DNA from: a virus
Length of the DNA stretch: 42,894 nt
Reading direction: 5' to 3' (one strand)
IMG/VR virus record: IMGVR_UViG_3300020477_000053
Coordinates: 1 to 42,894 of that record
Within the stretch, counting starts at the first letter, position 1. The number at the start of each line of letters is the position of its first letter. Below, one piece after another: positions 1 through 42,894 of the stretch. The notes under the pieces are model-generated. The model worked only from the letters and a program-made list of their open reading frames with translations. It was not told where the DNA came from and made no database searches. The translations under genes and the position numbers were made by a program.

Positions 1-22
1 CCGTGCGTTATTATTATCTGAA

Positions 23-1381
23 ATGCAACGACGCGTGGAAACGCGGAAGACTCGCTGGACAGCACTCGATGGTCCACAGAGGAAGTTTGTTAATAGTGAG
101 CATCCTCATATACTGTTTGGCGGAGCGCGAGGAGGTTCGAAAAGTGTTGGAATGCTTCTAGCATTTCGCAAGCATGCGGAGAAGTACGGACGTGAGGCGC
201 AAGGCCTTCTGTTCCGCAGGTCATTCCCAGAAACGGGCGAGCTTATCAAGCTAGGTCAGTATGTCTTCGTACAAGAAGGTTGGGAATGGAAAGTCGGGGA
301 GCGAAAATGGGTTTCTCCCAGCGGATCCGTACTACAGTTGAAACACCTAGACGAGGATTCCGATGCTATGAAGCTTCAGGGATTTTCGGTAACCTTCTTA
401 GGTTTTGACGAACTCGGGAACTGGCCATCGCCAGAACCTATAGATTTGTTGCAGGCTACTATGCGCTCTGCTGCTGGCGTACCTGTGCTATTCCGCGCTT
501 CTGCCAACCCAGGCGGGCCAGGACATGGTTGGGTAAAAGAGCGGTATATTGATTCAGATGATGAGGATAGAATCTTCATACCGTCTAAAATACAAGATAA
601 TAAACCATTGATGGACAATGATCCTGGCTACATAGATAGGATAAAGGGTAGTGGTCCAGAATGGTTGGTTAAAGCTTGGTTAGAAGGTGACTGGAATATC
701 GCGCCTGGTGCATTTTTTGAGAATGTATGGGATCCATCTGTGCATGTTGTAGAACCATTTGATATCCCACTAGAGTGGCGACGTTGGAAGTCTTACGACC
801 ATGGGTACAAGTCACCGGCTGGATGCGTCTGGTTTACGCAAGACTATGATGGTATAATCTATATCTACAGAGAGCATTATTGGAGTTCAAAACCCAACAA
901 GGGTAGTGAAACGCCAATAGAAGATATAGCAAGGGAGATTTTAGACATTGAACAGAAGGAGCGTAAACAAAGCGTACGATTCCGCAATAATGTGGCGGAT
1001 TCGGCAATTTTTATTAGAGACGGTCGCCATAAAAGCGTTGCAGATGTATTTGCTGATTATGGCATTATGTGGGAGGCTAGCTCAAAGGGTCCAGGTTCTA
1101 GGGTACAAGGCTTACAAGAAATGGTGGATAGACTGAACGGTGGAACGCTCAAGGTCTTTAACACTTGTCAACATTGGTTACGTACTGTACCTTCGTTGCC
1201 TGCTGATCCAAAAAGAATAGAAGATATCGATACATCTGCTGAAGACCATTTGTTTGACGCCACACGATATGGGCTGATGATGAAGCGAGCTAGAAAGTTA
1301 AAGCCTAAGCCAAAAGCAATAGGACCAGCAAAGTTTACGATGGAGTGGTTTGATCAACTTGATGAACTGTACGAGATATAG
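23..1381 (+). CDS. terL: Terminase large subunit (DNA-packaging ATPase/nuclease)
   Basis: This is the packaging motor: it pumps DNA through the portal using ATP and cuts the concatemer. A Walker A motif (GGARGGSKS, residues 33-41), a Walker B segment (VTFLGFDE, 123-130) and an ASANPGG coupling motif (159-165) mark the ATPase. An RNase H-like nuclease follows, with Asp259 (SYDHGY), Asp326 (VADSAIF) and Asp408/Asp412 (DHLFDATRYG) as likely metal ligands. The ATG at 23 has no Shine-Dalgarno sequence, and the frame stays open back to base 2. The frame leaving the right end of the window enters here in phase, so position 23 is probably not the true start (see 42656-42894). The portal gene follows after two bases. 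The family call is firm; only the N-terminus is uncertain. Confidence 0.95.
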   Translation: MQRRVETRKTRWTALDGPQRKFVNSEHPHILFGGARGGSKSVGMLLAFRKHAEKYGREAQGLLFRRSFPETGELIKLGQYVFVQEGWEWKVGERKWVSPSGSVLQLKHLDEDSDAMKLQGFSVTFLGFDELGNWPSPEPIDLLQATMRSAAGVPVLFRASANPGGPGHGWVKERYIDSDDEDRIFIPSKIQDNKPLMDNDPGYIDRIKGSGPEWLVKAWLEGDWNIAPGAFFENVWDPSVHVVEPFDIPLEWRRWKSYDHGYKSPAGCVWFTQDYDGIIYIYREHYWSSKPNKGSETPIEDIAREILDIEQKERKQSVRFRNNVADSAIFIRDGRHKSVADVFADYGIMWEASSKGPGSRVQGLQEMVDRLNGGTLKVFNTCQHWLRTVPSLPADPKRIEDIDTSAEDHLFDATRYGLMMKRARKLKPKPKAIGPAKFTMEWFDQLDELYEI

Positions 1382-1383
1382 CA

Positions 1384-3435
1384 ATGGAAGACTTAAGCTT
1401 AAGCAATATTAATCCTAACGCCAACGTAGGTATTCCTGCAGATGCTAAAGGATTAATCAAAAAGTACCAACAGAATGTAGAGCTTTCTTACCAAAAGTGG
1501 AAGGCGAGGTATAAAGAGATTGAGTCAGCTCGGCGTTATTCTCTTGGTCGATTAAACGACAAAACAATGGGTATGAGTTCTGAACAACTATTTAGTCAGA
1601 GCAAGAGATTAATCAAAGGTAACATTATCCACGCGACATTACAAGGTTTGTTACCACACATTTATTCTAAGAATCCTGAAATCAAAGTAAGACCTGGGTT
1701 AAACGTCGATCCACAGGGATCTCAATACAGAGTAGCAGATTTATTCTCCAATACATTAGAAATTATACTGAACGAGTCATTAAAGAAAGCAAGGTTAAAA
1801 AAGGTTGCTAAACAAGTGTTGCGTTCTTGCATGACTAGTAAGATTGGTATAGTAAAGGTAACTTACCAAAGAGATTATTATAAGGATCCACTGGTTAGTA
1901 GAGAATTTAATGACGCTCAAGATAGCTTAGCAAAGATTCAAGACGATATTCGACAGCTCCAAGCTAATGATAGTTATTTTGGCGAGAAGGATGAGTTAGT
2001 AGAAGAAATCAAAATGACTATGAATGCATTATCTCAACGTGTTGAGGTTATGCAGCAAGAAGGTTTAAACCTGGGTTTTGTTAGACCAGAAGACTTTCGT
2101 ATGGATACATCGTTAGACTCCCTGCAAGACTATAATTCTGCAAGATGGATAGCGAATGTCACATGGATGACACCTTCTGATGTTATGGAGCGCTTTCAAT
2201 TAACAAAAAAAGATATTGAAAAATATACAATATACCGTAGAACAACAGAAGGAATTGTTAACCGCTTAAATAGAGATAGTGCTTCGTACAGCGGTGAAGA
2301 AGACGTAAACTTAGCAGTAGCCGTTTGGGAATACTGGGACAAAACAACACAAACTGTTTATACTTGGTGTGAAGGAAGCGATACATGGTGTAGAGAGCCA
2401 ATGGTGCCTACCAAGATGGGGGAGCGATTCTTTCCGTATTTTATTCTTGGTTTGAACTGGATTGATGGACAAGAATGGCCAGTATCCGAAACAGAATTGA
2501 TGATGAACTTGCAGGATGAGTATAACACAGTGCGAGATCAACTTGCTGAGCATAGAAAGTTATCTGCACCGTTTTATGTAGCAGACGCGTCTAGAGTTAA
2601 CGAAGAAGACATAGAAGTCTTTAGTAATGCTACTATTGGCGAAATTGCCATGATTAATGCATCTGGATTGGGTGTTAATCAAGTCTTTCAACCTGTGCAG
2701 ACTCCACCTATGAATCCAGTAGTATATGATACAACACCAATCAGAACCGATATGGAGTGGATCAGTGGTTTGGGTGACGCTCAGCGTGGTGGTATAATGC
2801 GAGCTAAGACAGCAACAGAAGCTAATATACAGCAAGAAGGGATGGCTTCTCGCATGCAAGAGAAGATCGATGCTACAGAGGATTGGTTGAAGGATATCGC
2901 TTGGTATTCTGCTGAAGTATTACTACAAGAGATCGAACCACAGAGAGCGATAGCAATCGCTGGTCCACAAGCATTTTGGCCTATACTTAATAAACAACAA
3001 CTCTACGATTCTGTTTTCATTAAGATAGCTGCTGGTAGTACTGGGATGCCAGATAACAACGCTGAAAGAATGCGTTGGATTGAACTAATGCCCATTATAA
3101 TGCAGAACATTCAAATGGTACAAATGATGAGGCAAGCGGGTGTACCAGATCAGTTTAATCCTTATGTTCAATTATTAGAAGAGACGTTTAAACGTTTCGA
3201 TGAAAGAATAGATATATCAAAGTTCTTACCACCAATGCCGCAAGATATACAGAATCATATGATGCAAAATATGATGATGCAGCAAGCTATGGGGCAAGGA
3301 CAGCAACAAGGCTTACCGAATGCTGTTCAACCCCCTCCACCCCCTCAAGGAGCAAATGAAGTCATGAATGCTCCTAATAATAGAGTAATGCAAAGATCTA
3401 GAAATCAACATCGACCACCACAGGGAGAAATGTAA
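1384..3435 (+). CDS. Portal (head-tail connector) protein
   Basis: The portal forms a dodecameric ring at one capsid vertex and is the conduit for DNA during packaging and ejection. At 683 residues this is a large portal, as is usual for podoviruses. Visible features are a basic helical N-terminus, a predicted coiled coil (about 178-226), the portal-typical phrase around FVRPEDFRMD (232-241), and a Gln/Met/Pro-rich C-terminal tail from about 620. It sits directly after the terminase large subunit and directly before the scaffold, the canonical place for a portal. Translation is probably coupled to terL. The call rests on context, length and general portal character rather than a catalytic motif. 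Confidence 0.88.
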   Translation: MEDLSLSNINPNANVGIPADAKGLIKKYQQNVELSYQKWKARYKEIESARRYSLGRLNDKTMGMSSEQLFSQSKRLIKGNIIHATLQGLLPHIYSKNPEIKVRPGLNVDPQGSQYRVADLFSNTLEIILNESLKKARLKKVAKQVLRSCMTSKIGIVKVTYQRDYYKDPLVSREFNDAQDSLAKIQDDIRQLQANDSYFGEKDELVEEIKMTMNALSQRVEVMQQEGLNLGFVRPEDFRMDTSLDSLQDYNSARWIANVTWMTPSDVMERFQLTKKDIEKYTIYRRTTEGIVNRLNRDSASYSGEEDVNLAVAVWEYWDKTTQTVYTWCEGSDTWCREPMVPTKMGERFFPYFILGLNWIDGQEWPVSETELMMNLQDEYNTVRDQLAEHRKLSAPFYVADASRVNEEDIEVFSNATIGEIAMINASGLGVNQVFQPVQTPPMNPVVYDTTPIRTDMEWISGLGDAQRGGIMRAKTATEANIQQEGMASRMQEKIDATEDWLKDIAWYSAEVLLQEIEPQRAIAIAGPQAFWPILNKQQLYDSVFIKIAAGSTGMPDNNAERMRWIELMPIIMQNIQMVQMMRQAGVPDQFNPYVQLLEETFKRFDERIDISKFLPPMPQDIQNHMMQNMMMQQAMGQGQQQGLPNAVQPPPPPQGANEVMNAPNNRVMQRSRNQHRPPQGEM

Positions 3436-4557
3436 ATGGCCGAGACACAGCAAGTTGAAGAGACACAACCAACAACATTTGACGTTATATCGGAGGCGTT
3501 TGACGAACTACACAAAGATGATCCTGTTATAGAAGAGACACCCGTTGAAGCTTCAGAGGAGGTAGTTAATGCCGAACCAGAGTCAGAAGTTACCGCAGAA
3601 TCAGACGTTAAAGCTCCCACCTACCAAGAAGCTCAGGACGCACAGCAAGACGCGGGGAGTGGGAATAATATTACAGAAGAATCAAAAGAAGAACTTCAAA
3701 CAAGCGAGAGAATTCAAGAGGCAGAAGGTCTAGCCTCTGAAGATGCGGAGGTTTACGACCACTTAAAACCAAAAGCTCAAGAACGTTTTAAGCATTGGAT
3801 AGACAAGGCTAACTCATTAGAGCGCGAATACAATACCATGTTAAGTGGTAATAACCAGTTACATAGCATTATAGAAGGTAGCACAACAAATCCCCAACAA
3901 TTAGGTTGGGCTTTAGAAATGTTTAAGGGTTTGAATTCTGGTAATTATGCTATGGCAGTAAATTCCTTGAAAGCACTAGATCAATTTTCAGATAAGGTTG
4001 CTAAGACTTTAGGTGTGCAGACTGAAGGAAATGAAAAATCTAATTTTAGCGATTTTGAAGATCTCTCCGGTGCTGTTGAGAACTTAGAGATGAGTGAAGA
4101 GTGGGCTAACAAACTTGCCGCGCAAAGAACCGCGCAAAACTCTATGCATCAAGCACAAAATAATTTTAGACAGCAAAACTATCAACAAGCCAATATGATG
4201 CAGCAGATGGAAGCGCATAAAAATCAGGCATTTCAACAGATTGAAGCCTGGGAAAACAATTTGACTGAAAAAGATCCCGATTATGGCTTGAAGAAGGATA
4301 TAATGATAGAAATGGGTACTCAACTTGCCCAATCGGATGTACCACCTGATCAGTGGCTTCCGGTTCTGCAGAATCAGTACCAAATGCTTTCGAGAGGTAT
4401 GGGTGTAGCCGGCGGATCGAAAAGCAAAGCTAGTAAACGTTCTGGGCCCCTAGCACCTGGTTCCGGCAATAGTGGCACTGTAAATGTGACAGAGTTAAAG
4501 ACTCCGGAAGTAACACCAGAGTTTCTTCAGGCGCATTTAGATGCCATGCACGAATAA
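3436..4557 (+). CDS. Scaffolding protein
   Basis: Likely internal scaffold that guides capsid assembly and then leaves or is degraded. The 373-residue product is very acidic at the N-terminus (runs of Glu, Thr and Val), helical and Gln/Asn-rich in the middle (about 225-275), and lacks hydrophobic core segments, which is typical of scaffolds. A short helix ending EFLQAHLDAMHE could be the capsid-binding tail. The ATG follows the portal stop with no spacer, and a GGGAG ribosome site lies inside the end of the portal gene. Its place between portal and capsid genes is diagnostic. A head protease is not seen, so scaffold removal would have to be non-proteolytic or use another enzyme. Confidence 0.85.
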   Translation: MAETQQVEETQPTTFDVISEAFDELHKDDPVIEETPVEASEEVVNAEPESEVTAESDVKAPTYQEAQDAQQDAGSGNNITEESKEELQTSERIQEAEGLASEDAEVYDHLKPKAQERFKHWIDKANSLEREYNTMLSGNNQLHSIIEGSTTNPQQLGWALEMFKGLNSGNYAMAVNSLKALDQFSDKVAKTLGVQTEGNEKSNFSDFEDLSGAVENLEMSEEWANKLAAQRTAQNSMHQAQNNFRQQNYQQANMMQQMEAHKNQAFQQIEAWENNLTEKDPDYGLKKDIMIEMGTQLAQSDVPPDQWLPVLQNQYQMLSRGMGVAGGSKSKASKRSGPLAPGSGNSGTVNVTELKTPEVTPEFLQAHLDAMHE

Positions 4558-4657
4558 CAGGATTAGATGAGAGCTGGATTCATCACCAGTAGCACGTATA
4601 GGCCTTCGTGTGGCCATCCCTGTTCCACATAATTACATTCCTTTTGGAGGGAAATAA
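4558..4657 (+). promoter_or_regulatory. Leader before the capsid gene
   Basis: This 100-base gap in an otherwise gapless operon precedes the most highly expressed gene. It holds a short GGCC-loop-GGCC stem at about 4602-4616, a weak -10-like CATAAT at about 4629-4634, and a strong ribosome site (TTTTGGAGGG) before the capsid ATG at 4658. A capsid-specific promoter or an mRNA-processing site is plausible, but no convincing -35 element is visible. Confidence 0.3.
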
Positions 4658-5851
4658 ATGGCTACTCAAACAGCATTAGCTGCAGCAGACATTACCCAAC
4701 TAGGATATGTAGCTCTTCAGAATTATTTGAAGAATAAACCTATTGACCAGGTCGCGACGGAACGTCCCCTGCTCAAAGCTCTCATGGCTAAGAAAAAGAC
4801 ATGGGGCGGCGGTAAAGAAAATATCGTTGAGCAGATTCGTACTGGTTATGATAACCACTTTGAGTGGTTTGGTGATACCTCACTAAACACCTCGGACACT
4901 GTTGGTTATAACACCCGCGATACTGTAAGACAGGCTTATTATCCTTGGAACTCGGCACACGACGGTTTCAAGTTCTCTGAAGACTACTTGCTTGGTAACG
5001 GTATTCTTATTGGCGATTCACAAAGCCCGCGTAACTCAAGCGCCGCGAGTCTTGTACAACTAACCAACGTCTTTAACGAGTCTATGGAAGTGCTTCGACT
5101 TGGTTTCGAGAAGATCCTCGATCAGTCTTTGCATCTCGATGGCACGATTAGCGTGGGTGGTGGTACTTCAACGGCTAACAAAGCGATCAATGGTCTTGAC
5201 TTTATCGTTCCTTGCGTATCTCATACGGGTACGGTTGGAGGTATTGATCGATCAAGTAACGAGTTCTGGCGTAACCAAATCGATATGGGTGCTGGTCTTA
5301 ATGTAACGACCGGTGCTTCGTATGGTAATGGTTATCCCGGTGATGAATTGCTTGCTCCTATGCAGACGATGTGGCGTGCATGTCAGAAGAATGGCGGAAG
5401 TCCTAACTTTCTTTTGGCGGGTACTGACTTCATTACTTCATATGAGGCCGCAATTGACGCAAAACTTAGTCGTTATGCTGTACAACCTGGTTCAGGTCAA
5501 GCTCCTTGGAATGCGGATCCGTCTATGGAAATCAAAGAAGGTGGCACGTTCACCGGTATGTATTTCCAAGGCGTACCTATTTTCTGGGATCCTGTTTTTG
5601 AAGATCTTGATGGTATTGCCGGTGCTGATGAAAGTAACGGACTTACGGTTGCATGGAGCAAACGTTGCTACATGTTGAACCTAAACCATTTAACTCTTCG
5701 TCCGATTCAGGATAACGATATGATTGCGAGGAAGCCTCCTCGTGAGCATACTAGTTATAACTACTACTGGGGCATGACATGGCGTGGCGCGCTAACCGCG
5801 AACCGCTGTAATTGTCACGGCGTAATTATGGCTAATGGTTTAGCTACGTAG
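4658..5851 (+). CDS. Major capsid protein (HK97-like fold expected)
   Basis: Main shell protein of the head. The 397-residue product has an alpha-helical N-terminal arm (ALAAADITQLGYVALQNYL), a Gly/Asn-rich central part and a C-terminal segment (FWDPVFEDLD followed by CYMLNLNHLTLRP) of the kind seen in HK97-fold capsid proteins that are not cleaved by a protease. It has its own leader with a strong GGAGGG ribosome site, and a very stable hairpin follows the stop. Codon use is more GC-rich and regular than in its neighbours, which fits high expression. Order (portal, scaffold, capsid) and length support the call. Confidence 0.9.
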   Translation: MATQTALAAADITQLGYVALQNYLKNKPIDQVATERPLLKALMAKKKTWGGGKENIVEQIRTGYDNHFEWFGDTSLNTSDTVGYNTRDTVRQAYYPWNSAHDGFKFSEDYLLGNGILIGDSQSPRNSSAASLVQLTNVFNESMEVLRLGFEKILDQSLHLDGTISVGGGTSTANKAINGLDFIVPCVSHTGTVGGIDRSSNEFWRNQIDMGAGLNVTTGASYGNGYPGDELLAPMQTMWRACQKNGGSPNFLLAGTDFITSYEAAIDAKLSRYAVQPGSGQAPWNADPSMEIKEGGTFTGMYFQGVPIFWDPVFEDLDGIAGADESNGLTVAWSKRCYMLNLNHLTLRPIQDNDMIARKPPREHTSYNYYWGMTWRGALTANRCNCHGVIMANGLAT

Positions 5852-5859
5852 TAAAACTT

Positions 5860-5891
5860 GAGTCTTGGGGGGCTTCGGCCCCCCTAGATTC
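5860..5891 (+). terminator. UUCG-capped hairpin after the capsid gene
   Basis: GAGTCT-T-GGGGGGC-TTCG-GCCCCCC-T-AGATTC: 13 pairs interrupted by one T/T mismatch, closed by a UUCG tetraloop. It starts nine bases after the capsid stop and sits in front of the ribosome site of the next gene. There is no uridine run after it, so it may be a leaky terminator or an RNA-stabilising element that keeps capsid mRNA abundant relative to downstream genes. Confidence 0.75.
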
Positions 5892-5907
5892 TTCAGGGGA
5901 GAGAAAC

Positions 5908-6255
5908 ATGAATGTACCAATTTTACAGGTTATGGTAAGAAAAGATCAATTTTCAACGGTTCAAAAGACTATTCCGGCTCATGAGTTCCCAATATGGATA
6001 TCTGGTTGGGGTAATGAAAACCTTGAGATTATAGGCAAGACTGACGAACGTCATGAAATAGATGATTTCGATGCAGAAATAAATCGATTAGAACGATCAC
6101 ACGGTGCTGGTAAACTTAAAGAAGTATTTGGTGCAAGTTACATGGATGGGATAGAAGTTTCTATAAATCGTATTATAGAAAAGGAGAAGAAAGCAGATGG
6201 CAGCGAGAACACTGCTAAGTCTAAGAACAGAGCTAGCACAGAGACTAGGGTTTAG
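5908..6255 (+). CDS. Small protein of the head-tail region, unknown
   Basis: A 115-residue protein I do not recognise. It has a compact N-terminal half with beta character (IPAHEFPIWISGWGNENLEIIG) and a charged Lys/Ser-rich C-terminal tail. A good ribosome site (CAGGGGAGAG) precedes the ATG. The last 59 bases overlap the start of the adaptor gene in another frame. Position between the capsid protein and the adaptor suggests a minor head, decoration or connector-associated protein, but nothing in the sequence proves this. Confidence 0.7.
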   Translation: MNVPILQVMVRKDQFSTVQKTIPAHEFPIWISGWGNENLEIIGKTDERHEIDDFDAEINRLERSHGAGKLKEVFGASYMDGIEVSINRIIEKEKKADGSENTAKSKNRASTETRV

Positions 6256-6982
6256 TTCATCTGGTAGCGGTGCTATACTCCAAAAGGATTTACTGAATTC
6301 TGCTTTAAGAAGTGGGCAGGAGCAACTGTTTTATGAATTTGGTGATATATTAACCAACAAAATAAATGATACAGTTCCTGGCACGACGGTAGCAAACCAA
6401 ACTACATATAATGTTCCCAGTGATTGCAACTTACGCAAGCCATTGGTGGTCTCTGTTAAGCGAGCTAGTGATGAAAATTATATTGCTATTCCATCGGGTA
6501 TCTCCCCTGCAGAGCATAACTATGAATCCATTAATACACAGCTTCCAGAGCGTTGGGATATTCTCGAAGATGGTGGCGTACCTAAATTAGAATTATGGCC
6601 TGCGCCTGATACATCAGATGACAATATTAGACTAGAATATAATTCTGGTTTAAAACCTTTTACAGAGGATATTGATTTAACATCGATAGAGCCTCAATTA
6701 ATACTACTTCATGGTATTACAACCATGAAAGCTCACTATCGACAACCTGATTACGAGATATACGCAGGACAATTAGAATCGCTGTTAGGACGTATAAGAG
6801 CAGCACTAACGCAGCGACATCGTCGATTCAAACGCACATCGAGTTTTGTACTCGCTGTATCTCCAGAGCAGCAACCGGTTAGTTCGAGTGTTACACAACA
6901 GATTAATAATATTATCTCATCCAGTACACATATTATACCGGCAAGTGGTTCTGGTACGTACATAGTAACCGCTACTTCATAG
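6197..6982 (+). CDS. Head-tail adaptor / tail tubular protein A-like
   Basis: Likely the ring that joins portal and tail (the role of P22 gp4 or T7 gp11). The N-terminal helical part (LLSLRTELAQRLGF, LNSALRSGQEQLFYEFG) followed by a beta-rich part (VPKLELWPAPD, NIRLEYNSGLKPFTED) and a helix that counts residues along the ring (LILLHGITTMKAHYRQPDYE) match the general pattern of podoviral adaptors, which typically contain a phrase like PKLELWPAP. Length 261. The Ser/Thr-rich C-terminal tail (from about 215) is extra. Ribosome site AAAAGGAGAAG lies inside the preceding gene. Confidence 0.75.
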   Translation: MAARTLLSLRTELAQRLGFSSSGSGAILQKDLLNSALRSGQEQLFYEFGDILTNKINDTVPGTTVANQTTYNVPSDCNLRKPLVVSVKRASDENYIAIPSGISPAEHNYESINTQLPERWDILEDGGVPKLELWPAPDTSDDNIRLEYNSGLKPFTEDIDLTSIEPQLILLHGITTMKAHYRQPDYEIYAGQLESLLGRIRAALTQRHRRFKRTSSFVLAVSPEQQPVSSSVTQQINNIISSSTHIIPASGSGTYIVTATS

Positions 6983-6991
6983 GAATTATTT

Positions 6992-7924
6992 ATGGCAGTT
7001 GAAAAAGTAATTAATATGACGGCTCGCTCGTCATCTGGGCTAGCATATGATGATTATCTTTATCTAACTAGAGAAGCACCGCTCACTGATGAGAAAGTAC
7101 AAGCCTCTGTTGTTCGTGATTTTGTATTAAGCGGTATAAAAACAAGTTCGAATAGTGGTTTAGCGCAGACCTCTTCAGCTTATGCAGCGGCAAATCCAGA
7201 GTATGAATTATCTGTAGATGCTAACAATTTAGCTACAGTTACAGCGGTAACATCTGATTACATTATAATCCAAGATATAACAGATAATTCTACGAAAAAA
7301 GCATTAATATCTGATGTTGTTTCAACCGGTAGTATAGATGGTGTTACAGCCGGCACTAATTTAAACGGCGGCGGCACTAGTGGCACAGTAACATTAAATC
7401 TTGATACAACCATTACAGGTTTGACTTCGGTTACGTCTACAGATTTTGTTGGAGCTTTAACAGGTAATGCAGACACAGCGACCACTGCTGCTACAGTAAC
7501 AGGTGCAACACAGGCAGCTATTACTAGCGCTGCGAACTTAGCAACAGTAGGTACTATTACAACAGGAACGTGGGAAGGCACGGATATAGCCGCGGGATAT
7601 TTAGCAGATACTGCTGTTACACCCGGTTCATATACTTTATCAAGCATAACAGTTGATCAACAAGGTAGAATAACGGCAGCCTCTAGTGGTTCAGCAGGAG
7701 GAACGGGAACAGTAACTAGCGTAGGGAGCGGCACGGGTTTAACCGGTGGTCCTATTACGGGTTCTGGAACCTTAGCGGTTGCAGATACCGCTGTTACTCC
7801 AGGATCGTATACAAATGCTGATATCACTGTGGACCAACAGGGAAGAATAACAGCTGCCGCGAGTGGATCTGGTGGTGGTGACCCAGCAGGAACGGCCGTA
7901 GCCATGGCCATAGCTCTAGGATAG
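6992..7924 (+). CDS. Tail fibre protein with repeated shaft modules
   Basis: First gene of the fibre array. The 310-residue product starts with a non-repetitive N-terminal part (about 1-50, with DDYLYLTREAPLTDEKVQA) that could attach to the tail. A low-complexity Thr/Ala/Gly shaft follows. Near the C-terminus a module of about 55 residues occurs twice (each with AVTPGSY, VDQQGRITAA and a Ser/Gly stop), separated by the GTGLTGGPITGSGTL phrase common in fibre shafts. No receptor-binding head domain is visible, so it may be a stalk that carries the small adhesins encoded next. Confidence 0.75.
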   Translation: MAVEKVINMTARSSSGLAYDDYLYLTREAPLTDEKVQASVVRDFVLSGIKTSSNSGLAQTSSAYAAANPEYELSVDANNLATVTAVTSDYIIIQDITDNSTKKALISDVVSTGSIDGVTAGTNLNGGGTSGTVTLNLDTTITGLTSVTSTDFVGALTGNADTATTAATVTGATQAAITSAANLATVGTITTGTWEGTDIAAGYLADTAVTPGSYTLSSITVDQQGRITAASSGSAGGTGTVTSVGSGTGLTGGPITGSGTLAVADTAVTPGSYTNADITVDQQGRITAAASGSGGGDPAGTAVAMAIALG

Positions 7925-7933
7925 GAGGGTAAT

Positions 7934-8287
7934 ATGGCGAATCATTTCACATTTGGCGCAGCAAATTTGTCAAATAATACGCGTACAGATGTTTATACAG
8001 TCCCACATACTGGTGGATCTTCAGCAAGCACTACTGCGGTTGTGCATTCATGCACTGTAGCTAACACGCACGCGACAGATACGGTCAATGTTACCCTAGA
8101 AGTATACGATAATAGCACTACTACTTACTTCCCAGTGGCCTCTACGGTGCCAGTACCTGCAGATTCTGCGCTAGTTTTGGATGGTGTTAAGGTAAATCTT
8201 GAGGCTCAAGACAAATTAACAGCAACATCATCAAATACTAGCGGTAATTTGACAGTTTTTGCGTCGGTTTTAAGGATAGAACCATAA
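7934..8287 (+). CDS. Small beta-rich virion protein
   Basis: A 117-residue Thr/Val/Ser-rich protein. Alternating residues (TAVVHSCTVANTHATDTVNV, LTATSSNTSGNLTVFASVL) predict a single beta-sandwich domain such as those used for capsid decoration or as fibre knobs. Strong ribosome site (ATAGGAGGG) upstream. It lies in the fibre array between a shaft protein and a linker protein, so a fibre knob or collar decoration is the simplest reading. No family was recognised with confidence. Confidence 0.65.
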   Translation: MANHFTFGAANLSNNTRTDVYTVPHTGGSSASTTAVVHSCTVANTHATDTVNVTLEVYDNSTTTYFPVASTVPVPADSALVLDGVKVNLEAQDKLTATSSNTSGNLTVFASVLRIEP

Positions 8288-8288
8288 A

Positions 8289-8735
8289 ATGGCATATTTA
8301 GGCAAGGTAGACATGAATGATGCTAATATCAAGCATTATTCATTAACCGGATCAACACTAACAACCGTAGATATTGGCTGGGTGCCACCCAGTGAGCAGA
8401 GTTTACGCGTAACTATTAACGGCGTAGTTCAGCAGGGTGATACTTTCAGTTATTCAGGCTCTAACCTTACCCTAGGTGGTCCTCTGGTTGCTACAGATAC
8501 GCTAGAGGTTGTAGGTATTGAGAGTGTTGGGCGCATACTCGTCCCAGCAGATGATTCTGTGACGGCGGATCAAACAAACTTTTTTCATAGGGATGCATTT
8601 TATGAAAATACACAAACTATAACTAGTAATTACACGATAACAGCAAGTAAGAACGCTATGACAGCAGGAGATATCTCAGTGAATAGTGGAGTAACTGTAA
8701 CAGTCCCCACTGGGGCAAGGTGGGTAATAGTATGA
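8289..8735 (+). CDS. Fibre linker protein, MAYLG type
   Basis: A 148-residue protein beginning MAYLGK, an N-terminus common in fibre proteins of marine podoviruses. It has a beta-rich core (QSLRVTINGVVQQGD, LEVVGIESVG), a short NFFHRDAFYENTQTITSNYT segment and a C-terminus with SVNSGVTVTVPTGARWVIV, the typical end of a fibre stalk. It is similar in plan to the product of 11998-12432 and the two are probably distant paralogs. The stop overlaps the next start (ATGA). Confidence 0.65.
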   Translation: MAYLGKVDMNDANIKHYSLTGSTLTTVDIGWVPPSEQSLRVTINGVVQQGDTFSYSGSNLTLGGPLVATDTLEVVGIESVGRILVPADDSVTADQTNFFHRDAFYENTQTITSNYTITASKNAMTAGDISVNSGVTVTVPTGARWVIV

Positions 8736-9313
8736 GCACGTTATTTGTAGATACAGTAGAACCAGAAGGTGCAACTACAACATTAACTCTTGGAGCCAGT
8801 GGTGATACTGTTGCGCTTGGAGCGGGCGCTCTAGCATCTGGATTCGGCGGTGGAAAGATATTGCAAGTGGTGCAGGGAACAGTTTTGGACGATACGCAAA
8901 GCACCACTAGCGCATCATTTGTCGATATGAGTCCATCGCTTACCGCTACTATAACGCCGTCGGCTACCTCGTCAAAGATTCTAGTTAATTTTGTAGTAAC
9001 TACTGGTGCTAATGAAGGTTGGCATGCTTTTTATAGAATGTTGAGAGGCGCTACTCCTATTGGGGTAGGTGTGGCTAATGGCTCAAGAAAGCAAGCAACA
9101 ATGGAGGTTAGCACAGGGGCTATAGCAATCGCAGATCCAGGAACTATGACTTATCTAGACAGTCCATCAACAACGTCTGCAACTGTTTATAAAATACAGT
9201 GGGCAACAGAATCGGCTGGAACTATATACTTGAATAGGTCCCATACTTGGACAGATTCATCGAACTGGATGACAGGAATATCAACAATAACCTTGATGGA
9301 GATAGGAGTATGA
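8732..9313 (+). CDS. Fibre/adhesin paralog, class B
   Basis: A 193-residue member of the fibre array. I start it at the ATG at 8732 (MSTLFVDTVEP) because this overlaps the previous stop and matches the N-terminus of its paralogs; an in-frame GTG at 8720 is less likely. The anchor module (about 1-40) is followed by a beta-rich domain shared with the product of 12429-13049: both contain TSSKIL, then DSP(S/N)TTS, then YLNR. The C-terminus, STITLMEIGV, packs like a trimeric fibre tip. Probably a receptor-binding or shaft component. Confidence 0.7.
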   Translation: MSTLFVDTVEPEGATTTLTLGASGDTVALGAGALASGFGGGKILQVVQGTVLDDTQSTTSASFVDMSPSLTATITPSATSSKILVNFVVTTGANEGWHAFYRMLRGATPIGVGVANGSRKQATMEVSTGAIAIADPGTMTYLDSPSTTSATVYKIQWATESAGTIYLNRSHTWTDSSNWMTGISTITLMEIGV

Positions 9314-9573
9314 CAGGGATAGCAGAATCAATTTTGGCATTAGATGCTACCGCTCAAGTTTCCATACATGCAGAAGATGTGAATAAAATTACTTGGCATG
9401 ATGGCAACCCAAATGGAATTACTGCCGAACAAATTGCAGAAAAGCAAGCAGAATTAATTATTCAAGCAAAATCTGATGCTACTGCAAAAGCTGATAGATT
9501 AGTTTCTGTCAAATCGAAATTAGAAGCACTTGGCTTAACTACAGAAGAAGTTAAGGATGCTTTTGGGTTATGA
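9310..9573 (+). CDS. Small helical fibre-associated protein
   Basis: An 87-residue protein starting at an ATG that overlaps the previous stop, with an ATAGGAG ribosome site. A short beta N-terminal part (WHDGNPNGITAEQ) leads into a long helix ending KSKLEALGLTTEEVKDAFGL. The same C-terminal pattern (SKLAALGLSEEEISAAFGI) ends the product of 14541-14822, which closes the fibre array. Such helix tails are common in small proteins encoded beside phage fibres and may help assembly, or the protein may itself be a small virion component. The function is inferred only from position. Confidence 0.65.
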   Translation: MTGIAESILALDATAQVSIHAEDVNKITWHDGNPNGITAEQIAEKQAELIIQAKSDATAKADRLVSVKSKLEALGLTTEEVKDAFGL

Positions 9574-10250
9574 GCACGGTTAAAACAGACGCTATAGAAA
9601 CCCGCGCAGGTGGAACGTCTGTACTGACCATTGGTACGGCTACGCAGACTATTAAGCTGCCTGGTGGATCTCCAGGCGCTGATAAAGTATTAACGAGTAA
9701 TGCTACTGGTGAGGCTTCTTGGGTTGCTACAGCTGGTGGATTGTCCCGTATGGATACATGGATGATGGATACGGACATGAACATAACTAGCGACACTATT
9801 ACCTTGATTGACGATTTTACTCATTCTAGCGATTCTGCATACGATAATTACATGATAAAAAATGTTGGGGCCGCTTTCGCCGCCCCTTCATCGGGAGTAT
9901 TTACTTTCCCAGAGACTGGAACATGGCAAGCATCTCTTACGACATATACTTACGCACATAATGGTTACTATACACAACTTAGAATATGGGTTGATGTAAC
10001 AGCAGATAATGGTTCAAACTGGTATACAAACGCTATAGCTAGCAACGAGGTTGCAAACGCCTCTTATGGAGGCAGTCGAGTTACGTCCGCTCCATTGAAT
10101 ATTAGTGATCTCAGTAATGATAAGGTAAGGTTTCAAACAAGGCGGCATTACGCTGATGCAGGGTATATATACATAATGGCCCCCGGAAATACGTCTTCGA
10201 CTGGAGATGCAGCTATAGGGACTTTCGTAACATTCACTAAATTGGCGTAG
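9570..10250 (+). CDS. Fibre/adhesin paralog with C1q-like tip
   Basis: A 226-residue array member. It begins MSTVKTDAIETRAGG, like its paralogs, and has the shared hinge (KVLTSNATGEASWVATAGG). The C-terminal domain is different from its neighbours: YMIKNVGAAFAAPSSGVFTFPETGTW, then TQLRIWVDVTAD, and a final FVTFTKLA. This strand pattern is that of C1q/TNF-like jelly-roll tips, which trimerise at the ends of fibres. ATGA overlap with the previous gene. Likely a receptor-binding tip. Confidence 0.7.
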   Translation: MSTVKTDAIETRAGGTSVLTIGTATQTIKLPGGSPGADKVLTSNATGEASWVATAGGLSRMDTWMMDTDMNITSDTITLIDDFTHSSDSAYDNYMIKNVGAAFAAPSSGVFTFPETGTWQASLTTYTYAHNGYYTQLRIWVDVTADNGSNWYTNAIASNEVANASYGGSRVTSAPLNISDLSNDKVRFQTRRHYADAGYIYIMAPGNTSSTGDAAIGTFVTFTKLA

Positions 10251-10259
10251 GAGACAAGC

Positions 10260-10433
10260 ATGGTTACGCGAGAAGAATATGATGCTAGCCCTCAGGGGAA
10301 ACGGTATAAGGAATATCCGGCATTAGAGGATTTAATAGTAGCACTTTGGGAAGGTGTTGTTGAAGAAAGAATGGCAGCAGTTACTAAACTAGAGGCGAAA
10401 AGACAGGCTGTCAAACTTAAATATCCCAAGTGA
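10260..10433 (+). CDS. Small tail-fibre-assembly-like protein
   Basis: A 57-residue gene. It begins MVTREEYDASPQGKRYKEYP and ends VKLKYPK. The pattern of a short N-terminus, a YPALEDLIVALWEG-type helix and a terminal KxKYPK is typical of small proteins encoded next to phage tail-fibre genes and often annotated as fibre-associated or assembly helpers. A GGAGACAAGC ribosome site precedes the ATG, nine bases after the previous stop. The final AAGTGA overlaps the GTG of the next small gene. Confidence 0.65.
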   Translation: MVTREEYDASPQGKRYKEYPALEDLIVALWEGVVEERMAAVTKLEAKRQAVKLKYPK

Positions 10434-10594
10434 GTTTTATCGTTGGGATTGCGCGAATAGCGCATTGGTTTTTAATACCGTTCTTGGTGGTATGGATGAC
10501 AATAGCACCGAACGACATGCTGCCTAAGTGTTTATCGGATGCTAAGGCACAAATAGCAGAACAATTTAGAGGAAGTTACTTTGGCACTAACTAA
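10430..10594 (+). CDS. 54-residue single-span membrane protein
   Basis: A GTG start overlaps the previous stop (GTGA) and opens a 54-codon frame that fills an otherwise empty gap. One hydrophobic segment (about residues 9-27, AHWFLIPFLVVWMTIA) is followed by a charged C-terminal tail (LPKCLSDAKAQIAEQFRG). The end overlaps the start of the next fibre gene by 14 bases. Size and topology fit a small holin-like or accessory membrane protein, though its place inside the fibre array is unusual. Lack of other coding in the gap and the tight overlaps support it being real. Confidence 0.5.
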   Translation: MSFIVGIARIAHWFLIPFLVVWMTIAPNDMLPKCLSDAKAQIAEQFRGSYFGTN

Positions 10595-11297
10595 AATTGA
10601 AGCATCAAACATAGCAGCAGGAGCTGTAGCATCTTCTGGGTTTTTAGGTGTTGTAACTTATACTGCCAGCGGTACTTATACACCTCGTGCTACTACGAAT
10701 GGCACCGCGGGGAATGAAGGTAATGCAAATGTTACAAAGATTATTGTAGAAGTTCAAGGAGCAGGGGGAGGTGGTGGAGGTTCAGGCTCGGGAGGTTGGG
10801 GTGCTGGTGCGGGTGGCGGTGGCTACGCAAGAGCATATAGAGATTTAACGAATATCGACAAATGCACTATTACTGTAGGTGACGGTGGAACTGTTGGTAA
10901 TAATGCTAGTGGCGGTGCAGGCGGATTATCGAAAATAGAAAAAGCGGCTTCTGGTGGTGGTTCTGGTACTTTTGCTGATGTTGTAGGAAATGGAGGAGCA
11001 TTTGGAGTTTATGATGCTGGTGATGGTGGGGTTGGTGGAACTGGAACGGGAGGCTTCATCAACATAACTGGTGGTTCTGGTAAGCCTAATCGCATGGGAC
11101 TAACTACATTTAGTCACGGCGGAGGAACACCCTTCTCTGATGGGGGTATTGACCCAACAATCGCTGTACAGAATCCACCCCCAAGCACCCCAGGATACGG
11201 TGGTGGAGGCAGTGGATCATCTAACTCAAGCGCAGGTTCTGGCGCATCTGGCGCAGAAGGTGCTGATGGAATCATTATAATCTACGAGTACGCATAA
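10581..11297 (+). CDS. Glycine-rich adhesin paralog 1 (TTG start)
   Basis: A 238-residue glycine-rich protein, first of four class A paralogs. The TTG at 10581 is chosen because it gives MALTKIEAS, matching MALTKVDKS of the next paralog, and an AGAGGAAG ribosome site lies five bases upstream. After the anchor module comes VTKIIVEVQGAGGGGGGSGS, then long Gly/Ala/Ser tracts and a final DGIIIIYEYA strand. Dense glycine tracts bounded by beta strands recall the polyglycine II sandwich of T-even-type adhesins such as S16 gp38; this is analogy, not shown homology. Likely the host-range tip. Confidence 0.7.
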   Translation: MALTKIEASNIAAGAVASSGFLGVVTYTASGTYTPRATTNGTAGNEGNANVTKIIVEVQGAGGGGGGSGSGGWGAGAGGGGYARAYRDLTNIDKCTITVGDGGTVGNNASGGAGGLSKIEKAASGGGSGTFADVVGNGGAFGVYDAGDGGVGGTGTGGFINITGGSGKPNRMGLTTFSHGGGTPFSDGGIDPTIAVQNPPPSTPGYGGGGSGSSNSSAGSGASGAEGADGIIIIYEYA

Positions 11298-11998
11298 TGG
11301 CATTAACTAAAGTAGACAAATCGTTATTAGAAACTACCTCCGGCACAGCGAGTGCATCGACCTTTCTAAGAGGTGATGGAACATGGTCTAGTGCTGCTGC
11401 TGGGTTTCATAAGGTAACTGTTTTTACGACTACAACCTCTGCTGGTGGTTATTCTCCTGATACGGGTGTAACTAAACTGATAGTAGAAGTGCAAGGCGCT
11501 GGCGGCGCAGGATGCAAATCGCAAACAAATACTACAAAAGCTACTTCAGCGGGTGGCGGTGGTTACGCGATGAAATCTTTGACTGTTACAAGTAGCGACA
11601 CTATGACCATTACGATTGGTTCTGGAGGCGCGGCACAAACAACAAATGATACGGCTGGAGCCGCTGGCGGTGATTCAAAGTTTACTTCTGTAACGGGTAC
11701 ATCATTTACTGAAGTTAAAGGTAATGGTGGAAATGGTGGTACTTTTACAGCATATGGTATGGTGTTAGGAGGAACAGCGTCAGGTGGTGATTTAGAAATT
11801 CCTGGAGGTACAGGTACCGGCGGTGGCATGGGTGAGTATGGCGGTGATTCCATGTTTGGTCGTGGCGGAGGGATAATGTGGACGGGACAGTTGACTTCTA
11901 ATATAGCAACTGGTTATGGATCAGGTGGCGGCGGCTCTTACCAATTAACCTCTGGGGCCGGTATGGACGGCGTTGTCATCGTGTGGGAGTATAAATAA
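11297..11998 (+). CDS. Glycine-rich adhesin paralog 2
   Basis: A 233-residue class A member. The ATG overlaps the previous stop (TAATG). Modules in order are anchor MALTKVDKSLLE, hinge STFLRGDGTWSSAAAGF, strand VTKLIVEVQGAGGAG, a glycine-rich head with GGGYAMKSL, and closing strand DGVVIVWEYK. The last 29 bases match the end of paralog 3 at 27 of 29 positions, a likely recombination seam. Probably a receptor-binding tip variant. Confidence 0.7.
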   Translation: MALTKVDKSLLETTSGTASASTFLRGDGTWSSAAAGFHKVTVFTTTTSAGGYSPDTGVTKLIVEVQGAGGAGCKSQTNTTKATSAGGGGYAMKSLTVTSSDTMTITIGSGGAAQTTNDTAGAAGGDSKFTSVTGTSFTEVKGNGGNGGTFTAYGMVLGGTASGGDLEIPGGTGTGGGMGEYGGDSMFGRGGGIMWTGQLTSNIATGYGSGGGGSYQLTSGAGMDGVVIVWEYK

Positions 11999-12000
11999 TG
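11972..12000 (+). repeat. 29-bp seam repeat, copy 1
   Basis: The end of glycine-rich paralog 2 plus the next start codon. It matches 13763-13791 at 27 of 29 positions, while the flanking coding sequence diverges. A shared 3' seam of this sort would let homologous recombination add, delete or swap adhesin genes. Confidence 0.7.
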
Positions 12001-12432
12001 AGTTATATAGGATCAGGACCACTTTACGGAAACTATCCCAGCGAAAGTATAACTGCGGATGGTTCTACTTCATACACACTAAGTCGAGCTCCTGTGAGTT
12101 TAGGAGGCATCATCGTTTGCTTGGATGGCGTTAAACAAAACTCAGCAGATGGTGCTTATGCAATCTCTGGAACTACACTAGACTTTGGCACTGCTGTAAC
12201 TGCGGGTATTGAGATAGAAGTGGTATATTTAGGCGTTCAAGCTAACAGTGTAGTGATTGATAAAACACTCGGTGCAGCAGATACAGATCAAGCAGCGATT
12301 ATCAGAACTAACTTTAACGATATTGACCAAAGTCTAAGCATCGCCTCAACAGATAACGGTGTTAGTGGAGGTCCGATAACAATCTCTGGGAGTGCTACTG
12401 TGACCGTATTGGGTAACTGGAGTATCGTATGA
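11998..12432 (+). CDS. Fibre linker protein, MSYIG type
   Basis: A 144-residue protein beginning MSYIGSGPLYGNYPSE, an N-terminus typical of T7-like fibre proteins in marine phages. Beta strands with a VCLDGVKQNSADGAYAISG segment lead to a helix-like AADTDQAAIIRTNFNDIDQS and a stalk end (TISGSATVTVLGNWSIV). It is probably related to the product of 8289-8735. ATG overlaps the previous stop; its stop overlaps the next start. May link an adhesin to the shaft. Confidence 0.65.
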   Translation: MSYIGSGPLYGNYPSESITADGSTSYTLSRAPVSLGGIIVCLDGVKQNSADGAYAISGTTLDFGTAVTAGIEIEVVYLGVQANSVVIDKTLGAADTDQAAIIRTNFNDIDQSLSIASTDNGVSGGPITISGSATVTVLGNWSIV

Positions 12433-13049
12433 GTAAGCTAAAAGTAGACCAAATTTCTAAAGCTACAGGTGCAGCGCCTGCTATTTTTACGTTGCCAGCG
12501 GCTGATGGAACGGCTGGACAATTAATGAAGACTGATGGTTCCGGTAATCTGGGGTTTGTTAGTTCTGCTGTAGGTGGAAAAATCGGACAAGTTGTTCAAA
12601 CTACAAAAACTGATTCTTGGTTGCAATCTACAACTGACCAAACGTACTACAATCCAACAGGTTTCTCAAGAACGATAACACCGGTGGCTACATCGAGCAA
12701 GATTTTAATTCTAGCTTGTTGTTCTTGGAGCGCAACAACCAGTTATGAAGTAGGTACAAAAATTACTAGAACAATAGGTGGTGTAGAAGAAGATATTTTA
12801 ATTGGTGATACAGCGGGAAGCAGAACAAGAACTTTTTTATCAGAAAGAAGTAATGGAGCGGCTGACTACGCAACAACAACTGTGATATTACTAGATAGTC
12901 CAAATACAACATCAGAAATTACATATAAACCTGTTGCCGCTACAGAATCTTCAGCAACTCTTTATTTAAATAGGCAACACAGTGATTCTGATTCTGCTGG
13001 AGAGTTTAGAGCAGCTTCAAATATCATTTGCGTAGAGGTGTTAGCATAA
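12429..13049 (+). CDS. Fibre/adhesin paralog, class B
   Basis: A 206-residue protein paralogous to the product of 8732-9313. The anchor MSKLKVDQISKATGA is followed by the shared hinge (GQLMKTDGSGNLGFVSSAVGG) and a beta-rich C-terminal domain with SSKILI, a DSPNTTS loop, YLNRQHSDSD and a terminal IICVEVLA strand. It starts with an ATGA overlap. The hinge is the same as in the glycine-rich class, so C-terminal domains appear to be exchanged on a common N-terminal module. Confidence 0.7.
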   Translation: MSKLKVDQISKATGAAPAIFTLPAADGTAGQLMKTDGSGNLGFVSSAVGGKIGQVVQTTKTDSWLQSTTDQTYYNPTGFSRTITPVATSSKILILACCSWSATTSYEVGTKITRTIGGVEEDILIGDTAGSRTRTFLSERSNGAADYATTTVILLDSPNTTSEITYKPVAATESSATLYLNRQHSDSDSAGEFRAASNIICVEVLA

Positions 13050-13789
13050 TGGCATCAACACTTATAGTAGATCAAATACAGAAGACAGGCGGATCGACAA
13101 CTGCCTTAACGCTTCCGACATCTAATGCATCGGCTGATGAGTTCTTGCAGAACAATGGTTCTGGAGTACTGAGTTGGGCAAGTGCTGCTGCTGGATTCAA
13201 TTCTGTTATAGTTTATACATCATCGACTAACTGGGTTAAATCAGCTAGGCCAGCAGGAATTACTAAGGTAATTGTTGAGGTGCAAGGAGGAGGTGGCGGT
13301 GGCGGTTATAGCGGTGCTTCCGATTATGCTGTCGCAGGATCTGGAGGCGGATACGCAAGAAAGTTTATAGATGTATCTTCGGTTACTCAAGCGTCTATTT
13401 CTGTTGGGCTAGGTGGCACAGCAGCGGGAACATCGTCTGTTGCTGGTGGTGATGGTGGGGATAGTTCTTGGGATGATACGTCTTATGGCGGGTCTTCAAC
13501 GGTAACTGGTGTTAAGGGTGTGGGTATATACGGCAACTTTTCTAGGTCTGCTGGTGGTACTGCGACAGGTGGTGATATTAATATTCCCGGAGGATCGGGT
13601 GATAATTGCTCTGCCAACTCCAGTATGCTTGCCGGAAGTTCTTTTTTGGGAACTCCCGGTCTCAATGGCAGGACAGGAGAAAGCGCGATACAGGCATCAT
13701 TTGGTTACGGTGCTGGTGGACCCGCTGGGTATTCAGTAACTTCTTTGGCCGGGATGCCTGGTGTTGTCATAGTATGGGAGTATAAATAA
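13049..13789 (+). CDS. Glycine-rich adhesin paralog 3
   Basis: A 246-residue class A member. The start is set at 13049 (MASTLIVDQIQ), where the ATG overlaps the previous stop and the N-terminus matches its paralogs, rather than at an upstream in-frame codon. The order is anchor, hinge DEFLQNNGSGVLSWASAAAGF, strand ITKVIVEVQGGGGGG, glycine-rich head with GGYARKF, and closing GVVIVWEYK. Its 3' end nearly repeats that of paralog 2. Confidence 0.7.
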   Translation: MASTLIVDQIQKTGGSTTALTLPTSNASADEFLQNNGSGVLSWASAAAGFNSVIVYTSSTNWVKSARPAGITKVIVEVQGGGGGGGYSGASDYAVAGSGGGYARKFIDVSSVTQASISVGLGGTAAGTSSVAGGDGGDSSWDDTSYGGSSTVTGVKGVGIYGNFSRSAGGTATGGDINIPGGSGDNCSANSSMLAGSSFLGTPGLNGRTGESAIQASFGYGAGGPAGYSVTSLAGMPGVVIVWEYK

Positions 13790-13791
13790 TG
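13763..13791 (+). repeat. 29-bp seam repeat, copy 2
   Basis: The end of glycine-rich paralog 3 plus the start codon of paralog 4. It differs from 11972-12000 at only two positions. Confidence 0.7.
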
Positions 13792-14532
13792 GGTAAATTA
13801 ATAGCAGCACAGATCGCAGCAAGCACCACAGACGATACATTTAACATACCAGCGAATGATGGTTCTGCTGGTGAATTCTTAAAAACAGACGGCAGTGGTG
13901 CATTATCCTTCGCTAGCGCAGCTGGTGGGTTTCATCAGATGGTCGTTAGATCAGTTACAGGATCCGCTACTTACTCACCAGCCGCAGGAGTGACTAAAAT
14001 TATTGTTGCCGTTCAAGGAGCGGGTGGCGGCGGTGGAGGGGGTCATAGCTCTGGATATGGTAGTGGGGGTTGCGCTGGTGGTTACGCATTAAAATTCTTA
14101 ACGGGTGTAGCATCTACAGATGTGATGACAGTTGTTGTAGGGGCCGGTGGTGCTGGTTATACAGGCGGTGGTAATGGCACGGCTGGAGGTGCATCACAAT
14201 TTGTTAGTGTATCTGGTGGATTACATCCATTTACTACCGTTGAGGGTTTAGGTGGTGGAGAAGGTAAATATAATGCTGACCCTGACTATGGTGGTGTGGC
14301 TTCTGGTGGAGATATCAATATAGATGGCATGCGAGGATCAGACAATAATGGTGGTAATTATCTTGGTGCGCCATCTATGTTAGGATTTGCTGGAGCAAGG
14401 ATTGGGACTGATGTAGGCGCGGCTAAACCAAGCACAGGTTATGGCTCAGGAGGAACTGGTGCGTATTCTATAACTAATGGTGTTGGTGAGCCTGGCCGAA
14501 ACGGTGTTGTAATTATCTGGGAATATAAATAG
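13789..14532 (+). CDS. Glycine-rich adhesin paralog 4
   Basis: A 247-residue class A member: anchor MGKLIAAQIAAST, hinge GEFLKTDGSGALSFASAAGGF, strand VTKIIVAVQGAGGGG, glycine-rich head with GGYALKFL, and closing NGVVIIWEYK. The ATG overlaps the previous stop. This is the last adhesin in the array, so the phage carries four glycine-rich tips with the same frame and clearly different head loops. Confidence 0.7.
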   Translation: MGKLIAAQIAASTTDDTFNIPANDGSAGEFLKTDGSGALSFASAAGGFHQMVVRSVTGSATYSPAAGVTKIIVAVQGAGGGGGGGHSSGYGSGGCAGGYALKFLTGVASTDVMTVVVGAGGAGYTGGGNGTAGGASQFVSVSGGLHPFTTVEGLGGGEGKYNADPDYGGVASGGDINIDGMRGSDNNGGNYLGAPSMLGFAGARIGTDVGAAKPSTGYGSGGTGAYSITNGVGEPGRNGVVIIWEYK

Positions 14533-14540
14533 GAGGCCAA

Positions 14541-14822
14541 ATGGCTAATTATGCAGTAGTAAAAAATGGTGTTGTAGAGAATGTGGTGGTATGGGATGGT
14601 GTTACAGAGTTCTCTGTGGAAGGTTCTGAGCTAATTGAAGCTACGGCTGATGCTCGTATTGGTGGATCATGGGATGGCAACGTATTCACGTTTGTTGAGC
14701 CGCCTGCCCCAGAACCTACAGCAGAGCAGGTTGCACATGCTGAAAATAAAGCCAGTGCTAAGTCTAAACTGGCGGCATTGGGACTGTCTGAAGAGGAAAT
14801 ATCAGCAGCTTTTGGTATCTAA
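14541..14822 (+). CDS. Fibre-array closing protein
   Basis: A 93-residue protein with a strong AGGAGG ribosome site. The N-terminal beta hairpin (YAVVKNGVVENVVVWDG) is a pattern found in many phage tail and fibre accessory proteins. A Pro-rich hinge (EPPAPEPT) leads to a helix ending SKLAALGLSEEEISAAFGI, shared with the product of 9310-9573. Probably a small fibre-associated virion or assembly protein. Confidence 0.7.
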   Translation: MANYAVVKNGVVENVVVWDGVTEFSVEGSELIEATADARIGGSWDGNVFTFVEPPAPEPTAEQVAHAENKASAKSKLAALGLSEEEISAAFGI

Positions 14823-15179
14823 ATGAGATACTTATTGGGAGCGTTACTGCTGTTATTGCCGTTTAGTTCCTCTGCGGAAAGTCCAACATTCTTTAGAACG
14901 GTAGCACCTATACAGGCATTATGCGTGATGGGAGGACCGCAACCTATCATAGAGGAATTACTTTCCAAGTATAATGAAAAGCCCGTGCATGCTTTGATGG
15001 TTACACCGACCATCCAGATGTATATTACAGAGAACTGTAATAACCCTAGCAGCACGCTTTTCTTACACAATAGTCGGGTTAATCAAACTTGTATATTCTG
15101 GTCAGCTAATGACTGTTTAAACACTATAGAAACAGAGAGTTTACCCGCAAAAACCCCTGAGGATAATACAGACACATGA
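14823..15179 (+). CDS. Exported cysteine-containing protein, unknown
   Basis: A 118-residue protein with a clear Sec-type signal peptide (MRYLLGALLLLLPFSSSAES, cleavage likely after SSSA). The mature part has four cysteines (in ALCVMGG, ENCNNP, QTCIFW and NDCLN) that could form two disulfides in the periplasm. The ATG follows the previous stop directly. It opens the membrane and lysis-like cassette. I do not recognise the family. A periplasmic role in lysis or in blocking superinfection are both possible. Confidence 0.65.
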   Translation: MRYLLGALLLLLPFSSSAESPTFFRTVAPIQALCVMGGPQPIIEELLSKYNEKPVHALMVTPTIQMYITENCNNPSSTLFLHNSRVNQTCIFWSANDCLNTIETESLPAKTPEDNTDT

Positions 15180-15364
15180 AACACTTGAAAGACAACAATA
15201 TGGGTTATTTTGAGCATCTAGGATTCGCTTTAAAGCTATCTGGACAGCTCGTAATTATGGCGGTAGTAGGCGTAATACACGCCGTATTTCCGTTTATTTT
15301 CGCTAATTCTGTATCTGCCGGCGTAAAAGCTATGGATACTAAACTCCAAGAATTAGCTGGATAA
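15176..15364 (+). CDS. Small membrane protein, DUF6356-like
   Basis: A 62-residue protein with the pattern YFEHLGFALKLSGQLVIMAV, then IHAVFPFIFANSVSAGV. The EHLG helix, a hydrophobic span and the HAxFPFxF motif resemble the DUF6356 family of short membrane proteins found in phages and bacteria. One or two membrane passes are possible. The start overlaps the previous stop. Function unknown; its position among membrane proteins makes a holin or holin-partner role worth considering. Confidence 0.6.
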   Translation: MKHLKDNNMGYFEHLGFALKLSGQLVIMAVVGVIHAVFPFIFANSVSAGVKAMDTKLQELAG

Positions 15365-15630
15365 TGGCAGAGAATAACGGCGGATGGCACCTGTCGAAAG
15401 GCCTAAGCGTATCGCACATCCTGTCAACTGCCGTTATTGCTATTGGTTTCTTCACGTATGTAACAGGGATTGAACAAGAAACCATGATAAATAAGATGTC
15501 AATAGAAAGTTTATCAGAGAGGATGGATAGAACTGATAAGAGACACACAGAAGAATTTGGGGAGATTAAAGAAATGCTAAAGCACTTGAGCGTAAAAATA
15601 GATCGTTTAGGAGTCAGACGTGATCAATGA
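15364..15630 (+). CDS. Membrane-anchored coiled-coil protein
   Basis: An 88-residue protein with one N-terminal membrane span (about 16-34, ILSTAVIAIGFFTYV) followed by a charged amphipathic helix (SIESLSERMDRTDKRHTEEF and on to KIDRLG), probably a coiled coil in the periplasm. This topology is shared with inner-membrane spanin subunits and XhlA-like lysis proteins. The gene overlaps its neighbours on both sides. A lysis function is inferred from topology and context only. Confidence 0.6.
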   Translation: MAENNGGWHLSKGLSVSHILSTAVIAIGFFTYVTGIEQETMINKMSIESLSERMDRTDKRHTEEFGEIKEMLKHLSVKIDRLGVRRDQ

Positions 15631-15932
15631 CCATTACCCCGACAGCGGCAAAGAAGATAGAGGAGATCCTGAGCGATTCAGAATGTTTAAGAATCGAAGT
15701 CAATGGCGGTGGTTGCAGTGGCTTCACGGTTGGCTTGTCCAAGACGTCTGGGAGAGAAAAAGACGACATGCTATTGAGCGAGAATACGGTTATAGACTCC
15801 ATCTCGGCGGGGTATTTAACGAACGCGACCCTAGACTGGATAAATGATCCTTTCTCGCCTACGTTCAAGTTTGACATCCCAAATACCAAATCTTGTGGAT
15901 GTGGCAATTCATTCCAATTGGAGGAAGCTTAA
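15627..15932 (+). CDS. A-type iron-sulfur cluster carrier (IscA/ErpA/HesB-like)
   Basis: A-type carriers accept Fe-S clusters from the scaffold and deliver them to apo-enzymes. All family marks are present in 101 residues: an N-terminal TPTAAKKIEEIL helix, LRIEVNGGGCSGF with Cys30, a beta-rich middle with SAGYLTNATLDWI in place of the usual YLxGxxIDY, and a C-terminal SCGCGNSF with Cys90 and Cys92. These correspond to the three conserved cluster cysteines of IscA. Length is normal for the family. The gene overlaps both neighbours, so it is integral to the late operon and not a host-flank artefact. It is an auxiliary metabolic gene in an unexpected place, between membrane/lysis-like genes. Confidence 0.9.
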   Translation: MTITPTAAKKIEEILSDSECLRIEVNGGGCSGFTVGLSKTSGREKDDMLLSENTVIDSISAGYLTNATLDWINDPFSPTFKFDIPNTKSCGCGNSFQLEEA

Positions 15933-16024
15933 TGGAATCATTAAAAAATTGGGTAAAGGAAAAACCTATTTATGCAGTAATTATACTCGCTGTATTAGTC
16001 TCTGTGGCCTACAACTTGTTCTAG
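15932..16024 (+). CDS. 30-residue membrane peptide
   Basis: The ATG overlaps the stop of the Fe-S carrier (TAATG) and opens a 30-codon frame: MESLKNWVKEKP followed by a single hydrophobic span IYAVIILAVLVSVAYNLF. GAGGAAG upstream is a fitting ribosome site. Most of it overlaps, in another frame, the N-terminal part of the candidate lipoprotein (15949-16359). Such nested membrane peptides are common in lysis cassettes. Supported by overlap, ribosome site and clear hydrophobicity, but very short. Confidence 0.5.
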   Translation: MESLKNWVKEKPIYAVIILAVLVSVAYNLF

Positions 16025-16359
16025 TAGGATGTACGAGCCTGAAGAAAGCAGCGTTGATAGGGGGCGGATCGTTGGGAGCGGGTGCGATTGCCTCGATTGC
16101 GACATCGGGGACTGCACCTGTGTTACTGGCCTCAGCGGGAGGTGCCTCTGTGACAAGTGTGGTTGCGGACGTGATGACACCATCGAAAGGAGGCAGCATG
16201 CATACAGCAGCTAGTTGTGCGCCAGATAATTTCTGGACGTTATTAGGATCTCTCGTAGAAATGGGAGGTTGGTTATTAATATTGGTAGTAGTTGCACCAA
16301 TGGTGCTCGGTTGGATCTTACCAGGTCCGTTAGAGAGGAAGAAAAAGAGTGAAAATTGA
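15949..16359 (+). CDS. Lipoprotein with C-terminal membrane anchor, candidate unimolecular spanin
   Basis: The open frame (available from 15844) contains a lipobox (LVGC) preceded by a hydrophobic stretch (ISLCGLQLVLVGC), then a Gly/Ala-rich middle (LIGGGSLGAGAIASIATSG), and a C-terminal span (WLLILVVVAPMVLGWIL) with a basic tail. An outer-membrane lipid anchor plus an inner-membrane C-terminal span is the plan of unimolecular spanins such as T1 gp11, and the length (about 136) is similar. I propose the TTG at 15949 as start because it gives a basic n-region (MGKGKTY) before the hydrophobic core; this is uncertain. A second in-frame ATG at 16198 has a better ribosome site (AAAGGAGGCAGC) and would make a separate 53-residue membrane protein. 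Confidence 0.5.
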   Translation: MGKGKTYLCSNYTRCISLCGLQLVLVGCTSLKKAALIGGGSLGAGAIASIATSGTAPVLLASAGGASVTSVVADVMTPSKGGSMHTAASCAPDNFWTLLGSLVEMGGWLLILVVVAPMVLGWILPGPLERKKKSEN

Positions 16360-16651
16360 CCCGAAATTCTTTGGTTTTATGTTGTTCATCATCGCGCAGA
16401 CAGGTAGTGCGATATGGTGGGCTTCTGGGCTATCTGCAGAGGTAAAGCGTATAGGAGGCATCCAGGGACGCGCTATACCAGCTCTAGAAGCAGAAGCTAA
16501 GCAGTGTGGTATCGAGATACATAATCTCAAGAAGCTCACAGGGGACCAGAAAGAGGTTCAAGAGGCAGTGAAAGACCTAGATGTGATGGTATACAGGTTA
16601 GAGTCTATTGAGAGCATGTTAGACAAGATATTAGCAACAAAGGTAAGGTGA
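16349..16651 (+). CDS. Membrane-anchored coiled-coil protein (i-spanin-like topology)
   Basis: A 100-residue protein with a GTG start that overlaps the previous gene by 11 bases, and a purine-rich AGAGGAAGAAAAAGA upstream. An N-terminal membrane span (FFGFMLFIIAQTGSAIWWA, about 7-25) is followed by a long amphipathic helix (LEAEAKQCGIEIHNLKKL to VYRLESIESMLDKIL). This is the topology of inner-membrane spanins. It may work with the lipoprotein encoded upstream, or simply be an accessory membrane protein. Last gene of the membrane cassette. Confidence 0.6.
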   Translation: MKIDPKFFGFMLFIIAQTGSAIWWASGLSAEVKRIGGIQGRAIPALEAEAKQCGIEIHNLKKLTGDQKEVQEAVKDLDVMVYRLESIESMLDKILATKVR

Positions 16652-16655
16652 TATT

Positions 16656-17270
16656 ATGATTGGTTTCGATGGTGATGGCAATGTAATGGGCGGACCTGGC
16701 AATATAGCAGACGCTGCTGTTGGAACCGCGGGCGCTATGGAAGGAGCAACCGCTTCTGAAGGTCTAGGCAATGTTACCAGTGCTAATCCAACGTTTAGTT
16801 TTACTCAAGATCAAGCTATTACGCCACAAATAGAAAAGCAAAAAAGCTTCGTAAACCAGTTAAAATCTTTCTTGGATTTGAGTCCAATGAAGACTGCTTT
16901 GTCTTGGGGTATGTCTATGATGCCAGAGCAGATGAGAGCCCCTACAATGAATATGAATATTGACCAATTAGCTTCAGGTGTACAAGCAATGGGTCCTGGT
17001 TTTGAACTTGGTCCTGATTTAATATCATCTTCATTTAATGGGCAGATGAGTGTTCCTATGACTGGTTTTGGAGCTAATATGGGCATAGCATCCAATATAG
17101 CAAATATAGGTGGTAAAAACCTACATATGGGTCCAGGCATGCCAATGAGTGAAGATTTTTTCCCGGGTTACGGTGTTAACCCATTTAGTGGAGTAGCAAT
17201 GGCGGATCCTAGTGATCCTTACATTAGAAAAAACCGCGGCAGTGAAATTGTCGCAATGATAGGATCTTAG
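16656..17270 (+). CDS. Gly/Met-rich virion protein, unknown
   Basis: A 204-residue protein rich in Gly, Met, Asn and Ala (for example MNMNIDQLASGVQAMGPGFE) with only one helical stretch (about 58-85). The ribosome site AGGTGAT lies six bases from the ATG. Composition, length and position before other Gly-rich proteins suggest a structural or internal virion protein. I do not recognise it. Confidence 0.6.
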   Translation: MIGFDGDGNVMGGPGNIADAAVGTAGAMEGATASEGLGNVTSANPTFSFTQDQAITPQIEKQKSFVNQLKSFLDLSPMKTALSWGMSMMPEQMRAPTMNMNIDQLASGVQAMGPGFELGPDLISSSFNGQMSVPMTGFGANMGIASNIANIGGKNLHMGPGMPMSEDFFPGYGVNPFSGVAMADPSDPYIRKNRGSEIVAMIGS

Positions 17271-17283
17271 GAGGTTATTATGG
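17268..17283 (+). repeat. Duplicated ribosome-site/start leader, copy 1
   Basis: TAGGAGGTTATTATGG, covering the ribosome site and start codon. The identical 16 bases recur at 17622-17637 before the next gene, suggesting that a gene start was duplicated. Confidence 0.6.
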
Positions 17284-17621
17284 CAAATGGTATGGGTTTT
17301 GGAGCTGATGACGCACAAGACGGCAGTTATGGCGGGGATTATGGTGGAGGTGATAGTGGCGACTTTGGAAGCATATTAGCCGCGATAAAAGCATACGCAC
17401 CACATTGGCAAGGCGCGTGGGATAATATGTTAGGCAATAAAGCGCAGCTTGGGCAGCAGGGTCCAGTAGATTTAAATCTACAACGATACCAAGCATTACA
17501 ACGCGGCATAACGCCAGGTATTCCAGTTGGATTTTCTAATCAGTTAGCTCAGCAGACACTTAATAGAGACTTTCAAAATCTGGGTCGTAATACTAAAACT
17601 TCGTGGGAAAGCGATAAGTAA
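17280..17621 (+). CDS. Gly-rich virion protein with DGSYG motif
   Basis: A 113-residue protein whose N-terminus (GADDAQDGSYGGDYGGGDSG) matches a segment of the larger product of 19909-20934 (GPDDAPDGSYGDGDFGGDSG). The rest is helical and Gln-rich. Strong AGGAGG ribosome site in a leader repeated before the next gene. Probably an internal or tail-associated protein; the shared motif implies a common interaction or a partial gene duplication. Confidence 0.6.
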   Translation: MANGMGFGADDAQDGSYGGDYGGGDSGDFGSILAAIKAYAPHWQGAWDNMLGNKAQLGQQGPVDLNLQRYQALQRGITPGIPVGFSNQLAQQTLNRDFQNLGRNTKTSWESDK

Positions 17622-17637
17622 TAGGAGGTTATTATGG
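17622..17637 (+). repeat. Duplicated ribosome-site/start leader, copy 2
   Basis: Identical 16 bases to 17268-17283, again spanning the ribosome site and start codon. Confidence 0.6.
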
Positions 17638-18443
17638 GATGGTCAGATGCTGATGCTTTAGGAGTTGGTGAATCTTCGCAAGGAATGGATGCCAATCCAG
17701 TAGGCATGGGTTTAGGTAGTGAGGCTGATGTATATGATCCTGGTTGGTTTAACCGGGCACTCGCGGTGGCATTAAACTACTATGGCGGTAATCATAGCTT
17801 ACTTGGTCACAATAAGTCGATATTAGGGCAAAAAACTGCCGAAAATCCAACGGGCGCCGTATCTGTTACAGCAACCCCTAGTTATGGCTCGCCTGTTGGG
17901 CATGGAGCTCAGTTAACAGCTGCCCTACCTACAGTACATAACTCTGAACTTGCTTCTGTTATTGCAAATAATCAAAATTTATCGCATTATGGGCATGGTG
18001 GGCATTTAGCAAACAATTTGCATAGTCTAGGTATTGGTCCAAACTATAGCGGAATTGGTATGAATTTTGGTGGTGGAGTACCTACGGATGCTAATCCTAA
18101 TGCCGATATTGACGGTGGTAGCGATCGTCCTTGGTGGTTAGAGAACACTAATAGCGGTGAGTATGGCATGATGAATCCTGAAACAGGTATATGGAATGAT
18201 TGGGATCGTCCATATACTGGTTCTTGGCCGCCAATTAACCATCCGCCTCAACTGGAAACAAAGCCAATTGATCGTGATACCCCATGGCGTACAAAAGATT
18301 TTGACATGCATGTTCGTCCCGCCGCGGGTGGACCAAGCCCTTGGAGTGCCATTCTTGGTGCTGTTGGACCTTATATCAGGAAAAAGCACCCATTAGCATA
18401 CGAAAACGCTTATAACATGTGGGAAGGTGGAGATGGTATGTAA
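17634..18443 (+). CDS. Virion-associated protein, unknown
   Basis: A 269-residue protein rich in Gly, Asn, His and Pro. It has a helical segment with WFNRALAVALNYYGGNHSLL (about 38-57), a His-rich stretch (NLSHYGHGGHLANNLHSLG) and a Pro/Trp-rich part (WPPINHPPQ). The C-terminal KKHPLAYENAYNMWEG is charged and helical. No enzymatic motif is visible. It sits between Gly-rich proteins and the beta-propeller protein, and its stop overlaps the next start (TAATG). Confidence 0.6.
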   Translation: MGWSDADALGVGESSQGMDANPVGMGLGSEADVYDPGWFNRALAVALNYYGGNHSLLGHNKSILGQKTAENPTGAVSVTATPSYGSPVGHGAQLTAALPTVHNSELASVIANNQNLSHYGHGGHLANNLHSLGIGPNYSGIGMNFGGGVPTDANPNADIDGGSDRPWWLENTNSGEYGMMNPETGIWNDWDRPYTGSWPPINHPPQLETKPIDRDTPWRTKDFDMHVRPAAGGPSPWSAILGAVGPYIRKKHPLAYENAYNMWEGGDGM

Positions 18444-19909
18444 TGGAAGTTATTACGTTCGACAGATTTGAAGGGGGTATAGATCTTCGGAAGGCTGACC
18501 AAGTCTCCGATGCTAACCGTCTTGTCGAATGTAAAAACGCCTATATTACTACTGGTTTTGCTGTTAAAAAGCGCCCTGGGTTAGATAAACTTACCGCGAC
18601 GTCTTTACCATCTGATTATAAAGGTTTCTTTGTCTTCGCTGGGCAAGCTCATGTAGTAAGTCATTTAAGCCCGTCAGGTGGTCCAGTTCTCAGTGGATAT
18701 GGTGTTAGTACAGGTACTACTGGCAAAGTAAACTCAGCAATCACTGTGCATAAGTTAACTAATCCAGACAACGCTAGTGATGCTATTTCGATGGTGTGGG
18801 ATGCTCAAGTATTCAATAATCAGTTATATATAGTAGTAGAGTATGCCAGTGGAACTATTAGACATTGGTATAATGATAAGGTTATAACAGATTCTAACTG
18901 TCCGAATACTAACTCTATTACTGTAGTTTCTGAAAAGGTATGGGCTATCAAGGATGATGGCACAATACATTATTCAGCATCTGGTGACCCAACAGATTGG
19001 ACTAAAACTAGTGATGCGGGTGGTAGTGCAGGCTTACCCACAGGTAGAGAATCTGTAGGTGACTCTGAACCCTTAGCTTTAGGTAGTTATAAGAATCGAT
19101 TAGTGGTGTTCAATTCTGATAATACACAGATATGGACTACAGATGTAGACCCATCGAATATCTCTATCGAGACCACATTAGGTAGCGTAGGATCACAATG
19201 GCCTACGTGTATACAGGTTGTAGGAGACGATTTATTCTTCTTGACTGATGCAGGATTTAGATCTATAGGACAACAAATATATACCGGTAACTTACAAGAT
19301 ACTGATGTAGGGAGCCCAATAGATGAGTTAGTCCATGCGAAGTTGGTTGCTTCTACAAGGGTTGGTACTACATCAACATTAGAACCAGGTTCTGCGTTTT
19401 ATAATGGTTTGGGTCAGTATATGTGTTTTATAGACAAAGAGATATTCGTATTTACTTATGCGAGGTTTTCTAAAGTAAATGCATGGTCACGTTATATAAC
19501 ACCATATACTATACAAGCTATTTCCCCATATGGCGAATATATGTTTATCAGGATGAACGATAATGTATATGTGTTTAATCCAGACTCATTCCAAGATGAT
19601 GGTGCTACAGCGATACCTTTAGAGGTAACGAGCTCTTATCAAGCATTTAAGAAGCCTGGGCGATGGAAACAGATTCTTGGTTCAGATGTGATGTTTAATG
19701 GCACAGCTGACTTACAGCACAGATGGGATGCTAGATCACCAAGTGAAGCTACAACTGCTATATCACTGTCTAGTGACACGCGTCCTGGTCCACTAATTCC
19801 AGTGGAATTGATGACTACAGAATGTAGTTTCAAGGTTACACAATCAGCAAATACAGAGTTTCAGTTTAATGGAATCTCGTATTATTATGAACTATTAGGA
19901 GAGTTGTAA
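18443..19909 (+). CDS. Tail nozzle / DNA-stabilising beta-propeller protein (P22 gp10 / T7 gp12-like)
   Basis: Probably the hub or nozzle below the adaptor that closes the channel and holds packaged DNA. The start is placed at the ATG at 18443 (MEVITFDRFEGGIDLRKADQ) because it overlaps the previous stop. This N-terminus, followed by AYITTGFAVKKRPGL, is typical for the family. Repeated blade-like strands with YKNRLVVFNSDNTQIWTTD, DDLFFLTDAGFRSIG and EIFVFTYARFSKVNAWSRY indicate a beta-propeller. Length 488 fits P22 gp10 (about 470). Its separation from the adaptor by the fibre and lysis genes is unusual. Confidence 0.75.
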   Translation: MEVITFDRFEGGIDLRKADQVSDANRLVECKNAYITTGFAVKKRPGLDKLTATSLPSDYKGFFVFAGQAHVVSHLSPSGGPVLSGYGVSTGTTGKVNSAITVHKLTNPDNASDAISMVWDAQVFNNQLYIVVEYASGTIRHWYNDKVITDSNCPNTNSITVVSEKVWAIKDDGTIHYSASGDPTDWTKTSDAGGSAGLPTGRESVGDSEPLALGSYKNRLVVFNSDNTQIWTTDVDPSNISIETTLGSVGSQWPTCIQVVGDDLFFLTDAGFRSIGQQIYTGNLQDTDVGSPIDELVHAKLVASTRVGTTSTLEPGSAFYNGLGQYMCFIDKEIFVFTYARFSKVNAWSRYITPYTIQAISPYGEYMFIRMNDNVYVFNPDSFQDDGATAIPLEVTSSYQAFKKPGRWKQILGSDVMFNGTADLQHRWDARSPSEATTAISLSSDTRPGPLIPVELMTTECSFKVTQSANTEFQFNGISYYYELLGEL

Positions 19910-20934
19910 TGGCTCAACCACTTCCAAGAGTAGTAAAGCAACCTGGAGGACCGAATGAATACTTAGCGTATCTTACGCGTCCTGAGATGCAGCATCTGCG
20001 ATCAAATCCTGCCGCACCACATCATGAAAGGTTGCCTGATAAAGGTCCTTTGAATACATTTAATGGTGTGCCGTTGTTCTATGGAATGGGGCCTGATGAT
20101 GCACCTGATGGTAGTTACGGAGATGGTGATTTTGGTGGTGATAGTGGTGGTTGGGGTGATGTTGGTGGTCCATATGGAGCTGATAATACAGGCGGGCAAG
20201 TTGGTTTAAGCGGTGGCGGTTGGGGTAGTGCTCTTGGTGGTGGTGAAATAGGAAACCCAGGCGATGACCCACGAGCTTCAGAAGGAGGTGGAGAACCTCA
20301 ACCAGCGGCTACTGGTGGCCCAGGTGGTGGGGGTGGTCCACAGAATGGTGGCCAAAATGGTGGTCAAAACGGTGGCCAAGGTGGGGGAGATCCTGGCCCA
20401 ACAGAGGCTGAATTAAGAGCGCAAAGAATAGCAGATGCTTTAAACGCGATTAATTCGCTATTTAGTGGGACCGCCGGTTTAAAACAGAATTTAATTAATG
20501 CTTCATATGATTTGAGCGCTTCAGGCATAGCAGATGCTTATAGGAAAGCTCAAAGAGCATTGCGGTTTCAAATGCTTCGTCAAGGTTTAGAAACTGGGCA
20601 ACCTGATATTGATTTACGTGCTGACCTGTCTAAGGTAAGATCTGATAGTTTGGCTGATGCTATGCGCCATGCTCAGACAGTTGGAGAGAACTGGGCAACC
20701 AAACGATCTGCTAAGAAAGCAGGATTGGTAAATCAAGCTTTAGCTGGTAACTTAATGCCTGGACAAGTTAGTGGCATTGCTGGACCACTTAGCGCAGGTG
20801 TACCAACGGCCTGGAGCGGTATATCTGATATCGCATGGAATATACCAACTGGTTATGCTCCTAGTCCAGGTAGAGGTTTCTACCCTCAATTTGGCTCACA
20901 AGATACGGGCGCTTACTTCGGGAGTATATCATGA
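19909..20934 (+). CDS. Gly-rich internal virion protein candidate
   Basis: A 341-residue two-part protein. The first half is low complexity, with DGSYGDGDFGGDSGG and NGGQNGGQNGGQ tracts. The second half (about 165-280) is helical (ELRAQRIADALNAINSLFSG, IADAYRKAQRALRFQMLRQG). Helical internal proteins encoded just before a giant C-terminal ejection protein are usual in podoviruses (T7 gp14/gp15 positions). TAATG overlap with the propeller gene. The exact role is inferred from location. Confidence 0.6.
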   Translation: MAQPLPRVVKQPGGPNEYLAYLTRPEMQHLRSNPAAPHHERLPDKGPLNTFNGVPLFYGMGPDDAPDGSYGDGDFGGDSGGWGDVGGPYGADNTGGQVGLSGGGWGSALGGGEIGNPGDDPRASEGGGEPQPAATGGPGGGGGPQNGGQNGGQNGGQGGGDPGPTEAELRAQRIADALNAINSLFSGTAGLKQNLINASYDLSASGIADAYRKAQRALRFQMLRQGLETGQPDIDLRADLSKVRSDSLADAMRHAQTVGENWATKRSAKKAGLVNQALAGNLMPGQVSGIAGPLSAGVPTAWSGISDIAWNIPTGYAPSPGRGFYPQFGSQDTGAYFGSIS

Positions 20935-21608
20935 ATCCATGGTGGCTAGCAGCAACATCAATCTTCGATATGTTTCAGAAGAAGAACGCAGAAAAGAAAC
21001 GCAGACGTCAAGAGTTAGAACAAATTCGTATACAAGACGAGTTAGCGAAGATTCACACAGAAGATACTGCTCGTTATATGGGCAAGGCGAATCTACGTGA
21101 TTACATCATGCGAGGTGAAACAGATCCCGCTTTATGGAGCACGATAGCACAGTATGTTAATCCTATCGATCACGAAACACAGGCGCAAATAAACGCAGAT
21201 CTGTATAATACTACAATAGATACCGGAGACGTAACAGCTACGCCTACTGGGTTTGTAGCCGAAGGTTATGCACCATCAGCTGCAGCTGCTGCTACGAGAG
21301 TGGCAGATGCCTCTGCTGCTAGAAATGAATTGCTAGGTAGAAACCAAGCCTATTTAGTGCAAGATCCCTCTTTATCTACTCAGGCTGGTCACACACTAGG
21401 CAATATATATAACGTTCGTAATTTGGGCAGTAATCTTGCACAAATGCAGACAGCGGAAGATTTTGAACCTACAAACGTGGATCATTTAAACGAGCAACTT
21501 GTTGCTCTAGGAGCGCCTATTACTGCTCCAATTAATACAACAGGCATATTAAGTGGTATAGCTAATATACAGGCTAATAATGCAATGATAAACGCACTGA
21601 AGACATAA
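20931..21608 (+). CDS. Internal virion (ejection) protein candidate, gp14-like
   Basis: A 225-residue protein with a hydrophobic start (MNPWWLAATSIFDMF) followed by a strongly basic helix (KKNAEKKRRRQELEQIR) and Ala/Thr/Asn-rich helical parts. A membrane-seeking N-terminus and small Ala-rich body fit the smallest internal virion protein of T7-like ejection machines, which goes into the outer membrane. ATGA overlap with the preceding gene. No sequence match was established. Confidence 0.55.
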   Translation: MNPWWLAATSIFDMFQKKNAEKKRRRQELEQIRIQDELAKIHTEDTARYMGKANLRDYIMRGETDPALWSTIAQYVNPIDHETQAQINADLYNTTIDTGDVTATPTGFVAEGYAPSAAAAATRVADASAARNELLGRNQAYLVQDPSLSTQAGHTLGNIYNVRNLGSNLAQMQTAEDFEPTNVDHLNEQLVALGAPITAPINTTGILSGIANIQANNAMINALKT

Positions 21609-21610
21609 TA

Positions 21611-22582
21611 ATGGCTATTTATTCAAGAACACAGATCCCGAAATGGCAGGCGCCTATTAGAATCACGCGTCCATATATAAAGCCAAACTACTTGGCTGAC
21701 ACTATCACAAGTGCTATACAAGGGTATGGTTCTATACAGAACATGAATATGCAACAGCAGTTGTTCAATGCTAAGCTAGCTCAGCAACAGAAGCAGCAAG
21801 AGAGGTACGATGCAACTCAATCTGCGCTACAAAGTCTTTATACTAATCAAGGTGTGCCAGTTGCTAATGCTCCACCAGCTGTGCCAAATGCGTTAGATGA
21901 TCACTTGCCAACTGTTAATCCATATGGTACAACTACTCCCTCACCTATGGAATCTGTGAGAGCAGCTATGCAGGCGAATCCTGGTGCGGATATGGGCTCT
22001 ATAATGAAGATGGCCGCAGCTATAAACGCCATGCAGAATCCTACTGTTAAAGGTGGACCAACTAATTGGCAAAGATATATGATGGGTCGACACGCCGACG
22101 CTGACTTAAGGCGTAAGGGCAAGCAAGCATCAGATCTTAAAGATGATATCACAGGGATACTTAGAGATGAATTTGGAAGTTTGCTAAAAGGCACAGAGGA
22201 AGAAATAGCGGCTAGATTTGAACCATCTACTAAACCCATTTATGGCGAACGAAGTTGGGATAGACCGGAAACGTGGGGCTTGGGTAAGAGGCAAATAGGT
22301 GAAGTTACTACTGAAGATCCTGGTCCTATAAGACTCAAAGAATTCGTAGGAAGGCGTTTAAGAGATGTAGCAACATGGATGTTAAATAATGGTTATGATG
22401 AGTCTGATGTAAGAATTATGATGGCTAGAGTGAAAGAAGCGGGTATGACCAGTGGTAAATTTAATTTTATAGCTGCTTGGGGCGCCATTCCCTCTGAAAT
22501 AGTTGAAGGCATGGGTTCAGCAGGTGGACAACAATCTGTATCGCAAAGAGCAGCTGGTCACAACGTTACCCTTAGAAATTAA
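21611..22582 (+). CDS. Internal virion protein candidate
   Basis: A 323-residue protein with a Gln-rich helical N-terminal half (NMQQQLFNAKLAQQQKQQ), a Pro-rich linker (ANAPPAVPNAL), a helical centre (AAMQANPGADMGSIMKMAAA) and a mixed C-terminal domain with RLRDVATWMLNNGYDESDVR. It lies immediately before the giant protein, the place of T7 gp15 in the ejection module. No catalytic motif visible. Confidence 0.55.
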   Translation: MAIYSRTQIPKWQAPIRITRPYIKPNYLADTITSAIQGYGSIQNMNMQQQLFNAKLAQQQKQQERYDATQSALQSLYTNQGVPVANAPPAVPNALDDHLPTVNPYGTTTPSPMESVRAAMQANPGADMGSIMKMAAAINAMQNPTVKGGPTNWQRYMMGRHADADLRRKGKQASDLKDDITGILRDEFGSLLKGTEEEIAARFEPSTKPIYGERSWDRPETWGLGKRQIGEVTTEDPGPIRLKEFVGRRLRDVATWMLNNGYDESDVRIMMARVKEAGMTSGKFNFIAAWGAIPSEIVEGMGSAGGQQSVSQRAAGHNVTLRN

Positions 22583-25500
22583 ATGGCTACACTCAACGAA
22601 GCTTTTGATATTCTAGATCAACTTAAGGCTAATAACGATCCTCGTTATGCTCTTGTTAGGGACTCATTACAGCAGCAGATAGATGCTAATGCTGAACGAA
22701 TAGCAGAGTATCGTCGCTTATCTTATCAGTCTCAACCTGGTCCTCATTGGGCTGGTGCAAGTTCTATAGGTTACGCTCCACCTCAAATAGGTTACGATAC
22801 ACCTAAGGATACTTCCATTTGGGGTCGTATCAAAGATACAGCAAGCGATGCAATACAAGCCCTTCCTAGATCGCGATGGCTTGGTCCACTCGACCCACTT
22901 ATCGGTGGATTACAATCCGCTGAACGTGCTAATTTTGGCGATCATACATGGAGCGGTCTACAGCAGCTACCACACGCCGCAGAAAGAACCTATGATTTAA
23001 TCAATCTACAGCATCTTCTTAGACAGAGTGCAGTTTCTCCTACTACCTATGGTAGAAGTCCAGGCGACTCTAACTTACCAGTTCCACCTGATATGACTTG
23101 GGCCCCAGATGGTCCTCTAATAAATAGAGCATCTTTTGAGTCTATGGAGCCTGTTGTTACACCTCCAACAACGCCTGATGGCGCTCCATTACAAGACTGG
23201 AGACTACACAGAGCTAATAGACCAGCCTTAGATAATCGCCGTGTTGACCAGGAAATACAAGCGCAAGCTCCTGGTTTGGTTGCTAACATATTGCAGCAAG
23301 GACAAAATATAGAGGATATCAGGGAGAGAACACGCCGAGAGAGTGGGGATTTTAGCGGTGGTTTGCAAAATATCATGGGCGCAACTTCTCATTTGGATGT
23401 CTTAAAGAGAGTTTATGAGAATCCAGAAGCCGCTTGGGCAACCTTTGGTGAATCACTTGGTTACTCTCTACCAACATTAGTAGTCAGTTTGTTAGCTGGT
23501 TGGGCATCTGCCCCATTCAGGGTCTTAGCATCTAGTGGCGTTGCCTTACCCGGTGCGTTTGCTACAGAAATGTCATTTGCGGCCGAAGAAGTATTACAGC
23601 AATTAGGCATAGATATAAATAATCCTGAGCATGTTAAAATGTTAATGGGAGATCCTAGCATGATGGCTGCCGCCACAAATGCTATGAAAACAAAAGCATC
23701 GGTTATAGCGCTGTTTGAATCTCTTGGTATTGGAGCTAGTGTAAAATTAGGTTCACTTGCTAGACATGCTAAAACATTACCACGCGCAGCAGGATATGGC
23801 GTAGGTGGTATTGGCGCACAAATGTTAACAGAAGCAGGTGGTGAGGGTTTTGGAACTAAGCTAGCAACTGGTAAGACTGACATGCCTGGTTACATGCTTG
23901 AAGGCTTGATGGGTGCTGGTGCTGGTGCGATAATAACTATACCAACAGCTATGCAAGGCGCTTTTGGTGGACAAACCGCACAGGTGAAAGATGTAATACG
24001 AGTATTAGCTAAGGCTAAACAGAAGATGGTTGCTAGCGGTACAATTGACCAGAAACAATTTACTATATTAAGTGAAACTCAAGCTGCACTTGAAGATTCT
24101 CAATTATCTCCTCGCGAAAAAGCAATAGTACTAAGAAAACTCACTGACGCAGCCAACCAAGGAGCTCTTAACGCAGATATAGCTTTAGATTTGGGTATAG
24201 ATATTGAATCTACAATCCCTGAGGCTAGAGAAGCTGGTGCAGCCACACGTCTTCCAGAACCATCATCTACTGTTGTAATAGACGAATCCACAAACATTGG
24301 TTCTGCATTAGAACAAAGAGGGCAACCAACTAGACAAGTACCAGTTGCCGCTGAAACTACACCTGTTAGCGTTTTCGATGCTGATGCTATATTAAACTCA
24401 TTACAAGAAGAGATGGGCGATGTTCGCGTTACCCGTAGGATGGTGAAGCAACGTGCTCTGGAATTGCTTGGTCATGAAGTTCAAATACATGGAGCTTTAC
24501 GAGCCGCCTTTACTGCGCTTGGTCTGAAAACAAGCGATTTAGATAGGTTCTTAAATGATATTTATTCAAAGTATCAATCAGAGATACAGGCGTGGTTACT
24601 GACGCCAATAGGTAGAGCGTACAGTGGTGACGCAAAAACAATGCAGGCAGAAGAGTGGCTTGCTAATGATTTGAAAGCTAAATCTGCTAAAGGTCAATTT
24701 GCACGATTATTACAACGCAAATTAAAACAAGAAGCAAATCTTGATATCACAGGAGAAAATATAAAAGAACTATACGATATTATAGATGCGTTGAAGAGGC
24801 AGTCTGAGGGTAAGGCTACGACCATAAGGCCACCGGCTAGATTTGATGGTGAAACTTTTGAAGCTGATACATCTGGAACTCGTTTTGCTAAAGGCGATCC
24901 TATAGACCCAAGTCGTCGCAAGTTTATGAAGCAAGTAGGAGGTGCTGTAGCAGGTGCTGCGGTAGATCCAAGTATATTACTTGAGCCCGCAACCCAAGAA
25001 GCAGAGGTAGCATCACGCATCCCAGGTTCTGTATATGAGTTCTCTATCGCTGTAGATCCTAACGCAGGTTGGACTAGTGCAGATGACCCAGCAGAAGGTG
25101 CCATAGACGTTGCATTTACTCACGATCCTAATACCAATGAAGTAATGGTATATGAAGGCGATGAGGTTGTCGACGAATTTGTGGTAGATGATATGCATGC
25201 TGATAAAGAGGTGCTTGAGTATGTAAGAGATAAGTATGGTCGTGTCAATATAAACGACGCTCGTGTTCAACGAGAAGAGATGGAGAGAGATCCTGTAACA
25301 GGTGAGGGTGGCTTTGACTACTGGGGTGATGCTGATCAAAACTTTGATAATATGGCTAGAAGTGTCATACGTGGTGAAGCGACTATGGCAGGTACGGAAA
25401 AGGTCGATCGAGGATCGGCTTATGATATCTTTGAAGAGCCTGAAACTCCACGCGTTGAGGAAGAGACTGTTGAAAAAACAGATGCAGAGTTATATGTAGA

Positions 25501-28500
25501 AACAATAGATGAGATCATGAGTATATATGATGAGGATGCTACGGCTGCAGAAGCAGCTGCTGACGGCTCCCTCAATGATCGCATTATATCTTACGCCGCA
25601 GAAACTCCGTTCACTAGAGAAGAACTTTGGGAAGGCGTTAACCAACGCATAGAGGCGTTAGAAGATACAGGAACACGCTTCGCTAAACGCGCTGCAGATA
25701 TGACGGAAGCTGAAAAGCTAAACCGTGATGTTCGCAATGATTTCGCTAAAGGTCCTTACAAAGAGATTATTGGACGAGAAGATGAAGCAGAAATACGGGC
25801 GCGTATTAAACGTCTTGGTAACCTGTATGGTCCTATGGGTCAGAAACGTGGCATAGAACCTGGCGATAGAGCTACAGCTAAAGAACAGGCACAGAATGCT
25901 ATAGATAATGTCGATGCCTTCGAGGAGTTTATGGCTCCATTTGAGGTGCAGATGAAAGCAAAACCTGCTAAGTCTAGAACAGCTGCTGGTAGACGAGAAA
26001 AATACGCGGAACGCAAGGGTATTACTGTCGCAGAGATTCTTAGCTATCGAGATAGAGGCAAAATCCATCCAATGGAAAAGAAGATGTCTTATACCTTTGG
26101 TACGGAAGAGATCGATAGATTAGAAGCCGAAGGTGATATCACAGCAGATGAAGCAGAGACTAGGCGAAGAACGCTAAACGACCTACGCAATCAGTTAGGT
26201 GGCAAGATGCCTCCTGGAGCCAAGCGTAAGGCTACTGAAATTGTATATGGCATTGGTGACTATGCGAATATAGAAGCTTGGGGATATACAGAAGCAGAAA
26301 CAGCTGGTATGGAAGAGCGTGCAGAAGTAGCACGTGGTAAAGAGCGTGTGCGTGGTTTACGTAGAACAGAGAAGACAGAAAAAGAATTAGAAGAGATTAT
26401 AGGTTCTGATGTTACACCTACAGAGATGATGCAGATATCTGCTATGCGCGAAGTAGAAGCGTTTGGTCGTTTTACCTCTGATGAAGCGCGGTTAATTTAC
26501 TTGCGTGATAAAGAAGCCATGCCTGCTTCTGAGAGGCGTGCTTTAGATGCCTTCATGAGAGATATGAGAGGTTGGGACGAAGCTGCATATGAAGCACAAC
26601 TAGCAGCTGAGAGAGAAGCACAGGTAAAGAAAGTTGGTGTAACACGTGTCAAGCAAACTGCTGCACAACGCAAAGCAGAACTTAAATCTATGAAGGAAGC
26701 ACAAGCTCCTATAGAGAAGCGCAAGCATGTACAGGTAGAACCTGATTTCTTTGACACACTTGAAGATCCTATGTTTACTATTCAAGGTGAGTCTATACCT
26801 GATGGTTATATGGAGCTCAATGAAGACGGTGAATGGTCAGAGGTAGATGATACTGATACTAGCACTAGATATGCAAAAGCATTAGGAGCTCCTGGCGAAT
26901 GGGTTACGCACAAGGTTATTGGACCTGGCAAGGTTGTAAGTATCGATGAGGTAGACACTTATATAGATTTTATGAATCGCAAAGGCGTTACTAGACTACG
27001 GAACGATATTGGTGCTGATCTGGTTGAAGAGAATACTAGAAGTGTCGATGAATTAGAGAAGGAGTACGCCAAGGCGCAAGCGGAACTAGATCAAGATGAA
27101 GCAGCGGCTGTAGACACAAGTAGCAAAAGGTCTTCAGCAAAAATGAAGGCTTTTAATGTATTGTTAGCGCAGCTTGGTATAGATAAGCCAATAAGTGAAT
27201 TGTCTAATAAACAGTTAATAAATATTTGGAAAGCATGGGAGAAAAAGGATGTAGGTGTGTTACCGTATAGCGTTAAAAGACTTATTCTTGATAGGATAAC
27301 TCAGGTCGAAGGAACTGATTATAGTAATGAATTTAAGTCGGGCGCGAGAGTGCTTAAACTCGGTACTAATATAAAATGGAATAAAGAACATACTTACGAG
27401 CAAAGTGGTTTATTAAGTAGCGGATTAAACACCATTAAAAATCTAAGATTCATGCCTGAATTTCTCAACTTAAAAAAAGCATCATTAGCAACTGTTAAAA
27501 CTGAAGAAAGGTTTGACGAAGAAGCTGAAATACTTGATGATTGGTTTGAGGCTAAGTTTGAAGCATTTGATGAATCCAATAGCTTATTAGATAACCTACA
27601 GAATACATTAAAACTATTTGTAAAAAAACATCCTGACATAAAAGTAAATAAGACTACTGGTGAAACATTAGAGCAAACTTTTGTAGAAAAACCAATTAAT
27701 GCGCAAGCAGCTGATTTAGGTTTTGTTGAGTTGCTTAATGATTTGGATTATATTACCGAGGGATTAGTAGATTTTCAAGATTATGCATCTTCGTTACGAG
27801 AATATAAATTTGGCGAAGAGTTTGCATCTGTTAGAGAACAACGTAAAGAAGATACAAAAAGACAAAAAGAAAATCTTGAAAGACACATAGCAGAAGGATT
27901 CACGCGTTTCGCTAAGCGAGCAAAAGGCGAGTCATACGAAGAACACTTCAACAAGAATTTCTGGTATACGTTAACATCATACCTGTGGGGTAAGCCAGTA
28001 CAAGCTATTCGTGACTTCAACAAACTCTCTAGATTCGGTCAAGCTAAAGCAGATGTGCCTGCGGCTGATGAGATCGCAGATGAAATACAGAGAGCGCATT
28101 CGTCTACACAGAGAGCTGAACCGCTAATATACGGTACAGATATAGTACAAGATACATCTATAAGAACAGGTCAGTTCTTCACGCGCCTAGCGCAGATCTT
28201 TTCAAGGGTTACAGCTAGACTTGGCGATATAGAGACGAGAGAGAATCAAATGCTAGTTGATATACTCACTGGTAAGGTGCGTATAGAAGAGCTTGATAAT
28301 GCAGAGTATCGCGAAGCAGCGAAGCTTCTTAGAGAACTTATGCAGGATGTGTACAACTATGCTAAGACTGAAACCAAGGGATTAAAAGATCCGTTAGACC
28401 TGCGTGGTCATGGTGATACTCTGCTTCCACGGGTATGGAATATAGAATTCCTTGCTACCCGTCGGGGTAAGGCTAAGTTCTTGAAAGCTATACGAGCAGC

Positions 28501-30286
28501 TATTAGTGATCCTGCCACCGGCAGTAGTATATTAGAAGATGCTGATCTTACTGTTGAAGATCTCTACAACGTCGTTGTAAATAGCGGGGGATTTGTACAA
28601 GGTGATTGGACTAACTTGAAGGCAGACCAAACGAGAAGCCAGAAAGAGATAGACAGGGATATAAAAGCCCAAGAGTACTTAGATGCATTGCCCACTGAAT
28701 CATTAGTAGACGAAGACTTAGTAATGATCGATTTACAGGCCATCATTCCACGCTTTATACAGAAGGCTGTAGAACGCACAGAATACTCTAAACGTTTTGG
28801 CGTTAATGATGAGATATTACGCGCGAAAATCAAAGAAGGTTTGGAACAAATAAAGGAACACAATGCCAAGGTTCTGAAGCTAGATAAAACAGATAAATCC
28901 TTAACGTATATTGATCCCAAAGCTTTTGAGAAATCTGTATGGGATATGGCTCGCATATTACGTAACAAATACGGGTATGATATGGCTAACATGCAGACTA
29001 GAGCATGGTTACAGCGTGTGGTTAACTTTGAAGTGGTTGCAAAATTACCATTAGTAACATTAGCCTCTATGCCTGAGTTGTTCACACCGATGTTAAGAGG
29101 AAGCGTACGCCCTGACAAATTCGTTGTAGATCTAATGGCAGGTTTCGTTTGGGCTGGTTACAAAGGGATGAACGGTATATCCAAATTACTCCTGAATAAG
29201 CATCTACCAGCTATGCGTAAAGCATCTGCAGAGATAGGTGGCATCGGTGTGGTAAGTGATGTACAGTTACTACGTGAGCTAGGCATTGCAGAGATACAAG
29301 CTATGGGTGATGCTGTATCTACTCGTTATGCTAATCCTAACTTCGCACGAGGTGGTTTAAGAGCCGGTGCTAGAACTACAATCGCTGGTCGTATACCTAA
29401 GAAAGTGCGCGCTGTGTTCAATATGCAGACGTATATGCAGGCTACGTTGCTAACTACGCTGACAGAGATGCAGCAATTGATGGCCTTACGTAACTTCCAG
29501 AGGCATATGGCTAAGCGTGTGAAGTTTGTTCAGAAGAATGCAGGTAAAGATCTAAAGGGTAGACGTCTGAGATTGTTCAAGCAGTTCTCTAAAGATATGG
29601 CTGACTTTGGACTCCCACAAAATATAGATCTTAGTACCGCCGCGGGTGAAGCAGAGTTTAATGCTGGTGCTATACGTTTTGTAGATCAAGTTATCACACG
29701 ACCTAATGATGCAACTACAGCTAAGGCATTCAAGAATCCTCTCACGGCGCCTATCTTCCTGTTTAAGAGATTCATCACTACCTTTGGCAATACATTGATG
29801 ACTGCTGTGGGTAATGATATCGCTACTAAGGTAGACAATGTAGAGAAAGCAAAACAAGTTGGCCGTATAATGGCTGCTGTGACAGCTATGTATGGCGCTG
29901 TAATGTTCGCAGAGATAATGCGAGCTGCTATCAAGGGTGATCTCGATGAGGATGATATGAAGATCGGAGGTGGAGACTTCAGAACATTTATGCGTCGTAT
30001 AGATCGCACAGGTTTGCTTAGTGCGCCTGGAGCTATGATACTTAACTTAGCATTTCCTTACAAAAGAGGTTGGTGGGATTCGCCAGAAGCTAGAATATGG
30101 GGAGAGCTTGGCGGTCCAATAGGTGGTGATATATCACAACTAATGAAAACTGGTTTCGATCGTAGACCTGGCTCTGCGCAGAGGTTAATTAGGCAAATGG
30201 TGCCTATGTCTAAACAACTGATAGATCTGCCACCAAAGAAAAAACGAAAATCATCTAAAAAGATTACACAGAACGTTACATTCTAA
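22583..30286 (+). CDS. Giant polyvalent-type internal virion protein (2,567 residues)
   Basis: The largest gene, almost a fifth of the genome. Giant last-of-module proteins in podoviruses are packaged and ejected with the DNA, and many belong to the polyvalent-protein class. Visible parts: a Gln/Pro-rich N-terminus; hydrophobic Gly/Ala spans (about 293-320, 405-465) suited to membrane insertion; four copies of the linker TR(F/Y)AK (T766, T1031, T1428, T1774); a Tat-signal-like SRRKFMKQVGGAVAGAA at 777; an SH3/CarD-like segment at about 1436-1485 (THKVIGPGKVVSIDE); coiled charged regions; and a C-terminal region with a hydrophobic span (about 2429-2450) and a basic tail. No lysozyme, transglycosylase or polymerase motif was found. 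It begins directly after the previous stop. Confidence 0.8.
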   Translation: MATLNEAFDILDQLKANNDPRYALVRDSLQQQIDANAERIAEYRRLSYQSQPGPHWAGASSIGYAPPQIGYDTPKDTSIWGRIKDTASDAIQALPRSRWLGPLDPLIGGLQSAERANFGDHTWSGLQQLPHAAERTYDLINLQHLLRQSAVSPTTYGRSPGDSNLPVPPDMTWAPDGPLINRASFESMEPVVTPPTTPDGAPLQDWRLHRANRPALDNRRVDQEIQAQAPGLVANILQQGQNIEDIRERTRRESGDFSGGLQNIMGATSHLDVLKRVYENPEAAWATFGESLGYSLPTLVVSLLAGWASAPFRVLASSGVALPGAFATEMSFAAEEVLQQLGIDINNPEHVKMLMGDPSMMAAATNAMKTKASVIALFESLGIGASVKLGSLARHAKTLPRAAGYGVGGIGAQMLTEAGGEGFGTKLATGKTDMPGYMLEGLMGAGAGAIITIPTAMQGAFGGQTAQVKDVIRVLAKAKQKMVASGTIDQKQFTILSETQAALEDSQLSPREKAIVLRKLTDAANQGALNADIALDLGIDIESTIPEAREAGAATRLPEPSSTVVIDESTNIGSALEQRGQPTRQVPVAAETTPVSVFDADAILNSLQEEMGDVRVTRRMVKQRALELLGHEVQIHGALRAAFTALGLKTSDLDRFLNDIYSKYQSEIQAWLLTPIGRAYSGDAKTMQAEEWLANDLKAKSAKGQFARLLQRKLKQEANLDITGENIKELYDIIDALKRQSEGKATTIRPPARFDGETFEADTSGTRFAKGDPIDPSRRKFMKQVGGAVAGAAVDPSILLEPATQEAEVASRIPGSVYEFSIAVDPNAGWTSADDPAEGAIDVAFTHDPNTNEVMVYEGDEVVDEFVVDDMHADKEVLEYVRDKYGRVNINDARVQREEMERDPVTGEGGFDYWGDADQNFDNMARSVIRGEATMAGTEKVDRGSAYDIFEEPETPRVEEETVEKTDAELYVETIDEIMSIYDEDATAAEAAADGSLNDRIISYAAETPFTREELWEGVNQRIEALEDTGTRFAKRAADMTEAEKLNRDVRNDFAKGPYKEIIGREDEAEIRARIKRLGNLYGPMGQKRGIEPGDRATAKEQAQNAIDNVDAFEEFMAPFEVQMKAKPAKSRTAAGRREKYAERKGITVAEILSYRDRGKIHPMEKKMSYTFGTEEIDRLEAEGDITADEAETRRRTLNDLRNQLGGKMPPGAKRKATEIVYGIGDYANIEAWGYTEAETAGMEERAEVARGKERVRGLRRTEKTEKELEEIIGSDVTPTEMMQISAMREVEAFGRFTSDEARLIYLRDKEAMPASERRALDAFMRDMRGWDEAAYEAQLAAEREAQVKKVGVTRVKQTAAQRKAELKSMKEAQAPIEKRKHVQVEPDFFDTLEDPMFTIQGESIPDGYMELNEDGEWSEVDDTDTSTRYAKALGAPGEWVTHKVIGPGKVVSIDEVDTYIDFMNRKGVTRLRNDIGADLVEENTRSVDELEKEYAKAQAELDQDEAAAVDTSSKRSSAKMKAFNVLLAQLGIDKPISELSNKQLINIWKAWEKKDVGVLPYSVKRLILDRITQVEGTDYSNEFKSGARVLKLGTNIKWNKEHTYEQSGLLSSGLNTIKNLRFMPEFLNLKKASLATVKTEERFDEEAEILDDWFEAKFEAFDESNSLLDNLQNTLKLFVKKHPDIKVNKTTGETLEQTFVEKPINAQAADLGFVELLNDLDYITEGLVDFQDYASSLREYKFGEEFASVREQRKEDTKRQKENLERHIAEGFTRFAKRAKGESYEEHFNKNFWYTLTSYLWGKPVQAIRDFNKLSRFGQAKADVPAADEIADEIQRAHSSTQRAEPLIYGTDIVQDTSIRTGQFFTRLAQIFSRVTARLGDIETRENQMLVDILTGKVRIEELDNAEYREAAKLLRELMQDVYNYAKTETKGLKDPLDLRGHGDTLLPRVWNIEFLATRRGKAKFLKAIRAAISDPATGSSILEDADLTVEDLYNVVVNSGGFVQGDWTNLKADQTRSQKEIDRDIKAQEYLDALPTESLVDEDLVMIDLQAIIPRFIQKAVERTEYSKRFGVNDEILRAKIKEGLEQIKEHNAKVLKLDKTDKSLTYIDPKAFEKSVWDMARILRNKYGYDMANMQTRAWLQRVVNFEVVAKLPLVTLASMPELFTPMLRGSVRPDKFVVDLMAGFVWAGYKGMNGISKLLLNKHLPAMRKASAEIGGIGVVSDVQLLRELGIAEIQAMGDAVSTRYANPNFARGGLRAGARTTIAGRIPKKVRAVFNMQTYMQATLLTTLTEMQQLMALRNFQRHMAKRVKFVQKNAGKDLKGRRLRLFKQFSKDMADFGLPQNIDLSTAAGEAEFNAGAIRFVDQVITRPNDATTAKAFKNPLTAPIFLFKRFITTFGNTLMTAVGNDIATKVDNVEKAKQVGRIMAAVTAMYGAVMFAEIMRAAIKGDLDEDDMKIGGGDFRTFMRRIDRTGLLSAPGAMILNLAFPYKRGWWDSPEARIWGELGGPIGGDISQLMKTGFDRRPGSAQRLIRQMVPMSKQLIDLPPKKKRKSSKKITQNVTF

Positions 30287-30966
30287 TGGCTTACGATATT
30301 CCAGCAGCAACAATGGCACAACTCTCAGGTTCTTCTGTAGGAGCGCCTGATTTTGAAAAATTTGGTTCAGATCTAACTTCGGGTGTATTGACTGGAGGTT
30401 CGCAAAAACGTTTAAACGCGGAAGAATACGCCAATCAAAAAGCATTCGGTCCAGGTGATATCAGTGGCGCTATACGTAAGCAATCGAATATAATGTTCGA
30501 ACCACAACCTTTGCCTGGAATGGTACCTGATCTTAGTGGTAAAACTAAAGATATGGAATTCATGCCAAGTCAAAGAGCTAAACCCAAAGATGTCCCATTA
30601 GCTCCAAGCCCCGCTGTTGCTTTAGGCGGTACCGCTGCTGCTCCCGCTGCTGCACCAACCAGACCTGCACCAAGCAGAGGTGGTGATGACGATGGTCCTA
30701 AGGCTATCGATTACACTACTACTGATCCTGAATATTGGAGAAAGATTGCAGAGAGTGGAAGAGCCAGCGAAGTATGGATACCAAACTTAGAGAAGAGAGG
30801 TGGCGCTGAAGAGGTTGGAGCTGTTGCTAAGCGATTTATCTCAGGAACAGTAGACTCTAATAGAGGTGTTGCATCAAATAAAGCAACATCTTCAGCTAAG
30901 AAACAAATTAAAGTGGGTACAAGAACAAGAGACCGTGGTAGGAGAATTTGGGAGTCTGATAGATAA
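30286..30966 (+). CDS. Last late-arm protein, unknown
   Basis: A 226-residue protein with an N-terminal helix, a Pro/Ala-rich linker (PAAAPTRPAPSRGGDDDG) and a basic C-terminus (KKQIKVGTRTRDRGRRIWE). The ATG overlaps the stop of the giant gene (TAATG), so it is translated with it. Linker-rich, basic-tailed composition suggests a DNA- or core-associated virion protein. I do not recognise a family. The convergent early arm begins 62 bases downstream. Confidence 0.6.
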   Translation: MAYDIPAATMAQLSGSSVGAPDFEKFGSDLTSGVLTGGSQKRLNAEEYANQKAFGPGDISGAIRKQSNIMFEPQPLPGMVPDLSGKTKDMEFMPSQRAKPKDVPLAPSPAVALGGTAAAPAAAPTRPAPSRGGDDDGPKAIDYTTTDPEYWRKIAESGRASEVWIPNLEKRGGAEEVGAVAKRFISGTVDSNRGVASNKATSSAKKQIKVGTRTRDRGRRIWESDR

Positions 30967-30968
30967 TT

Positions 30969-31028
30969 GCTGGGCCCCGCTCTAAGAAAGCGTTGCTCCC
31001 TGCGCAAGTAAAGGGCGGGTGTCCCAGC
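30969..31028. terminator. Structured spacer between converging arms
   Basis: GCTGGG (30969-30974) pairs with CCCAGC (31023-31028), and CCCGC (30976-30980) with GCGGG (31015-31019), enclosing a GC-rich loop. It fills nearly all of the 62-base gap between converging genes and could stop transcription from both sides, but it has no uridine run on either strand. Confidence 0.4.
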
Positions 31029-31283
31029 TCAGAAAACCTCTGTGCAGTCAACTGTTTTTCCAATGGAACAAATCTTGTGAACACACCCTTTAGGTATTGC
31101 GGTAATTCCGTAATACTCTTCATCTGACCAAGTATCAGCTAGTTTTAAAACACCTTGTTCGGACCAAGTGCTTTCATTAAGGAACCAACCGATTTGGTGA
31201 ACGGTTTTAATGTTCACCTCATCGGCAGTATCCCAGCCGGCAGATTGTACAGTGTCCAACCATTCGACTTTGACTAAATTCAC
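31029..31283 (-). CDS. Small protein, unknown
   Basis: An 84-residue protein beginning VKVEWLDTVQSAGWD, a phrase common in small phage-encoded proteins of unknown function that are also rich in Trp and acidic residues (LKLADTWSDEEYYG). The GTG start overlaps the previous stop (GTGA). Two cysteines near the C-terminus (GCVHKICS). It ends the minus-strand operon. Confidence 0.6.
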   Translation of the reverse strand: MNLVKVEWLDTVQSAGWDTADEVNIKTVHQIGWFLNESTWSEQGVLKLADTWSDEEYYGITAIPKGCVHKICSIGKTVDCTEVF

Positions 31284-31549
31284 GCGGCTTCTTTCTCCTC
31301 TTCAGGTTCTACCACGAGATACTTGACAGTGACATTACCTTTGTCGTCCTTTTCGTACTCAGTCCGATAGGTAGTTGGTACCATCTTGTAAGTTGTAAAC
31401 TCTGTTCCCTCTGCGGGCGGAACCGGTGCTGTTAGAGAATCTAACATACGGTCCATTACTGCGAATGGATTGCCCATTCCATAATCCAAAGCTCTGTTGA
31501 AAAAACGATCCATAGCACGAACGTGCGTGTTACTTAACACCAGTCTCAT
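31280..31549 (-). CDS. Small acidic-tailed protein, unknown
   Basis: An 89-residue protein with an N-terminal helical part (HVRAMDRFFNRALDYGMG), a beta hairpin (TYKMVPTTYRTEYEKDDKGN) and an acidic tail (VEPEEEKEAA). An excellent ribosome site (GGAGG, seven bases from the ATG) lies between it and the reductase. No family recognised; its position suggests co-expression with the reductase. Confidence 0.6.
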   Translation of the reverse strand: MRLVLSNTHVRAMDRFFNRALDYGMGNPFAVMDRMLDSLTAPVPPAEGTEFTTYKMVPTTYRTEYEKDDKGNVTVKYLVVEPEEEKEAA

Positions 31550-31570
31550 AATACACCTCCTATTACTCCG

Positions 31571-33430
31571 TTAAATTTCACATGCGCCTGCGACACATGC
31601 GTACTCCTGACTACCTGTAGTATCATCAACCTGTTCTTTCAGGTCATCCCAGGTAAGTTCTATTTTACCATACTTCTTATTCCATTTGCTATAGTCTGCA
31701 GAACACATATCTTCGTATGGTGCTGCCTGGTAAACATGACCTTCATCGGCACTAGGTAAGAAGCTGATTCCATTGACTATATCGAAATTCTCCCATATCC
31801 AAGCGCCTACAGTTGGCCACTCGTTCTCCTTCACATAGCATGTCATGCTGGGTTTATGCTCACAGTAGTGCAACGCAAACCTCTTCCACAATTCTAACTG
31901 CTCCATAGCTGATACATCATGCCGCGTCTTAGATCCTGTAGCCTTCATGGGGAACTCAAACACCCAAGCATCCTTGTTGTAAGGATCTTCTAAGTATTCG
32001 ATCCCGCTGTCGATAAGCTTTTGAGACAATGGATCCTTCTTATCATTACGTACACGGCGGATGTAATATCTAGCGTGACGAGGATGAATCCCACTGCTGC
32101 TATCCACCAGCTGACTAACAGTCCCGCTAGGCTTGATACAAGTAACAGAGGCAGATGGGTTGATACCAATTTCCTTTGCAAAAATTTCATTCGTTTTAAC
32201 CGCATGATCGCGTAACTCCTCCAATTGTTTTGGCGATGCTTTCAGCAGGGCCGGACAATCGAAGATACCCGTTATACTCACACCTAACAGGGCTTCCTCT
32301 TCACAGTTCTTTTTCCACTGGGCACCTAGATAACGAAAATCCGTGAGGCTTGCCTGCACGGTACCTAACATGGTTGCCGCTTCTATCTTTGTCTTAAGCG
32401 TTTCCATGGTGTCATTATATCTAGCTACCACCTCTGAAAGATTGCAAAACTGCTTCGAACGAAGTACTATTTCAGAACACGGATTTGTCCCGAAGTCCCA
32501 GTCCTTATCTCTCCTCTCTGGAGCCATGGCTTGACAGGCTCGTCTATTGAAAATACCCCGTTCACCTGATCGTGACTCGTAGATGGCTGACCACTCTCTC
32601 ATGAACGCTCCTACATCAGGGCGTTCTGTGTAACATATAGAGTTGTTAGCCAATGCTCTCTGTGGGTTTTCCATAAACCAGTTACCCATCTTAGCATTGC
32701 GCATCCTTTCGTCTGAATGATTACTTAATGATATCTCAGCGGTTCGTCTGACACCGCCAACTACTACTGCCTCTCCGATATAATTCATAATATCATGACA
32801 TTCTAATGAAGTCAGCTGATCGCCTCGAGCGTTAGATATGACATGAATAGTTTTTTTGAATAACTCATCTAAGGGTTCAGGCCCTGATGCACGCCCACCG
32901 AATGTGACAAGCGGTGCACCTGCAGGCCGTATCTTAGACAAGTCCCATTTGGGTATTAAACCTTGAAACAAAAGGGCAATCAGCTCTTTGTAAGCCTTTG
33001 CCCACCCAATTTTCGAATCACGTACTACTATGACAGTATCTGTCTCGTGAAAATCCTCCGCAATAACTGGAAGCTTCTGTATATTCTGTCGCTCAACACT
33101 GAACCCAAGACCAGTGCCACACATAAGAATATAAAGACATTCGTCAAAAGCCCGAAGGCTATCAACAGCAGTATAAGCACAGTTATAACCTGCCACATGA
33201 TCCTTCTCCAAGGCCTTTCCAGCCGTCATTAAAGCCCTCATCGAGGGCATTACGTCCATCCCTACAATAAGGGATTTAAATCGTTCAAAGTGATTGCGAT
33301 CCAAGCGAGTACTAAAAAAATCGATAAAGCGTCCAATTGTCTCCTCCCATGATTCCCTGCGTTGATGCTCTGGTAGATACCTAGCGTATCTACTCTTGTG
33401 TATGAACTGCTGATACGGTGTTATATACAT
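31571..33430 (-). CDS. nrdJ: Class II (adenosylcobalamin-dependent) ribonucleotide reductase
   Basis: Makes deoxynucleotides from ribonucleotides by a B12-generated radical, supplying phage DNA synthesis. Active-site marks: Cys84 (GYNCAYT) and Cys329 (QFCNL) as the reducing pair, Cys318 and Glu320 in NPCSE for the thiyl radical and base, CGTGLGFSVE (104-113), KPSGTVS (433-439), and a C-terminal shuttle pair Cys612/Cys617. The order follows the monomeric Lactobacillus-type reductase (about 739 residues); at 619 this one is shorter, so some insertions are missing. No B-subunit gene is needed or found. A terminator lies upstream, so the gene probably has a separate promoter or relies on readthrough. 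Confidence 0.93.
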   Translation of the reverse strand: MYITPYQQFIHKSRYARYLPEHQRRESWEETIGRFIDFFSTRLDRNHFERFKSLIVGMDVMPSMRALMTAGKALEKDHVAGYNCAYTAVDSLRAFDECLYILMCGTGLGFSVERQNIQKLPVIAEDFHETDTVIVVRDSKIGWAKAYKELIALLFQGLIPKWDLSKIRPAGAPLVTFGGRASGPEPLDELFKKTIHVISNARGDQLTSLECHDIMNYIGEAVVVGGVRRTAEISLSNHSDERMRNAKMGNWFMENPQRALANNSICYTERPDVGAFMREWSAIYESRSGERGIFNRRACQAMAPERRDKDWDFGTNPCSEIVLRSKQFCNLSEVVARYNDTMETLKTKIEAATMLGTVQASLTDFRYLGAQWKKNCEEEALLGVSITGIFDCPALLKASPKQLEELRDHAVKTNEIFAKEIGINPSASVTCIKPSGTVSQLVDSSSGIHPRHARYYIRRVRNDKKDPLSQKLIDSGIEYLEDPYNKDAWVFEFPMKATGSKTRHDVSAMEQLELWKRFALHYCEHKPSMTCYVKENEWPTVGAWIWENFDIVNGISFLPSADEGHVYQAAPYEDMCSADYSKWNKKYGKIELTWDDLKEQVDDTTGSQEYACVAGACEI

Positions 33431-33466
33431 GTCCTAGAGCTCCAGAATCGCCCTCTAAGGCGAAAT

Positions 33467-33497
33467 AAAAAAAGAGGCGGGGCCTAAAGCAGGCCCC
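33467..33497 (-). terminator. Rho-independent terminator after the ssb-like gene
   Basis: On the minus strand GGGGCCT-GCTTT-AGGCCCC is a perfect seven-pair stem, followed by GCCTC and then seven uridines (bases 33473-33467). It lies between the ssb-like gene and the reductase gene. Confidence 0.88.
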
Positions 33498-33523
33498 ACC
33501 CCGTAAATTTACAACTGTACTAC

Positions 33524-33808
33524 TTAAAAGGGTAGATCGTCATCCATATCGCTGGAGCTACTTCGGCCTCCTCCCTTCTTGGGCTCTGAGAACCTCATGT
33601 TAATTACCGCATTTTCTGCAAGGTAATCAAAGGCCTTCCATACTTTGTTATTGTCAGCGTCCTCGTTAGGGTTGATCCATGCGGCCACGCGCATATCCGT
33701 ACCATTATAATTACCTGGTCCAGATAATGCTGGATCTTTAGCCGTTTTCCTCTCGTTGAGGAAGAATCGTCCTTTGTTAGTATTATCAAATGCTTGTTTT
33801 CCTGCCAT
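33524..33808 (-). CDS. Small single-stranded DNA-binding protein candidate
   Basis: A 94-residue protein with the SSB signature tail: a Gly/Ser linker (KKGGGRSSSSDMDDD) ending in LPF. That acidic DDxPF tip is how SSBs recruit replication partners. The body (GRFFLNERKTAKDP, DMRVAAWINPNEDADNN) is shorter than a bacterial OB-fold SSB and not clearly alignable by eye. The start is set at 33808, where the ATG overlaps the previous stop (TAATG) and GGAGA lies seven bases upstream, rather than at an ATG 39 bases earlier. Position in the replication operon fits. Confidence 0.7.
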   Translation of the reverse strand: MAGKQAFDNTNKGRFFLNERKTAKDPALSGPGNYNGTDMRVAAWINPNEDADNNKVWKAFDYLAENAVINMRFSEPKKGGGRSSSSDMDDDLPF

Positions 33809-34674
33809 TAGCGCTTCTCCTGCCTCTCGGCTCTTAGTTGTGGACAAAAATTACGTACATTACAGTACGTCCAACACCGCTTGGGTGATCCGGGTCTGTG
33901 TTCTATGGTAGATTTAGTCGGATCAATCAAGTTGTTCAAATAATCTATTGCATCTTGCTCTGTGTCTAACAGACGTAAAGCATTTTTTCTGCCTTCTTTC
34001 ATGACAGCCCATTTTTCTTCAGACTGCCATCGCTCCTCATCGTTACAGTAGTGCTCTTCATCGAAGTGTCTACTCAACTGTTGATGAATGTAAGCTTTTC
34101 GGTGCATAGGTTTCCATAGCGGAATATCCACTACAGTCATCGCATGATCTGGATACGTTTCTACATCAGCTGCTTGTCTAGCATTCCAATCACGGGCCAT
34201 AGCTACGATAGCTAACCCCTTGACTTTCCAGTCATTTTCTTGCATGAGATCAGCTAAGATATTCAACTGATATTCCCACGATTTTTTATAACCGTTTACG
34301 AGGTTCCAGGCGCTGACCGTCTTAACATCGTATAAGATTTTAGATGACATGTCATAGACGTCAATCTGTCCTGTAACCACTTTACCATCATAATCGTGGT
34401 AGAAACGCTTTTCAGTTAGTACATCTGAATTGCTTTCGTTAGTGTTTTCAACTACATAGTGTACTGCAGATCCCCAAATAGACCACACTCGGTCTTTAAC
34501 ATCTTCGATGAGTTCGTCTGCATGCTTAAACCGTAATGCGTTTATTTGAGGGCTGTCAATAAGCCGTGTAACTGAAATATCACTAGGTTTGGTACCCTTA
34601 GTGTAGTTGTTCGTGGTAAGGGTATGATACAACCAGTGCGGATAATTGTTTTCATTCGTGAATTTGCGTGCCAT
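33808..34674 (-). CDS. RecB/Cas4-like PD-(D/E)XK nuclease with candidate Fe-S cysteines
   Basis: A 288-residue nuclease of the phage-exonuclease type. Core residues: His72 (GSAVHYVVE), Asp105 (VTGQIDVYD), Asp116 and Lys118 (LYDVKTV), and the QxxxY-like helix from Gln136 (YQLNILADLM). C-terminal Cys267, Cys271 and Cys277 (CWTYCNVRNFC) plus Cys210 resemble the four-cysteine iron-sulfur staple of Cas4 and AddB nucleases. Likely resects or processes DNA ends for recombination-dependent replication. It overlaps the preceding gene by 23 bases and couples to the ssb-like gene. Confidence 0.82.
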   Translation of the reverse strand: MARKFTNENNYPHWLYHTLTTNNYTKGTKPSDISVTRLIDSPQINALRFKHADELIEDVKDRVWSIWGSAVHYVVENTNESNSDVLTEKRFYHDYDGKVVTGQIDVYDMSSKILYDVKTVSAWNLVNGYKKSWEYQLNILADLMQENDWKVKGLAIVAMARDWNARQAADVETYPDHAMTVVDIPLWKPMHRKAYIHQQLSRHFDEEHYCNDEERWQSEEKWAVMKEGRKNALRLLDTEQDAIDYLNNLIDPTKSTIEHRPGSPKRCWTYCNVRNFCPQLRAERQEKR

Positions 34675-35032
34675 CTAAGTCTCCTCTATTTGATGGGGCT
34701 ATTATACTAGAATCAACCTCTTCGGTTGAATCCTGAATAGGAATGTCTTTATAATACTTACAAAAATGCTCTGCCTTGATCACGACATAGGAATCTTCGA
34801 ACTTTGTATATCTCTCGTGGAGTACCACGATGGGTATACGGTGTTCTTTCTCGCGATCAGCTTGCCCATAGGCTGAGTGAAGCCAATCTGGAAAGGTTTT
34901 TCGATGCTTAACCTCGATCGAGAATGTTGGATGTTCTACATCCCGGCGACTCTCCCCATTAGAACCGGTTCGTTTACCGCCGAATAGCTTTGCAACTTCA
35001 CGCTCTACATTTTTCCAATTACTAGTCCTCAT
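34652..35032 (-). CDS. Holliday-junction-resolvase/VRR-like endonuclease
   Basis: A 126-residue protein with the compact PD-(D/E)XK pattern: NWKNVEREVAKLFGGKRTGS, then RRDVEHPTFSIEVKHRK with the Asp and the E-x-K pair, then WLHSAYGQA and IPIVVLHERY. This order is typical of small phage enzymes related to Hjc resolvases that resolve branched DNA before packaging. TAATG overlap with the helicase gene. The C-terminal 25 residues are low complexity. Confidence 0.75.
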   Translation of the reverse strand: MRTSNWKNVEREVAKLFGGKRTGSNGESRRDVEHPTFSIEVKHRKTFPDWLHSAYGQADREKEHRIPIVVLHERYTKFEDSYVVIKAEHFCKYYKDIPIQDSTEEVDSSIIAPSNRGDLDGTQIHE

Positions 35033-36012
35033 TAGAATGGTACCTCCTGGTCATATTCCATGTCTTCCGGAGGCTTGAAGTATACAGTTGATGGTGCATG
35101 TTGTCCATCTGTGAACGCTCCCGTGTCCGGTCCTATTTGATTCCACCACAGCTTAATACGACATGGCTGACCATACCGTACCTTTACAGCTGATATAAGC
35201 CCATCTGATAGCTCTGACCACGTGCGTGTATCAGACGAGCTTATAGTCTGTGATCCCCAACCATCTGCCATCTTCTCTTGTTTCTCAACATTACGATTTA
35301 CTATAAAAACATTATCTGCTAGGTTCGTGATATCTCCAGAACCTACAACATCAAACTTATCCGGTTGGTTCTTCTCTGAGTCTAACTTACGCACGTGATG
35401 CACTACATGTATAACCAAACCCAGTTCCATACAGGCCTTTTTAAGGTGCACGATCAATTCCCTCTGATGCATCCACAGATTGTCTGATGTTAAACCTATT
35501 GATGTAAGATTGTCTATAATTACATGATCTATATCATGTTTTTTAGCTTCGTCGAGAAACGTAAACACATCTTCGAACCGCATACTAGGTTGATGCCATA
35601 CCATTACCCAGTTGTTTAACCATGCTGCAACTAATGCATGGAACATCTCCGTTGGTTTAGCTACGGCAGTTGCTTGTCTAATAAGGTTAGCATAGACGGT
35701 TTCACAAGGCATCTCTTGCGACCAAATGGCAGTCTTTTTCCCCTGTACAGCCCAGTGTAACGCGCACTGCTGGAGCGCCACGGACTTTCCATGGGCGTTA
35801 ATTCCCGCCCATACATTAAGGGTTTTGGGTTTGAATCTGAAATCAGATTCCCACGGTAACGTATCCCCGACCATATTGTTGCCATCTTGTATATACTCCC
35901 ATATGTCTTTTAACAGTTGCTCAGATATAGGGGAAACGAATTCCCCCTTGGTTTCTGAGATAGGCTTCATGCGAGCTGGATCTTGCTCGTACATCCACGC
36001 TACTTCTTCCAT
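35032..36012 (-). CDS. DnaB/gp4-type replicative helicase (RecA-fold ATPase)
   Basis: Ring helicase of superfamily 4. Walker A is GINAHGKS (70-77), the catalytic Glu100 lies in SQEM, Walker B is HVIIDN (163-168), and His205/His206 (VVHHVRK) fit the sensor. The final SDGLISAVKVRYGQPCRIKL part resembles the arginine-finger region. Length 326; there is no N-terminal primase or DnaB hinge domain, so primer synthesis is probably by host DnaG or another protein. It is coupled (TAATG) to the initiator-like gene upstream, a classic initiator-helicase pair. Confidence 0.88.
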   Translation of the reverse strand: MEEVAWMYEQDPARMKPISETKGEFVSPISEQLLKDIWEYIQDGNNMVGDTLPWESDFRFKPKTLNVWAGINAHGKSVALQQCALHWAVQGKKTAIWSQEMPCETVYANLIRQATAVAKPTEMFHALVAAWLNNWVMVWHQPSMRFEDVFTFLDEAKKHDIDHVIIDNLTSIGLTSDNLWMHQRELIVHLKKACMELGLVIHVVHHVRKLDSEKNQPDKFDVVGSGDITNLADNVFIVNRNVEKQEKMADGWGSQTISSSDTRTWSELSDGLISAVKVRYGQPCRIKLWWNQIGPDTGAFTDGQHAPSTVYFKPPEDMEYDQEVPF

Positions 36013-36650
36013 TAGAAATACCTCGTATCAGATGTCTCGCGATCCGTTGTCGTGCGACCCTCCATAGGTTGTTTCCACCACTGCTGCTTGAGGTAGGTAG
36101 CTGGGTTAGGCCAATACTCTACATCGCGCCAACCCCTTTGTAAGCGATCACGCATGTCCAAGAATATTTGATCCTTAATGTCTTCCAGTCCCCTTGTTTT
36201 CCATTCTTTAGTTGCATTAGCCCATATATAGCTCTGCCACCCAGATGGTGGAGAAGGTTTTGGATACTGCTTCAAAAACTCTCCTATAGATAGTGGTCTA
36301 TTAGATGGTCTATTAGGTAGCGGTACGTGTACGGGGGGCTCACGCACACCCTCTACGGGGGGCGTACACCCTGTCCATATGAACTCGTATTGATTTGAGT
36401 TATTAAACCGTCGATGAATCTTGAGTATCCCACCGCGTTCAGCTATACGATTAAGCTGCTTGCTGCAGTAACTTGGAGTCATACCGCAACGCTTTGCTAT
36501 AGTGTTTATACTGGGGAATGCTAGATTCGTACTGTTAGGATCTCTGAAAGATAAGATACCTATCAGAGCCCTGATTTCTCCCTTGCTTAGATCGCCCATA
36601 GCCGGGAGCAAGCTATTGGGTAAGATACAAAAGTTCTCTGTTTGTTTCAA
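36012..36650 (-). CDS. Winged-helix replication initiator / helicase-loader-like protein
   Basis: A 212-residue protein with an N-terminal winged helix (FPSINTIAKRCGMTPSYCSK, about 45-64), followed by a Pro-rich linker and a C-terminal part with helices (TRGLEDIKDQIFLDMRDRL) and a WPNPATYLKQQWW motif common in phage O-like replication proteins. The start is the TTG at 36650, which overlaps the previous stop (TTGA) and has AAGGGG seven bases upstream. Placed directly before the helicase, it probably binds the origin or loads the helicase. Confidence 0.7.
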   Translation of the reverse strand: MKQTENFCILPNSLLPAMGDLSKGEIRALIGILSFRDPNSTNLAFPSINTIAKRCGMTPSYCSKQLNRIAERGGILKIHRRFNNSNQYEFIWTGCTPPVEGVREPPVHVPLPNRPSNRPLSIGEFLKQYPKPSPPSGWQSYIWANATKEWKTRGLEDIKDQIFLDMRDRLQRGWRDVEYWPNPATYLKQQWWKQPMEGRTTTDRETSDTRYF

Positions 36651-37144
36651 TGAACGCCCCTTACGTTATCATGTATGTTTTGTGCTGTGGTTCTTATAAC
36701 CATCCAGATATCTTTTGGTTTAGCATCGATACCTACCTTTATCCCTTTCTCAGCAAATGACTCCTTCACTTCACTCTGCATTCTTAATAGATCCTTCAAA
36801 CTGTCTTGCGCTATGTCTTCAGTGTATTTGCTTTCTATCAAGGGTTTATTATTGATAAGGTACGCCGCAGAATAGATCTGACTACGATGCCACCAATACT
36901 CTATGCCCGCCATGATCTCTTCATCATCTTCTTCGTCTTCAAATATATCTGGATCAAGAAGCATAGCGAAGTAACCATCAGGTGAATCAACTTCCTTTTC
37001 TTTCTGCCATTGAGCAGCCCACTGCATCTCGTCAGGAAACCAGAAGAAGCCATCTATTACTGTACCAATATCATTCTCAGCCGGGTCCCCGCTTTTTATA
37101 GCCTTGGCTATTTCAGTTATATCTTGTAGTTGATACTCCTTCAT
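36647..37144 (-). CDS. Acidic protein of the replication operon, unknown
   Basis: A 165-residue protein when started at 37144, where the ATG overlaps the dUTPase stop (ATGA); the frame is open further upstream. It has an acidic central stretch (DPDIFEDEEDDEEIMAG), aromatic motifs (WFPDEMQWAAQW, EYWWHRSQIYSAAYLI) and a helical C-terminus. No catalytic motif recognised. The context suggests a replication or nucleotide accessory factor. Confidence 0.6.
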   Translation of the reverse strand: MKEYQLQDITEIAKAIKSGDPAENDIGTVIDGFFWFPDEMQWAAQWQKEKEVDSPDGYFAMLLDPDIFEDEEDDEEIMAGIEYWWHRSQIYSAAYLINNKPLIESKYTEDIAQDSLKDLLRMQSEVKESFAEKGIKVGIDAKPKDIWMVIRTTAQNIHDNVRGVH

Positions 37145-37650
37145 AACTCCTGGCCTTTCGTTAACTCCTTTATATCCGTACCATAATCCCATCCACCAAA
37201 GTCGTCTGTGCTTCCGAAACCGCCATCACCTCGCTGCGACTGGATGTCAAATAAACGATGCGCTTCGACTTCAATGATTTGAGGTAATGCTATAGGTAAG
37301 TACAAGAATTGAACCAGCTTAGTATTGGGTAGTATGAATACATTACGATGACTGACGTTCATAACATGCAAGTGTATCTCACCCTCGTATCCTGAATCGA
37401 CAACACAAGCACCAACCTGAAGCCCGTGCTTGGTTGCCACACCTGACTTATTGAATGCTACTAATGCCATACCAACAGAGATATGCGCCTTGATTCCACT
37501 CGCTATCTTAGTGGAGTGTCCTGGCTCTACAGCTTCAGAACGGTAATCAGCTGGTACATAAAAGTCTATACCAGCGTCGTATTGATGAGCACGACTTGGA
37601 GATTTTACATCCCGTATCTTACAGAATCTAAATACTTGCGGCATATTCAT
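37141..37650 (-). CDS. dut: dUTPase (dUTP diphosphatase)
   Basis: Hydrolyses dUTP to dUMP, keeping uracil out of DNA and feeding thymidylate synthesis. All five trimeric-dUTPase motifs are visible in 169 residues: DAGIDFYVP (25-33), NKSG (67-70), GACVVDSGYEGE (80-91), LVQFLYLP (112-119) and RGDGGFGST (140-148), the last being the mobile arm that closes the active site. ATGA overlaps on both sides. Length is normal for the family. Confidence 0.95.
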   Translation of the reverse strand: MNMPQVFRFCKIRDVKSPSRAHQYDAGIDFYVPADYRSEAVEPGHSTKIASGIKAHISVGMALVAFNKSGVATKHGLQVGACVVDSGYEGEIHLHVMNVSHRNVFILPNTKLVQFLYLPIALPQIIEVEAHRLFDIQSQRGDGGFGSTDDFGGWDYGTDIKELTKGQEL

Positions 37651-37838
37651 TCTATGTGGTCCTTAATTGTTTCTACTCGACCTGACCAGTCGATGGTTAT
37701 TGACATAGGTTTAGGGTCTGTCCAGACGAAACCGTCACTTGTACCCGTTATATCTAACTGGTTAAGGAAGCTCACCAACTGAAACGCCGACGTTGCTTCG
37801 CTTTTCTCGTCCGTCTTGATATCGATACGTATTGCCAT
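37647..37838 (-). CDS. Small protein, unknown
   Basis: A 63-residue protein (MAIRIDIKTDEKSE; ITIDWSGRVETIKDHIE). The stop overlaps the dUTPase start (ATGA), which supports translation, but the start overlaps the upstream gene by 77 bases in another frame and the GAGG upstream is too close to the ATG. The N-terminal boundary is therefore doubtful. Confidence 0.5.
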   Translation of the reverse strand: MAIRIDIKTDEKSEATSAFQLVSFLNQLDITGTSDGFVWTDPKPMSITIDWSGRVETIKDHIE

Positions 37839-38193
37839 CCTCTGCTACCTCCCGTTTCTGTTGTTCTGATGCATGAAGCTCTGGATCATTCCAATCTTCT
37901 GCCTCTTTCTTTGCCTCGGCCCAAGCCTGTTTCTCTTTGTACTCTGCCCATCCTTCCATGTAACCGCATACATCGACCATATTGTCTCGCTTATGTACCT
38001 GCTTTTCTCTCGCGAACTTCAACCCGATCATCAAGGCATATGCCATATCCATGGTTACCATATTACCCGTCATGACCATAGCAAAGTTACATGCATCCTG
38101 CATATTCTGATCGAACGATCCATAATCGTGACCATCTGCATTTTTGTAGACGATACTGTGTGCATCCAACAGTATGCTCTTATCGATACTCAT
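37762..38193 (-). CDS. DUF6378-like protein
   Basis: A 143-residue protein. The core pattern, an N-terminal LLDAHSIVYKNADGHDYGS part followed by YALMIGLKFARE and HKRDNMVDVCGYMEG (52-81), is that of the DUF6378 family, widespread in phages and usually encoded near nucleotide and replication genes. The function of the family is unknown to me; an all-helical nucleotide-binding role is a guess. The tail is Glu/Lys/Gln-rich. Good ribosome site (GGAGGGAGAC) and CTATGA overlap with the ThyA-like gene. Confidence 0.7.
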   Translation of the reverse strand: MSIDKSILLDAHSIVYKNADGHDYGSFDQNMQDACNFAMVMTGNMVTMDMAYALMIGLKFAREKQVHKRDNMVDVCGYMEGWAEYKEKQAWAEAKKEAEDWNDPELHASEQQKREVAEDGNTYRYQDGREKRSNVGVSVGELP

Positions 38194-39029
38194 AGTCTCC
38201 CTCCAACGAAGTTGTCTTGTTTAAACTCATCTACCATTTCCCACATCTGCTCAAGCTCTATGTCTCTACTGGGTAAGTACAGCATATCCTGCAGAACACG
38301 ACCCCACGTAAACTCTTCAATTAACTCATATTTATCGAATACTTCGTTATTATAAGCATCGAATAGTAGATGCCAATAAGGTTCATAGCAATGAAATGAT
38401 GCTGCAGTATATGTGAACGAACCTAACCCTATCCAAGGTATATCTGTTCGCTCCATTAGCTCGTTGCGCATCATCTGTAAGAACAGCATACCTACCGCTA
38501 CATCGTTGCAGAATCCAAACACGAAATCACTGGATCTCATATTCCAGATCAGATGCAGTTTATCATCTCGTATAAAGAACTGAACGAACATCGTACATGG
38601 TACGTCCTTCATACCATAGTCTATATCAGGCTGATTCAAGGCTATCACAGCTCGCCGTGATTCTGGAAACCTTAATAGCTCATTAACAACTCGATCCCAG
38701 CCCCGATAAAGACCAACACCATAATTACTATGTACGTTACCATTGACACTAGCAATATCTTGCCAGGTAGAGGCTGCCTTCCCAATATTTCTAACGTTTT
38801 GATCTTGCGATAGATACCACATAAACTCGAGTAAAGCGTAGCGAACATTGAATTTTCTCTCTGGGTTATATATATTTATTTGACACACATCATCAATAGT
38901 TACGCTTTGATTGAATAACTCGATAGCTTTGCTATCTCCTTTGGATGACTTAGTTGCAACTACATTTCCATCATAACGTAACCCATGCCGCATACCTTCA
39001 TATGCTTGCTGCAAAGTACGATACCTCAT
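38190..39029 (-). CDS. ThyA-family pyrimidine (hydroxy)methyltransferase, probably dCMP-directed
   Basis: A 279-residue ThyA-fold enzyme that adds a one-carbon group to C5 of a pyrimidine nucleotide. Key residues are Arg125/Arg126 (ESRRAVIA, phosphate), nucleophile Cys145 (DVPCTMF), the RSSD motif (165-168) and the His213/Tyr215 region. At the base-recognising position of thymidylate synthase (the Asn in GLPFNIA) this protein has Asp176 (GFCNDVA). In T4 dCMP hydroxymethylase and related cytidylate enzymes that Asn is also Asp. The substrate is therefore more likely dCMP than dUMP. A true thymidylate synthase remains possible. ATGA overlaps on both sides. Confidence 0.82.
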   Translation of the reverse strand: MRYRTLQQAYEGMRHGLRYDGNVVATKSSKGDSKAIELFNQSVTIDDVCQINIYNPERKFNVRYALLEFMWYLSQDQNVRNIGKAASTWQDIASVNGNVHSNYGVGLYRGWDRVVNELLRFPESRRAVIALNQPDIDYGMKDVPCTMFVQFFIRDDKLHLIWNMRSSDFVFGFCNDVAVGMLFLQMMRNELMERTDIPWIGLGSFTYTAASFHCYEPYWHLLFDAYNNEVFDKYELIEEFTWGRVLQDMLYLPSRDIELEQMWEMVDEFKQDNFVGGRL

Positions 39030-39190
39030 TTCTTCTCCCTGGTCATTGCCACATAATATTTACCGTTGATCTCAGCTATGAACTCGCCCTTCTCTGCATT
39101 GTACGTGCATTTGAACTCATTAGCGATACAACCTTCAATCATACGTTGCTCGAACATCTCTACAATACCATCAAATGTATCACAGTCCAT
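39026..39190 (-). CDS. Small protein, unknown
   Basis: A 54-residue protein starting at the ATG at 39190 (MDCDTFDGIVEMFEQRM). I prefer this to an ATG 21 bases upstream because it lies just after the previous stop with GAGGA about seven bases before it. A helix and a beta hairpin (KCTYNAEKGEFIAEINGKYY) make a compact fold. The stop overlaps the ThyA-like start. Confidence 0.6.
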   Translation of the reverse strand: MDCDTFDGIVEMFEQRMIEGCIANEFKCTYNAEKGEFIAEINGKYYVAMTREKK

Positions 39191-39192
39191 TT

Positions 39193-39426
39193 CTAGTCCT
39201 CGTATGGCCAACCATCTTCTTGATTCCTTGCCATATCATCTTGATACTGGATAATGATAGCATCTTTACGGTTGTCTTCATCGAAGGATAAATCTTCAAT
39301 AGCTTCCTCAAGATCTCGCTTAGAATCAGGTCTGTAAAAGTCCTTCTTCTTATCGCGTACAGTCTTAGGCTTGTTGAACTTCGCAGAGTTCCTAGCTACT
39401 GGATTCCTTCTTATTGTTTTGCCCAT
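39193..39426 (-). CDS. Small charged protein, unknown
   Basis: A 77-residue protein with a basic first half (KTIRRNPVARNSAKFNKPKT) and an acidic second half (DLEEAIEDLSFDEDNRKDA). The ATG overlaps the previous stop (TGATG). Bipolar charge is common in small nucleic-acid-associated phage proteins. Not recognised. Confidence 0.6.
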   Translation of the reverse strand: MGKTIRRNPVARNSAKFNKPKTVRDKKKDFYRPDSKRDLEEAIEDLSFDEDNRKDAIIIQYQDDMARNQEDGWPYED

Positions 39427-39628
39427 CAGTTCTCTCCTGGATCTTCTTCGCTGCGTAACTCTGCAGCGTCTCCCCCCATTTCTTGTCGAACCACTCTTCC
39501 CACGTTATTTTGTGCTCTGGCGGTACTTTCTCGTACTTGCGCCTCCAACACCACCTGGCGGCATGCAGCTTGAGCGTTTCGTAGTCTTTTGCTACTTTTT
39601 CCGGTGTACGTATTCTCGATTGCACCAT
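39392..39628 (-). CDS. Small protein overlapping its neighbour out of frame
   Basis: A 78-residue frame (TPEKVAKDYETLKLHAARWC; YEKVPPEHKITWEEWFDKKW) with the composition of a real small basic phage protein. It overlaps the C-terminal third of the 39426-39953 frame for 200 bases. AAGG lies about seven bases before its ATG. Either both frames are used or one is a frameshifted continuation of the other; this frame looks the more protein-like in the overlap. Confidence 0.5.
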   Translation of the reverse strand: MVQSRIRTPEKVAKDYETLKLHAARWCWRRKYEKVPPEHKITWEEWFDKKWGETLQSYAAKKIQERTDGQNNKKESSS

Positions 39629-39953
39629 CGATATGCCTTATAAAGTAAAACCCAAGCGGATCTTCTATCAGAGGAAAGGTCCGTAGGCCAAGCCAATGCT
39701 TTAGTTTGTTAGTCTCTTTGCCAAACCCACAGCGCTCTGATAGTTCTCTCACTGTGATAGTCTGTGGTGGCATGTCTATGTACCAGTTGGGTGAACGGTC
39801 ATGATATGTGATCTTACCTGTATCATAGAATAACTTGAAATCGTTACAGGCTCGAGATCCTTCAATACACAACCAATAGTTGTGACACTTTTCCATCTTC
39901 GCAAAGTGTCTCATTTCACATGGTGATTCGGACATTGTCTCGCTGTTCTCCAT
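39426..39953 (-). CDS. Cys-containing early protein with doubtful C-terminus
   Basis: A 175-residue frame. The N-terminal part (about 1-105) looks genuine: MRHFAKMEKCHNYWLCIEGS, ITYHDRSPNWYIDMPPQ and a helix-turn-helix-like ITVRELSERCGFGKETNKLK. After about residue 108 the composition turns to Arg/Ala/Gln/Glu runs, where the alternative frame 39392-39628 appears better. The stop does overlap the next start (TGATG), which supports use of the full frame. A DNA-binding role is possible but unproven. Confidence 0.5.
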   Translation of the reverse strand: MENSETMSESPCEMRHFAKMEKCHNYWLCIEGSRACNDFKLFYDTGKITYHDRSPNWYIDMPPQTITVRELSERCGFGKETNKLKHWLGLRTFPLIEDPLGFYFIRHIDGAIENTYTGKSSKRLRNAQAACRQVVLEAQVRESTARAQNNVGRVVRQEMGGDAAELRSEEDPGEN

Positions 39954-39964
39954 TCTTTAGATGT

Positions 39965-39992
39965 AAAAAAAGAGCAGTTTTTCGCCATGCTC
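39965..39992 (-). terminator. Probable rho-independent terminator
   Basis: On the minus strand GAGCA (39992-39988), an 11-base loop, TGCTC (39976-39972) and then seven uridines (39971-39965). The stem is short but the uridine run is good. It would end the unit containing 40047-40403. Confidence 0.5.
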
Positions 39993-40046
39993 AGGGCGTC
40001 GGTCCGGAAATGCCAGGGGGTAGTCTCTGGTCTTAATCCTGACGAC

Positions 40047-40403
40047 CTATCTGCAATATACAGACATACGATCAGCGAATTCAAGCGGTAGATCTTGATT
40101 GAATCTGTATGTCAAACCTTTTACTACCTTTGGCAAAGGCATTTCTTTCCAGCCTTCCCACAGGTATTTCTCGCGAAGCTTTTTACTCTTCAGTACAGTC
40201 TCAACAGCTTTAACACGTGAACCACGTCCACGAAACCGAAGATTCTGTCCTTCAAATAGGTGTTTCAAGTGAACTGGTACGTCTTTAGCTATCAGTCTTT
40301 GCGTTGCGTATTTGCGCATTGTACATTGCTCTCCGTCGTTGAATTTGTAAACGTTTAAGGTTACTGCGTATCTTTCGTGAACGCAATGAACTGTATGCGT
40401 CAC
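40047..40403 (-). CDS. Basic protein, unknown
   Basis: A 118-residue basic protein with a GTG start (or an internal ATG at residue 29, MRKYATQRLIAKDV, with GGAG about ten bases before it). Phrases such as LRFRGRGSRVKAVETVLKSK and LREKYLWEGWKEMPLPKVVK suggest a small nucleic-acid-binding fold. A likely terminator follows. Not recognised. Confidence 0.55.
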   Translation of the reverse strand: MTHTVHCVHERYAVTLNVYKFNDGEQCTMRKYATQRLIAKDVPVHLKHLFEGQNLRFRGRGSRVKAVETVLKSKKLREKYLWEGWKEMPLPKVVKGLTYRFNQDLPLEFADRMSVYCR

Positions 40404-40448
40404 GAGAAGATTCTTGGTCGAACCGCCATTCAGGTTCGTCTCGATATC

Positions 40449-40757
40449 TCACTTCGTACCTCCTGGATTAAAGCTTGCTAAGTCTTTTGCCATTTCCATG
40501 ATTCCAACGTCGATATGGGCTTTGGCATCATTTAAGCGATCAACAATACTAGGATCTGGTTGAGTATCATCAATGTATCCCGCTTGCCATCCAACATGAT
40601 ATGCATCAAATGCAATGTCAATAAGATCCTCAGTCATGTCTGTATGGTGAATATTATTCGCGTACTCATTGATGGTAGCTTCAATACTATCTGCAATGCG
40701 TCTGCGAACACGTTTGGGTATATCGATGTGAGTACGATTTGAATATATATCGGTCAT
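40449..40757 (-). CDS. Small early protein, unknown
   Basis: A 102-residue protein (MTDIYSNRTHIDIPKRVRRR; YHVGWQAGYIDDTQPDPSI). A basic N-terminal helix is followed by acidic helices. It has a strong AAGGAGGG ribosome site and is preceded by copy 1 of the conserved promoter-like block. Likely an early regulatory or host-interaction protein. Confidence 0.65.
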   Translation of the reverse strand: MTDIYSNRTHIDIPKRVRRRIADSIEATINEYANNIHHTDMTEDLIDIAFDAYHVGWQAGYIDDTQPDPSIVDRLNDAKAHIDVGIMEMAKDLASFNPGGTK

Positions 40758-40786
40758 AAAAAACCCTCCTTATATATAGATTTAAC

Positions 40787-40813
40787 AAATGTAACTTAAA
40801 ATAAGCGCCATTA
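40787..40813 (-). promoter_or_regulatory. Conserved early promoter-like block, copy 1
   Basis: On the minus strand it reads TAATGGCGCTTATTTTAAGT followed by TACATTT. Ten bases after TTACAT comes a -10-like TATATA, then the AAGGAGGG ribosome site of 40449-40757. It overlaps the last codons of the zinc-ribbon gene. Two further copies precede other early genes. Confidence 0.6.
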
Positions 40814-40963
40814 CCACTCTGGAGGATCATCGTCAAAACGTCCCATACTGACCTCATTGAGACTATCATCGACATATGGATCTGGATCATTTGCATCTGC
40901 TTCACACCACCAACACATATCATTCACAACTTCTTCAGTTTCACCGCAAATCTGGCATTTCAT
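40811..40963 (-). CDS. Small zinc-ribbon protein
   Basis: A 50-residue protein beginning MKCQICGETEE with a second knuckle CWWC: Cys3, Cys6, Cys17 and Cys20 form a CxxC-x10-CxxC zinc ribbon, followed by an acidic tail (YVDDSLNE, DDDPPEW). The start is placed at 40963, not at 41065, because the longer frame would run through the terminator at 40987-41050 and GAGG precedes this ATG. Small zinc ribbons in early phage genes often bind host polymerase or other host factors; that is inference. Confidence 0.65.
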   Translation of the reverse strand: MKCQICGETEEVVNDMCWWCEADANDPDPYVDDSLNEVSMGRFDDDPPEW

Positions 40964-40986
40964 CTCGTTGACCTCGTTTTCAATAT

Positions 40987-41050
40987 AAAAAAAAGCACCA
41001 ACATCTGTCTCATGCTTCACCAATGGTGCATGTTCTTGAGATGCTGGTGC
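40987..41050 (-). terminator. Rho-independent terminator with nested hairpin
   Basis: Minus strand: a 12-pair stem (41050-41039 with 41006-40995; one G-U pair) encloses a second hairpin (CATG and CACC arms, 41011-41032) and is followed by eight uridines (40994-40987). It ends the unit containing 41125-41532. The nested arrangement could also work as an attenuator for the zinc-ribbon gene. Confidence 0.8.
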
Positions 41051-41124
41051 TAAAACATCCGTCACGAACCATAGCTGGTCGGGCCGTTCTTAGGATGCTG
41101 GTACTACAGCTGCAATTTTTATAT

Positions 41125-41532
41125 TTACGCAGCTAATTGTTGCTCAATACCTTCAGCAAGTTCGTCAGCAAAACTTTCGACTTTATCAGCTGGCCAGATC
41201 TTTAAATAGCCTGGCATTTGCTCATAACGACAGAAAGTATCAACACCATCTTCAGTATCACCGAATATAGCTTTTAATTTACTGTTGTGCAAAGACACAA
41301 TAGCAAATCGTCGCTCTTCCGGATGAAGCTTCGAAGGCTTTTTAACTCGCGTAAAGACTTTGTTTGATCCCTCAGGATCAGACTCAATCTCGATTGAATC
41401 ATCGTTATACGTTACTTTAAACTTGGAACCAGGTGAAAACCCATCCAAACCATATCGTTGCTCTTCCAACCACAAGCGTCGTTTACCCTTTTGTGTATGG
41501 ATTTTCATCGGTACTAAAGCTATTCCTGACAT
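41125..41532 (-). CDS. Early protein, paralog of 42029-42373
   Basis: A 135-residue protein that shares most of its length with the product of 42029-42373: MK(I/L)HTQKGKRRLWLEEQ, GF(S/K)PGS(K/R)F, SDP(E/N)G(S/T)N, VFTRVK, ERRFAIV and FGDTE(D/N)GVDT. It has an extra helical tail (VESFADELAEGIEQQLAA). The start at 41532 is chosen because GAGGA lies eight bases upstream and it aligns with the paralog's MSQKP. The WLEEQ..GFxPGxxF opening recalls small AbrB/SymE-like beta folds, a weak hint of DNA or RNA binding. Copy 2 of the early promoter-like block lies upstream. Codon use is AT-rich like the rest of the genome. Confidence 0.75.
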   Translation of the reverse strand: MSGIALVPMKIHTQKGKRRLWLEEQRYGLDGFSPGSKFKVTYNDDSIEIESDPEGSNKVFTRVKKPSKLHPEERRFAIVSLHNSKLKAIFGDTEDGVDTFCRYEQMPGYLKIWPADKVESFADELAEGIEQQLAA

Positions 41533-41586
41533 AGGCATTGTCCTCAAAAGTGATGAATAAAATGTATCTCCAATTCTAGTTTTTAG

Positions 41587-41612
41587 AAATGTAACTTAAA
41601 TTAAGCGCCATT
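41587..41612 (-). promoter_or_regulatory. Conserved early promoter-like block, copy 2
   Basis: Minus strand AATGGCGCTTAATTTAAGTT then ACATTT, with a -10-like TAGAAT at 41578-41573, ten bases after TTACAT, then the ribosome site of 41125-41532. Nearly identical to copy 1 and similar to copy 3. Confidence 0.6.
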
Positions 41613-41904
41613 GATACACTGTAATAACAATGGGGCTGGTATATCACAATATTGTAATGTTATCAACGTTTTCTCATGCTTGAGCATCTGTTTTAATCAG
41701 AAGAAGCTTGCGCACACGCAAAGATTCTGAGATTCTCTCCCCCCAAGCCAGAGTTTCTGGTTCTTCGGTTCAGAGTTTCTGGTTAGTTCGGGCTAAACCG
41801 TGGAGTTTAAACTATTAGAATATAATGAAATGCTAATGCGTTTGATCAATGGCTTTTTATAACCGACCTCATCTCGCGCAAAAACCGATGGGCGGATTTT
41901 AGGC
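41613..41904. other. Non-coding control region with many small palindromes; candidate origin or operator array
   Basis: About 290 bases without a convincing gene. Perfect short inverted repeats: ACAATATTGT (41646-41655), ATGCT-TG-AGCAT (41676-41687), TTGCG-CACA-CGCAA (41710-41723), CCAGA-GTT-TCTGG (41750-41762) and a second near-copy at 41772-41784 exactly 22 bases on, and AGTTTAAACT (41806-41815). AT-rich sequence follows. Such a set beside early genes could be operators, an origin of replication or a small structured RNA; the sequence alone cannot decide. Confidence 0.45.
41750..41784. repeat. Two 13-bp palindromic sites, 22 bp apart
   Basis: CCAGAGTTTCTGG and TCAGAGTTTCTGG. They differ only in the first base and are spaced two helical turns apart, so a dimeric protein could bind both on the same face of the helix. 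Operator or initiator-binding iterons are both possible. Confidence 0.6.
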
Positions 41905-41928
41905 AAAAAAAAGGGCGCCGAAGCGCCC
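41905..41928 (-). terminator. Rho-independent terminator of the first early unit
   Basis: Minus strand GGGCGC-TTCG-GCGCCC, a perfect six-pair stem with UUCG loop, followed by eight uridines (41912-41905). It ends the unit 42373-41949. Confidence 0.92.
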
Positions 41929-41948
41929 AGGAATCCTTTGCAGTTATT

Positions 41949-42032
41949 CTAGTACAGTGAAAGTACGCCAGTAAGGATTGCCAAAGTAAACAAAGATGTG
42001 TATACAACCATGCGAATCTCAAGATCGCTCAT
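41949..42032 (-). CDS. 27-residue membrane peptide
   Basis: The ATG overlaps the stop of the preceding early gene (ATGA). The 27-codon frame reads MSDLEIRM followed by one hydrophobic span (VVYTSLFTLAILTGVLSLY) and ends 21 bases before a strong terminator. Coupled start, clean membrane span and terminator spacing make it a credible gene despite its size. An early-expressed membrane peptide could inhibit a host membrane function or block superinfection; this is speculation. Confidence 0.6.
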   Translation of the reverse strand: MSDLEIRMVVYTSLFTLAILTGVLSLY

Positions 42033-42373
42033 GATGCCACCGGCATAATCTTGATGTAGCCTTCAGACATCTCGTACGACAGTGGAGTATCGACACCATT
42101 TTCGGTATCGCCAAAAAGCTCTTTGAGTCGAGCATTGTGAATCCCAACGATGGCGAAGCGACGCTCCATCGGGATTCGTTTCGAGGCCGCTTTGACGCGG
42201 GTGAACACCGTGTTGGTACCGTTCGGATCGGACTTAATTTCGACCGAATCTTCATTGTACACAACGTTGAACCGCGAACCGGGTTTGAAACCGGGCAATC
42301 CGTACTTCTGTTCTTCGAGCCACAGTCGGCGCTTGCCTTTCTGTGTGTGAAGTTTCATTGGCTTTTGGCTCAT
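42029..42373 (-). CDS. First early protein, paralog of 41125-41532, with atypical codon use
   Basis: A 114-residue protein (MSQKPMKLHTQKGKRRLW) sharing nearly its whole length with the product of 41125-41532. It is the gene closest to the divergent promoter region and is preceded by copy 3 of the promoter-like block. Its third codon positions are visibly richer in G and C than those of its paralog and of neighbouring genes (frequent GCG, CGC, GTC, TTC, CCG), so it was probably acquired from another phage or host rather than made by a recent local duplication. Function unknown; likely an immediate-early regulator or host-interaction protein. Confidence 0.75.
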   Translation of the reverse strand: MSQKPMKLHTQKGKRRLWLEEQKYGLPGFKPGSRFNVVYNEDSVEIKSDPNGTNTVFTRVKAASKRIPMERRFAIVGIHNARLKELFGDTENGVDTPLSYEMSEGYIKIMPVAS

Positions 42374-42430
42374 AGTGGGTAGGCCCTCTTGGTAGTTAAA
42401 ATTGAAATGACTCTCAATTATAGAAATAAA

Positions 42431-42456
42431 AAATGTGAATTAAAATAAGTGCATTA
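42431..42456 (-). promoter_or_regulatory. Conserved early promoter-like block, copy 3
   Basis: Minus strand TAATGCACTTATTTTAATTC then ACATTT, followed by TATAAT at 42422-42417, a perfect -10 hexamer in the same spacing as copies 1 and 2. It would drive 42029-42373. Confidence 0.65.
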
Positions 42457-42655
42457 GTATATCAGTATATGCTTATAGACCTATAAATCAATTGAACTAT
42501 ATTAGAATATTACAATATAGCGAAAAGGGGGTCTGTTCTGATACGGAGACACAAGATCCTCCTTTTTTTGAAACTAAATTTTTTCTAAATTTTTTCTGAT
42601 TTTTTTTTCATTGTGATACAATACTGCTCCCAGTGGGTAAACATCGGAGATATCT
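42457..42655. promoter_or_regulatory. Divergent early/late control region
   Basis: AT-rich spacer between the two arms. It contains an inverted repeat CTATATT-N10-AATATAG (42497-42520), an imperfect A/T-flanked stem (about 42521-42569) and, for the plus strand, an extended -10 (TGATACAAT, hexamer at 42617-42622) with a weak TTCTGA 17 bases upstream, then the GGAGA ribosome site (42646-42650) of the terminase gene. Likely the start of late transcription. Confidence 0.55.
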
Positions 42656-42894
42656 ATGCCCTGGAAACAAGGACAATCTGGCAACCCCCGAGGAAGACCT
42701 CGTAAAAGCCAGAAGACGATGGCTCAGTTAAGGAGTCAGATTAGCGAGCACCTACCAGATGTTATTGAGGTGTTAGCTGGAGCTGCAAAGGAAGGAGATG
42801 TTCAGGCGGCTAGAATCTTGGTGGAGCGTTGTGTTCCATCGATGCGGGCGTTAGACCAGAATATCAACGTCAACGAATCTGTGAAGGGGTTAAG
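42656..42894 (+). CDS. Terminase small-subunit-like N-terminal domain (DUF5681), runs off the window
   Basis: Starts with a GGAGA ribosome site five bases from the ATG. The product begins MPWKQGQSGNPRGRPRKSQK, the DUF5681 signature seen at the front of many phage small terminase proteins, then helical segments (LPDVIEVLAGAAKEGDVQAA, RILVERCVPSMRA). It is open to the last base after 79 codons. If the molecule is circular, the frame continues without a stop through bases 1-22 into the large subunit at 23, giving one protein of about 539 residues. Whether this is a natural fusion or two genes with missing sequence between them depends on the ends being contiguous. Confidence 0.75.
   Translation, partial: MPWKQGQSGNPRGRPRKSQKTMAQLRSQISEHLPDVIEVLAGAAKEGDVQAARILVERCVPSMRALDQNINVNESVKGL

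Follow-up and report, generated by a model that had tools for sequence, protein, structure and literature searches.

An A-type Fe-S carrier of an apparently phage-only lineage, encoded in a probable lysis cassette

A-type carriers (ATCs) of Fe-S clusters work in the cytoplasm on apo-proteins. In Escherichia coli, carriers of the ErpA type act last in the delivery of clusters to nearly every target that has been studied, and they are indispensable under aerobic conditions (PMC8593673). Viruses also encode such proteins: ATC genes have been described in 14 environmental viral genomes (EVGs), viral ATC and IscU proteins having been proposed to act on Fe-S proteins of both virus and host (Nishimura et al., 2017; PMC5332604), and erpA has been reported from some HMO-2011-type phages (PMC9038755). 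A separate set of phage proteins, the unimolecular spanins such as T1 gp11, is characterized by an N-terminal lipobox and a C-terminal membrane span (PMC6139136).

The window, by which the whole 42,894-nt stretch of viral DNA analysed here is meant (IMG/VR record IMGVR_UViG_3300020477_000053), encodes a carrier that has the fold, the GGGCSGF and CGCG motifs and the three cysteine ligands in common with the ErpA/A-type family (TIGR00049, PF01521). Unlike cellular members of that family, its gene sits in a phage cassette and not in an isc, suf or erpA locus; its product falls into a phage-only lineage on a branch of length 1.24, does not reach the equivalog cut-off of ErpA, IscA or SufA and, compared with ErpA, has short deletions around residues 18 and 52. 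Like the viral genomes of Nishimura et al. (2017), the window is a viral genome with an A-type carrier; however, the passages of that paper drawn on here describe no lysis-cassette position, no phage-only lineage across cassettes and no tandem paralogues, and their examples include large T4-like genomes rich in radical-SAM genes, whereas radical SAM is absent from the present contigs (27 searched). The HMO-2011-type phages, which are marine, resemble the present ones in having an Fe-S insertion gene, and the window terminase is ~34% identical to theirs; the passages on their erpA give no gene context, and the likeness to the window carrier is one of gene presence (PMC9038755). Phage-encoded ATC and erpA genes are thus already known, and residence in a lysis cassette and a phage-only lineage appear to be new relative to the cited passages of these two papers.

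The carrier gene is a genuine open reading frame for a phage-encoded A-type Fe-S carrier with intact ligands and intact GGGCSGF and CGCG signatures, as the first-pass annotation had claimed. Its product passes the cut-offs of Pfam PF01521 (39.6 bits; cut-off 26.3) and NCBIfam TIGR00049 (76 bits; cut-off 58.8) and matches PHROG 17776 (E=5e-17), and a profile built from an alignment of its relatives (A1) finds, in the PDB, HI1723 (2apn; E=5e-16) as well as IscA and SufA of E. coli. A model predicted with AlphaFold2 (mean pLDDT 83) has the beta-sheet fold of IscA and SufA, with low confidence in the C-terminal cluster loop (residues 89-92), and is matched by Foldseek with probability 1.00 to SufA (2d2a, E=1.2e-6) and IscA (1r94/1s98). 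Cysteines occur at positions 20, 30, 90 and 92, GGGCSGF occupying residues 27-33 and CGCG residues 90-93, so that the internal cysteine and the terminal CxC of the family are both present. The best-scoring specific model is ErpA, yet its equivalog NF010147 is missed (61.1 vs 117 bits), as are the IscA and SufA equivalog cut-offs; the protein is therefore named an A-type carrier and not ErpA, and its partner specificity may have changed. The antisense open reading frame at 15614-15907 was rejected as a gene, because its apparent conservation merely mirrors that of the carrier.

Relatives were recovered from 20 viral loci by a single-sequence scan and from at least 407 IMG/VR contigs by a profile scan, the best 80 of which were retained. 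In alignment A1, whose 18 rows are 58-99% identical to the window carrier, C30, C90 and C92 are invariant throughout, as are W71, D74, P85-K88 and the GGGC and CGCG motifs; C20 varies. The standard motif pair is found in 81 of 87 distinct carrier sequences, and the other six represent a separate paralogue ending in CGGCG. Loss of the cysteines in close relatives, the outcome that had been named beforehand as telling against the assignment, is thus not what was found. The median pairwise dN/dS is 0.19 (65 pairs, computed over the 213 nt of the carrier outside the frame overlap with the downstream lipoprotein gene, LIPO), indicating purifying selection. The intact ligands and this selection argue for a functioning carrier, which would bind and transfer Fe-S clusters. 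A search of 50,697 phage records found neither the lineage nor its LIPO partner; the matches there are carriers ~28-36% identical, and several of the records resemble bacterial contigs.

In a tree of 124 rows, built from 106 alignment columns and with some long branches meeting, 65 carriers of the cassette type, among them L064 with a loose placement, lie on the phage side, separated from the cellular carriers and seven other viral rows by the long branch mentioned above, with support 100/99. In this tree, the cellular groups of ErpA type and of IscA type both appear to exclude the phage lineage (100/99, on few columns), the cellular sample consisting nearly entirely of Alphaproteobacteria plus two E. 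coli sequences. Judged from this tree, the cassette carriers are an old phage-only lineage and not a recent loan from a host. The CGGCG paralogues constitute a second, separate phage lineage, which sometimes stands in tandem with a cassette carrier (L184, L185, L187, L188, L120). Paralogues of this type also occur in L101, G003 (15209-15481) and G005 (6507-6779), with CGGCG wherever the full sequence was read, and lie behind tail-fibre genes or else form a tandem with the cassette carrier; L120 has three A-type proteins. A further carrier branch (L107, L171-L176) lies directly after a small-terminase-like gene, outside the membrane cassette, and the 268-kb contig L020 has two A-type carriers off the cassette lineage, at 7998-8321 and 10851-11177, ~2.5 kb apart.

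Among cellular proteins, the closest to the carrier that were found are of the ErpA type and come from Alphaproteobacteria (37-47% identity), although the search patterns favour such proteins. This pattern-biased proximity and the distribution of DUF6356, which among 14 control genomes is found in Caulobacter only and occurs in 10 of 58 alphaproteobacteria, lead us to suspect alphaproteobacterial hosts. A prophage search of 385 alphaproteobacterial genomes with the LIPO profile returned nothing convincing (two matches at ~21-22 bits). A phage carrier with 68% identity is present in contigs of a Neomarinimicrobiota MAG (L201, L202); these are probably phage contigs that were binned into it, and they were therefore excluded as host evidence.

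The genes around the carrier are listed in Table 1.

Table 1. Positions and properties of the carrier gene, its neighbours and a possible client gene in the window.
Feature	Position	Strand	Properties
SEC, signal-peptide protein	14823..15179	+	two invariant Cys (C34, C90)
DUF6356 small membrane protein	15176..15364	+	PF19883, 55.9 bits
TMCC1, membrane segment (N-terminal) and coiled coil	15364..15630	+	88 aa; from hydropathy; conserved upstream neighbour
A-type Fe-S carrier (ATC)	15627..15932	+	ATG start, 101 aa; ligands C30, C90, C92
TM30, single-membrane-span peptide	15932..16024	+	30 aa, MESLKNWVKEKP...; conserved in relatives L001-L016
LIPO, lipoprotein	15949..16359	+	lipobox LVGC, Ala/Gly-rich periplasmic part, C-terminal membrane span, basic tail
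TMCC2, second membrane/coiled-coil protein	16349..16651	+	100 aa
Cas4/AddB-like exonuclease, possible Fe-S client	33808..34674	-	phrog_2139, E=8e-40; C210, C267-x3-C271-x5-C277

TMCC1 ends inside the start codon of the carrier, giving a 4-nt ATGA overlap, and the start of TM30, a gene absent from earlier lists of open reading frames because it is small, shares 1 nt with the carrier stop (TAATG). The first-pass annotation had described the carrier as locked into a late operon by overlaps on both sides; the upstream overlap and the 1-nt downstream overlap with TM30 stand, whereas the longer downstream overlap, with 15844-16359, depends on use of the longest possible start of LIPO. That gene may begin anywhere from 15844 to 15949, and its lipoprotein signal suggests a true start close to the latter. 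The G-C-T of the LIPO lipobox is invariant in 17 aligned rows, and a strict lipobox regex matches 64 of 86 LIPO open reading frames, most inspected misses being variants or shortened frames. An upstream 4-nt overlap recurs in 31 of 72 mapped carrier genes, with a membrane/coiled-coil gene in 27 and with DUF6356 in four. Single-span peptides of the TM30 type, 30 to 41 aa long, are conserved downstream of the carrier. From its strand and neighbours, the carrier would be made late. The tail-fibre-like gene run at 10581-14532 (+) contains several members that group together as paralogues.

When profiles of the window neighbours were searched in all loci and gene order was mapped in 100 non-redundant loci, a recurring module emerged, comprising the signal-peptide protein, TMCC1/TMCC2 or other small membrane/coiled-coil proteins, DUF6356, the carrier and LIPO, and in relatives HNH-TerS-TerL often adjoins it. 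In more distant phages, DUF6356 is found close upstream of the carrier. For 31 non-redundant loci found via the carrier and having at least 1.5 kb on each flank, cassette neighbours are present on at least one side in 26 and on both sides in 21. Intact cassettes in the non-redundant mapped set number 53 with the carrier and eight without it, and the loci found via LIPO instead number 31 and six, respectively; because both scans kept the loci nearest to the window, these fractions describe its neighbourhood among viral carriers. The carrier is an accessory component of the cassette, because certain cassettes are without it, whereas individual phages can have two or three carriers. Genes for 2OG-Fe(II) oxygenases (PF13640, PF13759) are located in the cassette region of the carriers of L186 (2885-3517) and L187 (882-1514).

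The neighbourhood of the carrier is, with good probability, a lysis cassette. In L066, an endolysin with GH108 and PG_binding_3 domains lies between TMCC1 and LIPO, that is, in the slot of the carrier and with a 4-nt overlap likewise, so that the designation is well supported, short of proof. LIPO has the topology of a unimolecular spanin, a lipoprotein signal followed by a C-terminal membrane span in common with T1 gp11, but differs in having no match to a PHROG spanin family and in the Ala/Gly-rich composition of its periplasmic part. TMCC1, TM30 and DUF6356 have membrane spans and are without a holin family match. TMCC1 is holin- or i-spanin-like: four of 16 members match weakly to an 'Rz-like spanin' PHROG, and a distant homologue is found in Curvibacter phage PCA1 close to a DUF5675 gene. 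A fold search with SEC against the PDB gave no match at E<=0.001. No endolysin or holin family was recognized in the window, and GH108 is present in one of 27 contigs searched (L066) and absent from the other 26; the designation therefore leans on synteny and topology. The membrane/lysis-like setting proposed in the first reading is accordingly borne out, by a context conserved across many phages and by the endolysin of L066.

Two further observations concern other parts of the window. The 2567-aa virion protein encoded at 22583-30286 (+) contains a Tat-like twin-arginine motif (DPSRRKFMKQVGGAVAGAA) at about residues 777-800, similar DPSRR[KQ]F[ML] motifs occurring in large open reading frames of L011, L143/L342 and L317. 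At 41125-41547 and 42029-42373 (-), a neighbouring, paralogue-like pair has the motif KxHTQKGKRRLWLEEQxYGL in both members.

The simplest reading, and the most likely one, is that the carrier supplies host proteins with clusters at a late stage of infection. In the model favoured here, a cluster-binding carrier of a phage-specific lineage, stably resident in the late lysis (egress) cassette, would be expressed together with the lysis proteins, accept Fe-S clusters from the ISC/SUF system of the host and pass them on to those host apo-proteins whose clusters are being turned over or become scarce at this stage, candidate recipients being respiratory complexes and possibly IspG/IspH. Respiration and the proton motive force would thereby be sustained, and triggering of the holin would be held off until virions are assembled. 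The coupling to lysis genes suggests that Fe-S supply matters at that stage, for example for the proton motive force until the holin fires. We give this full model about even chances.

The carrier might instead exist to mature one particular Fe-S protein of the phage (the first-pass annotation had suggested maturation of a phage or host Fe-S protein), and the window does encode a candidate client, the Cas4/AddB-like exonuclease in Table 1, whose C210, C267, C271 and C277 are invariant in five aligned relatives and likely bind a [4Fe-4S] cluster. A dedicated client is possible in the window because of this exonuclease on the carrier's own contig, and the proposal that viral ATC/IscU proteins serve viral and host Fe-S proteins alike, in the passages cited (PMC5332604), points the same way. 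The exonuclease, however, belongs to the replication module and is encoded on the other strand, only eight of 44 contigs have phrog_2139, and the nucleases of the carrier-positive relatives G009, G011 and G012 are of the PDDEXK_1 type and have no such cysteine cluster, so that this client is not general. Radical SAM (PF04055) is absent from 27 contigs, although a C-x3-C-x2-C protein of G005 (L313:8367-9014) could escape that profile, and such absences are weak evidence because many contigs are incomplete. A dedicated client was accordingly rejected as the general role of the carrier; it is possible for the window's own exonuclease, but as an explanation of the carrier it is improbable. The first-pass annotation had further suggested iron in the virion, and in this Ferrojan-type reading the carrier would load the particle with iron or Fe-S clusters. 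The reading draws on the tail-fibre neighbours and the late position only; a limited look at the virion proteins brought up no sign of metal sites, ATCs are cytoplasmic and act on apo-proteins and nothing links the carrier to the particle, so that this proposal found no backing and is extremely unlikely.

An effector or timer of lysis would account for other features. Such a carrier would gate TMCC1/LIPO by iron or redox state, or would poison Fe-S delivery to IspG/IspH and so halt cell-wall lipid synthesis, for which the Qin prophage lysis protein YdfD, which kills through inhibition of the [4Fe-4S] enzyme IspG (PMC8835842), offers a precedent. The carrier occupies the slot of the L066 endolysin, is translationally coupled to TMCC1, belongs to a lineage diverged from host carriers and lies in a window without a recognized endolysin. 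Retention of all three ligands, needless for a pure poison, together with the existence of carrier-less cassettes and the possibility that endolysins of unrecognized families are encoded elsewhere in the genome, makes this role quite unlikely, and the more specific proposal that a divergent carrier was recruited into the lysis machinery, where it would set or trigger lysis via Fe-S supply or via iron/redox sensing on the coupled membrane proteins, is very unlikely. Variability of the cassette, from which the carrier is sometimes missing, and the occurrence nearby of 2OG-Fe(II) oxygenase, glycosyltransferase or methyltransferase genes could also be explained if the carrier were an accessory, AMG-like passenger, functionally unconnected with lysis and kept at a site that tolerates extra genes, with tail-fibre genes on one side and lysis genes on the other. 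Such a passenger would hardly be expected to hold its place, overlapping tightly at start and stop, in phages that are deeply diverged, nor would its paralogues be expected in late regions likewise, and we regard this explanation as rather unlikely.

Phage Fe-S carriers were previously known as scattered auxiliary metabolic genes. A phage-only carrier lineage in the probable lysis cassettes of many uncultured phages suggests that Fe-S supply, or the iron/redox state, matters at egress, and DUF6356, the signal-peptide protein, TM30 and LIPO become genes of interest through their co-occurrence with the carrier. The finding connects iron physiology with the timing of lysis in a way that can be tested.
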